A stretch of 64,000 bases of DNA from Amphiura filiformis (taxonomy: Eukaryota > Echinodermata > Ophiuroidea > Amphilepidida > Amphiuridae). How positions within the stretch are numbered: position 1 is the stretch's first letter; every line of letters starts with the position of its first letter. The notes under the pieces were generated by a model. It was not told the origin of the DNA. It saw only the letters and a program-made list of their open reading frames with translations, and searched no databases. The position numbers were made by a program, and so were the translations under genes. Positions 1-64,000 of this stretch are shown here, in pieces. Location of the stretch: positions 3,243,912 to 3,307,911 of the forward strand of contig NC_092629.1 of assembly GCF_039555335.1 (NCBI RefSeq), read 5' to 3'.

Positions 1-637
1 CTACATAAAACCTTCCTGACCATGCTGAGTCATTACAAATATTAATACATTATAAATTTTTGGTAAAAATAAACAGAAATTATAAACGTACGGTATCCTC
101 TGAATAGCGCAAAACTGAGCTCTATAATAGTATCAGAGTATTTCAGATCGAAATCTATGATGAATAGGTCATAGCCCTATGTAACGTTGTTTTGAAACTG
201 TCAACTTTTTGCACAAATCCTTTGTCTGTAAACCAGCTTATATTGCGCAACGTAAAACCTTAAACTCAAGTGGAAGATTCTCAACTATTAAAATCTGGGT
301 TCTTCACTTTGTCAATAATCTCCTTCACAGCCGTGTTTGTTTAAAAAGTTGTTACAGAGACTGTTACATTCGCTGTACCCAGATACAACTCCCCTATTGG
401 CTAATTAACTCATTAATATGCATGAATTATTTTCGCCTATGATGAAGCCTTAAAATTGCTACCTAATTATGCAACGGGGATGATCTCGCTCGCAAATTGC
501 TCATCAGCATTTTCGGGTCGCTGATAGAGCAATCAAGCCGGGGGTTGCACCTCATGTGACTAAATCACATAGAGAAACCGAATCTGTGGAACGTAATTCG
601 GCTACTAGGAGGGCACCCACCGGAGTACCCAATTTGG
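1..637. other. Upstream flank of the large lipoprotein gene
   Basis: No open frame here looks like a protein. The stretch is AT-rich flank. It contains one perfect TTGCGCAA palindrome (243-250), the classical C/EBP-type bZIP core, about 460 bases before the start codon. Whether it is used is unknown. Confidence 0.5.
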
Positions 638-646
638 TATAAAATA
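638..646 (+). promoter_or_regulatory. TATA box of the lipoprotein gene
   Basis: TATAAAATA lies 63-71 bases upstream of the start codon at 709. Core-promoter geometry would place the transcription start about 30 bases downstream, near 668-671, where TTAGTAC resembles a weak initiator. That gives a 5' leader of about 40 bases. The start site is inferred from spacing only. Confidence 0.65.
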
Positions 647-708
647 AACGGGTTAGCCGTGGGAGAGTTAGTACTAAGTTATAAGCGGCAGCGACCTAAG
701 GACTAAAA

Positions 709-757
709 ATGAAGTCGCTCCCCATTTTGTTACTTGTGGTCGCTACGGCACTGGCCG
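709..757 (+). CDS. Exon 1: start codon and signal peptide
   Basis: The exon encodes MKSLPILLLVVATALAG, a typical secretory signal with a basic start, a hydrophobic core and small residues before the cleavage point. It ends at a perfect GTAAGT donor (758) with one base carried over. The TATA box upstream supports this ATG as the start. Confidence 0.88.
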
Positions 758-3700
758 GTAAGTTCAAATTTGATTTCTTGTATTTTCATCATGTTCATTG
801 TCGATTCTAAGAACCATTAATTGGAATAGCGTTGATAATCTGGAGTGTCATTTATCTTCATTTGCTTCATTCGTTCCATTTTCAGTGATTCAAAGTTTTG
901 GCTTTTCAAAAAATATTCTAACAATGGAATCGGATCATTTTACTGTATTAAATTTATATTTTATGCACATTTATTGACTATCTTAAAGTTGAATTTTATT
1001 CTTTGACTTTGTCGATATTTATTCGTTTCGATGATAACAAGTTCAATTTCATTTCGATATTTTGGGTGGTTTGCTCTTCGTTGAAACATACGTTTAAATT
1101 TAGCTGTTTTTGCTTTCTTTAGTGTGTTTGATTTATATTCTATAGATTGCTTCCATGTATATTTTACTTTATGCTAAGTGTAGAAAATAACCATTGAAAA
1201 ACGTTCTGAAATTTTACTTAGGCCAACTTCTTTGTTTCATTGTCATTCTTCATCACTACACTGGTATGTAGTATTCCATGATTTTACAATGACTTCGCCG
1301 TTTACTGTAAAATTCATCTCTCGGTCGGGAATAGTTGCCTTACATTTGTGAAGGCCCAAATGATTTCAATATTTTATTCAGAAAAATAATTTTCATTCCA
1401 CTATGTTCTTCAAAAATAGTAAGCATTGAAGTTTATATATCATCGCCGATCACGCTCAGTGCTGTGATTTAGCCGTAGTTTGTTTACATGCCCAGCTGAT
1501 CGCCCAGCTGATTGCCCAGCTGATTGCCCAGCTGATTCTTAGTTCATTCATCCCTCGAAACCACATCCACGCATGCGTAGTCTATTGTATGCTAATCATA
1601 AATCAACATTGGTCCCTGGGTAAAGGGTTTTCCTTCTCGTTGGCCAATGTGCTCTTTGCCCTGTTACCAGGGCATTGATTGAGAGAAACCTTGAAAACTT
1701 TTTGATAAACTTTGGCGCTCTGACAAAGACTTCTCAGGATGTGTGTGTTTATTGTCACGAGTTGTTTTTCAGTTCAACTAAATTTCGCAATGATCTTTTG
1801 TTTGGGGTGAATGTTTTTGAAAAGGTTGAGGCTCTGTTATATTTGATCATTGTTCATGATTGTTGGCAATGTCGTAATTTGATCAAGGGTGTACCTGGAA
1901 ATTCGAATAAAAAGTTCATGTTAACTTTTTAACTTTTCCCCCGCGTTTGCAAAGGTAGAGGCAGCAAAGGAATTCCTATAAAATCCCATATTGTGTTAGG
2001 TTTTCAATGCCGTTCTGGTCACTGTTATAAAGCTGAAAATGTATACTCGATGTATACTTTTGTTTTTTTGTTCTTCGTTATATTTTCATGTGAAACCAAA
2101 CTTTATATGCACTTGATTGTGATTACATAATTGTCACAGTGACCAGCTCCAAATTTCACTTTTTATAAGTTTTGGTAATATGACTATGAGTATGACGATC
2201 ACCGTATTTATTCTTTAGTATTTTTGCCTTTAAATATCAACCAGTTCAAATCCTTTCAAGGCAAAAAAGATTAAGTCACGTAATGTTTTTACTTAGTATT
2301 CCCGAGGTAAAATATATTTAAGCCCGAAACTTAAACCAAACAATGAACAATTTTGTTTATTTTGTTGGCTGAGATAGCCAGCCTTTAAATCGTTGCATTG
2401 TTCAGTGCGGTTCAATTTTGTGTACTAGTATTATCAATGTATTTGTGAAAAAAAGTGCACTTTAAATTCGCAAACAACATGATATGAACTGATGACTTCA
2501 TCTGATTGATTTAGAAAGTACGTCCTTTCAGATTCTCATTCCAATCAATGTGCACCTGTTTTATCTTTTTTTAGCTACCCATTTTTAGATGCATTGATAA
2601 ACAAAAGTTACAAAATACGATATTGAACTTTCTACCACATAAAAACTGCATGAAATGCAAGATCATTACATGCGGTCAATACCCAATGGTATATGGTGTC
2701 AATATTGCTCCATGATGTCGATAGATGATGTCAATAGATGTCAAAATATTCTGAAACCCATTTTCTGCATGGAGATAGCATATTATTAACTTGTAATTAA
2801 TATTCATGATTGTAACAATTTCATTAGCTGCTAAACAAGAAAATGCCTGCATGCTGCAATGGCAGACGAGACCTTAATTAGGGCTGTTATCATGGTTAAT
2901 ATTACGGCCTAGATGCATGAGAAGGTCAATGTTTTTAACAGTGGTTCATATTCAACAGAAATTCCTCTAGATGGGAATGGTCGCTGACATCAAATTTCAG
3001 TCCATAATTCACACTTAAGTTTTTGCAGTTTCATACATTTTCTATTTCAACTTTTCATTAAGGCAACCAACCATCTTTTACAAATTCATATTTAAGATTG
3101 ACTTTCTTTTAAAAAAAAAAGGAAATTAAAGCCTGAGTTTTAAATTCTTTCAAGAAAGAGTCGCAAGATGGCATGATCTTAGGATGTATAGTTTTGTATA
3201 ATTTATCTTGATTTTACTAAGGATGTATAATAAGTTTGGTTTGAAAGATGCTTACTTTCTGAATTCCATGGGTTCAATTTCGGCCAACAATTGAGTGTTC
3301 TGTGGACATATTCCCATCTATATACGACTTGCAATGCAGCAACTGTAAACAAAATACATGCAAGAGCGATTTTTAAAACATGCAGTTTATAATGTACTCC
3401 TTTTCAACATCTCTACAATACACCTGACGAAAAATATCATTAGTATTACCTAATGTATTGTCCTTAATAAAAGAAATGTTTCGTTTGATGCTCACGAATT
3501 TGTATACAATTAAAGGGCAATTATTGAATTTTACAAATAAACATGTTCATTATTTTATAGGGCTGTGCCGATGTCAGATTTGAACGAAAAATACCATTTC
3601 AAGTGCCGATTGCGGCTTTTCTCACTGCGACTTTTAAAGATCATTAATTCGTATACCAGATATTAGACTACCAAAATTATTGCTACTTTTATAATTTAAG

Positions 3701-6700
3701 GCTTGGAACAAAATCATTAATTCTTTATACCAGATATTAGCCCACCTATTGCTACTTGTATAATTTAAGGAAAAAATCATTCATTCGTTATATACCAGAT
3801 ATTATTACCTACCAATTGCTATACTTGCTATGATTTAAGGAACAAACTTAAAGATCGATGAAGCAGAATGCTTTTGTTGCAAACAGCTTACATTTCCCCA
3901 TCTGTAACAAAATCAGAAGTGTGTCAAATCAGGAACGTCTAACATTTTAGCCTCATAATTTTAGCCCCTTCCTTTTTCGTTCATATTTTAGGTTTCATCA
4001 ATCTTTTACGTTTGTTCCTATTACAACAGCATGACACAACATTATTTATTTATTATGTCTATTTCTTTCCACAGTGCCCTTACCAAGGGACGAAGAAGCA
4101 TGGCCGGCCGTCCAAGATTTAAAATGTAGTAAGTACCAAGAATATTTGTCATCCTTTAAAATCATGTTGTATTCTTTTCAGTACTTGTTATTATTGCTAT
4201 AGCTTTCTACTAATTATATATTGATTTGGTTCTAGAATGTATCCAAGAACCACCTCGTACTGGATGAATAGACATAATTATCCTGATTTTTTAAATGATT
4301 TCTGTTGTATGTATGTGCTGCAATTTTACAGTAGTTCTGAATGCAAACCTAAAAATTGTATGTAAAAATACCCATCGTATTAATAGCTTGTTTCCAATTT
4401 ATCCCCCCCCCCCATATCAATTAAAAATGGCAAAGAAAGAAGAAATTCGCTTGATCAATTGTGAAACAAATGTCACTGACTTTTGTGGAATATTCTAGTT
4501 CCAGAACAGACCTTGAGCCTGTGTCAAACGTCAACTATAAGTGTTTGAATAGCTTTATCTGAAAATAAATAAGAACTCAACATATCTGATGATAATTTTG
4601 ATATGGATGTGACAAGTACCTTCTACAAATAATCACTGATTGCTTGCACTAGCTTTGTAACTTTAACTGATTAATAAAAATTTAGACTTAAAATCAAGAA
4701 AACACCAAATTCTTTAAGTTTGTGCAAGTTTTGTCGATTTTTCTCAGTATGCACTGGGGTGAAAATAATGATGAGCTCTCGAAGTGAAGTGATGCAAGCA
4801 TACCAACCTGGGTACCAATATTAGTCAATTACATAAGACAATCAGTAATAAGTTAATACCTAATCATTATGCTAATATAACGGCGTATATTGTTATCTGC
4901 TATTGAACTGTCAGTGATTTGTAGTTTACTTGGCTGTAATCAATAAATAAATATATGAGATCACTGACCCGCATGGTGCGTGATTTAATCAAAGAGGGTT
5001 CAAAGTTGTGTTGCAAGCAAGTTGAAGGCAAATTTGACTGACACTTTTTGGAACATTTTAGACCTTAAGATAAAACTTTCTGATTTGTACGGTAAGCCAA
5101 CATGGTCAGAGTTTGTGTTGCAAACAAAACAGAGGCAAACTTGACTGCCACTTTTTGGAACATTGTAGACTTTTAGATAAAACTCTCTGATTTGTATGCT
5201 AAGCCAACAAGGTCAGAGTTTGTGTTGCAAGCAAAACGGAGGCAAACTTGACTGCCACTTTTTAGAACGTTTTAGACTTATAAATAAAACTTTCTGATTT
5301 GTACGGTAAGCCAACAAGGTCAGAGTTTGTGTTGCAAACAAAACAGAGGCAAACTTGACTGCCACTTTTTATACATTTTAGACTTTTAGATAAAACTTTC
5401 TGATTTGTACGGTAAGCCAACAGGGTCAGTATTATAAGAACTCTTAATGCAAAATTCATGTGTTCATGCTCAGTCAGAGAATAATGAAATGCCAATGAGA
5501 ATTCATGTCAACTTGCCAAGTGAAGGGTTGACCTTAAAAAATAGTAGGCCTATACCATAAACAACAGCAACAATGACATTAAAACCGTCAGTAGGCCTAT
5601 TCCAAATTGAATCAAAAATAAACATCTCAGTCAATACAAAATTGCTTCTAAAGCCTTATGTTATGAGTGTTCCCTGTTTTGTTATGTTATAGGCCTATAT
5701 AAAAACTGCTGGAACAATGCAACTCAAAATTTGGAAACACAATTGTTAAATGGTAGGCTCAGTGTGTGATAGAAAACAAAATGTGAAAAGATTGGACCAT
5801 ATCCCTTAATGTTTTTTTCTTAGTTTTTAACAAGAACAAATTGAGAACAGGTTGCAACATCTCGAAACTCCTAACTTAGGACTTAACACTCATTTTGTGG
5901 GAGTAGGTCACAATGATAAAGCCAAGATCACATGGAGCTGAGTAAATGGTGGATGAATGCCCTGAACCTTAACACATTATCATAAAGGTCAATGCCCAAT
6001 TGCATTTGTAATCACTAAGTAAAGGTTAAGGGAACTTAAATTCTTTAAATAAATAAACCCTTCCCACATGGGTGTCGATTTGCAGATGATAAGTTTAAAA
6101 TTTTCTTTAAAAATTCAAAAATTCGAACATTGCCATGACCATATTTGTTATCAGCATGAAACATGCAATAGAATGAGTACAAACAAGCCCAGTATTGGTT
6201 AAGTGTTTCTTAAGGTAGCTTTTAATATTTTGAGAAAATATCTCAAAACTTAGGACTTATTGAAGCTGATGGCCAACACCCAGAGCATTTAAAGCATGAT
6301 GAAATAAGATCACATAGCCTGAACAATGAAAGATAACCCAGCTGATATCAATAGGACCTTCTATAAATGTCAATATCCTTATCATAGACAAAGTTGACAA
6401 AAGCTGTCACACCCCTTGATAAAATTTGTCAGATAGGAAATAGAGGGCGCTAGATAGGTTAATTTGACTGTCAAAGCTTTTGCCAACTGACTGATTGGTT
6501 ATTATTTTGAAGCTTGACATATCTTGACCAGACTCAGTGGCTGCGCCAGGAATTTGGGTTTTTATGGGAGGGGGGCTGGGGCATATTCCCCCCTGTGGCA
6601 CCACCACTGACCAGATTTGACCATTCCTACCATAAGGTTTGATGGCCTTAAATTTCATAGATGGTTGATTTAAGAACAGGTGTTTTTTTTCCAAATTTTC

Positions 6701-9700
6701 TCCAAAAAGTGTCAATTTTAAGTTGGTAGCTTCCAAATTTGTTCAAAAAGTGGTACAACTCACAAACCAAAGTTTGTGTCAAAAACTAATTTTAATAAAA
6801 AATATGAAAAGAAAACTCACATCTTCTAATTAAAGATAAATTTTTTTTTTCTAATCTAATGTTAAATTGTGTCTCTTTTCTCTCCCTCTCTCTCACTTGC
6901 TTGCGTATCACAGCAGACAGCCGCTTCAAAGTGAACACTATTTATTCCTTCAAATATGAGGCATTCTCACAAACAAATGTAGATGGCACAAGCGAGAAGG
7001 GCACAGGGCTTAGGTATAGATGTGATATAGAGATCAATGTACCGGAACCCTGCAAATTGGTAATGAACATTGACAGATGTGCTCTAAGACATCTTGATGA
7101 TATCGAAGAGCAAACCAAACTCGGTAAATCACTGAAACAAGCAAGGACTTTGATGCTGCCATCTCGAGATACGATGTCATCGCTCATTTGGACAATGGTG
7201 TCGTTCGTAAAGTGCTGGCACATCCCGATGAGCCTAAGCATATTCTCAACATGAGAGAGGTATTCTCGATATGCTGTCGCTTGATTTCCAAGATGAAGAC
7301 CTTGTTGAGGACAACCCTATGCCATGTGTGAGCGGCGATTGCCCGCGTGTCAGACGTGTGTTGAACAGGCAAGAAGACACGGAAACTGATGTTGAGGTGA
7401 CCAAGGATCTTAGGAAGTGTGAAAACAGACCAATTCAGGGTCTGACAACATCTCCCTTGATCTGGAATGTTGTAAGTATTACCCAGTTCTTGTTTTTGAG
7501 GTTTTGGGATAAGCATGATTTTGAGGTTTTAGGATTAACACTGATTTGACAAAATGGGCTATTCAATTTAAACTCCACCCCTGTAGAAGATTTTGGAAAT
7601 ATCTTCTACAGAGGGAAAAAAAAAAAAAAAAAGAGTAGGCATATTAACCAACTCTATTTTGAAACACACCATCCCTCTGGAAAATTCTCACTCCCTCTGT
7701 GCATGTGGATGGAATAGCCCAATGATATACTAAAATGTATTGGCAATTTATTGATCAGCCTACAACTTAATCTTGAACTTATATCATTGATAGAATAATT
7801 TATTCAACAAAAAATTGATCACTCAATCAATATTTGCAATAACTGAAAAGGAGGAAGGGAATGGGTGATGACATTGATTTTAATTGCTTGATTGTTCAAA
7901 TGATTTTTGGTTGATTAAATGATAATCTTAATTGATTGATTGATAATCCAACTGATTGATTGATCGATCAATTTAATGGTGAGAGGGAATGAATGGGTGA
8001 CTAATGGTTTGATTACCAATTGATTTTTGCTTGATTATATTGAGTAATTGATTTTATGCTAACTCAAAAATGAAGAAGGGAATGAGATGATTGATTTGAA
8101 TGTTTGATTGTTTTATTGACCAACTGATTGATTGATTGATTGATTGATTAACCATTTCCCCCTGCTACAGACATTTGCTGACAAATTCATCACCTCCAAC
8201 CAGACCTGCAATTTTGAGCTGGAATGGAGCAACATCAAACGTGTCAAGTGCAGTGAACAACACGTATTCTGGCCATTCAGCTATGACTCAACCAGGGGAA
8301 TCAGGATGCAGGTATCTCAGGACTTGAAACTCTCTGAGAAACAGAAGGTCAACTCTGTACAACCAATCCGTGATGAAGGTGAGTAATGAATCGGGGAGTT
8401 GGAGTTCTGTGTAGAGTTGGTCTTGAGTTATCACATGAGTGGTGAGATGTCAGTTTTTCTGAAGTTATAGAGGACACAAGTGTAAACTATTGACAATTTG
8501 TGATGATAGCTAGTATAAGAATAGAAAGCTCCAATTATGTTTTAAATACTTCAAACTTACTGCTTGTTTCACAGCATCCCGACGTGTCACAAGTCTTCGC
8601 TTTGAGCATGAGGAAGAGGAAATGAGAGAGAAGCGACCCAACATACGCCACGAGACTCTCTGCGACGACGACTCGTCAAGGGATCCCTCGAGGAAATCCA
8701 GATGGAGACTCCACAACTCTTCAGCCAATTTGTTGGTGCCCTCCGCAAACTCAACAACGAATCCATCCATGAGCTTTACGAAAGAGCCATCAACTGCCCA
8801 TTGTACTATGAGGGTTGCCAGGACAATGAACATAAGGTTAACATGATCAAGTAAGTTCAAAGGTCAAACTGTTAGGAAGTTTACTAGTATAATAATGGCA
8901 TCAAAATTAATAACTTATTAGAAGCATATAATAGGATACAGTTCCAAAACCCCAATAGGATTGTATAAGCTTTGACTGATGTGCATGCCTAGGTACTAGA
9001 AACTCATTCTCAGGAAGGTGAGGTCAAACATTGATTAATGATTGTGAAATATGAGTTGTTGAACTGTGGCATTAGGGCTGAGACTATTTTGTCTGTACTG
9101 TCAGAAATTGACCCAAATGGAAAGATTCTTGAATGTCAATCAAAAGTCAGGTCAAAAGTCTTGATAGAAGATTGATTAAAAGTTTACAAACAGAGTAAGT
9201 AAATATGGTAACAATTTACTCCCTATTCCTGTATGAAGTCTATGGTGCTTTAGTATATAGGAAATAGTAACTAAATTGTACCGCAAGTGCCAATCTCATA
9301 CATTTCATACTTAATATCCCTGATACAGGACTTTCGTCTACGATGCCCTAGTACAGTGCGGCACCTTAGAATGCTTCCGCACCATCAACACCGCCATCAT
9401 CAGTGGCGAGGTCAGCAAACCAGTCGCTGACTTTGTAATGTACACCATGGCCATGCGTGACTACCCAAGCTTGACCCTGATTGAGGAGACTCTGCGTGTT
9501 GCTTTCTACAACCGCACCCAGTCGACTTTCTTGCCACTCAGCATCATGATTAACAACTACTGGAATCAGAATGAAGAATCACTCAGGAAGGAGCGCAGAG
9601 TAAGTAGGGGGAAAGTGGGGATGGGACATGGAGCGGCAAGACTAGTCTGCCATGCGTCATCAATGGTGGGCAATATAGTGTATGCCTTATTATTTTGACA

Positions 9701-12700
9701 TGCGCTCCAATAGTCTGCCATGTTTGTGCGTCATCAATGGTGGGCAATATAGTGTATGCCTTATTATTTTGACATGCACTCCAATAGTCTGCCATGTTTG
9801 TGCGTCATCAATGGTGGGCAATATAGTGTATGCCTTATTATTTTGACATGCGCTCCAATAGTCTGCCATGTTTGTGCGTCATCAATGGTGGGCAATATAG
9901 TGTATGCCTTATTATTTTGACATGCGCTCCAATAGTCTGCCATGTTTGTGCGTCATCAATGGTGGGCAATATAGTGTATGCCTTATTATTTTGACATGCG
10001 CTCCAATAGTCTGCCATGTTTGTGCGTCATCAATGGTGGGCAATATAGTGTATGCCTTATTATTTTGACATGCGCTCCAATAGTCTGCCATGTTTGTGCG
10101 TCATCAATGGTGGGCAATATAGTGTATGCCTTATTATTTTGACATGCGCTCCAATAGTCTGCCATGTTTGTGCGTCATCAATGGTGGGCAATATAGTGTA
10201 TGCCTTATTATTTTGACATGCGCTCCAATAGTCTGCCATGTTTGTGCGTCATCAATGGTGGGCAATATAGTGTATGCCTTATTATTTTGACATGCGCTCC
10301 AGTAGTCTGCCATGTTTGTGCGTCATCAATGGTGGGCAATATAGTGTATGCTTTATTATTTTGACATGCGCTCCAATAGTCTGCCATGTTTGTGCGTCAT
10401 CAATGGTGGGCAATATAGTGTATGCCTTATTATTTTGACATGCGCTCCAATAGTCTGCCATGTTTGTGCGTCATCAATGGTGGGCAATATAGTGTATGCC
10501 TTATTATTTTGACATGCGCTCCAATAGTCTGCCATGTTTGTGCGTCATCAATGGTGGGCAATATAGTGTATGCCTTATTATTTTGACATGCACTCCAATA
10601 GTCTGCCATGTTTATGCGTCATCAATGGTGGGCAATATAGTGTATGCCTTATTATTTTGACATGCGCTCCAATAGTCTGCCATGTTTGTGCGTCATCAAT
10701 GGTGGGCAATATAGTGTATGCTTTATTATTTTGACATGCGCTCCAATAGTCTGCCATGTTTGTGCGTCATCAATGGTGGGCAATATAGTGTATGCCTTAT
10801 TATTTTGACATGCGCTCCAATAGTCTGCCATGTTTGTGCGTCATCAATGGTGGGCAATATAGTGTATGCCTTATTATTTTGACATGCGCTCCAATAGTCT
10901 GCCATGTTTGTGCGTCATCAATGGTGGGCAATATAGTGTATGCCTTATTATTTTGACATGCGCTCCAATAGTCTGCCATGTTTGTGCGTCATCAATGGTG
11001 GGCAATATAGTGTATGCCTTATTATTTTGACATGCGCTCCAATAGTCTGCCATGTTTGTGCGTCATCAATGGTGGGCAATATAGTGTATGCCTTATTATT
11101 TTGACATGCGCTCCAATAGTCTGCCATGTTTATGCGTCATCAATGGTGGGCAATATAGTGTATGCCTTATTATTTTGACATGCACTCCAATAGTCTGCCA
11201 TGTTTGTGCGTCATCAATGGTGGGCAATATAGTGTATGCCTTATTATTTTGACATGCACTCCAATAGTCTGCCATGTTTGTGCGTCATCAATGGTGGGCA
11301 ATATAGTGTATGCCTTATTATTTTGACATGCGCTCCAATAGTCTGTCATGTTTGTGCGTCATCAATGGTGGGCAATATAGTGTATGCCTTATTATTTTGA
11401 CATGCACTCCAATAGTCTGCCATGTTTGTGCATCATCAATGGTGGGCAATATAGTGTATGCCTTATTATTTTGACATGCACTCCAATAGTCTGCCATGTT
11501 TGTGCATCATCAATGGTGGGCAATATAGTGTATGCCTTATTATTTTGACATGCGCTCCAATAGTCTGCCATGTTTGTGCGTCATCAATGGTGGGCAATAT
11601 AGTGTATGCTTTATTATTTTGACATGCACTCCAATAGTCTGCCATGTTTGTGCGTCATCAATGGTGGGCAATATAGTGTATGCCTTATTATTTTGACATG
11701 CACTCCAATAGTCTGCCATGTTTGTGCGTCATCAATGGTGGGCAATATAGTGTATGCCTTATTATTTTGACATGCACTCCAATAGTCTGCCATGTTTGTG
11801 CGTCATCAATGCTGGGCAATATAGTGTATGCCTTATTATTTTGACATGCGCTCCAATAGTCTGCCATGTTTGTGCGTTATCAATGGTGGGCAATATAGTG
11901 TATGCCTTATTATTTTGACATGCGCTCCAATAGTCTGCCATGTTTGTGCGTCATCAATGGTGGGCAATATAGTGAATGCCTTATTATTTTGACATGCGCT
12001 CCAGTAGTCTGCCATGTTTGTGCGTCATCAATGGTGGGCAATATAGTGTATGCCTTATTATTTTGACATGCGCTCCAATAGTCTGCCATGTTTGTGCGTC
12101 ATCAATGGTGGGCAATATAGTGTATATCTTATTATTTTGACATGCGCTCCAATAAACTTAAATTATTGTATGTGCTTGTTTACATTCTCTGTGTAATGAT
12201 TCATTTTGAAATGTCTGATTTATTATGCGATCAATTATCAATTGATCAATGATTTTGTGATTATTAATCAATTGATTGGTTATTGATTTCCAGTTGCCTG
12301 AAGAGATTCACCAGTCCATTGCATTCCTTAGCAGCATCATCGGATACGACTGCACCATGCCTAGCAACGTCATTGATGGTGGTGAGATGCTTGAGCACCA
12401 ACGACAAGTCTTCTTGGCTCTTAAGGTATGTGTAGCACCATCTCTTAATAAGCCAAATCAGCATTGAAAGTTTGCAATGCATTGTGGGACAGTTTGTGGA
12501 CACTTTGCCCTCTGACCTATTAGGAAAATTCAGGAAAATTGGTTTTTGTCTGTTCAAAATATAGTCTCATATGCCACAACTGACGTCAACTTTTAAGGTA
12601 TGCTTGCTAATTGTATGTTATTAAACTTTGCCATTGGGGATGAGATCATTTAACTAACTTTAATTTATATCTTGTACATATTTTTCTTGTGTTATTCTAG

Positions 12701-15700
12701 GCCATTGGCAACATCGGACAAGCAGCTCTTCATTACGACAGCAGCCATTACCAGGTTGATGAGATGATGGCCACCCGCCTCGTCAAATGCGCCGAGAACG
12801 AACACGTACAACGCAACATCTCCCTGGCCGCCATCCAAGCCATGCGCCGATTTGACATCCACCACGACATCCGTGATCCACTTAAGAGAATCCTACTGAG
12901 AACTGATGAGGATGTTGAGCTCCGATTGGCTAGCTACTTGATGGTTACAGCCGCCCACATGAGACTGACGTTGACGATATCCTGCACATGCTCCGTGATG
13001 AGCCCATTGATCAAGTCCGTGCTTTCATCTACTCTCATTTGGACAATATCTTGGAATCAGAGATTGAAGGTGTTATGGAGTAAGTAGCAAAGAGGGAATT
13101 TCATGGGGCTGTTTTATTTAAAATTCATACCCCTGCTATACTTGATGTTTCCATTTCTTAAATTGCATGACTATTGCTTGAACTTTTCAACAGTGAGGAC
13201 TCTGATTTTAGTCAGAAGGACTAAATAAAATTTAACATTAATAAGATTTTAAGTTTAAGATTAACTTTACAATGCCTTTGACTATGGTCATTGGAAAAAA
13301 GAGCAAAGAAATTTGCCATTCAGCAAGTCAGTTCTTGAATGTGTTTATTTCCATCCATTATGGCTTCTTTCAAACTAATAAGACCCATTCTTTGCAATAA
13401 ATATAATAATATCATCCATTCATACTTTTTTGTTGCAGACTCAAGAAAACCATCTTGGTAGCCCTCCGTGGCCAAGACCTCCCTGAATACCCACGTGACA
13501 TGCGCCGTCTCTCACGCAATATTGAGCTATCAAAGGTCCTCAACATCTCCCAGTTGGATGGCATCATCAACTACCTCAACAAGACTTTCAACAGCCCCCT
13601 CTTCAACAACACCATCGGCCAACTGTTGTACGTCAACAAGACCATTGGTGGAAACATTGAAGGCAACTTGATTCACAACCCAGAGACCTACTGGATGCGT
13701 GCTGCTATGATCAAGACTACACTCAACTTGCTAGGCAAAGAATGGGAAATGATTGAGGTGAGTTTGATTGATTGATTGAACAATTTGATTGATTGATCAA
13801 TTGATTGATTAACAATGACCCACCAGTTTATCAATGTCACTTCATCTGATTAAGCTATTGCTTGATTGATTGGTGTATTGATTGATGGGTTGTTTGATTG
13901 AATAGTGCATTGATTGATACATTGATTTATTAGTACATCGACTGTTTTACTGATTAAAATTATTGATTTACTGATTTATTGACAAAATTCAATCAAATTA
14001 AATTGATCAAAATTCATTTTTATATTGATATGATGCAATCTTGGAAATGATCTTTAATGCACTGCGTGCTAACCATAGGTTTCAAAATAAAAAGTCCTAA
14101 GTTGTTTTTAGAGCTGTCTTAAGAATGACTGAACCAATACTAGGATTGTCTGTACTCATTTGAATGCATTTGTCTGCTGATTCCAAACATGGTCATGAAA
14201 ATGTACAATTCCGAACAATTTATTTGAAAGAAAAATTGCAACTTGTCATTTGCAGTTGACACCCGCTTTGAGCAATGTGAAATGGTTATAATTCAATTCT
14301 TTCATCCCTTTGTATTCTGTAGACTGGCATTGACATGCAAGGATTTGAGCCAACCCTGGAAGCCATCTTTGGCCCACAAGGTTTCTTCCCAGACAACATC
14401 CTGGGCAGCATCTTCCGTACCATCGATGATAAAATCATCAGGGTCCTGAAGGAGATGTACAACTCTGTTGAGCCACACGTGAAGGACGTCTACAACGCAC
14501 CAATGAATGAGATGCCACAGAAGATGAGTGAGAAAGCTAAGGCTACCACCGACTACATCTACTCTAAATACAACAAGATGAACGGCAAGCAGAAGAGATC
14601 AATCACCAGTGCACTACAGGATCGCATCAATGAGGTAAAGTGGACTATTCCTGTTGAAATCCACATCCCCCCATGGATGACATGACCGTTATCTCCAACA
14701 CAGGGGGTGTAGATTTCAAATGGAGTCACCCATTCATCCATATGAAATGCACACTCCCTGTGTGGAAAATTAAGGGCATAATACATTGCAGTGTCTAGCA
14801 TCCATAGGGGCAAGATTTCACAAGTGGGCTGCTCCTCCCTTTACACCACAGCCCAGGTCACATTTTCAGCTATGTCTTCCAATTTTTGAGATTATATTCT
14901 ATTGAATTAACAAACTTAACAGTGATCTCTGCTTTATAATTGCAATTGCTTACAAATTGGTTACAAATTAGGAAAAAAAACGAGTTGGTTACAAATTGGT
15001 TAAAAAATAGTTAAGACTAAACAATTTTTGCTTTTCACTTCTGCAGTTGACCAACCTGCTACCAGTCAACATCCATGAGAACATCCAGAACATCCATGAG
15101 GAGGTCGCCAAGATGCCACTGTCTCCAGCTGCATCCATGTACCTCCGTCTCCTTGGACATGAGGTTGGCTTCGTCACCCTGGATGATGTTATCAGGATGG
15201 TACCCAAGGTTAACTTGACTAAGGATGGTCTTATGCAGATGGCAATGAAGGTATGTGTCTTGTCCTGTCCTGTCTTGTCTATCTGTCTGTGTTTTTCACT
15301 TAGGAGGGGCTCACAGAGGGGCTCCCAGCTATAGCACAAGTTGCAACCAATGATGACGATAAAACAATGACAAATTAATGCAAATTATACAAAATAAGTT
15401 TTTAAAAATTATCCAAATAAAACATTTATATTACATATTTTGATTTATGATGCTGGTTTTGGAAGCAATAAGGTTTCCTGATAACTTCAGCACTGGTCAT
15501 GGCTAACTTTGACACTAAGACCATTCTTATTCTCTTATAACCTTTGACCTTTTCTCCATCAGATGATGCAGAAAGCCCAGAATGGTATTGAGTACAACAT
15601 CACCAAGAGTTACATCTTCATGGATAGGGAATTCGTCCTCCCATCCGCTATTGGTCTCCCAGTTAGATGCAACATGAATGGAACCACCTCCATCAGCCTT

Positions 15701-17260
15701 CGTCTCCGTGGCAAGGCAGGACTCCAACTACCTAAGGTCTTTGTTGCCGGAAGAATTGCCCCAAGGTAAGAAACAAGACGTGAAGTATGTCTATAGTATA
15801 TTCTTTAGAACATAGAAAGTATTGTACACTTTTTTGTAGGTCCAACAGGAACAAGAAAAGTTAAAATACAAAGCTTTGGAAAATGTTTGCAAGCGTTTCA
15901 GAAAGTTATAATATTATTGGTTCAGCAGTTGCATGGTATTTAAGTATAAATTATATTTTCTGTCCATTAACAGCGGTGCAGTCAACATGATTGGTTCAAT
16001 GTCAGCTGAGATGCCATACTTCACCAAGCATGCCGTCATCGCCAACGCTACCGTCTACCACGCCTCACGTCTAGAGGGCAACGTCACCATTGATGGACCA
16101 CACATCAAGGTGAACCTGAACAACACTACACCAATCAACCTCTTCAACTTCTCAACCAACTTCTACCTCTTGAACACCACCGGTGACATGCACGTCATTG
16201 AGGGTATTGTCGAGGATCGCGTCGAGAAGGAATACTGCGTCCCAGAGAAATTTACTCAGACCATCTTTGGCATCACACCATGTGTATCATGGGCATACCC
16301 CAATGCTAGCTATGCTGAGAAAGCACCACGCTTCCCAATGACAGGACCATCCAACTTTGATGTGACACTCCGCAATATTGATCCGTAAGTTTGTCAGATG
16401 AATTCCATTAAAAATCCACATTCCACCTTTATCCACATATTCCACAGAGGGAGTATAAATTTCAAATGGAATGAACACATGGAGCCAAATGGAGCTGCCT
16501 AATGTACTCATTCCATTTGAAATTCGTACTCCCTCTGTGGAAGATATTTCCAAAATCTTCCATGGGGGAGTGTGGATTTAAAATGGAATAGCCCAATGGA
16601 AGAAGGATGTAACTGCATAGTAATAACAAAGAACTTGCAACCTTCTTTCAGCAAGCATCAAGTTGTAATTGTGCAGTTTAAGCATTTCTTAGGTCTGTAT
16701 GACAAGATGGCGACCACACATCGATATGCAAGGTATAATTTGGTGTTTTGTAATTATTAATCTAAAAAGATTGTAACAATTTTGTCACTTTCTTTCACTT
16801 ATTAGTATGATTTTTGAAAACAAATTCATGAGCATGTTTCTAGTAAAATGTTAAAGTAAATTGATTTGTTTAGTGATTGTTTGAGATTGCTTGTAGATGT
16901 TTGATTTATTGATTATTTCATTGATTGATTAATTGATCCATTTTGAGATGAGTCAACCGAGCATATTGATTGATTGATTTATTAACATGTGTTTGATTGA
17001 TTGATCCAATGTGAGATGAGGCAACCAATTTTAAAGTTAAAAGATCGATTTGATTTCATATTAAGTGTTAAGTGTTTATGATTGATTGATTGATTGATTT
17101 TTTTTATCAGAGAGCTGAAGACCTTCACATGGGAAGCCATGTACAAGCAGGTGAAATCCTCTTCCCCTAACAGCGCAAGATTGCTGAGGAGACGCAGTGC
17201 CGCTCAACCAGCACAGAACATCATCGATACCATTGTCATGAAATTCTCTGCACCTGGTAA

Positions 17261-17295
<35 letters not shown>

Positions 17296-20200
17296 CTTCG
17301 TATCATTTGGTATGAAGTATACAGAAGCATGGCATTAGTCATAGCATTGGGAATACCAATATTTGGCATGCGTTTGTCTGTCTGTCCGCATCTGGTAGGA
17401 AGTATACAGAGGCATGGGGAATACTCGCAGATGATCATGAGGACAGGACTGCATGCAGCAACTGAATTGCTCACTTTATTACCAGATGTTGATTACATAA
17501 TATTTGTGACCAATATGCAAGGATAGTTGGTATTTGTGTGTATTTTGTGTTTGGAGGTTTCAGTATTTAAAGCCAGCATCTTGATAAAGTTAGATTAGGT
17601 TATAAATCTTTGCAACTGGACTAACTGTTTTTGTTGACTACAGTATCACGTCATATCTCTGACAGTCACCAAAACAGTAAGTCCAGTTGCAAAGATTTAT
17701 AACCTAATCTAACTTTATTCAACTACCTGGATGATTGAGAATATTCATAGATATACAGCATCTTGATATTTAATTTGAAATAAAAGATGATATCTAAATT
17801 GCTGCCTCAAGGAGAGCAATTGCTGCCTGAAGGATAGCATACAGACTATAGCAGGCATTACAGTTGCCTTAATTACTTTAACTAGCTGCTAAACTAAGTG
17901 GTTTTAAATGAAACAAAATTAAATATGACGTCCCATTTCATTCGTTCTTTCTTCAGGCCGTGAACTCAAGCGTACAGTCACCTCCGTCGCTTCATTTGAT
18001 CGCTCCAAGACCGAGTTCCGCTACAACTTCTCCATCCCTGAAGCCGAAGTGACCTTCTTCAGTGGACTCCTCAACCAGGCTTGCCCCAAGACCAAAGCCA
18101 GTGGATACCAATTTGTGACCAACTTCACTGCTGGACCCAAATACAACGCATCAGTGTCTCTGACCCTGAAGGATTCATCTACCATGGACAAGACCAACTA
18201 CACCGCTGTGTACAACATGTCCGTTATGGATCTGTACAGCTCTGCTGTCGCACAATATGTCCATGATCCTACCTTCATGATTGCCAGCGCTAATGTTACA
18301 TACCACTGGTGAGTGGGGAATATATTAAGGGACTAACCTGTGTTTATGCCAGGGGGTTGAATGGGAGAATTTATAGGGAATTGTCATGTATAAAAAGAAC
18401 AAAACTTTACAATTTTCATGAAGAAACTTGAGAAATAAAGATAAGAGCATACAATAAATAATATTTTAAATTATCCCATTCCTCCCTGATGTAAATAAAA
18501 TGTGACTGGCCCCTTAGCATTTGTGCTAGGATACAAAACTATTAATTGTGTTAGTGTTTTATATTCACCCAAAAAACCTATTCAGAATTGCATCAATATA
18601 AAGCACAATATTGTTTTTAAATGTAGTGAATGCATTCATGACATTTATTAACCAATCTGGTGAAGTAACAAGGTATACTTTGTTTTAAAATTTGAATTCA
18701 TTCCTATTCCTATCAAAATTGATTTTTTTCTGTTTAAGTTATAAAACTTTGAAATTACTCAAGACATGTCACCATTTTCTCATGATCAATATGTCAACTT
18801 GAAGTCTTTTTCGCACATACACAGGGACAGTGAGACCGCCCTCTGGAGGCAGATTGCATGGCCATTCACAGGATACCGCATCAACCCCAAGAACTACCGC
18901 CAAGACTATGTCTTGCTCAAATCTGAGAAACGTGAGACCAGCAAGATGCTAGAGAGAGACAGCGAATTCAGGCTCAGCGTTCTCAACCAGAATTTCACCG
19001 TTAAGAGTGAACTCAGCAAGGATGCCGTCTATTACCATAATGACATCATGGTTGACTTCGAGAACTCCTGCAAGGTGGGTGAAATAATGTCCCATTTGAA
19101 ATCTATACTCACTGAGTGAAAGTCTTTTACAGAGGGAGTACATATGTATGGGTTTCAAATAGAATGACAATTATAATACGTCCATAATACAGAGGGAGTA
19201 TGGGTTTCAAAATAATGAAGTATAGCAGAATATAGTTTGATTCTCCAATTACTGATACTGATACTTCTGATCTCAATAGTCAAAACCTGTTTTCTTGTTC
19301 AAATTTTAGAACCTGCGCATTGTAAATATCACTGCCAAATCCGAGAACAGACCAAACAAGCACGACATCAAGATCTCTGCAGAACGCTCTGGACATGGTG
19401 TCTTCATCCTGTGGGAAGGAAGACAATCTTCCACCGAGAAGAACAACACTTTGACTTGGGGATATGAAGGCACCAGAAAACAGATTCTGGAATCCTTCAA
19501 GGTCTTCGAGAACCAACCTTCTGTTATGGGTCAGTCATATTTATAATTTTTTGCACATTTGCTTTTACAAATTTATCATTCAGTGTGTTTTATTTCCACA
19601 AGGCACTATGCACATGTATATGGTTATATAATCTTTTCAGCTTGGGTTGAGCATTTTGGTTAAGCTTCGTCCCATCAGGACCCAAGTGTGTGTCCGCCCA
19701 GATATTAAAACATCAATTAGCACCCATCAAATTCAGAGGTAAACATGTCACTGATTAATTTGATAACCAGACAGGTTTGGTTCACCCCAGAAGAAATGTT
19801 CCTCTGGTACGGCTTCCTTTTTATACAAAAAATTTAGGCAAGGCAACTGAAAGTAAGAAAAAATATGATGTGATTTTTTCCTTAAGCAGCTTGGTTCCAA
19901 GACGATACACAACAGATTTAGGCAAGGCAACTGAAAATCATAAAACTTATTGATGTGATTTTTTCCTCATGCAGCCTGGTTCCAAGATGATGCCTATCAG
20001 ACAGAAAGAATCTCTTACAACGTGAGCCACACCTTGTGCTTCCGTGATGAGAGCATCCCAGACGACAAATGGCAACGTCTCGTTTACTTCAACACCAGCT
20101 TCCCCAAACCTTTTACCATGGAACGCTTCAACTTGAGCTGGAGCGCACGTGTTGCCAACGAAACCATGAGACCATGCAATAACAACAGCTACTGGATGGA

Positions 20201-23200
20201 ATTCAACACATCTGTGCCATTCCTCTGGGTAAGAATGGTTGCTTAGTTACCATTGGGTTACCATGACAACAGATTTGTTTTGTTTCATGTCTTTTTTTCT
20301 GGAATTCCTGGAAAATCAATGTCTTCAGAAAAAACTGTTAAAATATCTATGGCTCTTTTATCGGTTTTTTAAATAGAAACATGCACCAAATAATACAATT
20401 AGATTTCATGTAACAACACATACTTGATATCATAGAAGATTGTTTTTGATTTTTTAAAAAATATATTTATTTCTTCCAATGTTAACATATTAGACTAATA
20501 TTAATACAAAATACTTTCCCAATGCGGATGTTCAGAAATTATAATTCAGGCAGGTGATATGAAAATACTGTTCTGGCCGTAACCTCCACAATCGAACAAT
20601 TTCATAACTTAAATTAATTTGATGATGGTTTTTAGCAGCTCATCAGGCTATTTAAGTTGAAATCCATACACCCCCAATGGAAAACTTGGCTTTAATTTCC
20701 CACACAGGGGGTGTAGATTTCAAATAGAGTCATTTATTCAGGTAACCCCATTTAAAATTCACACTCCCTGTGTGGAAGATTAAACTCATAACTTCCATTG
20801 GAGTTTATGGATTTTATCTGAAATGGCCCGTATTATAAAAGCCCTAGCTTCAACAAACTTAACACATAATGTTAACAAGTCATGATTGTTTTATATATTT
20901 TGTCTTCATTACAGTTCCACAATGCCAAGAGAGTACAGTTCATCAATGGCAAGGATGGCATCGACATCCGCTACAACGACACCGTCAGAGAGCTCTTGAC
21001 CAACCGCAATGCTACCATTGACCACCACTTCAACTACCTCTGGAAGACAATGAATGCCACCTGGGAGTTCAGACTTCTCAGCTGTTTCTTCAACTACACT
21101 TTGAACACCACCATGTACAACAGCACCGACTCTGGATACGTGTGGGACTACAGATCTATGTCCAACAATACACTCATGCACCTGTTCAACATCACTCATG
21201 GTGGTAAGGGGAAATTTTATTGACCTTTAATACATTGACCTATAAACTTTGACCTTTTTTAACTTTGACCTTGTTAATATGAGTTGTAATATGAGTTGTA
21301 ATAATGACAATGCAACTGACTGTAAATGTTTTAAGCTCTGTGTACTGTTCCAAAACACCACTGTCTAATAACAATGCAAGACTAAGAAATATCAGAGTCT
21401 GACCTTTGACCATATGCAAATATCTGAATTATTTTAGAAACTACTCTTGAAACTTCTCTCACCAAGAGGCTGAACCCTAAATATTGTGACCTTTGAACTA
21501 AGCCAATGTAGTTATGTGAACAAATTGACATTTTGGTACAAAATGATATCTTCAAGTATCAAAACAGTTACTGGTAATGCATTTGTGTTGTGGATTATTT
21601 ACAGTAAACAATATTCAGTCAAGTTAATTTGCCATACTTGTTAAGTTGATTTCTCATCAAATTGTCGAAGAATTGTTGGTCAAATAGCACCGGTAACCAA
21701 AAGTTAGAAAAAAGTTGCCCTTTCAATCAACTAATTTCTACTTCTTATTTTTATTTCCCTTTTGCATAGGTAACTTCTCCATTGCACCAAGAAACATCAG
21801 CCTTATTGGCGCATTCTGGCATCCATGGATCCAAGCCAACATGACCAATGTACTCCAGAAGCACGGCCCTATCACCGAATTCAGCATCCATAACATCCGC
21901 TCCATCTCCATGGACATCAAGGACAAGGCAGTGATGTGGGATATGTCCGGCGTAAGGATGATCTTGGAAGAGCTAGTCAACAAGGCTTTGGAATCAAGCT
22001 TCAACTTGACCAACCTCATCACCATCCGCACCCCATGGGCCGGTAATGTCACCCTAGATCACGCTACTCATTTCAATTTCTCCATGATCAACCACAGCAT
22101 GAACTTCGAGGCTATCCGCTCAGGATGCAATATTGGTCTCTTGGTCAACACTTCCGCTTTCTTGAACCGCACCCGTCTCAGCGCCGCATACAACACCAGC
22201 ATGATTGGAAGCCGATTCTACAATGTCAGCTCCAACATGAGCTTTGTACTCCGCAAGGCCGATGAGGGCGCTTTGGCTGTTGACTTTGTAAACGACCATC
22301 GTTTCATCACTCCTCTTGGTAATGTGATCATGAATGGCACCTACAATGTACACAACATGAGCCGTCCATGGCGCTTCAGCAACATCAATGGCACCCTTGG
22401 TTACAATGTTAGCACCCCAATTGTCAACTCCACAATGAATAGCTCTTTCATCTTTGACAACTTCACCAACTTGATGAGATTCAATGGTATCAGCGCCATG
22501 CTTGACCAAAACATCACATCCAGATTCCTGAAATGGAACATGAACGGCAGCTTCATCATCGATGAATTCCGCAACCTTGTCAACTACAGCCGCATCAACG
22601 GCAGCTTCATCACCGATTTGAAGTCATGCGTCGCCAACATGAGCCACAGCATTACTATGGATGTCAAGAACATGACTGGCCCATTCCGATTCGAGAAAGT
22701 CGGCGGTACCGTCAACCAGAACATCGACTCCATCTTCGGCAAATCCGTCTTTAGCACCGGTGTTGATTTCAGCAACTTGACCTCACCATGGAACTTTTCA
22801 ATGGTCAATGGCTCCATCAACTACAACATGACCTCTCGTCTGGTCAACATGACCATGACCAACCTGTTGAAATTCGAAAACTTCACCAAGCTCTGGCGAT
22901 TTGGCAAGATCAACGGAACCATGTTGTGGAACCTCAACACCAGCCTTGCTAATGCAACTTTGAAACATGCCGTCGATTTCGACAACTGGATCTCTCCAAT
23001 CAACTTCACCCGTGTCAATGTTACTCTTGAGCACGAGTTCAACTCCAAGCTTACCAACGCCAGCCTGAAACAAGCCTATGGTATCTATGGCATGAAGAGC
23101 TATCTGACCTATGATAGAGCCAACAGCAGCATCAAGGGCGAGATCAAGACGCCTTTCATCAATAGCTCAATCGCACATGAGATGGATGTACGTGACATGA

Positions 23201-26200
23201 GTGGACCATTCGTCATGAGCTTCGCTAACGTTTCTCTCCATACCAGAATGGATAGCAAGATAGTAAACCTCACAACTACCAACGGAATGGAATGGAACAA
23301 CATCGTGGAATCTTCACTTTTGACCGCATCAATGGCAGCCATATCTTTAACATCAGCACTCCAGTTGCAAGGTTCAACACCTTTGGAGAGCTCGTCTTTG
23401 ATGAATTCTCATGGCTTACCGCATTCCGTAAGGTCAACGCTACTGGATTAGTCAATGCCAACAGCCGATTCTTGAACTTCACCACCCGTGTCGGACACCA
23501 GATGCACAACTTCCGTAGCCTCTTTAACTTTGACCGTATGCAGACTGATGAGCGTACCATCGTCCGCAACTGTCTGATGAACCACACTGGCGAGACCCAC
23601 CTAACTTTTGACAATTTCAGAAGCCTTATGGACTTCGATAGCATTAATGGTAACTTGAATGCAAACACCAGGACTTTCGTGGGTGAGCACAACCAGACCT
23701 ACACATTCGATCTACGCAACTCACGCGGAATGTTCAACTTTGAACGTCTTTTTGGAAATACCAATGTTGAGACTAGGTCGAGATGGTTCAACATGACTGC
23801 CATCAACAACTTGGACATGAACAGATTTGAGTCGCTCTTTAACTTCGAAAGAATGACAATGATCTCCAACGTCGACATCAAATCACCAATCGTGAATACC
23901 ACCCATGTAATCCGTGTAGATGACATTGACAACCGCAAGATGTTCGAATTCAGCAGTTTCGATGCTAGTCATCTTTGGGTTGTAGAAACACCAATCCATA
24001 GCTACGTCACTGATAGCGATGTTCAGCTATCCGGATTCCATTAGCTCTTCAAGTTCAATAAAGCCCATTTTAACAATGAGATGGAATTGAACAACAGACT
24101 TGCTAACTTCACCAGCAGTCACAAGTATCACATGGACAGTTTCCGCAGTGCTTTTGACTTTAACAGCGTTGCAACCGGTGGCACCACTGAGCTGTCAACC
24201 ATCCTTGGAGGACACACTAGCAACATTGACATCAGCTTCAACAACTTCAGAAGCTTCTGGAACTTTGATAGCATCAAGAACCTCATCGAATCTCACTTTG
24301 TTAGCCGCTACCTCAACAACTCTCACGTCATCAGGGCAGAGGTCACAGACTACCGTGAATTCCTGAACTTTGACCGATGCACCAGCAGTTACAACATGCT
24401 CTTCAACACAAGGTGGTTCAACTTGACCAACAACGTTGGCTTTGGCATCCATGATGTCCGCAAATTGTTCAACTTCGCACACATGTCCACCAGCGCCAGC
24501 ATGAATGTGAGCACACCAATCATGAAGACCGGATCAATGGCTGGAATTGAATTGAATGAGTTCCGTAGCATCCTTGACTACGATCGCATCAACGCAACTG
24601 CCGCCATGAACGTGAGCAGCAGATGGTTGAATGTATCCAGTGAAGCCACTCATGGAATCCACGACATGCGTCACCTATTTGTCTTTGACCGTATGAACAC
24701 CACCGGACGTGTCAACATTAGCACACCAATCATGAAGACCAACACCTTTATCGGACTTGACATGCATAACTTCACCAAACTTTGGCAATTTACCCGTGTC
24801 AATGGCACAGCTTTGTGGAACGTGAGCAGCCGCATGCTCAACATCACCAATGAAGGCATGTTTGGAATCCATAACGTCACCAAACCATGGGCATTTGAAC
24901 GCATCAATGGCTCTACCAAGATGAACCTTAGCACCCCAATTGTCAACACCACTAGCATGGCTGGCATTGAATTCAACAACTTCACCAACCTTTTCAACTT
25001 CAGCCGTATCAACGGAACTGGCAACTGGAACATCAGCAGCCGCTGGATGAACATGACCACTGATGGCGAATTCGGATTCCACAACTTCAGCCGTATTTTC
25101 ACCTTCGAGAGAATCAGCGGTAGCGCCAAGATGAATTTGAGCACTCCATTCTTCAAACAATCCAGCTTGATGGGCATTGAATTCCACAACTTTACCAACC
25201 TTTTCAACTTCAGCCGTATCAATGGAACTGGCAACTGGAATGTCAGCAGCCGCTGGTTGAACATGACCACTGATGGCGAATTCGGATTCCATAACTTCAG
25301 CCGTATTTTCACCTTCGAGAGAATCAACGGCAGCGCCAAGATGAACTTGAGCACTCCATTCTTCAAGGAGTCCAGCATGGCAGCTTTGGAATTCCACAAT
25401 TTCTCCAGCCTCTTCAACTTCAGCCGTATCAATGGAACTGCCAACATGACCCTAGCTAGCCGATTCTTGAATGTTACCTCACAGGGCGATATCGGATTCC
25501 ACAACTTCAGCCGTCTCTTCACTTTTGACCGCATCAACAGCAGCATGAAGATCAACGTTAGCACACCATTCGTAAACATGAGCGCAATGGTAGGCAGTGA
25601 GCACCACAACTTCTCATGCCTCTTCAACTTCTCCCGTATAAACTACACCCACGCCGTCATGGTACGCAGCCGTATGGCTAACTTCTCATCCGAGGGTAGC
25701 CTTGGATTCCACAACTTTACCAGTTTCAGGAACTACCGTCTCATCAACGGCTCCGAGAAGATGAACTTCAGCAGCCGTCTTGTCAACTTGACTCACATGA
25801 CGGCTTTTGAAGACAAGGACCATAGCTGTCTCTTCACTTTTGAACGCTTCAACGTGACTTCGCTGACCAATATGACCAGCCCATGGCACCGCATGACCAC
25901 CAATGCCACATTTGAAGTCAAAAATGTAAACCGCCCATTCAACTTTGAGCGTGCTATTGCTAACATGACCACTGAGTTTGTCACACGTTTGGTCAACATC
26001 ACCAGCAACAGCTCCATTGAATTGCTAGGATTCGAATCGCTCTTCAACTTCAGGAAGTCTAACAGCTCTTTCCTCATGAACATCACCACACCTATTGCTA
26101 ACTCAAGCTTGAACGCATCTCTTCTGTTGGATGATGTCACCAGCTGGCGCTTCCACCGTGGAATCAACAGCTCCGTCGTCTTCCACTTCCGCTCCCCAAT

Positions 26201-29200
26201 GATGAACTCATCAGTCGAGCACCAGACAGGCTGCACTGACTTCACCACCTTTGGACAGATGTTCAGATACAACACCAGCCTCAGGGTCTTGGAGAGAGAG
26301 ATCGGCCTCATCTTCACCGAGAAGATCAACAACGACCTTGTCCTGTTCAACGTCACTGTTCCACAACTGAGCGGCTCCATGTGCGCCTTGGCTGAACTCA
26401 ACAAATTTGGCGATGTCCTCAACATGAGCCTCTTCCGTCAAACAAGAGAGGTGAGTTCTATCAAAGTGTTAAACCTTTGTACCATTCAATGCAATAACTT
26501 CTATCGATCTAGTTCCATAAATATGTGCGATTTATTCTGTATTCATTATGTGATGAAGATTTAGAGGAGTAGATCAAGATTCAGGTTCCTGCCCATTCAG
26601 TGATTTGCTGCATCACCTAAAATGTGCTATTCTATTTGAAATCCACACTCCCCCTGTGTAAGATTTAGCTAGAGTCTGACATAGAGAGAGTATGGTTGTC
26701 AAATAAAATAAACCATAAGGGGAATATGGATTTCAAAATAATTAACCCTAGCCAATTCCATTTTGCAAATAATACTCCCTCTGGAAGACTTTTCTTAAAT
26801 CTTCAGGTTGTATGTCAGATTCCAAAGGAATTAATCAATATTCAGATATGGGCATTTTTGGACAAACGTGCGTATTAAAACATGAATATTTAAATAACCA
26901 TGTAATTGGCCAACATTAACTCAAGTCATAACCCTAGCTGTAAATTTAAAGTCCTTAACTCTACCCTAATCTTAACCCTAAAGCAATTTACAATTATTAA
27001 TTTTGGTGGTTCTTTTGTTTCTATCATTTCAGAATGTGAACATCACTGACTTGAGCTGGATTCTGATGATGAACCGCAGCGACGTCGTCTACAGCAACTT
27101 CACCTGGAACCCAGAGACACTCCGTGCCATCCGTATGCTCTCTGGCGCAGCCCTCAACAAGACCATCAACGCTACATTGACCGCACTCAACAAGACCATG
27201 ACCACCGTCAATAATACTTTGACCGTAGCTCGCCGTGCCATCAACACCACCATCCACGCTGTCAACTACACATACAATAACCCATTGGATTCATTGAAGT
27301 ATGTGATCAACGGCAGTCTTGTTGATGCTACCATCGTCAAAATCAATGCCACAAAGATGTTCTTGAACCAGACCATGAATACAACCATCTTCTACGTCAA
27401 CCAGACATGGCATCTGATGAACTTCACTTCAGTCAACTCGACTGCTGAGAGCTTCGTCTTCGCTATCAAGCAGACTCCATTGAACATCCCAATCGAATTC
27501 GTCAATGTAACCATCAGACGCATGGATTTCAGCACCGTCAACTCAACCATTGAATCAGTCCTGCGTGAGATCAACTGCGCCAGGACCAACAAGACCGTCA
27601 GGGCTATGATGTCGCGTGTGAACAACTCCATCGAGATCATCGGCAGGAAATTGAACGAGACCATCATTTTCGTCAATGCCACATCCACCAAGGCCATCAT
27701 CTTCTTCAACCAGAAGTTGAATGAGAGCATCGTCTTCTTGAATGAGACATGGAGAGATGGTAACTTCACCTCCCTGAATGCCACCATTGACACCATCATC
27801 TCGGCTCTGAACCGCACCCGTCTGAACACCACCATCCTATTGGTCAACAACACATGGCAAAAGATGAATTTCACCAATTTGAACTCCACCATCGAAAGTC
27901 TCAAGAAGGTTGTCAACTTCACAGCTATCAACTCCACCATCAACGCCACCGTTGCACGCATCATGGAGAGAGTCAACCTCACCAGCATCAACGAGACCGT
28001 CTTTGAGATCATCCGTATGGTCAACCTGACTCATCTCAACGAGACATTGGTGAACTATTCCATGATTGCAATCACAGAGATCCAGCGCATCGCTATGAAC
28101 GAGAGCCACCCAGTCAACCAATTCACCATCAGGTACCTTAACACCACCGCCTACAATCTCACCATGAAGTACTACCCAATTGCGTACAACTACACTTACA
28201 ACATGACCACCAAGTATTACCCAATTGTGCGTAACTTTACCGTCCACTACTACCGCATCGGCCAGAACCTGACTGAGAAATACTACCCAGTTGTGTACAA
28301 CTTCACCGTCACTTACTACCCTGTGGTACAGAACTACTCTATCATCGCATTCAACAGGACCAAGAACTACACCCTGATCGCTTTCAACCTCACCCGTTGC
28401 TACGGCGAAGTCCTTTACAACCGCTCCTTGGTGATGTACAACCGTACTGCTAACTACACCCAGAGGGCGCTCAACCTGACTTCACATTATGGCGTCATCG
28501 CATTCAACAAGACCAGGAACTACACTCTGTGGTTTGTCAACGTCACCCGTCCACAGCGTGAGCTCATGATCAACTTCACCAGGAACATGACCAACCTCGC
28601 TTTGAACAAGGCCGTCAACTACTCGCTCCGTGCCATCGAATACACCGCCAATAAGACTGAATGGGCTAAGGAACACCACCGCGAGTACATCATCTACTAC
28701 ATCGAGGTCCTCAACAAAATGACCAACCGCACATCCAACACTACTGATAGGCTATTCAATGCAACTGAGAAGGTACTGAGGAAGGCCCTCAACTACACCA
28801 TCAAATATGGCAAACCTGTCATGATCAAGATGCTGGAGAGGACCAAGGATCCAAAATGCCTCATCAACTACTTCCCAATGAGGTAAGATAATGGACCACA
28901 ATGGCCTCATCCTAATGGCATAGTACAATAACTCAATTAAACACTCGTAGTGCAAAATTTGACCTCAAGTTGCAGAGTATGAGATTTTGTGCCAAAATTT
29001 TCTAAGGTCATTCATTAATTGTACAAATGTATTGGGGTTAAAGAACTGTGCCGTGATAGATGAATATGTTGTGGATCATAGTGTAAGATTATCTCTAGTT
29101 TTCAATTGATTTTGCTTAATTTGCTGTGTGAAGTTCCAGAGGTATATAAGCAAGTATGCATCCAGAGTTTATATGGTATTCACCTAAAAGAATCTCATGT

Positions 29201-32200
29201 GTTTAGTAACTAAATGAACACTTACTATAATGAAAGACAAAGCAAAGTGGACATATTTCTTGCAAAACAATTACAGAAGTTAGAACTAATTATGATTATG
29301 TTTTTCTGCGATTTAACAATCATTTTTTACCCATGTGCATGTTTCCGTTTTACTTTTGCATCTTTAATTGATAAATTGATACAGATAGATTGATTAGTTA
29401 TCAATATTGAATCTTTCAGGTACTACCAGAAGACATTATTCATTCTTGGCCAGGAAGCAGGCAATAAGATCATGTTGGATGGAATGCAACTCATCCTGAC
29501 AGAAGGCAACACCTTTAACACCTACATCAAGAAGATAACTGACATGAATTCAATGGAGGTAAGGCAACCACAATGGCCTCATCCCAATCACATAGTTTCA
29601 TAACCTCAATCAAACAATCAAAGTGCAAAATTTGACCTCAAGTTGCGGAGTATGAGTTTTTGCAATTCAATTCCAACATTTCTGTAAATCAGGGCTGTCA
29701 ACTCTCACGCATTGGCCGTGAGTCTCACGCATTGGGTCAGTTTCTCACGGTCTCACGCCAAGGTAGTATAATCTCCCGCCTAGGTAGTAAATCTCACGCA
29801 AAAAGCTTTAAAATGAGTTAAATCTCAGGCATCGTCAAAATAAATTGTTGTCAAATTGTTGTCACTACCCCCCGCTTTTCAGATTCATGATGGCCGTGGC
29901 TCAAATAATCACGGGTCAAAATGAACATTGTAGTTGGCAAATCCTGGTACACCTCTGTCTCACATCAAGCAATTCCAAAAAGTTGACAGCCCTGCTGTAA
30001 ATAGCTGTTTTAAATTTTGATACCTTTTGTTAAATTATCATTAAATAATTGTCATGTCATCTTTCTTGTCCAGTTGGGAATGTTCCTCTTGGAACAAGCC
30101 AAGGTATACAAGACCTACGCCAGTGGCAACATCACCTACTTCGCTAACGTCACCCGTAGCAACGTCACCTTCTGGGCCAACTACACCTTGGAAAATGCCC
30201 CCATGGCAACACTCAACCTGATTGGCAACGCCACCGTCAAAGCCAACACCACTGTTCTGTGGCTGAACAGCACCCGCGAACAGCCCCTGAATATGACCAT
30301 CGACCAAGTGAAGATGTACCTGAACGAAACCATGGTTGAGGTGATCGAGTTCTTGAACAAGACCCTGAATGGCTCTACCGAGAGACTTCTTAATCTTACA
30401 TGGGTGGGATACAACAAGACCGTCCATTATGCCAACAGGTAGGATAGCACTCTTGTATTGGGCCATTCCATGTAAAATCCACAATTTTACAATTCCAGTT
30501 GCACATTATGTACAATACAGCTAGAAATTTCGACTCGTTTCATATGAAATTCAGCTGGAAATTGTAGAGATTTGTCAAATCCAGTTGAAGTTGGCACAAT
30601 CTGGCCTAATATTCAACAATTTTGGTTTTGAATTCCAAAATCTTGGACTTTGTATGGATGAAAATGATTCGATATGGAATAAATTACACTGATGGATTTG
30701 GTTGGAATTCCAAAATCTTCCACAGTGGGGGTGTGGTTTTAAAATGGAACAGGCCCAAGTTTATCTGAAAAAAAACAAACTTTAAATTTGTTTTAATTCT
30801 GCTGAACATTCTTCAATGTTATTACTACTTTCAAATGAATTGTATATAAAACATAACCCTCCTTTGTTTGAAAGTGTTGCCAAATTGAGCAAGTTGTAGT
30901 TGGTAAACACTGTTTCCAAACCTTGTTCTCCTACAGGACTCTGATCTTAATCCAGCGAAACCATGTGCTACGTCAGGAACACCACCGTCAAAGTCTGGAA
31001 GTTCATCAACGAAGAGACCCCTCTCGTCAACATGACCCTCGACTTTGTCAACAAGACCGTCAACTTCACTCTAACCTATGCCAACAAGACCATGGAACTT
31101 ACCTGGGAATACGGCAGGAAGGGACGCAACGCTAGCCTCATCGCCATCGACTACCTGAAGAACAAGAGCGAGGAGATCCGTAATGCCACCAGGGATATGG
31201 ACTTCAGGGCCATCTATTTTGTCGCCAATCTGACCAGGAATGTCACCCGCTGGAGCATTGATTATACCAGGGACTACGCTAGAGTCGGTGTGGAGTATGT
31301 GAACGGCACCATGGTCGGTAAGTGAAATATCCAACCAATGTTGACATGAAACAATTTTATTATAAGCTTTTATTGAAGTATAAATATGTAAAAAATACAT
31401 GATTTTTAATTTTTTATAACTTGGTCTGATTCCTAATTAACTGAGCACAAAGCATTTGGATGATATTTAAGTACGCAAAAGCTGTATAAGTTATAGCAAA
31501 TGCGATTCTTGATGTATACGTTGCTGTATTTTATCGGGCAAATATTTTTGCAAAAATTGAAATCTTCATAATATAAGCTTTATCAAAGTGCAAACTATAA
31601 TTTCTAATGTTAACAGACAAATTTATTAATGAAAAAATAAATCCAAATACAAAGTACCCTTTAAATCATTCTTGTCTTTTAAACTATAGTAGCCAACAGG
31701 AATCCAAAGAGACCAACTTTATTTTTTAAGCATTACATGAACACATTCTTAATATCTTGCTTTTTTTTTCATTTTGATTTCACAGGATGGTTTATCCGTT
31801 ACTATAACATCCACAACATCCCATACAACATCTACAATGTCTCCTACACTCATATTAACAACACACCAGAGTATGTGCGTCGCATGGTAGAATTCAACAA
31901 GCGCTTGACCGTCAACACCCTGAACAGGATCGGCACTCTTGAAGACAACAGCTTTGCAATCAACATCAGCCATCCACTTAACATCACCAGCTTCAGGAAG
32001 TTCCCCAACTTGACCAACGACCAATGGATGGTGATCAACAACGTCACCGTGAGGGTCACAGATTATGCATGCCAGGCACGTGAATACTACGAGCTAGCCC
32101 GCGAGATTTCAGAAGAGAAGTACCGCGAAGCACGTGAATATGTGGTGGAAATGTACGAAAGCAACAAGCCACAAATTGACGAGAAGATGAACCAACTGAA

Positions 32201-35200
32201 AGCCAAGTATGAAGAGCTGAAGACAAAGGTCCAGGAATTGCGTGAACGCATCCCAGAGTACCGTGAGAAGGCTATGGAGAAATATGAAACCCTGAAGGCT
32301 AACTGGCCAATGTACAAACAACAGATGAAGGAGAAGATGCAAGAGATCCGTGAGCAGCTGCCAACTTGGGAAGAGGTGAAAGCAGTCCCAGCCAAGATCA
32401 GACAAGAGATCGACAACATGATGAACAGATGGCCTGAAACCTACGTAGAGATCCGTAGCAAGATCATCGCCCTCCCAGCCAAATACCTCGAGCTCAAGAG
32501 CAGGATGAACACCTGGATTGAACAAATCGAATTTGACATCCCAATGGAATGCCAGAAGCTGATGGACAATGTCCAGGAGTATCCACGCATCCACACCGAA
32601 GTAGAGAAGATGTGCAACAAGATCCCAGCACTCCGTCTAGAAGCTGAAAAGAAATACGAAGAGCTTCAGCGCTACATCGAGATGGCCAAGGTCATCGTCG
32701 AGAAGAAAATGGAAGTCGTCTGCGCAAAATACCCTGTTGAGTGCGAGAAGATCAAGCAGTACTGGCAGGAGGTATCCGCAATTGATGCTCAGCTACTGAC
32801 CCAGAAGCTCCAAGAGAACATCCCAGAGACTTGGGATGAGGTTAAGGAGGAAGTCAGGGAGAAGTGGACCGTCATGAAGGTGAAGGTTGAAGAGCTCAAA
32901 CGTCAGGCCGATGTCAAGATTGAGGAACTCAAGGTAAGATACTTTAACCTCCTGGAAACTACTAGTCATCTAACAGTATTTTTAATTGGTTGATAACGGG
33001 TAATGCTTATTTCAATTGCCAATTATGACTAGGCTTTAAACTATTTATGGTCAAACTTGCATTTGTAGATGATTTTATTAATACCCTCCTTGATTGGTTC
33101 AAAATTGGACACAATATTAATTTTGGCCAATCGGCATGTAGTTCTCATGGGGTTAAACAAAGCAACAATACGACACAATCTGATCTGACTGACTGAAATC
33201 ATGACATCCCTAGCATTGGGCTATTCCAGTTGAAGTACACACTCCCCTTGTAGAAAAATTGGAAATATTGTCACTTGGGTTGTAAAAAAGTTTTGGTGAT
33301 TATTTCACAATTCTTCAAACAAATGCTTTTAAAATGATTTAAAAAAATACGGAAAATTTGATGGGCAATTTTGAGACAAATACGCACAGCTGCTGAACAC
33401 CCTTGCTTTGAGGGCTTTATATAAAACCACTATTTATCTGGATCTAATCTTCTGCAATCTTTTTACCCATCCAGGTCAAAGTTGAGGAACTCAAGGTGAA
33501 AGCTAAGGAGATGAAGGCTAACATGAAAGTGAAAGCTACTGAGCTGAAGGAACTCATCAAGGCAGAATACCCCAACACCCTCGACCACATCCAGAATGCC
33601 ATTACCCAAATCAAGAACATGATTGAAGGTATGTGAAAGAAACTTGCTACAAATTAGTTACGAGAGCTTAATTGATACATGTAGGGAAACTAAATTAAAA
33701 AAAAAACAATGACAATTTAAGTGGTAAAGGATTTGTACTGGTGACCTCTTTGGAGCAGGAGATTTTAAAAGAGATACCATACATAAGTAAATTTCTACTA
33801 GTAAATTAAAGCTCTTAAAGCAGATTCTTATTTTGTTATAAGAACAATGAATTAAGTAACATTGATTTTTTGATTTTAATGTTTTGATTTAACATGATTT
33901 CATTTGAATTGGTCTTAATTTCTTATGGTCTAATATGAATCAGTCGTAATTTCTTATGGTTCAATTCATTTTGGAATGATTTTTATATGATCTACATCAC
34001 TATCCACTATTTTGTGATATTTAACACCCAAAAACCAATCAAGTTACATGAATTGTTTACAAGCCACACCCACTGATCAAGAATGTGATTTGATTTTCCC
34101 AGGAACCTACACAGCTCTCCGTGAACAGATGATTGTCTACTTTGACAAATACTACCCAACTCTGACTAAATATGTGGGCGAGATCCTATCCTACATCATT
34201 GGTCTTGCCATACGTTGATAGGGCGTGGAATACATCGCTGGTCTACGACCACGTATGGACAGAGAACGTAAGTGAAGCACACGATTAGAGCCAGAATGCC
34301 ATATTTGCAATAGCTGCCCTATGTAACTCTGACAATTTCTGCATTCTATATTGTATACATTACAAAATATGATACCTGGCAGCTATTGCAGATAGGGCCT
34401 TCTGGTCCTAAATTCTGAAAGTGGTATTGAGGACAAAATTGACCCAACATTTGTGACATATATCTTCCGTTTTAGGCAATCATTGCCCTCATTTTAGCAT
34501 TAACACTGCAAATTGTTTGTGCTTTGCACTTATTTGTCTCAATCCCTGTAAAGTTGGCCTGTTACTACAACTGCACAGGGGTAGAACCAGAGAGGGATGT
34601 AGAGGGTATTCATTACTACGTCATTGATGTGATTGCTCATGCATAAAATTCCTCCACATAGGTTGTTTAGCTTAATCGGGAGAGTGACCTCTTGAAATGA
34701 TGATCACAGTTATCTTTGAGTTATTACAGTGAGGCCCACGTACAATATTCAACACAAAGTGAACAATGCTATAACTTGGAGGACAAACAAACCAACACCG
34801 CCAAATTCGACTGACATGTGTACAGCACGGGAAGCTATGGGGAAATTGAACACTTGTTGTCTGATCATGCATGTGTTTATGGTTCGGGTAGCGGTTACTT
34901 AGCAACTCTCGTTCCGCTTGGGTTATTGCATACACTCTATAGGAGTCCTGGCCTAACTCAAGCAGGAGCCGAAGGACCCATCACATGTAATGACATGTTT
35001 CTTATGAGGTCTGGTTTTGGCCCCACTCAGTGTTTGCCCCCTCAAATTTGCTGTCCCTTCACAGTTCAAGGCACTTTTTGAAATATGAAAATTGTTTCTA
35101 ATCATTTCATCTTGCAATGGTTTAATTAACACTTACTACATTCTTGTACTAATTGACTGATTCTTTTCTTCCAATTTCAGATACCGCTATGATCTTCGGC

Positions 35201-38200
35201 AACCTTGGTGTCCTTACCTTCGACCACAAACTCTTTGAATTCCCTGGCTACAGAGATCCTACCTGCACCTACGTTTTGGCACGCGACTTTGTCGACAGGA
35301 ACTTCACCCTCTTGGCCGACCAACACGCACTCACCATGGTCCTCCCATCGGTTGTTGTAAAGATTGATGACGAGCATCGTGTATTCATCAACGGCAGACC
35401 AGAAAGCCACGAGCTTCCATACCAGACTGATGATCGCCAGGTTGCGGTAATCCGTGAGGGACCATGGATCAATGTCACCACCAAATACGGAATCACCATC
35501 AACTGCCACGAGAAGCACTTCCTCTGCACCATGAGACTAAGCAACTGGTACCACGGCAAGACACAAGGTATCCTCGGAACCTTCGACCGCGAGATCAACA
35601 ACGAGATGCGCAAACCAGATGGCACCAACGCAACTTCCATCATCGAATGGGTCAACAGCTACGAGGTCACTGGCCACACCTACTGCAAGATCCCACCAGG
35701 CCGTAATGTTCTACCAAATACCGGAGTCTGCAGCGAACCAGTAGCAAACAAGATCGAAGTCTGTGAGAGTCTCTTTGTGGATCCAAGATCACAGTTTGCC
35801 GAAGCTTTCAACCAGATCAATGCTGGACCATTCTTAGAAGTGTGCAACCAAATGGCCCGTGACTGCAGAGATGTTTGCGATATTGCTCATGGATATGTTG
35901 CCGTCTCCCGTGATGAGGGCATCATGATTGAACACACACCAAAATGTGGTAAGTTGGTCTGTCTGTTTGTTACATATGTAGCTGGAAATTTTCTTTAGGG
36001 TACAATTTTGGAAATTTTCTTTAGGGTACAATTTTGGAAATTTTCTTTAGGGTACAATTTTGGAAATTTTCTTTAGGGTACAATTTTGGAAATTTTCTTT
36101 AGGGTACAATTTTGGAAATTTTCTTTAGGGTACAATTTTCATGCTTTTTACAGTCTATTTCAGAAGAAAGAAATTTTAATAGCTGCAAAAATATATCTGC
36201 CCCATTATCATGATTATGGTGTGAAATACAAAAATGGTCATTTGATTTGAAGAACAAACCGGATGAATAGTATTTACCATTGTTTCCAATATGTTGCCAA
36301 GTGATAATATGACCACATAGGTTGAGAGTTGAATGAGTTATTGGCATCTAAGAACTATTTTGATTGGTTACAAAGAGGGTTATACCATGTATTGAGCCAA
36401 TGAGAGATATGGTAAGAATGGACACTGGGATTAAGGTAAAATTCCTGAGATGTATAATATCTCTATTTTGATTGGTTACTAAGAAAAGTGTCCCCCAATG
36501 TGGACCAAAATGACAGGTACCCCAATTTCCTGGACTAATGTTGTGTTTTCAACTTATATTTTTCAGACCGTTGTGAGGATGACATTGCTCTCGACACCAA
36601 ATTCAACATCACCAAGCTTCCAAAGAACACAGCAGATGTTGTCTTTGTCGTCTCTGAGAACCGCAAGACAAACGAGAACCGCAGAACCAAGAGCTACCTT
36701 AGAGATCTCGTAGCAAAGATGGACAAGACCATGCGCAAGGCTAACACCGATGAGAACCGATACAGCATCGTTGCATTCGGCGGCGAGGGCGTACATGCAC
36801 CAGCACACACCCACACCTCCAATGGAAAGATCTTCGCTTCAGCATCCGAGATCTCATCAGGAATCAATAGCTTAGAATTTGACGGAGAATTCCAGACTGA
36901 TGCTATGGATGCACTACAATGGGCTGCTGATCTCCACTGGCGTGCGGAGGCTAGCCGTATCATTATCTTGGTTACCGAGATGGAGAGAGGTATGTATCCC
37001 CGGTGGAAGATTTTGGGAATGTCTATAAAAGGAGTATGAATTGACCAGCTCTGTTTAAAACTCATCCTCCTTCTTTGGAATTTTCATATTAAATCTTTCT
37101 CAGGAAAATGCTTCATTTTTATGTCCATTTGAAATTCATTTTTAAATAATGGTCAACAATTTTCAGCCAGTTCCGTTTGTCCTGACTGGGAGAGCAGACT
37201 GGGGGAGGGGGGGGGGGGGGGAGTAAATGCAAAAGTTTTTTGCCGCCACAACTACATGTATACTTAAAATACACAAGCTTGCAAAGGCCTAATAATTAAT
37301 GGATAGAATGCACATATCTAGATCATGAAGAACAGATAAAATTAAATAGGAGGATATTTTGTGTGCAACCTATAACCCTCATCAGAAGTCCATTGATTTT
37401 GTTGTTGAAGCAGATCATCTGAAACATTGACTTTGACTTGGAGGAAAGGTTTTCAGCTTAATATTTGTCAATCTTTAATCTTGATGGTCCCAAGTTGCTT
37501 ATACTTATGTGCCACTTTTCCATTGCTTCCTCTCACTCCAGGAACCATTCAACAGCTCAATCAGCTACCTCGATGTTCAACAAGCTTTCGACGAGCACAG
37601 CATCACCTTCTTCGTCTTCTCTGAGTACAAAACCCTGAACAAGGACGGCAAAGAACCAGTCCTTGGCATCAACTTTGACTCCACACTCCTGACCACCAAG
37701 AGGACTTCCGCTGATGATCTGGTTACACTGAAGTTGCCTAAGGGTCACTATGCCAAGATGGCCACTGCATCAAAGGGTACGTATTAATTATGCTAATTTA
37801 TGCAAATAATCATGCATAAATTATGCAAAATGTGTATTCACTGTAAAACATGCTCCAAGTTTCAAACAAATGATTTGGATATGAATGGTTTTGTCAATTC
37901 ATGGGCATCAATCGGGGGGTGGGGGTGTGCCCCTCCACCTTTGGGCAAAATGACCCATTTTTTGTTCTTTTCAGCCACTTTTTGACAATTTATTGTAGCC
38001 AAATTGGCGCTTATGTGTCAACCTTACAAATGAACTAATGTTTATATATTCAGTATGTTATACAAATAGAAAAAGAACAAGTTTTTAAATACATGCAACT
38101 CTCTGGTATTCACAAGTATTTTTGCTTCCCAAAATTATTCACCTCAATATTGATGCATATTACATGACAAAACTGGTCACAAGAAACCGATATATGAAAG

Positions 38201-38884
38201 AAGCATTTTGGCATGAAATGGTTATTGCAGTTGTAATCCATACACCCCCTATGAAAGACATGACCTTAATCTCTCACACAGGGAGTGTAGATTTCAAATG
38301 GAGTTACCCATTCATGTAACCCCATTTGAAATACACACTCCTGTGTGGAAGATTAAGATCCTGTCTTCCGTAGAAGGTGTATGGATTTCAACTGAAATAA
38401 CCTAATATAACAGAATAATGTGAATGGCACTTAAGTTTTTCTGTGTTGCTTCTCATAAATCACTTAACCCACTGAACATTTCCTCTGATTGGTTAATTAC
38501 ATGATATCTTCACTTGAATCACCAATCAGAATGGAGCTTTGCAAATAATTAACCCCATTTTTGTGTGTGGTGAAATCATTCTAACAATGTTGCTGATTGG
38601 TCCAATTTATGGGGTTAAGTTAGTCATATTTTGTAAGTGGTTACCATGGCAATGAATACTAACAAATTTTGTTCTCTTTCTTTTTCTCATCTCCAGGTGC
38701 CGTCTTCCGCATCAACATGCTCTTGAACGAGAACATCGAGCGCAATGAATTCAACGCACAGATCTCAAAGGTCATGAGAAACTCCATCTCTGATGTATAC
38801 GCATCGGTCGTGATGAAGACATGCATGTGCTCGCTAGACAAACACCAGTGTCCAGCAGTAGAGTGCAGAAGCATTAGGCAGTAA
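709..38884 (+). CDS. Giant hyper-N-glycosylated large lipid transfer protein (vitellogenin/apolipophorin/apoB superfamily), 31 exons
   Basis: This is a secreted lipid-carrier of about 5,120 residues. I joined 31 exons by GT-AG sites and by matching codon phase at each junction. The order is: signal peptide; vitellogenin N-terminal lipid-transfer module (about residues 35-640); beta-sheet lipid-binding region (about 640-1130); basic possible cleavage site (about 1149-1154); further beta region; 35-residue sequon-rich modules (about 1630-3190); helical sequon-rich region (3190-4095); charged amphipathic helices (about 4150-4530); vWD domain (4584-4840); vWA-like domain (4840-5059); Cys-rich tail. 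Family members carry lipid or yolk in body fluid. At over 5,000 residues it is longer than human apoB (about 4,560) and insect apolipophorins (about 3,300). The frame is broken at about 7125-7145, 7255-7262, 8655-8672, 12950-12960 and 23285-23300 (one base lost each), by stops at 24042 and 34216, and by a phase clash at exons 29/30. Introns 8, 11, 15, 19, 24 and 26 show nothing recognisable. Codons favour C in third position (AAC, TTC, ACC), as in highly expressed genes. Confidence 0.9.
1493..1534 (+). repeat. Four CAGCTG E-boxes at 12-bp spacing
   Basis: A 12-bp unit of the form CCCAGCTGATTG is repeated four times, placing CAGCTG at 1493, 1505, 1517 and 1529. CAGCTG is a bHLH binding core. 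The even spacing may simply reflect slippage. Confidence 0.85.
3640..3850 (+). repeat. Three diverged tandem units of about 70 bp
   Basis: The words ATACCAGATATTA and ATAATTTAAGG recur three times, with CCAGAT at 3656, 3730 and 3795. The copies have diverged by small indels. Confidence 0.7.
4075..4128 (+). CDS. Exon 2: start of mature N-terminus
   Basis: After CACAG the exon reads VPLPRDEEAWPAVQDLKC, joining in phase to the signal peptide of exon 1. It ends at GTAAGT (4129). It is the short link between the signal peptide and the lipid-transfer module. Confidence 0.85.
4985..5430 (+). repeat. 107-bp tandem repeat, about 4 copies (intron 2)
   Basis: The word TAAGCCAAC recurs at 5093, 5200, 5307 and 5413, giving a 106-107-bp period. 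Copies differ by scattered substitutions, so the array is not very young. Confidence 0.88.
6535..6609. mobile_element. Tiny hAT-like MITE (75 bp) in intron 2
   Basis: The ends are CAGTGGCTGCGCC and a partial inverse ending CACCACTG. The flanks ACCAGACT (6527-6534) and ACCAGATT (6610-6617) match at 7 of 8 bases, as expected for an 8-bp target duplication of a hAT element with one later change. Confidence 0.65.
6914..7471 (+). CDS. Exon 3: N-terminal beta-barrel of the lipid-transfer module (two apparent 1-bp losses)
   Basis: The exon reads DSRFKVNTIYSFKYEAFSQ onward and shows the family pattern of beta strands with paired cysteines. The frame changes twice by one missing base: between about 7125 and 7145 (into KDFDAAISRYDV) and at about 7255-7262 (into ILDMLSLDFQDED). 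The third frame runs cleanly to GTAAGT at 7472 in phase with exon 4. The acceptor is a CAGCAG pair, so the exon may start at 6914 or 6917. Confidence 0.8.
7556..7720. repeat. Palindromic MITE-like repeat (GGGCTATTC ends) in intron 3
   Basis: The unit starts GGGCTATTCAATTT and ends GATGGAATAGCCC, which are inverted ends, and holds the words TCTACAGAGGG and CTCCCTCTG seen in many other introns here. It belongs to the commonest dispersed repeat in the window. Confidence 0.65.
7900..8155 (+). repeat. ATTG-rich simple repeat before exon 4
   Basis: Irregular TGATTGAT tracts run up to the exon 4 acceptor. Similar tracts precede exon 7 (about 12225-12285) and exon 14 (about 16890-17100) and follow exon 9 (13760-13990). 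Confidence 0.8.
8171..8378 (+). CDS. Exon 4: lipid-transfer module
   Basis: The exon reads TFADKFITSNQTCNFELEW to RDE in phase with exons 3 and 5. It is part of the N-terminal beta-barrel and has one sequon (NQT). Its donor is GTGAGT at 8379. Confidence 0.9.
8575..8850 (+). CDS. Exon 5: lipid-transfer module, start of helical part (one apparent 1-bp loss)
   Basis: The first frame gives ASRRVTSLRFEHEEEE. At about 8655-8672 the frame must shift by one lost base to give LVKGSLEEIQMETPQLFSQF to DNEHKVNMIK. That second frame joins exon 6 in phase. The second half begins the alpha-helical stretch of the vitellogenin-N fold. Confidence 0.82.
9329..9599 (+). CDS. Exon 6: lipid-transfer module, helical repeats
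   Basis: The exon reads KTFVYDALVQCGTLECFRT to SLRKERR, typical of the helical superhelix of vitellogenin-N domains. It ends at GTAAGT (9600). The 2.5-kb minisatellite lies in the next intron. Confidence 0.9.
9643..12154 (+). repeat. 74-bp minisatellite, 34 copies, in intron 6
   Basis: The word CAATGGTGGGCAATATAG recurs from 9661 to 12103, and 2,442 bases divide into exactly 33 steps of 74, so I see 34 units without net indels. Variation is mostly single transitions, many at CpG (GCGCTCC to GCACTCC, GTGCGTC to GTGCATC). The first unit is shorter at its left edge. It fills nearly all of the intron and is not coding, since 74 is not a multiple of 3. Confidence 0.97.
12294..12425 (+). CDS. Exon 7: lipid-transfer module, helical repeats
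   Basis: These 44 codons read LPEEIHQSIAFLSSIIGYD to QVFLALK and continue exon 6 in phase. The donor is GTATGT at 12426. Confidence 0.9.
12701..13079 (+). CDS. Exon 8: end of helical lipid-transfer part (one apparent 1-bp loss)
   Basis: The exon reads AIGNIGQAALHYDSSHYQ to LRLASYLMVTAA, then needs one lost base at about 12950-12960 to continue as HETDVDDILHMLRDEPIDQ to IEGVME. AIGNIG and RLASYLMVT are typical of the last helices of vitellogenin-N. The second frame reaches GTAAGT (13080) in phase with exon 9. Confidence 0.85.
13439..13757 (+). CDS. Exon 9: start of beta-sheet lipid-binding region
   Basis: The exon reads ELKKTILVALRGQDLPEYP to KEWEMIE, following the helical domain where family members have the DUF1943 beta-sheet region. 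It has sequons NKT, NNT and others. The frame is clean. Confidence 0.9.
14323..14634 (+). CDS. Exon 10: beta-sheet region
   Basis: The exon reads TGIDMQGFEPTLEAIFGPQ to ALQDRINE in phase 0 on both sides. It has a mixed hydrophobic and charged pattern typical of family lipid-cavity walls, with no special motif. Confidence 0.9.
14637..14800. repeat. MITE-like repeat in intron 10
   Basis: The words GTTGAAATCCACATCC, ACACAGGGGGTGTAGATTTC and CACTCCCTGTGTGGAAAATTAAG are the hallmarks of the dispersed palindromic repeat also found at 20645, 38220 and 39933. This copy begins directly after the exon 10 donor. Confidence 0.65.
15047..15250 (+). CDS. Exon 11: beta-sheet region
   Basis: These 68 codons read LTNLLPVNIHENIQNIHEE to GLMQMAMK. 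Both junctions are in phase 0 and the donor is GTATGT. Confidence 0.9.
15563..15765 (+). CDS. Exon 12: beta-sheet region
   Basis: The exon reads MMQKAQNGIEYNITKSYIF to VAGRIAPR and contains the strand-turn pattern 'FVLPSAIGLPVR', a well-conserved feature of the second beta-sheet domain in this superfamily. Confidence 0.9.
15974..16384 (+). CDS. Exon 13: beta-sheet region with C-x-FG-x-C motif
   Basis: The exon reads SGAVNMIGSMSAEMPYFT to RNIDP. The stretch CVPEKFTQTIFGITPC followed by YPNAS matches the paired-cysteine motif that many large lipid transfer proteins have near the end of this region. Seven sequons are present, so sequon enrichment begins here. Confidence 0.9.
16395..16602. repeat. 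Palindromic MITE-like repeat in intron 13
   Basis: The unit runs from ATTCCATTAAAAATCCAC to TTAAAATGGAATAGCCC, with an internal AATGGAATGAACACATGGAG. The ends are imperfect inverted repeats of the CCATTTGAAATCCACACTCC family. Confidence 0.65.
17111..17256 (+). CDS. Exon 14: linker with basic possible processing site
   Basis: The exon reads PELKTFTWEAMYKQVKSSS, then SARLLRRRSAAQPA, then NIIDTIVMKFSAPG. The serine-rich stretch and the basic cluster RLLRRR (17178-17195) form a likely exposed linker. Insect apolipophorin precursors are cut by a furin-type protease; an equivalent cut here is inference. Confidence 0.87.
17263..17292 (+). repeat. (GTCT)n microsatellite
   Basis: About seven GTCT units follow immediately after the exon 14 donor. 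Confidence 0.9.
17584..17718. repeat. 135-bp hairpin element in intron 14
   Basis: The left arm from ATAAAGTTAGATTAGG is the reverse complement of the right arm ending CCTAATCTAACTTTAT. The arms are about 54 bases with few mismatches, around a loop of about 25 bases. It looks like a small fold-back transposon; I could not identify target duplications. Confidence 0.85.
17957..18308 (+). CDS. Exon 15: beta region
   Basis: The exon reads GRELKRTVTSVASFDRSKT to ASANVTYHW with sequons NFS, NFT, NAS, NYT, NMS and NVT. The alternating hydrophobic pattern suggests beta strands. The donor is GTGAGT. Confidence 0.88.
18825..19074 (+). CDS. Exon 16: beta region
   Basis: The exon completes the W of exon 15 and reads DSETALWRQIAWPFTGYR to VDFENSCK. 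The donor GTGGGT is weaker than most in this gene. Confidence 0.86.
19080..19220. repeat. Fragments of the CCATTTGAAAT repeat in intron 16
   Basis: CCCATTTGAAATCTATACTC and two copies of ACAGAGGGAGTA followed by GGGTTTCAAA identify a decayed copy of the dispersed palindromic repeat. It starts within about 10 bases of the exon donor. Confidence 0.55.
19310..19529 (+). CDS. Exon 17: beta region (no internal ATG-led frame)
   Basis: The frame NLRIVNITAKSENRPNKHD to VFENQPSVM is open throughout and phase-matched to both neighbours. It is easy to miss because no ATG opens it. The donor is GTCAGT. Confidence 0.85.
19830..19985 (+). repeat. Tandem duplication of the intron 17 acceptor region
   Basis: The block TTTAGGCAAGGCAACTGAAA, then TGATGTGATTTTTTCCT, then GCAGC(C/T)TGGTTCCAAGA(T/C)GAT occurs twice about 85-90 bases apart. 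The second copy is the working exon 18 acceptor (19974). The first (AG at about 19890) copies the acceptor and the first codons of exon 18. Confidence 0.85.
19975..20228 (+). CDS. Exon 18: beta region, sequon-rich
   Basis: The exon reads AWFQDDAYQTERISYNVSH to NTSVPFLW with sequons NVS, NTS, NLS, NET, NNS and NTS. Both junctions are phase-consistent and the donor is GTAAGA. Confidence 0.88.
20645..20835. repeat. Palindromic MITE-like repeat in intron 18
   Basis: The unit runs from about CAGGCTATTTAAGTTGAAAT to TTATCTGAAATGGCCC and contains both arms, with ACACAGGGGGTGTAGATTTC and CACACTCCCTGTGTGGAAG. It is a fairly complete copy. Confidence 0.7.
20915..21203 (+). CDS. Exon 19: beta region, sequon-rich
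   Basis: The exon reads FHNAKRVQFINGKDGIDIR to HLFNITHG with sequons NDT, NAT, NAT, NYT, NTT, NST, NNT and NIT. The donor is GTAAGG and one base is carried over. Confidence 0.88.
21770..26450 (+). CDS. Exon 20: giant exon of N-glycosylation-rich 35-residue modules
   Basis: This 4,681-bp exon encodes about 1,560 residues. A degenerate 35-residue module recurs with the pattern HNF(S/T)xLFxFxRINGSxxxN(L/V)S, then a strand with a second sequon. In the best part (24966-25600) pairs of modules repeat at exactly 210 bp. I count about 113 N-X-S/T sequons, one per 14 residues. Alternation of aromatic and polar residues suggests amphipathic beta strands, as in the apoB lipid-binding belt, with glycans on one face (inference). 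One base is apparently missing at about 23285-23300, and TAG at 24042-24044 is in frame. After 24045 the frame is open to the donor. Confidence 0.9.
24966..25600 (+). repeat. 210-bp coding tandem repeat inside exon 20
   Basis: ATTGAATTCAACAACTTCAC at 24966 recurs, slightly changed, at 25176 and, more diverged, near 25386. That gives an exact 70-codon period made of two 35-codon halves. Copies differ mainly by third-position changes. Confidence 0.88.
26620..26800. repeat. Decayed MITE-like repeat in intron 20
   Basis: GAAATCCACACTCCCCCTGT, GGGGAATATGGATTTCAAA and AATACTCCCTCTGGAAGAC mark another copy of the dispersed palindromic family. Confidence 0.6.
27033..28882 (+). CDS. Exon 21: helical, extremely sequon-dense region
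   Basis: These 616 codons read NVNITDLSWILMMNRSD to CLINYFPM. I count about 66 N-X-S/T sequons, one per 9 residues. The first part repeats the pattern LNxTIxxVNxTxxxMNFTxxNST, which spaces hydrophobic residues as in amphipathic helices. The later part repeats KYYP(I/V)xxNxT at about 15-16 residues (28160-28340), then (A/V)FNxTxNYT. The frame is uninterrupted. Database hits to coiled-coil or collagen-binding proteins would be compositional. Confidence 0.92.
29420..29558 (+). CDS. Exon 22: short helical exon
   Basis: The frame RYYQKTLFILGQEAGNKIM to TDMNSME joins exons 21 and 23 in phase. It has no sequon, in contrast to its neighbours. The intron that follows begins like intron 21. Confidence 0.85.
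29690..29994. mobile_element. hAT-type non-autonomous element (305 bp) in intron 22
   Basis: The termini CAGGGCTGTCAACT and AGTTGACAGCCCTG are perfect inverted repeats. The flanks carry an exact 8-bp duplication, CTGTAAAT, at 29682-29689 and 29995-30002. CAGNG-type ends with 8-bp target duplications define hAT elements. There is no transposase, so it was mobilised in trans. Confidence 0.93.
30074..30438 (+). CDS. Exon 23: helical, sequon-dense region
   Basis: The exon reads LGMFLLEQAKVYKTYASG to VGYNKTVHYAN with 13 sequons in 121 residues. The donor is GTAGGA. Confidence 0.9.
30460..30756. repeat. Palindromic repeat in intron 23
   Basis: The ends GGGCCATTCCATGTAAAATC and TTAAAATGGAACAGGCCC are imperfect inverted repeats, and CTTCCACAGTGGGGGTGTGG is an internal family word. 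It is longer than other copies, so it may be composite. Confidence 0.55.
30956..31317 (+). CDS. Exon 24: helical, sequon-dense region
   Basis: With the acceptor AATCCAG (AG at 30954-30955) the exon reads SETMCYVRNTTVKVWKF to YVNGTMV and is in phase with exon 23. An upstream AG at 30936 would put it out of frame. Eleven sequons occur in about 120 residues. Confidence 0.86.
31786..32933 (+). CDS. Exon 25: switch to charged amphipathic-helix region
   Basis: The first 90 residues (GWFIRYYNIHNIPYNIYN to NNVTVRVTDYAC) still have six sequons. The remaining 290 residues have none, and are rich in E, K and R with regularly placed prolines: KPQIDEKMNQLKAKYEELK, RERIPEYREKAMEKYETLK, and so on. Proline-punctuated helices of 22-33 residues recall exchangeable apolipoproteins such as apoA-I; I infer lipid-surface binding. 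Coiled coil is the alternative. Confidence 0.9.
33475..33628 (+). CDS. Exon 26: amphipathic helix
   Basis: The frame VKVEELKVKAKEMKANMK to QIKNMIE continues the helix of exon 25 and has no ATG-led open frame of notable length. Both sites are phase-consistent and the donor is GTATGT. Confidence 0.87.
34103..34267 (+). CDS. Exon 27: linker before the vWD domain (in-frame TGA-TAG)
   Basis: The frame GTYTALREQMIVYFDKYYP to SYIIGLAIR meets TGA TAG at 34216-34221, then continues GVEYIAGLRPRMDRE and joins exon 28 in phase. Acceptor and donor (GTAAGT) are sound. A one-base loss before and a one-base gain in the GGG run would remove both stops, so paired indels fit better than two substitutions. Confidence 0.72.
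34285..34411. repeat. 127-bp hairpin element in intron 27
   Basis: The left arm TTAGAGCCAGAATGCCATAT and the right arm end pair over about 34 bases, including GCAATAGCTGCC / GGCAGCTATTGC. A related hairpin is at 41812-41938. Confidence 0.8.
35181..35948 (+). CDS. Exon 28: von Willebrand type D domain
   Basis: The whole domain is in one exon: NLGVLTFDHKLFEFPG, PTCTYVLARDFVDRNFTLL, then a strand-rich core, GILGTFDREINNEM (the conserved GLCG-like turn region and the Ca-loop equivalent), then a C-terminal Cys cluster including CSEP, CESL, CNQMARDCRDVC. Vitellogenins, apolipophorins and mucins share this module near their ends. It supports secretion and the superfamily assignment. Confidence 0.93.
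35984..36139 (+). repeat. 26-bp tandem repeat, about 6 copies, at the start of intron 28
   Basis: The unit TTTCTTTAGGGTACAATTTT, with GGAAAT, repeats six times with almost no variation, beginning about 35 bases after the exon 28 donor. Near-identity suggests recent expansion. Confidence 0.95.
36567..36989 (+). CDS. Exon 29: von Willebrand type A-like domain, first part
   Basis: The exon reads DRCEDDIALDTKFNITKLP, then the strand ADVVFVVSE, helix RRTKSYLRDLVAKMDKTM, strand RYSIVAFGG, then FQTDAMDALQWAADL and SRIIILVTEME. This order matches the vWA Rossmann fold. The metal-site motif DxSxS after strand 1 is replaced by VSENR, so metal binding is probably lost. TDAMDAL and LVTE stand where vWA has its Thr and Asp positions. 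Confidence 0.83.
37196..37222 (+). repeat. Poly-G tract in intron 29
   Basis: A run of G broken by one A (about 25 bases) lies in the middle of the intron. Such runs can form G-quadruplexes and are prone to assembly error. Confidence 0.9.
37542..37776 (+). CDS. Exon 30: end of vWA-like domain
   Basis: The exon reads EPFNSSISYLDVQQAFDEH, the strand SITFFVFSEY, then LNKDGKEPVLGINFDSTLL to MATASKG. The reading frame requires phase 0 at the acceptor, whereas exon 29 ends with one base left over. A single extra G in the GAGAGAGG run at the exon 29 donor would explain it, giving MER followed by EPFNSS. Confidence 0.8.
38220..38402. repeat. Palindromic MITE-like repeat in intron 30
   Basis: GGTTATTGCAGTTGTAATCC at the left pairs with ATTTCAACTGAAATAACC at the right, and both arms carry the CATACACC / GGTGTATG word. 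This is one of the most complete copies of the family, about 183 bp. Confidence 0.75.
38697..38884 (+). CDS. Exon 31: Cys-containing C-terminal tail and stop
   Basis: The exon reads GAVFRINMLLNENIERNEF to VVMKTCMCSLDKHQCPAVECRSIRQ, then TAA. The four cysteines in the last 20 residues could form a closing disulfide knot or an intermolecular bond. In-phase junction with exon 30. Confidence 0.88.
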
Positions 38885-39555
38885 ATGCCTCAACTTTGAC
38901 CTTATGAACTCTTGACACTAAGAAATGTACAGATTGTGAAAACATCCGTCTCTGTACAATTTGACCATGGCAATGTCTTGTATTTATATATTGTTAGGCC
39001 TGTGATTTCATACGTAATTTTCTTTCTTTTTTTACATCGGGGGACTTTCTGTTCATTTACTTATTGTGTGGCTAACTTGTGAAAATGTTTTATGTGGTTT
39101 GGTGTTTTTTATCTTAAGTTTGTACAAAAATGAACGTAAACATGAGTTTAAGGCTCTTTACTTATACACTCACTAAATATCTACATAGTCAAGTACTATA
39201 TCCTATGTAAACTATCTTTTCAGTTATTGGAAAACGAAAAACAAAACCAAAAAAATTAACATTTTAAGACCTGTATATTAAGTGTGTTTTCTTTTTGTTA
39301 ACCCTGTATCCTTTTTGCATATTTTTACACCATGTGTTCATTTTATATTATCGTACGTTTCAGTTTTAAAAAGAAAGGATGCACATGTACAGTAGTAAGA
39401 ACTGATGACATAAATGCACAAGAAATGCAAACAAAATTATGTTTTTTAAATTATATTATAAAATAACAAATTGATAAGATATTATCAGTGCTGCAAGGAG
39501 AAGAAGGAAACGTGTTAAAAAAATCAGGGGGATAATAAATAACAACTTGCAAGTA
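38885..39555 (+). other. Probable 3' untranslated region
   Basis: AT-rich sequence follows the stop. The first clear AATAAA is at 39534-39539, followed by TG- and T-rich sequence from 39558, so the transcript likely ends near 39555 with a trailer of about 670 bases. Confidence 0.6.
39534..39539 (+). terminator. Polyadenylation signal AATAAA
   Basis: This is the first canonical hexamer after the stop codon, with a GT/T-rich downstream element (TATTTATTTGTTGTTTTC) about 20 bases later. Confidence 0.6.
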
Positions 39556-39591
39556 TAATGTATTTATTTGTTGTTTTCTTTCTAAGATGTG

Positions 39592-40223
39592 ACTAGTGGT
39601 GTGGCTAGGTAGCATGGGGCCCTTGGACAATGTTTAGGGCCCTGGATAGGAGTAACCCTGGGCCCAATATAAAGATGTCAATTGTGTAAAACTTATTGCC
39701 TGAAAATTACAAGAACCAGTTATAGCACAGGTTGCAAGCTTGCAAGTTCTATTGACATGGATACCATCAGTTTCAAACTATAACTGTATCTCACTTTTTT
39801 GTAGAAATGAAATTAGGTTTTTTTATGACTTAATTGCAAGTAAAGGATATGTTTTCAGACATTCCAAACTGATATCCAACTTAGTGTAAGAACAGTAATA
39901 AAAATGATTTCATCATAGCAAGGCATAAAATGGTTATTCCACTTGAAATCCATACACCGCCTTTGGAAAACATCACCTTAATCTTCTACACTGCTACCTG
40001 AATGGGTGGCTCCATTTGAAATTTACACCCCCCTGCATGGATTAAGCCATGTCTTTCATAGGGGTGTATGGATTTCTACTAGCCCAACTATATAGGCCTA
40101 TAGACCAAGTTTTTATATAGTAAAAAGACAACCAACTCTGGGCCCTCTTGAGGTGCCACTTAGCCAGAGGGCCTTAAGACTTGGTCTACCGAGCCCATGC
40201 TTTTTAATGGCTACACCACTGTG
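39592..40223. repeat. Composite repeat with CAGTGGTGTAGCC-like ends
   Basis: The left AGTGGTGTGGCTAGGTAGC and right GGCTACACCACTG are inverted and recall hAT ends, but I find no target duplication. Inside, at 39933-40090, is another copy of the ATTCCACTTGAAATCCATAC repeat. Confidence 0.5.
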
Positions 40224-40764
40224 CCAATTATTGTGTGTTTATATTTTTTATTATTTAAAACATGATAGCTGGATCAATAAAAGTATTCCCCATTGCATTA
40301 AAAAAAATTGTTTTGTGACTGTTTTGAAATTTTGGATGTGTTGTTCTACTAACATAGGTTTTCTAGACATACTTTTCTAAACGTATTTAAACAACATAGA
40401 ACAAATATGAAAATTGAATAGAATTAAAATTTTAAGAAACAGTGGTTTCAAAATTACAGATTGACAGCCTCATCTCCTGAGGAGGAAAATTAAGTATTCT
40501 TGGCGGGATCTACGGCCACTTGGGATTCTAAAAACTGACCCCGATATTAGATAACCAAATTTGACAAAAATGAGACCAACAGTTTACATGACTCCAAAAT
40601 TTGAACATTTAAAATGGAGCTGAACTTATTCTGGATTTGTGGATAAGTGCCTCGTTTTTAAAGGAGTATTGGTGATTCTAGCATTCTGTTTCAGTAGATA
40701 TCTATGAAAAAAGATGCTTCACAAAATTTCAGGTGATTCTTATTGTGTGTTAGCGAGTTATGAT

Positions 40765-40904
40765 CAGGGACAGGCGATTTGCGCGGAACTTTCTTTCCGC
40801 GCAATTCCGCGCAATTTAGGGATACATGATTTGCACTGAAAAAAAAAGTTCCGCGCAATTCCGCGCAATTTGCTATTTTTTTCCGCGCAAATCGCCTGTC
40901 CCTG
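40765..40904. mobile_element. hAT-type non-autonomous element (140 bp)
   Basis: The ends CAGGGACAGGCGATTTGC and GCAAATCGCCTGTCCCTG are perfect inverted repeats flanked by an exact 8-bp duplication GTTATGAT (40757-40764 and 40905-40912). Internally it repeats TTCCGCGCAATTCCGCGCAA in inverted and direct copies, so it is nearly one long hairpin. Confidence 0.93.
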
Positions 40905-41187
40905 GTTATGATGTATTTTCATAGGCTCTATAGACCATTGTGTTGGAATTTGTTTTGGTAATAGAAGATAAATACAAAGTTGACTATGTTTGCCAAACAA
41001 ATGAATCTGCAAGAAATTGTGCGCACTAAAATGGCCCTTTAAACCGATGTTTTGAAAATTGTAGTCCAAATTTGTAGTCCCCGGGCAAAAATGCTACCCA
41101 AATATGCCGCACCACTAGACCCCCCCCCCCCCTCCCTTGGGGGCTTGTCATCATCCCATAATGTACTGCTTGGATGCTATACCCCCA

Positions 41188-41745
41188 CATTGGGCTATTG
41201 CAGTTGAAATCCATACACCCCTATGGAAGACCTTAATCCGGGGGGAGGGGGGTCACTCCCATTGTGGCCTGTCCGCGATAATAAAAACGCGTAAAAAGGG
41301 TAGTTTTTTATGGGCAGGCACGATATGCGCGTATCGTGTTTAGGGTGTCAAAAACATGAAAAATCGGAAAAAAGGGTAGCAAAATTGCAATGGCAAATAC
41401 GCGGAAATGAAATTAAGGGTATGAAATTTGATGCAGGGAATAAAATCCCAGTTTAGGGCGTGAAAACAGGCGCTGTTACCTGTTTAGGGTATCGTTTCAG
41501 CCAATTGTTAAATCCCTGTTTAGGGTGCTTTTCAAAAGTTGATTATCGCGGATTTATTAAAGGGTTCGCTAGTCCGAATTGTTAATCAGGTTCGCTAATC
41601 CGAATCAAAAAAAGGTGCTCTAGTCCGAATTTCAAATGGAGTCGCCATTCAGGTATCCCCATTTGAAATATAATTCACACTCTCTGTGTAAAAGATTAAG
41701 GTCACGTCTTCCATACGTGGTATATGAATTTCAACTGGAAGAGCC
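41188..41745. repeat. MITE-like repeat split by a later insertion
   Basis: The left half GGGCTATTGCAGTTGAAATC to about 41238 and the right half from CAAATGGAGTCGCCATTCAG (41634) to TCAACTGGAAGAGCCC (41745) are the two parts of one copy of the common repeat. About 395 bp of unrelated sequence lies between them. Confidence 0.6.
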
Positions 41746-41811
41746 CATTGGAGGGGAGATAAACTAGAACACTCTAAATTCATCAAAATTTGGAGCCTAT
41801 GTACTGAGCAT

Positions 41812-41938
41812 ATAATTTTTATTGAGGGATTTTTGCCAGAAAGCCCTATCTGCAATACCTGCCCTATCAAATTCATTATGCAGAAATTGTCAAATATTGA
41901 CAGGGCAGGTATTGCACTAATCCCTCAATAAAAATTAT
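41812..41938. repeat. 127-bp hairpin related to the one in intron 27
   Basis: ATAATTTTTATTGAGGGA pairs with TCCCTCAATAAAAATTAT, and TGCAATACCTGCCCTATCA pairs with TGACAGGGCAGGTATTGCA. The core CCCTATCTGCAATA is shared with 34285-34411. Confidence 0.82.
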
Positions 41939-41945
41939 CGCTCCC

Positions 41946-43290
41946 GGTATAGCATTCATATCTACATACTAACAAAGTATGATGTTTTGCATAACTTTTA
42001 TTTTGCATAAAGAAACACCGCGCGATGTGTGTCGTAAGGATGCATACCACCAAATTAATGTCCCTCATCATTTTTGGCTCTGAGCGAAGCTAAAAGGGCC
42101 TAACTGATCGCAACAATTAGAAAGCCAATTTGGGCGTTGGTTTTTATGCTAAGGATGTTTGTCTGTTTGATATTTGGTCTTGAAATTTGTTTCTAAATTT
42201 TGCTTATTTATTATTTAATCGATTGCACTCCAGGTAGATTTCAAATACTGTTGATAAAATATGATTTTTTTGGTAAAAAAGCCACGATGAACGAGTTGTT
42301 TTGTGGTACCCCGTGTGTGCTAGAGATTATTTTGGTCTGTATAATTTAAGTTGCGTAAAAGTGACGGAAACCAACGGAGGGTAATTTCTTAAGATTCAGT
42401 TCAGATTCAGAAGTTATTTACTATTTCATAACTTTTTAAAACTATTTCTTTACAATTTAAATAAAGAAATAGTTGAGGAATGTCAAAAAATGGTCAAGAA
42501 CATGTCTGAATCTTGAATAAATCTGAACTAATGAATCGGGTAAATGAATTTCCTAGTGGACTATTTTTCCTTGCGCAAGTGCACATATTTTTGTGACCTC
42601 AATTTTTGTGCAAAACACGGACCAAAAGTCATGAAAAATTTTCGTATTTCATCACACTCATTGTAGTTTTGTTAGAATATAGTTTTAAAAAGTCAATTTA
42701 ATCATATTGTGGACATGATTCTGAGGGAAAATTATATTTTCAATGAGATTTTACTTTACCCCACTTCGCAATATTGAACAATTTCCGTATTTTTCCATAG
42801 CAAAAACAGTCTAAATAAATGATGTTCCACTTTGCACAACAATTTTATACTTCAGAATATCAAAGATTGATATGTTTTCTCTTGAAAAACAACATGGTTT
42901 TTAGGACAGGACTTCTTAAGAAATTCAAGACCAAGGTTTATTTGATCGATGTTACGTCGATGGGCGCCGATCTCGCCATGATTTTGGACTGCAGTCTGCA
43001 GCTTGCTTGTTTACAATCAGGAGGTCATGACCTATGGCGTATTGATCGATTCTGATCTGTTCTGATTGGATGGTCTCAAGGTCGTCACAGTTATGAATGA
43101 ATGATTCACAAGGTCATTAGGGGGGGGGTGGCAGTAATAGAAAAGGTCAAAATAATGTTGGATAATGAACATAATAATGTACATAATAATAATAATAATT
43201 GAAATCAAATGTGACTGAAATTAGTGGTTTCAGAAATCATTGATTGCAAGTTGCAAAGTTTCATCTTTTACTATATAGGCTGGATACAGT
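41946..43290. other. Intergenic, nothing recognised
   Basis: AT-rich sequence without a convincing open frame. A weak inverted repeat (AACTATTTCTTTACAATTTA region, 42440-42475) and a short (AAT)n tract near 43185 are the only structures seen. Confidence 0.6.
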
Positions 43291-43369
43291 TGACATTGGA
43301 GTCATTTCGGGGTCATCTGAGGTCAAATTAGTAAAAACTGTCATATGGGCATGAAACTTGGTAGGTTCA

Positions 43370-44035
43370 GTCAGCGCAAAATATGGTAATTAAGTACCTA
43401 ATTTGCATAATTTATGCGTAAAGCAAAATACCTTGTGAACAGATTATCTGGAGATCCGTATGGGGTACAGTGACGTAACTTGGTGGGGAGTAGCGTGGCC
43501 AGATGTTCTCGACCTGATTAGATTATCAGCGCAAAATATGCTAATTAAGTACCTAATTTGCATAATTTATGCGTATTTGATGCGTATCAAGCAAAAAAAA
43601 CCTTGTGAACAGCTTATCTGGAGATCCATATGGGTACAGTGACGTAACTTGGTGGGGAGTAGCGTGGCCAGATGTTCTCGACCTGATTAGATTTTCAGCG
43701 CAAAATATGCTAATTAAGTACCTAATTTGCATAATTTTAAATGCGTATTTGATGCATATCAAGCAAAAAACCCTTGTGAACACCTTATCTGGAGATCCGT
43801 ATGGGGTACAGTGACGTAACTTGGTGAGGAGTAGCGGGGCCAGAGGTTCTCGACCTGATTAAGATTTTAAGCGTAAAATATGGTAATTAAGTACCTAATT
43901 TGCATAATATATGCGTAATAAGCAAAATACCTTGTGAACAGATTATCTGGAGATCCGTACGGGATACAGTGACGTAACTTGGTGGGGAGTTGCGTGGCCA
44001 GAGGTTCTCGACCTGATTAGATTTTCAGCGCAACA
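43370..44035 (+). repeat. Tandem repeat of about 158-172 bp, 4 copies
   Basis: TGACGTAACTTGG recurs at 43471, 43640, 43812 and 43970. Each unit also has AATTAAGTACCTAATTTGCA and TTCTCGACCTGATTA. Unit length varies by small indels. Confidence 0.9.
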
Positions 44036-44054
44036 TACTTTATCCAATTTCGTG

Positions 44055-44096
44055 AGGTCAAAGGTCACATAAAATGTCAAAGGTCAACTGAGGTCA
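44055..44096 (+). promoter_or_regulatory. Perfect AGGTCA direct repeats: DR1 and DR4
   Basis: AGGTCAAAGGTCA (44055-44067) is a perfect DR1, the preferred site of HNF4, COUP-TF and RXR dimers in animals. AGGTCA-ACTG-AGGTCA (44081-44096) is a perfect DR4. The match is exact; function is not shown by the sequence, and the neighbouring repeat is rich in the same word. Confidence 0.4.
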
Positions 44097-44339
44097 CCAA
44101 ATCTTTTAATAATTACTTTTCAACTGTGCATCACATATCCAAATAACAGCTTGATCGGTCATGTAATTAAGGAAATATGACGACTTTAAGATAGTCGCTT
44201 TCCATGTAAAGTATAGTAAAGTAGCACTTTCAATGAGTGATAACTCGTAAAGGAAGCATCTTTCTGTTTTGATTTATTACTTTGATGAAATAGTTCTTTG
44301 GTATTGCCAAATTTGATTGCAAATTTGTAAGGTGGGCCC

Positions 44340-45090
44340 CTGAACCCTGGCCATTTAAAGCCAAATTTTTGGAAGGTCATTTTGGGGTCACCAGGGGTCA
44401 TCTGAGATCAAATTAGTAAAAACTGTCGTATGGGCATGAAACTTGGTGGGTACAGTCAACATTTCAAGCCAAATTTTTGGAAGGTCATTTCGGGGTCATC
44501 TGAGGTCAAATTAGTAAAAACTAGCGGATGGGCATGAAACTTGGTGGGTATTAAAGCCAAATTTTTGGAAGGTCATTTTGAGGTTACCAGGGGTCATCTG
44601 AGGTCAAATTAGTAAAAACTGTCGGATGGGCATGAAACTTGGTGGGTATAGTCAACATTTAAAGCCAAATTTTTGGAAGGTCATTTCGGGGTCACCAGGG
44701 GTTATCTGAGGTCAAATTAGTAAAAACTGTTGTATATGCATGAAACTTGGTGGGTACAGTCAACATTTAAAACCAAATATTTGGAAGGTCATTTCAGAGT
44801 CACCAGGGGTCATCTGAGGTCAAATTAGTAAAACTGTCGTATGGGCATGAAACTTGGTGGGTACAGTCAACATTTAAAGCCAAATTTTTGGAAGGTCATT
44901 TTTGAGGCCACCAGGGGTCATCTGAGGTCAAATTAGTAAAAACTGTCATATGGGCATGAAACTTAGCACGGGGGCACAGTCAACATTTAGAGCCAAATTT
45001 TTAGAAGGTCATTTCAGGGCCACCAGGGGTCATCTGAGGTCATATTAGTAAAAACTGTTGCTTGGGCATGAAACTTGGTGGGTACAGTTA
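44340..45090 (+). repeat. 98-112-bp tandem array, 7 copies, built on AGGTCA-like half-sites
   Basis: CATGAAACTT recurs at 44435, 44533, 44631, 44739, 44846, 44955 and 45067. A full unit carries AGGTCA-5-GGGTCA-4-GGGTCA-4-AGGTCA, with 1-2 changes in most copies; unit 2 lacks one half-site. A further related piece is at about 43300-43360. Confidence 0.92.
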
Positions 45091-46220
45091 CCATCAGCCA
45101 GATAATCGTGCCCAGCCGATAACCGCCAAATTCATTTACCTCTCTACCAAAAGTTATCGCAAAAGCAGGCGGTCACAAAAGCAGGCGAGACTCGTGGTTC
45201 GAGAACCGCCTTGTTACCCTCTGAAATGGCCTTTCCTGTGGTGCTAAATGTGCAAAAACCATCTGGACCCCACCGGGGATCCTTAAGGGGACCCCCCGGC
45301 CGTGCTGGGCAAGAGTTCCGCTCGCTATGCTTAGCAAGTTCAGGATTTTTTTGGGTCAGCTTGTGACATCTCTGACTGTTGTATTTAGTCTGAAACTTGG
45401 TGGGTAGTCACCAATTAGAGCCAAATCCTTATTCAGACTAACACTATTCTTGACATATAGGCCTATTTTGATACATTTTGATTAGTTTAGACCCATTTGG
45501 ACCCTTTTCCATCCAATTCCACCCGTTTCGATCCATGTGGCTAAATAGTAATTCCCAAAATTGATTGATGTATCATTGTATGCTCTGCACATGAGATAGC
45601 TACCAACCGACCAGATGTACCCATTGAATGTAATATGTCACATATACTCAAATGATTTCACCTGTTGCACATTTGACTTTCACTCTCACCATAAAGCACA
45701 GAGCCACAGCGCCATTGGTGCTCTTGTTATATTAGACATTATAATGATCCCTGAAAACAGAAACATACAGTCATGCAGCGTACAATGAAGTGTGAAACAT
45801 GTGCAGGATACACCCCGTAGCCTACGCCTATACGGTAGGTCTGACCAAACACGGAGAAGCTGAAGGTCACTCTGTTATTTATCTTCTACCTGACCAGCAT
45901 GCAAATCCTTCAGAATTTAGACAACCGCAGGTCAAGGCCGTGTAGGCCCTATGTGTTGTTCGCTTTAGGGGCAGAATGGATCCATATGGTCACTGCTCTA
46001 ATATTCTCTACTTTCAAAGAATAATTTATATTATATGTAGCCTAATACTTTATGATTGTGGAGACAGATACAGATATTGCTAATTCATTTGTTACATACA
46101 CAGTCCGCTATATTTTGCCTTTTAAAATATAAGTTACCAATCATTGTGACATGCGCCCTTATTCACAAACACGAACTGCACGGGGTTTCCAAGCAAAACT
46201 TGTATTTTTTCATAGTGACC
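45091..46220. other. Intergenic, nothing recognised
   Basis: No gene or repeat structure that I can support. Short open frames here have no recognisable content. Confidence 0.55.
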
Positions 46221-46224
46221 GTAA

Positions 46225-46365
46225 AGTATGATATTTTGCATATGCAAAACTACATATTTTGCCGAAGTATGTAGTTTTGCATATGCAAAACTACATACTT
46301 TTGGAAAGTATGTAATTTTGCATATGCAAAATATCATAATTTGCAAAGGTATGTGGTTTTGCACG
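46225..46365. repeat. Palindrome array: TTTTGCATATGCAAAA three times at 41-bp spacing
   Basis: The 16-bp perfect palindrome is at 46234-46249, 46275-46290 and 46316-46331. The flanks (AGTATGTA...TACATACT) are themselves inverted, so the stretch can fold in several registers. Confidence 0.9.
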
Positions 46366-46369
46366 CAGC

Positions 46370-47524
46370 ACCGGGAATGCTTTGAGCAACTGAGGCGTCA
46401 TGTTAAAGCGTGCAAAATGCTTTGAAAGCAGGAAGTACTGAACTTAAACTTGACTTACCTGCAAAGTCCCCTTTTTGATAGCCTATGTTGTATGCATCTA
46501 AATATATGACACCTGACAGCTGTGGGGCCATTTTCGTATGCGTGAAAATAAAAATGGCAAATGTATGGGAACAAACCAAAAATTTGATGACGTCCTATAA
46601 ACTAAAGTCTTGTTAGGAGAAAAGAGGTCAAAAAGTCCTGATTGCGTTTGTAAACAACTAGTTATAATATCAGTCAAAGTTTGTCTTTCGGTTGGAATTT
46701 TCCAAATTTCACACTTAGGGGCCTACGTTTCAGGAAGGGAGGGAGGTCAGTCTCCTAACAAAAGTACTTCCGTTTATAGGATGTCATCGATATTTTGGTT
46801 TGTTCCCAAACGTAATCCAAAAAACTCAATGACAAAATCAATGAGGATCGGTAAAACTCAGTCCATTGGGTTAACATAAATAAATATATCACGTATAGAC
46901 TATGCCATAGTCGAATTTTGATAAATAAAAATAATTTATATTCCACGCATTTTTTTATTACGTTCAGCGCTGGGGATGATACTATCCTTCCAATATCAAT
47001 TTTTTTGGGGGGGGGGGTGTATCGCCCTGATTTACGCCTTTGAACAAAGAAAACCTGATCAGATACGGTGAAAATGGGCGATTCGTATGATGAAATACAA
47101 TATTCTAAAAATGTTATTATAAAATATTTTTAGCAAACATTTTTGAAAAATATTTTGTCAACATTTAATAACATTATATAAGAATAGTGAGGTCCAAACA
47201 AATAAGGCAAATATTTTCCCGTCGGTACTACAGGTTCGACGCGCCATTTCGTTTCCTTGCCCCCAGACGCGATTATTTTTATGTTTGTACATTTTGTAGG
47301 CCTAACGCATGTAGTAAATTTAACCAGTTGATTTTTCAGAAAACCTTATTTTTTCAGTGAATCTTGTTTTATTCCGTATTAAATTATGAAAAACGGGGAA
47401 AAAAATCAAAATGTACAAATTTGATGTACGAAAAATGTTGGCCCCCTCCCCCGGGCGCCACAACCCCTAGCTGGTTTGCTAATGCCCGCCCCTCTAAGAA
47501 TGATGGGGGAGGGGAAGTAAACAA
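46370..47524. other. Intergenic, nothing recognised
   Basis: No convincing gene. It contains poly-G (about 47008-47018), ACGTTTT-type words near 47130-47170 and a C-rich patch at 47440-47500. Confidence 0.5.
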
Positions 47525-48054
47525 TTGAATACCTGAGTGGAAGAAGGGCCCAACTCCATCAAAACTGTTTTTGAGATATTAAGAAAAAACTTAATATTTG
47601 GAAAAGTGTTATAGACAGAATGTTTTTATCTTCTTAATACATGAACATACAATATTACATACATTCAAAATTATATATGATGTTTCCATGGCAACGGTAC
47701 AGGTCTTAATACGAGCTGGAGTTGGGCCCTTCTTCCACTAATATACTGAAAGTGCCAGTTCCGTGTTATAAATAGCTACAGAAATTAGGTAATCACCATT
47801 AATTGCACAAGTAGAACTCATGTAATATGTTAGCAAGAAGTTTATAGTAGTGAAAAGCAGATTTCATGAATGAACAAAATTCCTCTTTAACCCTATATTT
47901 GTGGAAGAATGGCCCAACTCCGTGGAGTTGGGCCTCTCTTCCATGAAAACCATGGTTAAGTGTACATGAAAAACTATTAAGAGAGTGGATTTTAGCTCAT
48001 CTTTCATTTTTGTAAAAAATTGGAGTTGGGCCCTTCTTCCACTCGGGTATTCAA
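47525..48054. repeat. 530-bp inverted-terminal repeat element with five internal core copies
   Basis: TTGAATACC and a GTGGAAGAAGGGCCCAACTC arm at the left are inverted at the right (GAGTTGGGCCCTTCTTCCAC, then GGTATTCAA). The core GGAAGAAGGGCCCAACTCC, or its inverse, appears five times, including a back-to-back pair at 47905-47942. Confidence 0.78.
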
Positions 48055-48865
48055 CTGCTTTGTATATAAAAAACCTGTCCGGAAAAAATGGTGGCTTTTG
48101 ACCCCCTAAACTTGTTATAAACGTGTTTTGGTTTTGGTCAAAACATTTCAATAAAAGATATAAATGTCGGGTTATATGAAGGTCAAAACGTTCTTAGAGC
48201 GTTTTGCACGAAAAAACACTATAACAATATTTTCAACATGTTGTCAAAAAGTTATTGCAAATATTTTTATCAAAGACGTTTGACAATTATTTTGGTCAAT
48301 GCTGTGACGTTGTGCATAATGATGTGCGCCCGAAAACGTACATCCACCCATCGCGATTGATGTCGTTGCCAACATGATGACGAGAGTCGCAAAAATAGCC
48401 AACTTCATTTTTGGTCGTGAAATTTTATCCGTAGATAGTAGCCTACCTTTGAAAGAATGAATAAAGAAGGAACAAAAATGTAAAATAACTTAACCGTTTT
48501 CAAGTATGTTTGTTTGTTTCGTGTTTATTAGCAAGACATTATGCGTAAAAGAATTTAGTTACATCTCAAGATGAATAAGTAAAATATTAAAAACAAATTA
48601 TGGTCGTTGTTTTTGCGTGCTAGTCATAGCCTTCAACATTGCGAATGATTGTAAGTTCAACATTGTAAGTCCAAGTTGTTAGATTTTTCTCAAAATATCA
48701 AGAGCTAGGCCTATACTTCAAGAAACACTGAACCAATACTTGGCTTGTTTGTAATAATTTTTTATGCATTTTCCACACTGATTCCAAATATCGTCATGGA
48801 CATTTATAATTACGAAAATAAAAATATTTCGTTTGCAGTCGGCACCTGCGTGGAAAGAGTTAAAC

Positions 48866-49024
48866 CAGTGTCGTGCGCAAGGGGGGGGGCACATGCCCCC
48901 ACTGTTGTTGGTCATTCGGGGGAAATCGGGGGAAATCATCGTTTACACTCCTAATCAGACTCCATTCGGAGGAACTGAACAACCTGCCCCCCTCCCCACT
49001 TTCAATGTGCTGCGCACGCCACTG
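48866..49024. mobile_element. hAT-type non-autonomous element (159 bp)
   Basis: The left CAGTGTCGTGCGCA and right TGCGCACGCCACTG are inverted ends, with an exact 8-bp duplication AGTTAAAC at 48858-48865 and 49025-49032. The interior is G- and C-run-rich without coding content. Confidence 0.9.
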
Positions 49025-49091
49025 AGTTAAACGAGAAAATGTGACCGTTCTTAAAGAAAACGATCCCAAGAAATGAAACAAAAAATGTTGC

Positions 49092-50027
49092 TATAGACCC
49101 ATTCCATGTCAACTCCAGGGATGTGCACCGCAGCATCTCTTCAATTTTTTCTTTTTCTGTGTGGTGGTAGATATTGATGAGAAAGTAAAATTCCGAAAAT
49201 TTGAGCTTCATACTCCATTTCGTTTTCCCGTGGCATCAATTTGAAATTTAGGGGGTCAGCGTAAAAATGTGTCGCAACGCGAAAGACAACGTTTGGAGGT
49301 CCATAAATGTATAAAGAGAACCATTTACAATTTTGAAAATTATGTATTCTGGGGTACTTATTTGTGTAGAATTCAAATCTGGCGTCAGAAAACTTGTAAC
49401 TCCTTTACTTTAAAAGATATAGGGCCCTCAAAATGCAACTTCGTCCATCCAGGACCAACTTTGGGGGGTCAAAACTCCAAAAGTAAAAATAATTTTATTG
49501 TCCATTTTTTTTTTTTTCAGAGCCCTTTGGTAGGACATTACTCTTATCCAATATTGAGCCTATTAGAATACTTTTAGCTGAGATATTACCCATGCAAAAC
49601 CCCAATTTTACATTTTTGTACATTTTAACCCCCCCCCCCCCCCCCGCTGAAAACCAATGTCAGACATTTTGCCCCACCATCAACTTCAGGTATGTTGAAG
49701 ATATGTCCTTGGACAACATTTCTAAGAGATATTGGCTTTGGGACTCGATGGCTTCAACACATCAGTAAGGTTGCATTCTCCATATGGAGTTACACATTTT
49801 GATTTCGCATGTATAATGACATGTTTACTCTGGAGAACCCATCTAAATTTCAAATTGATGCTCCAAACACGTCAGTTTTCAGAAGGGAAAACGAAATGGA
49901 GAAAAAATGGAAGCTCAAATTTTCGGGATTTTACTTTTCATCAATATCTACCACCACACAGAAAAAAAAAAAAAATTGAAGAGGTGCTGCAGTGCACATC
50001 CCTGAGTTGACATGGAATGGGCCTATA
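49092..50027. mobile_element. 936-bp element with long inverted repeats
   Basis: The left TATAGACCCATTCCATGTCA and its inverse at the right end (50008-50027) start arms of roughly 120-140 bp. These include GATGTGCACYGCAG, the AAAAAATTGAAGA word and CCATTTCGTTTTCCC. The interior has no transposase frame. The ends could not be assigned to a superfamily. Confidence 0.8.
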
Positions 50028-50660
50028 CATATTGGATTTGTAAACATACGCAAAAATGGTTCATTGCTGTAAAATGGCAAATATTCAAACCAATAAAAAT
50101 ATCTTCTGTTATACACAATCTTGAGGTGACGAGGAACTACGCATGTTTGTTTGGACTCCGAATATTTTCTTTAATAAAAAATGGAAAAATACGTTAAAAA
50201 CAAAAACAGGTCCGAGTAGGAATTTACACTATTCTCATTATTTTTAAAATTTCAGAATATTTACTGATGCAGTAACTAGCCCCTATGATTGTTTATCGTT
50301 TTCATTTCAACCAGGAAAAGCGGGAAAAAAAGCCCACTATGATCGTTTTCCGTTCTTGGCAACACAGGTATAAAAATACGAATAAGAGATATTCGTATTT
50401 TGTAAGTAAAGTAGGCCTATATCTAACGTTATGCACTTAAAGTGTATGTAGTGTTTTAATACCTTCAGAATATTTTATGTATTTAAATTGTACGTTTTAG
50501 CTTTTTCAATTACATTTAAATTGTAATTTGTATATTATTCCCTCGTCTTTAAAAATATTTTGTTTTATGTAATTATAGGCCTACTTATATTTCTGTAAAT
50601 TGGGACATTCTTTAAAAGCAGTATTAGACACTGAATGTTGTAACCGTGTACAAAGAAAGA
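50028..50660. other. Intergenic, nothing recognised
   Basis: AT-rich sequence with two TAGGCCTA palindromes (50412 and 50576) and no supported gene. Confidence 0.55.
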
Positions 50661-50787
<127 letters not shown>

Positions 50788-51318
50788 GCCACACCACCAC
50801 CAAATACTTTATACGACAACAAAATTCACCGCTTGTGTTTCACACGAAAGGTTCGCTCTATCTTCTTTGTCAGTTTGATGTCGTAGTTCTGGTCGTCTGG
50901 ATGTGAACTGGACACTTTTATACTTGAGCGTGAGAAAGTAACATTTGTTTTTATAATACAACATTATACGAAACAAATTATCGCCATTGTTGTTATCTCT
51001 TGGGCTACAATGATTGTTTTCAAATTACAAAAATCTGTTGATACCTACATCCGTGAGCTTGAATTCAAGCAGGCCTGGGAGAATCATGGTGAAAGGCAGA
51101 ATAATTTAGCGATTTGGTATGATGAAAACACAATGTATGATATTTTAAAATGAAATTGTTAATTTTTAACGCGTATTTTGTGTGTGCATAATTGTAGGAG
51201 ATGTGTTCAATGAATTCTCGCAACCATTGTGCATCTCCATTCAGGGGCGACTCAAGTAACATTTATTTACAATAATAACAACTATATACATCTATCTTTC
51301 AAAACACACAACAATTAC

Positions 51319-51502
51319 CAGGCCCGTAACCAGGGCGCCCCCAAATCCCAAAATGCCCCAAAAGTCCCCTTTTTATGACCACTAAGTCCCAGTTGCGAGC
51401 GTAGTGAGCGAATTTTTTTATGCTTTTTGGTCCAAATTCCAAATTTTGGAAAAAAATTCCACCTTCAAAATCAGCCCCAAATAAATCCTGGTTACTGGTC
51501 TG
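51319..51502. mobile_element. hAT-type non-autonomous element (184 bp)
   Basis: The ends CAGGCCCGTAACCAGG and CCTGGTTACTGGTCTG are near-perfect inverted repeats. An exact 8-bp duplication ACAATTAC flanks it at 51311-51318 and 51503-51510. Confidence 0.92.
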
Positions 51503-51664
51503 ACAATTACTATTGGAGTGCATTTAATTACGTAATCTCATTGCTATATGTACACTAACAATTGTCAACATTGGCGGGAAAATTTGATTGTAAGGAACGT
51601 ATAATAAAAAGAAGCAGAAGTAAGTACCAAAGCAGAACAAGCCCTATTTTTGGTATAGAGAAGT

Positions 51665-51965
51665 AATTCATTGGTAGAGCACCAGCGCAGTCACCTTCGG
51701 AGCCTTATTTCACTCCATTATAATGCCTCTTTGAAGGTGTCTTGGGAAGTATTTCTTGAACTGCATATCTCCTTGTCTTGGGTAGGCATCAATTGATTCT
51801 CTGAGGTCTCTGGACTTAGGACCAGACTCTGGTGGGTTAAATCGATTTTAAGTGCGCACAACCGTCACGCTTCCCTCAGAGATAGATTTAATTAAACCAT
51901 CATCAGAGATCACCAGCGCGGTCATCTTTGGAGTCTAATTTCACCCTTCTTATAAGATGAGCACT
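51665..51965 (+). repeat. Duplicated segment with tRNA-like word
   Basis: CACCAGCGCAGTCACCTTCG (51679) recurs in altered form at 51911, followed in both by TTATTTCACTCC- or TAATTTCACCC-like sequence. The first copy begins TTGGTAGAGCACCAGC, as in a tRNA D-arm to anticodon stem, so an old tRNA-derived SINE dimer is possible. Confidence 0.4.
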
Positions 51966-52175
51966 CCTGGTGTATTTCTCTCTTGGAAGATGACAAAATT
52001 GGAAAAATCACCTTGTTGCGGTCTAACTAACACACAAACAAAATCAGCTTGTTACACTAGCAAGTGCCACACCGTTGCAACGGTCCACCCGGGGTGATGT
52101 AAGGCAGCAGGCAGGACTAGTGTACAGCTATGAAAAGTGTCGTTGAGGAATATTTATAAGTGTCACTTGGCATAT

Positions 52176-53321
52176 TTAGGTCTGAGTGTCTTGTGCTGGT
52201 TCGTCTTCTTTACCTTCACATGGAGACGGTTTCCAGCTTTGAATCAGGTCTATCTGTCGGAATGCTTTGCTTTGACGGCATAACCATATCACATAGCTGG
52301 TTCTGAGTGCGGTTTTAGAAGCCACATCCGTGATGCTACGTCTCTTTCCACTTGGTACTCCGAGAGCAGCGATGCATTTTGTCAGCGATGTGTTGTAAAT
52401 ACCTCTGCTTCCAATTTCAATTGGGAAGTAGTGCGTACACCATCCCCTATTTTCGCAGTCGGCTACAAGATCTTGGTATTTGCTTTTCTTTCTTGCATTG
52501 GCATTTGACAGGTTTTCTTCCATTGGGACTGTAAGCTCAATGATGATAACTGTTTTGGTCCTTTCAGAATAGATTGTAATATCAGGACGTTTTGCAGTCT
52601 CTGTGATTATGGGCGGAAATACTACTTGCTTATGTTCCTCATCCATCAGAAATTCCCAGTCATTGGCCTTCTGTAACAGGTTTGTTGAGTCCCTTTTTGG
52701 AAGAGGCAGTGCTGGATTCCGGTAGGTTACACCATCTGCAGTGCTGAATTTGATAGTAGTCATATAATGGGTATCTTCTGGAGGGGTGTTCGACTTCTGA
52801 TTTGCCTCTTCAATGAAGGGCATTATGCCATTTGCTACAGCTTTCAGTGTCTGATCATGTCTCCAGTTGTATCTTCCACTCTGCAGAGAATAGTTACATC
52901 CATTTAAGATGTGGAATAGAGTGCAGTTATTATGATGACATAAATGGCAGGATCCGAGGTTGGTCTTTCCCCAGAGTCTCAAATTAGCTGGTGATGGAAG
53001 TTGGTCGTGGATGGCATTGACATGAAAAGATAGGAGCTCTGGTGTCCATACATAAAGGAGCTTCTTCCAAGATGTATCTACTTGCATGGCAGAGTCCCAT
53101 CTGAGCCATTGTCCTTGTTTGGCGCAGCCATAGAGGTACACAAGCATGTCATCTTCATCTACGTCTTTTACCAGACTAGTGAGGCATTTCCTGTGTTCTT
53201 GGGGTTTCATGTCTCTTAACAGTTTCTGGTTCTTTTCGCCAGCCCATTCGGGGCTGGTACCTGTTTTCGCCAGCCCATTCGGGGCTGGTACCTGTTTCAG
53301 GTTTGGGGTCAGTTTACTCAA
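52176..53321 (-). mobile_element. 3' end of an R2-like non-LTR retrotransposon (zinc knuckle plus restriction-like endonuclease)
   Basis: The 381-codon frame matches the C-terminal third of RLE-class retrotransposon proteins. Residues 70-122 resemble the thumb region after reverse transcriptase (QWLRWDSAMQ, SFHVNAIHDQLPSPANLRLW). C125, C128, H137 and C142 form a CCHC knuckle (CHLC...HILNGC) followed by GRYNWRHDQTL. RPD at 245-247, E262 (IIIELTVP) and the following lysines form a PD-(D/E)XK endonuclease site, which nicks target DNA in this class. No reverse transcriptase motifs lie upstream, so the copy is 5'-truncated. A 31-bp duplication at 53233-53294 shifts its first 20 residues out of the ancestral frame. 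Confidence 0.85.
53233..53294 (-). repeat. 31-bp tandem duplication inside the endonuclease frame
   Basis: TTTTCGCCAGCCCATTCGGG and the rest of the unit occur twice, at 53233 and 53264. The two copies are read in different frames on the - strand: VPAPNGLAKT and GTSPEWAGEK. Confidence 0.92.
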
Positions 53322-54458
53322 GAGATTATATTTTAGTGGTATTGGAATGATTTTTTTTTTTTACTTTTTGTGGTTAAATTTTTTAAAAATATTTTAATTC
53401 GATTTGTTAGGAAAAGTAAGTATGTTTTGCCGTTTCAACGAACGAAAACGAGTGAGTATTACCAAAGTTATGTTTGAACTAATTAATTATGACTTTAAAA
53501 GTTTAAAGGCCTAAATGTAACAATAATAGTTAATATATATAGCATCATATGGTCAGCAGAAGAAAATCTGACATCACCTATGATGTCATATCAGTGTCCT
53601 TGACCGGGGTCCTTACTCCTTGACCACTGAACAGCGTGATATCATGTTGATAACAGATCTATAGAATCAAAATCTTCATCATATCCCCGGATCATATCAC
53701 AGATTCTCAACAATCTGTGATCATATGGACCATATTGATGTGAAAGTAGTTATCTATCATATCCTGTGTCGTTTTATGGATAAAAATGACTCAAAATGTT
53801 ATTGATGAAATGGTTGCTATCATAAACATCAGTTTTGTCTTTTCAACGGGAAAAATCCGATGCAAAATAAAGTTTTTAGGGCCTAGCTATAATATGGGCA
53901 TAATTTATGCATATAGTATTGAACAATGTACCCCATTTGACATGCACTTATAGATAAATAAATTGTCTTACTTTATTAATTTAATAACTTCTTTATTATA
54001 AATAAAATGACACATAACTATTTGATTCATAAAATTACATTCAACAAAATGATTGAAGAGAAAACACACAAGGCACTAGGCAGACTGTTATAGAATGGAG
54101 TATGTAAGATGCCATGTCCATAGCTTCGCAGGAGTTTCCGACTAGCAATCAACATGATCAGCACATTCAGAAAAACACAGTTTAAGAGTGAAGATTGTAG
54201 TGAGTAACCAGTCCTTTATAAATGTGCTGGCCACTATCTATTATAATATAGTAGGCTTAAACTGATACATTGCGAATTATTTAAGTTATTTTAAAATAAA
54301 ATGTACATGTAAGTTAACTCAAACCGGCAGTGTATATATCGAAAGTAGTGAAATCGGACATTCCTAAGCGAAGATATTGAGTTCGTAAGTTCTGGTATTA
54401 CAAAATTGGAAATTGAAATATCGTGGGTAAAAAGCTGAAAAGACAAAAAAAACCAACG

Positions 54459-54492
<34 letters not shown>

Positions 54493-55231
54493 AACAAACA
54501 GACCAGAACAATTTGGAGTACATGTAATGAATTAAAAGAGTTGACATGAGATTAGGAATTAATGTTTTCTGCTGTTTCAGTGTGCATGTTCTCATCGTTG
54601 ATGGTTTGGTGGACTGTCATGTAGATGTAAGCGTGATCCTAAAAATGCCTTTCACATTGACCAAAACTAATTACAAGACCTCTTCTACATTGAGGCTGGC
54701 TTTCCCTTTTAAAGGGAATTTTATTGAAACCAAGGCCTGCTCTGTCTGTTTGACCTCGGCACATCTCATTCAGTATCAGATGTCGCTCTCTTTGTTCAAG
54801 TTCTCTGACTCCGTTCCACCTTGATTGATTTGCTTCAATCAAGGTGGTAATCTGAGTATATTCACTTGATATTAATTGTGAAAGAAGAAATATATCCATC
54901 AACAGATGAGGAAAGGGACCGTCTTTGAACTTCATCAAAAATATGCCTTAACGACAAACAAAAATGTTGTGAAAATCGTGAGAGACGAACACACAAGGTA
55001 GAAACAAGAATCAAAATTATCTCCAAAATGAAGCAAAAACAAATATGATTATTGGTATAGTATGAGAGATCATAGTCAGGACATTGTTGCAATAAAAATA
55101 GAAATATGCGCATGCGTTGATGGTATGCATGATAAAAAGTACCAACAAATTATGAAAAAGAAGCAGAAACTTTCATCATAAAAAGCGCTGAAAATATGAC
55201 CATTAATACAAGGTTTCTGGAACAGTGGCAG
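53322..55231. other. Intergenic, no gene recognised
   Basis: It contains a short hairpin at about 53690-53731 (ATCACAGATT / AATCTGTGAT), a (CAA)n tract at 54459-54492 and a small 11-bp-stem hairpin at 54820-54846. Short open frames have no protein-like features. Confidence 0.55.
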
Positions 55232-55922
55232 CCAGCAAACACAAAAACGTTTTTAAAACGTTTTAAATAAGTTATATTTTGGCTTTTGGTTTAGGCAAAA
55301 ACGTTTTAATAACATTAAAATGTCGGGTTATATAAAGGTCATGATAACGTTTTAAAACATTTTGTATGAAAACACACTACAACAATATTTTTAAATGTTT
55401 TCAAAAAATGTTATTGTAAACAATTTTTGCAAACATTTTTGCCAAATATTGTGTCAATACTTAATAGCATTATGTTAAAATATTTGAACCCAGCAAACAC
55501 AGAAATGTTCTTAAAATGTTTTTCTCAAAACCTTTTAATAACATTTAAATGTCGGGTTATATAAAGGTCATGAAAACGCTTTTAAAACGTTATTGAAAAT
55601 ATTTTGTGCAAACATTTTTCGCAAAATATTTTTTCAACCCCAAAATAACATTCTGTTTAGAATGTTTTGTATCATGTTTTCAAGAATGTTTTTGGAATGT
55701 TATTAAAACGTTTTATACCCTTTATATAACTCGACATTTAAACGTTTTCTGTAAAACATGTTGTGTTTGTTGGGCAGTAGATTATCAAATAATGTTTTTA
55801 AATGTTATGAAAACGGTTTATACCCTTAATATACCCTTTATATAACCCGACATTTAAACATGTTCTGACAACCTTTTATAACCTTTTGCGAATGATGTCG
55901 AAAACGTTTTGTGTTTGCTGGG
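55232..55922. repeat. AACGTTTT-rich inverted-terminal element (691 bp), nested or tandem copies
   Basis: It begins CCAGCAAACACAAAAACG and ends CGTTTTGTGTTTGCTGG. Internal CCAGCAAACACAGAAATG at about 55493 and TTGTGTTTGTTGGG at about 55763 indicate a second copy inside. TTATATAAAGGTCATGA and ACCCGACATTTAAA recur in both orientations. Decayed relatives are at about 48110-48310. Confidence 0.8.
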
Positions 55923-56587
55923 GTCCAACTTATACTGGATATTTTGTAATTCACACCACGTCAATTTGCACGCATTCCTTTCGACATTTGAAAAACCCGC
56001 CCATAAATTTGTAGGTTTCTTTTTTGAGAATGAACATTTTTAATGTAAGGCTTAATATGAGAATAACAACAAATAAAAATAATGTTTCCTCTACTTATAC
56101 AAGACCAGGGACAATAAAACTGTGGGTACTCCATTCTACTTCAGTGCCAATGAGGCAGAAAATAGCACTTGTTCCAAATTTACCTTACAAAGAGTGTGCT
56201 GACATTCAAATTTTATAATATATATGTCCCGTGGACAAGCATTAAAATCGAGTATCGCTGTTAAATGTGTCATAATAACAGAACGGTAAGTGCTAATTGC
56301 TTCGTTTTTTTCACACAAGGCCACTAATGAATATGTCATGTGTTTTTAATCCTAAAAGTTCAATCTGGTTATAAAATAAAGATAGATTCTTTGCACTATT
56401 GCACTTTTTTGACTCACCATATTGCTTGTAGAAAATAAACACCCTGTTTATGGACTGAACATCTTAGTGTTTTCAGTTGAGCACTATAGACATTTAGTTC
56501 ATGAAGAGTGTGCATAATCTTTTGTAATGAAATTTGTATGCAACTTTTTTATGCAATTTGCCGACAACTTAAATGCACCTTTGCATC

Positions 56588-56880
56588 ACATAACCCTAAC
56601 CCGCCTGAATACTACAAAATACTACTTGATATATGCGCTGTTCGTGCATGCATCCCACGTGGTGTGATGACGCAATCGCCCTAAGTGATATATAGGCACG
56701 GTTTCGCTGGCCAGCGAAGCCCAAGACCCGTGGCAAAGTGTCGCCGACCGAGTGCTTGGCATGCGAGGGTCTCGGGTTCGAATCCACCCAGAGCAAACAA
56801 CTTCTTTCCTTCTTTTCCCTCTTTATTCTTTCCTTCTTTCCCTTCCCGTCGCCGAAAAGCCCTTAGGGGGTTAGGGTTAG
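56588..56880 (+). repeat. tRNA-related SINE-like unit with telomere-like inverted ends, copy 1
   Basis: The unit starts with TAACCCTAACCC and ends with GGGTTAGGGTTA, a perfect 12-bp inverted repeat of telomere-type sequence. TGGCAAAGTG (56731-56740) matches an RNA polymerase III A box and GGTTCGAATCC (56775-56785) a B box, about 34 bases apart. A pyrimidine-rich tract follows. The T-stem is too degenerate for a real tRNA. Confidence 0.82.
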
Positions 56881-56911
56881 GTTACCACTATCGAAACTCA
56901 GTATAGGCTTC

Positions 56912-57203
56912 CATAACCCTAACCCGCCTGAATACTACAAAATACTACTTGATATATGCGCTGTTCGTGCATGCATCCCACGTGGTGTGATGACGCAATC
57001 GCCCTAAGTGATATATAGGCACGGTTTCGCTGGCCAGCGAAGCCCAAGACCCGTGGCAAAGTGTCGCCGACCGAGTGCTTGGCATGCGAGGGTCTCGGGT
57101 TCGAATCCCACCCAGAGCAAACAACTTCTTTCCTTCTTTTCTCTCTTTATTCTTTCCTTCTTTCCCTTCCGTCGCCGAAAAGCCCTTAGGGGGTTAGGGT
57201 TAA
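56912..57203 (+). repeat. tRNA-related SINE-like unit with telomere-like inverted ends, copy 2
   Basis: A near-identical copy 324 bp downstream of copy 1, with the same 12-bp inverted ends, A box (57054) and B box (57098-57108). A 31-bp spacer separates them. It keeps one C in the B-box flank that copy 1 has lost. Confidence 0.82.
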
Positions 57204-57803
57204 GTTGCAGAAATCTTATCACATTTTGAGAACTTTACGCTACTGTGCGACAGGTTAAGAGATGGTAGGGACACGTGAGCATTTCATTCAACATTTAATA
57301 AAGAGGTTCTGTGTACTTTTATGGAGTTATCAAAAATGGCAATTCAATTAAATAGAATGACATTTTAAATGAAACATACCCTTCTATTAAATCAAAAGGA
57401 ATTTTTATTATTATTACATTTTACAGATATTACTTTTGTGTAATTGTAGGCACCTGTGTGCATTTTATGCATTTTTGCAGAGTTTGTATTCGTTTTTGCA
57501 TATCAATACCATAAATACCATAAACTTAATGACATTAATGATCCTAGTGTGTACTCTCATGGAGCTGTAGGTAATTAAAAATAATGACAATTCAATTAAA
57601 TGAATTAGTGAAATACATTAGTGAACCAGACATGTATCAATTTTTAACTTTAAGTGCATATCATTAGATTGATAAACTTTACTTCGAGGACTGTTAAATG
57701 TCAAAAATATAAGTTGTATTCTATCGTACTCAGAATGCAATATGGTATGTCTGAGTGATGTGCTCTCAGCTCTCAGCACTTAAGGGCTGGGGTATGAACG
57801 TTT
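57204..57803. other. Intergenic, nothing recognised
   Basis: AT-rich sequence. The end (about 57710-57780) contains ACTCAGAATGCAATATGGTATGTCTGAG-type words, a fragment of the fold-back family that follows. Confidence 0.5.
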
Positions 57804-58407
57804 GGACAGTATTTATTTTGGGACATTAGAGCACATCAGACATATCGAATTGAATTCTGAATACGAAGAATGTCATTCTGATATCAAATAATTTTGATTT
57901 TTGAAATTCGCAATTTAATACACATTTTATGGCAAATCATTAAAATTGATATTTTTGATATTTAACAGTACTTGAAGTAAACTTTATAAATCTGATGATT
58001 TATACTTAAAGTGTATGTAAGTGGGATGAAAAGCCGACGATCAATTGAAAATTTTGACCTTTCGTATTGAAGATATGAATTTTTTTCCCAAAACACCAAA
58101 AAAATTAGGTCTTTTGGGAAAAAATCCATATCTTCAATATGAAAGGTCAAAATTTTCAATTGACCGTCGGCTTTTCCTCCCTGCTACATACACTTTAAGA
58201 ATATATCATTAGATTTACATAATTTACTTCGAGGACTGTTATATATCAAAATTTGAAAAATATCAAATTTTTATAATTTGTCATAAAATTTGTATTATAT
58301 TGTGATTTAAAAAAATGAAAATTATTTGATATCAGAAAGACATGCTTCGTATTCAGAATGCAATTCGATAGGTCTGAGGTGCTCTCATGTCCCACAAAAA
58401 TACTGTC
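57804..58407. repeat. Long fold-back element, 604 bp, copy A
   Basis: The left end GGACAGTATTTATTTTGGGA pairs with the right end TGTCCCACAAAAATACTGTC. The arms continue inward (CAAATAATTTT, AATTTTGACCTTTC) almost to the centre, so most of the element is one inverted repeat. Confidence 0.85.
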
Positions 58408-59060
58408 GAAACGCAATAAACGCTCATTTTGGATCCCTTAACGTAATAAATGAGTCAGTAAAATACGTGATTTTAACGCGTGATTTGTAAAAGTATACAG
58501 AACTCGAGGGGATACAACCCCTCTGCCAGCAACCTCTTCCCCTCCCGGCTTCCCCTCAAGCTTGTCTCCGCTAGCTGATCTTTTAGATTTTACGTGTTGC
58601 TAACGTACATTGACTTTTGCCCTTGGCCTATGGGATTTACCGGAAAAAAAGCAGTACTAGTGATGAGCTACTTTGAAGTCAACGATCGAGAGTGAATATA
58701 AATTGTGGAATAATATTGATAGACTGGTTCTATTTGGGAAATTATATACTTATTTAAGCTCCAAGCGGCAAGTTCGCGTAAAAGCTTGCAACCAATATGT
58801 GTGAAAATATTGGATCCAAACATAATAATGATAGAGTACATCAACGCACTGAATGGTCTATTGTTCTATTGTGTCCGATTTGAGCGCTGACATATTGGAA
58901 AATGTTGCCAATCAATATTCATGAGAGTGTACATTCAACGTCCAATTTTCGAAATTGGGTGACTTGTGCTTTGCAGGTGTAAAATACATCTGACTGGGCG
59001 TTTTAAATACGTAACGCATAAAGGCATTGCCATCATCGAATGGCTGCCTATAGTGCTGTT
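58408..59060. other. Intergenic, nothing recognised
   Basis: No supported gene or repeat. A short frame starting at 58966 runs into the pyrimidine tract and is not credible. Confidence 0.5.
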
Positions 59061-59074
59061 AGTGTTAGGCATAT

Positions 59075-59405
59075 GTGTGTGTGTGTGGGGGGGGGCTGTG
59101 TTTAGTTTCTATAATAATTATTATAAAAGGCCTACATTTATTTGTCATTCATTTCTTTTCCTTTCTCTGTACTTGCTAAAGTATCACTCCCTCTTCTTAT
59201 CTCCCTTTACTTCTCCATCCCTCTTACGTTTTGTCCCTCTCATTCCTATCATTTTCCTTACCTTTCTATTTATTTACGTCTATTTATTTGTTTCTCTTTA
59301 TTTCTTCCTCTTTCTCTCTTCCTCCAGTCCCTCTCATTCTTCATATCCCTCCTCCACCCTCATCCCTCCCAAGACCTCTCAAAGAAGAGCTGCCCCCTTC
59401 AGTAC
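59075..59405 (+). repeat. (GT)n, poly-G and a 250-bp pyrimidine-rich tract
   Basis: GTGTGTGTGTGTG then a G run is followed from about 59148 by a long C/T-dominated strand ending near 59390. Such asymmetry can form triplex DNA. Frames read through it (rich in F, L, S, P) are artefacts. Confidence 0.8.
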
Positions 59406-61023
59406 GCCACTGATTATGATATTCCCCTTCTTAAAATAAAATAAAATAAAATCTCAATTTGTAAAACAACTTTTATATAGGCCTATACCGGTATACTTCA
59501 ATATTATATGTTACATGTATACGTAGCTCCCGGGACGTAGCTATTTAATACCATTATTGTACTATTGACATGCAGACACATGGCAGCCTTGATGCGTAAT
59601 CATTCAGCAAGCGCATTCAATTTATTTAAATGAAGCACCTAATGTCAGTGAGGTGACAACGAAATATGCATTAGCGGCTAATGTGTGCCTTTTGTGCTTA
59701 CGGCTACTCAATCACACCCTTGGGTTTATGTATAACAATAGGTACTTTTCGTTCCATTAAGCGCTTTCACGCGACTTTCATTTGATCACCTATTCACAGT
59801 AGCCTGCTAGGTAAAGCGTTAATACACTGTCGGGTCAGCTTACTGATTTAATGGCGGAAGCCCTTTGTCCCAAACAAAACTACCTTTCGATGAATAGCTT
59901 GTCAGATTTCAAATCGGCACAAGGTTTCAATGCGTTACGTAATCTATTTCCTCTCCATCTTATAATAGCTCCATGGAGTACATGCTTTACGCCCGGCTTT
60001 ACGTCCAATATGTATTGGTTTCGCTCTGAGTTTTAAAATATTGGACTCGACTACGTCGACTCGTCCAATATTTTAAAACTCATAGCTCGATCAATAATTA
60101 TCAAATTTGCCAATTGGAACACTAGTAGGCCTACCAGTCTATTGCATTATACCCGTAGTTGGGTAAGTTTTCTGAATTTCTGGTAATTTGCATTAAATAC
60201 ACGGCTCCATGTCATTTGCTAAAATGTCCAAACGTGGCCAAAACGGTGGAAAAGACAAAAAAAAGTTACGCAAAATTATGGCAACTTGGACAAAATTGAC
60301 ACACAACGTTGCCAGATTGTATACAACTTTGTGCAAGACTCGGAATACTTGTCTTTGCGCAACTTTGTGCACAGTTATGCAAGTTTGCGCAACTTTGGTG
60401 GTCAGTTTCGCCATGCATGGCCATGTTTGACAAATTTTGGACATGTTGGGCCCAGGAAACAAGCAAATTAAGTAAGCTGTAAACACTTTTGATCTGCAAG
60501 CGACATCAATTTTATTGCAATATATACCAGCCATCATTATTTAACAGAACACTATAGAGATCTCAAGATATGTGTTATACACACTACTGTACGATATTTT
60601 TAATGAATACATAATTTCGGCTTAAAATGACCAGAACAACTTACTGATATTTTTCTTACTAAATAATTATTTAATAAGTTTTGGCAAGGAAAGGAAAATT
60701 AATATTTAAACATGCGAACACACAGGTCTACATGTGATCAAACCAAGTATAGGCCTACATAATTATGATGACCGTACCCAAGTACGGTAGGCCTAATTAA
60801 TGTTTATAAACACGTGCTATAAAATAGAACAAGGATTTGGTCATATTAAAGGTGCGTGATCAGATTGTGATCCGATTGTACCACATTGTATTTCCTACCT
60901 CACATTGAGGCCATTCACCCAAACATTATTATTCCAAGTTGTTTTGAGTTGAATGTAAATGCTCCAGGTTTTTTTAAATTTTTTTTATAAATGTCCCAGG
61001 GTGGTAACCACCATAATTTCACC
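59406..61023. other. Intergenic, nothing recognised
   Basis: No supported gene. It holds three TAGGCCTA palindromes (60126, 60750 and 60788) and one at 59478, plus GCGCAACTTTG words repeated at 60350-60400. Confidence 0.5.
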
Positions 61024-61534
61024 TACTCCCTATTTCAGAAAAATACAGAACTAATTTTTTTTGTTTATAAAAATATTATCCTGTTTTGCCAAATGAAACA
61101 TAGCTAAATCCTAATCATTTAGTTAGTCCTAACTGGCAATAAAAGTCTAATTGTAATATTTTTGCAATTTGAGGGAAAGTCTAAGCATTCAAAATCTTGA
61201 GTATAGGGTAAGAGTTAGGTCATAAATTATTATATGTTATTTTTGCTTATTGGTCATGAAAAGGATTGGAAAATGTGTTTTCCAAAAATTAGAACGCATA
61301 ACTTGAAATTAGTCTTTGTTCAAGTCTTTGGGCTTGATTGTCACAGAATACAAAATAGGTCAAAAACGCCCTAAAAATGCAAAGTTATTTTAAAAATTGA
61401 GCAAATATTAAAATTTGACTTTTATTGCCAGTTAGGGCTACCTAAAGGATCAGGATTTAGCTATGTTTCATTTGGCAAAACAGGATGTTTTTAATCCAAA
61501 AAAAAATTAGTTCTGTATTTTTCTGAATGGGGTA
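61024..61534. repeat. Fold-back element, 511 bp
   Basis: TACTCCCTATTTCAGAAAAA at the left pairs with TTTTTCTGAATGGGGTA at the right. The arms extend about 125 bp, including CCTGTTTTGCCAAATGAAAC and CTAACTGGCAATAAAAGTC in inverse. The centre is unique. Confidence 0.85.
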
Positions 61535-61565
61535 TAATACCAAAATCTGCATTTTGATGAGATTA

Positions 61566-61819
61566 GGGGCCGTCCAATATTTACGTCAGGGAGCATGGGA
61601 GTTTTAAGGGGGTCCGAATTTTGTGGGGGTCTTGAAAGGGGAATTTGAATTTTTTACTTGAACCATGCATGGCATGAGAGGGGAATGTTAAGTTATAAAC
61701 GGCGATAACGGGAAAACAAGGGGGATCCGACAATTTTGAGCGGACGCCAGGGAGGAACATAAAAATTTGTTGTCGATTTTTAAAAACTCCCACCCCCGCG
61801 TAAATATTGAACGGTCCCC
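61566..61819. repeat. 254-bp inverted-terminal element
   Basis: GGGGCCGTCCAATATTTACG and CGTAAATATTGAACGGTCCC are the inverted ends. No clear target duplication is visible. Confidence 0.75.
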
Positions 61820-62121
61820 TAGAAGTTGTCAATCCGGTCAAGCACCTTCAAGGCCTATACGTTCGAAATACAGCTTGGGAAGTGGGAAATTTTAAATCAG
61901 CCCATCAAAATTGGGTAACATCACCTAGAGTTTCCACTAAAAATGCTCTGGCAACGTCGTTTAAATAGTCTATAACCACTTTAGATTTATCGCATAGGCA
62001 TTTTGGTTTGGCAGTGAATGCCTTATTAAATATCTTGATCATTTTAAAATTTAAGTCCCAAACATCATCGTGTCCATAGTTATTTACTATAATATACACA
62101 CCACCTTATAGATGTTAACGT

Positions 62122-62426
62122 TCCGGGGGTACTCACTTGTTAAGGCATTCGGGATGTGCCGCCCAAATGGGTTACTTTTTCACCAAAAATCCTCAGATAA
62201 GGGTCCAATTTTGTTTAAAAAATCCTTAGAAGAGGGTCCCATTTACAAAATTGTGAAAAAAAATCTGCCGTTTGTGAGGTAGAAAAACCCTTAGAAATGG
62301 GTCCCGATTTGCAAATATTTCGTCAAATTAGTCGTTTTTTGAGGGAGAAAAATCCTTAGATATGGGTAGAGGTTTCGGACCTCTGGCTGCACACCCCGTC
62401 AAAAATTAATTTGAGTACCCCCGGGG
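62122..62426. mobile_element. 305-bp MITE with GGGGGTACTCA ends
   Basis: TCCGGGGGTACTCA and TTGAGTACCCCCGGGG are inverted ends. An 8-bp duplication GTTAACGT flanks the element (62114-62121 and 62427-62434), consistent with hAT-like insertion. Internally AAATCCTCAGATAAGGGTCC and AAATCCTTAGATATGGGT recur four times. Confidence 0.82.
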
Positions 62427-62611
62427 GTTAACGTGTTTCGATCACTGTTGCAAAATATTATTCAAAATTGCACTACAGAACAGCAAGGGCTAATTGCATT
62501 CAATCAATCAATTCGGTTTTGCAATGAATGCCAAAGCTGTCTTGAATATCATTATTATTTTTAAACTTGTAACTTTATTTAAAGTCTTAAGGAATCAGAT
62601 ATTAACGTCTG

Positions 62612-63132
62612 CACAGTATTTTTTGTGGGAGCTGAGAATGCATCAAACATATCGAATTGCATTATGAATACGAGGAATGTCTTTCTAATATCAAATAATT
62701 TTGATTTTTTTTTGAAATTGGCAATATAATACAATTTATAACAAATTATTACAATTTGATATTTTTTAATTTTTGATATTTGATAATAAAAACAGTCCTC
62801 GAAGTAAATGATATGTACTTAAAGTGTATGTAGCTGGGGGGGGGCGACGATCAGTTGAAAATTTTGACCTTTCATATTGAAGATATACATTTTTCCCCAA
62901 AAGACCTATTTTTGTGTGTTTTGGAAAACAAAATTCCATATCTTCAATACGGTGTCAAAATTTTCAATTGATCGGCGACTTTTCATCCCAGCTACAAACA
63001 CTTTAAGTAGGCCTACATATCAAACGCGAATTTTAAAAAATCTGAATTATTTGATATCAGAAGGACATTCTTCGTATTAAAAATGCAATTCGATATGTCT
63101 GATGTGCTCTAATGTCCCACAAAAATACTGTC
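62612..63132. repeat. Long fold-back element, 521 bp, copy B
   Basis: It has the same ends as copy A (ACAGTATTTTTTGTGGGA and TCCCACAAAAATACTGTC) and the same internal words ACTTAAAGTGTATGTA and AAAATTTTGACCTTTC. The central loop carries a poly-G run in place of the copy A sequence. Confidence 0.82.
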
Positions 63133-64000
63133 CAAACGTTGCTACCAGAGCCCTTAAACATCAACGTGTCAATAGTTAATTATAAACCAGGATTACCAGC
63201 TATTACCACCACCTTTATCATGTTTATCATATATATATATATATATGTTAACGTGTTTAGATCACTGTTGCATGTTCTTATATTCAATATTGAAACAACT
63301 CATAAAACAGAAATAATGACATGCACGTGATTCAATCAAACTTATTCTGACTTAACCAAAGCAACACATTTTCTTTTCATGAACATGGTGAACGATTTTG
63401 TATCTGCAATATAGCTACATGTCTTATTTATACAGTTGTTTGTTTATGGGGAAGGACACTCAACTCTAGAAATGACGAGGATATAGGCCTAATCATGATA
63501 ATACGAAACATTTTCGATGAGAGATTTTGCATCCAAAGCGGTGAGTCATTTGGTGAGAATTTTAGAAGAGCCCTGAAAGGCTGAAACCGGATATACTCGT
63601 GGCTTATTATTAAATCATGTTAATGACACAGTTTTTTTATGAAGAAACGCAGGAATTAAATTCTTTAGATGGATTAAATAAAAATGTGTTACTTTATAAT
63701 AAATTTTGTTTGATTGGATCATGTTTTTAAGTATTATAAGTTAAGTAATTTAAATTATAAAGTAAAGTACAGGTTGACCATCCCATTTTTAAAGAAAAGT
63801 ATAATAAAGTATATGTTTTAAACATATCCTTGTATTTGCATGATCTGTCACCCTAAAAACAGAAGATCTTGCTGCTTTTGTTGTTATCCTAAGTAGAGAA
63901 CCTGTTTGTTGAGTGAACATTGAGATCACCAAATACAGAGACAAAATCTTAAATAATACACTATTTCCTTTTATTACTTTATTAGGCTTATTAATTCGTC
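63133..64000. other. Intergenic to window end, nothing recognised
   Basis: A short (TA)n tract lies at about 63228-63246 and two TAGGCCTA-type sites are nearby. GTTAACGTGTTTAGATCACTG (from 63246) repeats the sequence beside the 62.1-kb element. No gene is supported. Confidence 0.5.

Follow-up and report, generated by a model that had tools for sequence, protein, structure and literature searches.

A predicted lipoprotein scaffold of the apoB/apolipophorin branch with a sequon-dense putative lipid-binding belt in Amphiura filiformis

The window analyzed here is a stretch of 64,000 nucleotides from the ophiuroid Amphiura filiformis (assembly GCF_039555335.1, contig NC_092629.1, positions 3,243,912 to 3,307,911 of the forward strand), and the features found in it are collected in Table 1; searches for Rfam families and tRNAs across the window returned nothing. 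The candidate signal-peptide exon was the sole result of a scan upstream of position 7000 for an ATG, a hydrophobic core and a strong donor, and we infer that it is joined to the next exon. The start of the Vitellogenin_N domain is spread over three frames, the third piece of which (7238-7396) has no Pfam match and was assigned by reading alone. In the modeled exons that follow, Pfam identifies Vit_open_b-sht (1.3e-47), Vitellogenin_N (6.3e-22; 78.3 bits, cut-off 24) and DUF1081 (1.4e-9; 38.8 bits, cut-off 25). A dibasic RLLRRR motif lies at 17178, past DUF1081. The best solved relative is human apoB (E = 4.4e-53), with lipovitellin reaching only 0.041, and MTP is absent from these two matches, the only ones to solved structures up to E = 1. 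The VWD exon matches IgGFc-binding protein (5e-23) and von Willebrand factor (1.8e-16), and the ORF that holds the domain carries 3 sequons in 281 aa; it probably belongs to the same gene as the sequon-rich exons described below, the exons between 32933 and 35181 being partly modeled. The VWA_2 match of the next exon (22.8 bits) falls under the curated cut-off of 27, and its top solved match is collagen VI (E = 0.2). Judged by sequence, the gene belongs to the apoB/apolipophorin branch of large lipid transfer proteins, an assignment that follows from the candidate signal peptide, the apoB-like lipid-transfer module and the VWD domain. The first-pass annotation had described a lipid transfer protein behind a signal peptide; the Pfam domains and the human apoB match bear out the first part, and the candidate exon upstream the second.

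Table 1. Features of the predicted lipid transfer protein gene, in window coordinates
Feature	Position	Strand	Remarks
Candidate first exon, signal peptide (MKSLPILLLVVATALA...)	709..757	+	strong GT donor at end
Vitellogenin_N, first part, three frames	6904..7396	+	Pfam positions 1-58 (3.3e-5) and 78-109 (0.018-0.041)
15 modeled exons, lipid transfer module and following part	8171..20228	+	splice and codon scoring
Exon 19	20915..21203	+	8 sequons in 96 aa; 2.1 expected
Exon 20	21770..26450	+	113 sequons; 35-residue repeat array; both ends phase-compatible
Frameshift, exon 20	23300..23310	+	one base, near 23305; frame switches between overlapping ORFs
Sequon-poor stretch, same repeat	23310..24569	+	11 units, averaging 1.1 sequons and 6.9 charged residues each
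In-frame TAG, exon 20	24042..24044	+	residue 35 of a repeat unit, register kept
Exon 21	27033..28882	+	66 sequons in 616 aa; pair distances helix-like (7, 11, 18, 22, 29)
Exon 22	29420..29558	+	46 aa; no sequons
Exon 23	30074..30438	+	13 sequons in 121 aa
Exon 24	30956..31317	+	11 sequons in 120 aa
Exon 25	31786..32933	+	6 sequons, every one within the first 102 aa
VWD domain exon	35181..35948	+	Pfam VWD 2.5e-15; ends from site scores
VWA-like exon	36567..36989	+	phase fits VWD exon; Pfam VWA_2 1.5e-4

Between exons 19 and 25 all exon ends fit in phase, exons 21-25 form one open chain, and most splice sites score well, with weak acceptors at exons 22 and 24. For exon 24, the acceptors in phase are at 30956 and 30977, while that at 30937 scores higher in the wrong phase; the sequon count is unaffected. 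Together, exons 19, 20, 21, 23 and 24 encode 211 N-X-S/T sequons in 2,511 residues (8.4 per 100 aa, on average one per ~12 residues), 3.7 times the residue-shuffle expectation of ~57. The total for exon 20 is the sum of 41, 8 and 64 across three stop-free pieces (20a, 20b and 20c). In 2,000 composition-preserving residue shuffles per exon piece, the means were 11.4 (20a), 4.9 (20b), 19.8 (20c), 14.1 (exon 21), 2.6 (exon 23) and 1.8 (exon 24) and the maxima 23, 12, 32, 25, 8 and 6, respectively, so that five of the six pieces exceed every shuffle; the 8 sequons of 20b lie within the shuffle range. Read in its five alternative frames, the DNA of 20a, 20c and exon 21 yields only 0-9 sequons, compared with 41, 64 and 66, respectively, in the coding frame, which rules out base composition or a frame artifact as the source in these three pieces. 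The modeled N-terminal 1,226 aa hold 33 sequons (12.2 expected from shuffling) and all modeled segments together 250 in 4,165 aa; the last 280 aa of exon 25 are sequon-free and 40% charged (DEKR). The recount thus reproduces the earlier figures of 113, 66, 13 and 11 for exons 20, 21, 23 and 24. The enrichment placed in exons 20-24 is found there, except in exon 22, and begins earlier, in exon 19 and the N-terminal part; exon 20 keeps its count and loses its status as an open reading, owing to a frameshift and a stop that had gone unmentioned.

Much of exon 20 is made up of a 35-residue repeat, counted as 36 windows that form runs of 8, 6 and 22, with a poor fit in the last two, and has sequon slots at positions 3, 8, 14, 21, 25 and 32 of the unit. 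Ser or Thr occupies the position two residues after Asn at a frequency of 0.67 in the pooled exons and 0.83 in exons 21, 23 and 24, for a base frequency of 0.18, while the pooled frequency stays between 0.10 and 0.23 at each of the 13 remaining offsets in the range −6 to +8; the exceptions by subset are −4 in exon 20 alone (0.31) and −5 in exons 21, 23 and 24 (0.30). Within the repeat, Asn and its +2 Ser/Thr covary in six of the eight columns with at least five Asn (Fisher test; p = 0.026, 1.3e-4, 1e-5, 2.4e-4, 0.0056 and 0.023 for slots 3, 8, 14, 21, 25 and 32), values that are optimistic because the slots were picked after the columns had been seen and the units share descent; the pairing is not significant in columns 12 and 16 (p = 0.25 and 0.14). 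When the units were de-duplicated to 30, three of four retested slots kept p < 1e-3 and slot 32 lost its significance (p = 0.15). Of 34 controls run at offsets different from +2, a single one fell below 0.05 (slot 8 at −3, p = 0.014). The +2 site of slots 3, 8, 21 and 32 is encoded by Thr as well as by both Ser codon families. At the codon level, pN/pS is 0.46 in the Asn columns and 0.91 in the +2 columns, where Ser-Thr swaps count against them, no tighter than the remainder (0.85). Over all unit pairs, pN is 0.52 and pS 0.69; the seven closest pairs give dN = 0.32 and dS = 1.04, a ratio biased low because they were chosen by lowest pN. Consecutive sequons are never less than four residues apart (0 of 204 gaps), and gaps of 1 and 3 are absent where ~19 and ~18 were expected, which may in part be a consequence of the repeat geometry. 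There are no N-P-S/T motifs, a count that is uninformative because Pro is rare.

Taken as a whole, the sequon pattern points to selection on the sequon itself, beyond chance and composition, with the codon test mixed, a reading upheld by the shuffle excess, the +2 peak and the within-column covariation. That the sequons are instead a by-product of Asn/Ser/Thr-rich polar-face repeats copied in tandem, with no selection for glycosylation, would suit a core of 12.5% Asn and 18% Ser+Thr and an exon 20 whose closest repeat copies are identical at 33 of 35 residues, but is very improbable, being largely refuted by a pooled peak at +2 alone and by covariation that all but one of the control tests lack, and opposed also by the excess in exons 21, 23 and 24, which lack the 35-residue unit, and by the absent gaps of 1 and 3.

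The reading-frame breaks raise the question of whether the array is made as protein from this copy. A hidden intron bridging the two breaks in exon 20 was rejected: one GT donor in 22600-23450 and four AG acceptors in 23300-24900 exceed a low score threshold, and none of their pairings preserves the frame. Treating the stop at 24042 as a small deletion was likewise rejected, as the TAG takes up exactly one codon of the 35-residue register. Further frame changes occur near 12950, which leaves the end of the modeled exon 12701-13014 in the wrong frame, and within 6904-7396. A recent pseudogene or null allele would account for all of these breaks, for the failure to find a frame-keeping bypass among the scanned sites and for the TAG, which an indel error does not explain. 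However, the ends of exons 19-25 are intact and phase-compatible, the reading frame is unbroken in exon 19, in exons 21-25 and in the VWD exon, and dN is lower than dS in the closest unit pairs, subject to the bias given above; moreover, the four frame changes, if indels, are all one base fewer, a pattern that resembles long-read assembly errors. We find errors of assembly a more plausible source of the breaks in this record than decay of the gene, and regard loss of function as quite unlikely.

The spacing of the sequons is beta-like in exon 20 and helix-like (7/11) in exon 21, and the strongest periodicity falls at 165 degrees (20c, z = 9.1) and 100 degrees (exon 21, z = 9.6); secondary peaks at 60 degrees (20c, z = 8.8) and 160 degrees (exon 21, z = 6.5) show that it is not clean. 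The hydrophobic moment of the helix-like exons lies at 102-134 degrees from the sequon Asn rather than directly opposite, and its concentration is modest (R = 0.30 for exon 21 and 0.45 for exons 23 and 24). Against solved structures, exon 21 gave a single match (E = 0.18) and 20c none up to E = 1. Where a slot lacks Asn, the residue is often charged: 9 of 11 in slot 21, 12 of 16 in slot 32, 8 of 15 in slot 14 and 8 of 20 in slot 3, for a base of 17%; slot 8 shows no such exchange (1 of 12). Outside the sequon-poor stretch, the other 25 units average 3.3 sequons and 5.4 charged residues. Hydrophobicity rises with the sequon content of a window (rho = 0.72), and a tree of the 36 units did not resolve whether the sequon-poor ones are older. 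The periodicity and the residue columns are compatible with a predicted amphipathic beta belt and helices.

We favor, at a probability of roughly 0.6, a predicted secreted scaffold for lipoprotein particles, belonging to the apoB/apolipophorin branch, in which sequons have been selected on the polar side of a putative lipid-binding belt. The belt would comprise the 35-residue amphipathic beta repeats of exon 20 followed by the amphipathic helices of exons 21, 23 and 24, with N-glycan acceptor sites along the polar faces of strands and helices alike, at places where other units of the repeat bear charge. The chain would enter the ER by way of the candidate signal peptide, and oligosaccharyl transferase would glycosylate many of its sites, about one per 12 residues. 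Lipid uptake by hydrophobic faces, aided by the N-terminal lipid transfer module, is established for the family; here the glycans would set the water-facing side and could act as a steric coat that prevents belt strands and particles from sticking together. The glycan-covered belt proposed in the first-pass annotation is thus better grounded in the placing of the sites and in the exchange of glycan for charge, with the coat itself still presumptive; its further suggestions of an ice- or water-ordering surface or a lectin ligand gain no support from this analysis.

A stronger version, which we advance tentatively and at less than even odds, is that the predicted belt owes its hydrophilic character mainly to N-glycans and not to charged side chains. 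If so, the strands and helices would become properly amphipathic only once glycosylated, particle assembly would be tied to oligosaccharyl transferase, and the particle would carry a continuous sugar brush. An N-glycan has a mass of ~1.9 kDa, so the sugar of the belt, if the sites are used, could outweigh its protein (211 glycans vs a chain of ~290 kDa), providing a route to solubility unlike the charge-based one assumed for apoB. The sequon-poor, more charged units of the same exon would serve as a built-in control for the role of the sugar. In the available text of a plasma review (PMC4891372), the exact function of N-glycans on apoB-type particles is called unknown, and a protein with these sites in use would be a natural extreme on which to test it.

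Selected sequons might also serve another main purpose, whether as a carbohydrate reserve in eggs, as a ligand for lectins or in immunity, or as a shield against proteases on a yolk or clotting lipoprotein. The superfamily includes yolk, clotting and immune-linked members (PMC1783640, available text), and the VWD and VWA-like exons might permit self-association; the charge exchange in slots 14, 21 and 32 better fits a surface role, without excluding the others, and we consider such a purpose unlikely. That the density is an ordinary, phylum-wide trait of apolipophorin-type proteins, unnoticed so far, is a more serious contender, which we would still sooner doubt than accept: human apoB, with 19 sites in 4,536 aa (PMC4891372), speaks against it, as does the lack of any report of such density in the titles or abstract openings returned by our literature searches.

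No relative was confirmed among 43 and 11 pattern matches in viral contigs, and none was found among 180 in bacterial and archaeal genomes. Of the human proteins with many sequons per chain, MUC16 and DSPP are low-complexity repeats. With titin, they are the sequon-richest human proteins in the available text of PMC10987669 (MUC16 107, DSPP 67 and titin 163, the last attributed to length), which reports that human secreted proteins bearing sequons have on average 3.9 of them per 500 aa; the exons described above have 211 in 2,511 aa. Vitellogenin and clotting protein have Vitellogenin_N and VWD in common with the present gene (PMC1783640) and, by Pfam name, Vit_open_b-sht; DUF1081, restricted to the apo branch of the superfamily according to the portion of PMC1783640 available, sets the gene apart from the vitellogenin side, to which the lipovitellin match is only 0.041. 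Insect apolipophorin II/I and crustacean apolipocrustacein combine Vitellogenin_N, DUF1081 and a C-terminal VWD (PMC1783640, same portion), a set also present here. The conserved RX(K/R)R cleavage site of the apolipophorin type, near residue 725, was not found in the modeled segments here, where some N-terminal exons are missing or broken. To our knowledge apoB lacks this site too, like the modeled part here, and vertebrate apoB lacks the VWD domain that is present in our gene. Human apoB-100, of LDL and VLDL, shares DUF1081 and an N-terminal lipid transfer module that aligns at E = 4.4e-53, yet its 4,536 aa contain only 19 potential sites for N-glycosylation, 17 of them reported occupied in the available text of PMC4891372, against 250 in 4,165 modeled aa here; the earlier statement that known members carry far fewer sequons holds for this protein, the one relative counted.

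The sequons (N-X-S/T, potential N-glycosylation sites) that the first-pass annotation had put at about 200 in exons 20–24 were recounted, and its exon totals hold: 113 in exon 20, 66 in exon 21, 13 in exon 23 and 11 in exon 24, with a further 8 in exon 19 and none in exon 22. Exons 19–24 without exon 22 thus contain 211 sequons in 2,511 residues, against ~57 expected when residues are shuffled inside each piece, and the 4,165-residue modelled protein contains 250. Among the pieces, which include the three stop-free parts of exon 20 (20a, 20b and 20c), only 20b falls inside the shuffle range (8 sequons vs 4.9), and the five other frames of the pieces tested (20a, 20c and 21) hold only 0–9. The most likely reading, at a probability of about 0.58, is a secreted scaffold of the apoB/apolipophorin type with a belt that exposes N-glycans on its water side.

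The family assignment comes from the modelled N-terminal part, which matches Vit_open_b-sht (1.3e-47), Vitellogenin_N (6.3e-22) and DUF1081 (1.4e-9), and whose alignment to human apoB (4.4e-53) covers three stretches, two of them clear and one weak. Downstream, the boundaries of exons 19–25 are in phase and exons 21–25 translate as a single open chain, with low acceptor scores at exons 22 and 24 in splice-site scoring. The VWD exon matches IgGFc-binding protein and von Willebrand factor; VWA is not among the apolipophorin domains named in the excerpt of PMC1783640. ARAGORN found no tRNA genes in the window.

Features of the gene and its surroundings
Feature	Position	Strand	Evidence or remarks
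Gene	709 to at least 36989	+	From candidate signal-peptide exon (709), presumably of the same gene as the downstream exons, to end of VWA-like exon
N-terminal part	8171–20228	+	15 modelled exons; Pfam matches and human apoB alignment
Two frame changes, N-terminal exons	within 6904–7396	+	Successive frames match successive Vitellogenin_N parts
Frame change, N-terminal exons	near 12950	+	
Dibasic RLLRRR	17178		Downstream of DUF1081; possibly a cleavage site, placed differently from the known apolipophorin site
Frameshift, exon 20	near 23305	+	
In-frame TAG, exon 20	24042	+	
Sequon-poor stretch, exon 20	23310–24569	+	11 repeat units, richer in charge; frameshift immediately precedes, TAG lies inside
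VWD exon	downstream of exons 19–25	+	Pfam VWD 2.5e-15
VWA-like exon	36567–36989	+	Weak match; in phase with preceding VWD exon
Tandem repeat	9653–12154		74-base unit, 33.8 copies, 98% identity; in intron separating two modelled lipid transfer module exons
394-aa ORF	52179–53360	−	Weak zf-RVT match (0.0015, below cut-off); probably a retrotransposon fragment
Tandem unit	56589–57206		323-base unit, about two copies, 98% matching; perhaps a repeat element

The reading frame is broken at several points, and the breaks could be real, making this a null allele. The TAG in exon 20 favours that view, as an indel-type assembly error does not explain it, and no splice route around the exon 20 breaks was found among the splice sites scanned. 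Assembly error nevertheless seems the likelier explanation, because the exon ends are in phase, the frames are open elsewhere and all four frame changes are of one kind if taken as indels; those in the N-terminal exons point to errors in the sequence record. The pair within 6904–7396, where the third and final piece lacks a Pfam match and was assigned by inspection, may represent small introns rather than indels.

Signs of selection on the sequon itself are visible in residue pairing. Ser/Thr occupies the position two residues after Asn in 67% of cases pooled (83% in exons 21, 23 and 24; 59% in exon 20), compared with a base of 18%; the remaining 13 offsets from −6 to +8 give 10–23% pooled, and two reach ~30% in subsets (31% at −4 in exon 20, 30% at −5 in exons 21, 23 and 24). 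Exon 20 includes a 35-residue repeat, analyzed as 36 in-register windows (runs of 8, 6 and 22; the final two windows fit the unit poorly) that omit the frameshift unit, the stop-ending unit and both non-repeat ends of the exon. Eight columns have at least 5 Asn; Asn pairs with a +2 Ser/Thr in six of them (3, 8, 14, 21, 25 and 32; p = 0.026 to 1e-5), the exceptions being columns 12 and 16, and control offsets (+1, +3, +4, −1, −2 and −3) yielded one of 34 tests below 0.05 (slot 8 at −3, 0.014). When slots 8, 14, 21 and 32 were retested in 30 de-duplicated units, the first three remained below 1e-3 and slot 32 lost significance (0.15).

None of the 204 gaps between consecutive sequons equals 1 or 3, where random placement forbidding only the impossible gap of 2 predicts 19 and 18 (minima of 400 placements, 10 and 8); 18 of the gaps equal 4. 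This absence would follow if the transferase must reach every site, and the repeat geometry also contributes to it. The codon evidence is mixed. Slots 3, 8, 21 and 32 use Thr plus both Ser codon families at +2, and slot 14 uses Thr and AGY only. Of the column classes, Asn is under the tightest codon constraint (pN/pS = 0.46); the +2 columns show no extra constraint (0.91 vs 0.85 for the rest), since Ser–Thr swaps score as changes. All unit pairs give pN = 0.52 and pS = 0.69, and the seven disjoint closest pairs dN = 0.32 and dS = 1.04, values biased by their choice for low pN. The biased dN/dS test and mixed codon test slightly reduce our confidence in the scaffold reading.

The layout of the sites is compatible with the proposed belt fold. 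Sequons and hydrophobicity in exon 20 are both periodic at a beta-like 165 degrees (z = 9.1 and 7.9, respectively, in 20c; 4.5 and 4.5 in 20a), with a second sequon peak at 60 degrees (z = 8.8 in 20c, 4.3 in 20a), and hydrophobic columns 2, 4, 7, 15, 20 and 33 adjoin slots 3, 8, 14, 21 and 32. Exon 21, with a sequence period of 11 residues, has a sequon period of 100 degrees (z = 9.6), a further peak at 160 (z = 6.5) and excess pair distances of 7, 11, 18, 22 and 29; exons 23 and 24 together are likewise periodic at 100 degrees (z = 5.4). The differing periods of exons 20 and 21 imply one type of site that follows a different layout in each of two kinds of sequence. Measured from the site Asn, the hydrophobic moment is 102 degrees away in exon 21 (39 of 66 sites face away) and 134 degrees in exons 23 and 24 (17 of 24), both angles being of modest concentration, which places the sites on the polar side, yet not directly opposite the hydrophobic face.

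Sequons also exchange with charge. Where Asn is missing, a charged residue (base 17%) stands in slot 21 in 9/11 units, in slot 32 in 12/16 and in slot 14 in 8/15; the exchange is weaker in slot 3 (8/20) and absent in slot 8 (1/12). Across the 36 units, more sequons accompany less charge (rho = −0.59; −0.56 after dropping Asn, Ser and Thr from the denominator), as they do when the modelled protein is divided into 83 windows (−0.67; −0.54 with the same correction), where hydrophobicity rises with sequons (rho = 0.72). The charged part of exon 25 is 40% DEKR with 0 sequons. It is mainly this trading of places across slots and windows that argues for glycans replacing charge; occupied sites would then coat a lipid particle, perhaps acting against aggregation.

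For comparison, in the excerpt of PMC10987669 the highest counts among human membrane and secreted proteins are 107 and 67 sequons, respectively; titin has 163, and secreted sequon-bearing proteins average 3.9 per 500 residues. A literature search, thin on subscription journals, returned no report of comparable density in this family. Human apoB, in the excerpt of PMC4891372, has 19 sequons, against the 250 modelled here.
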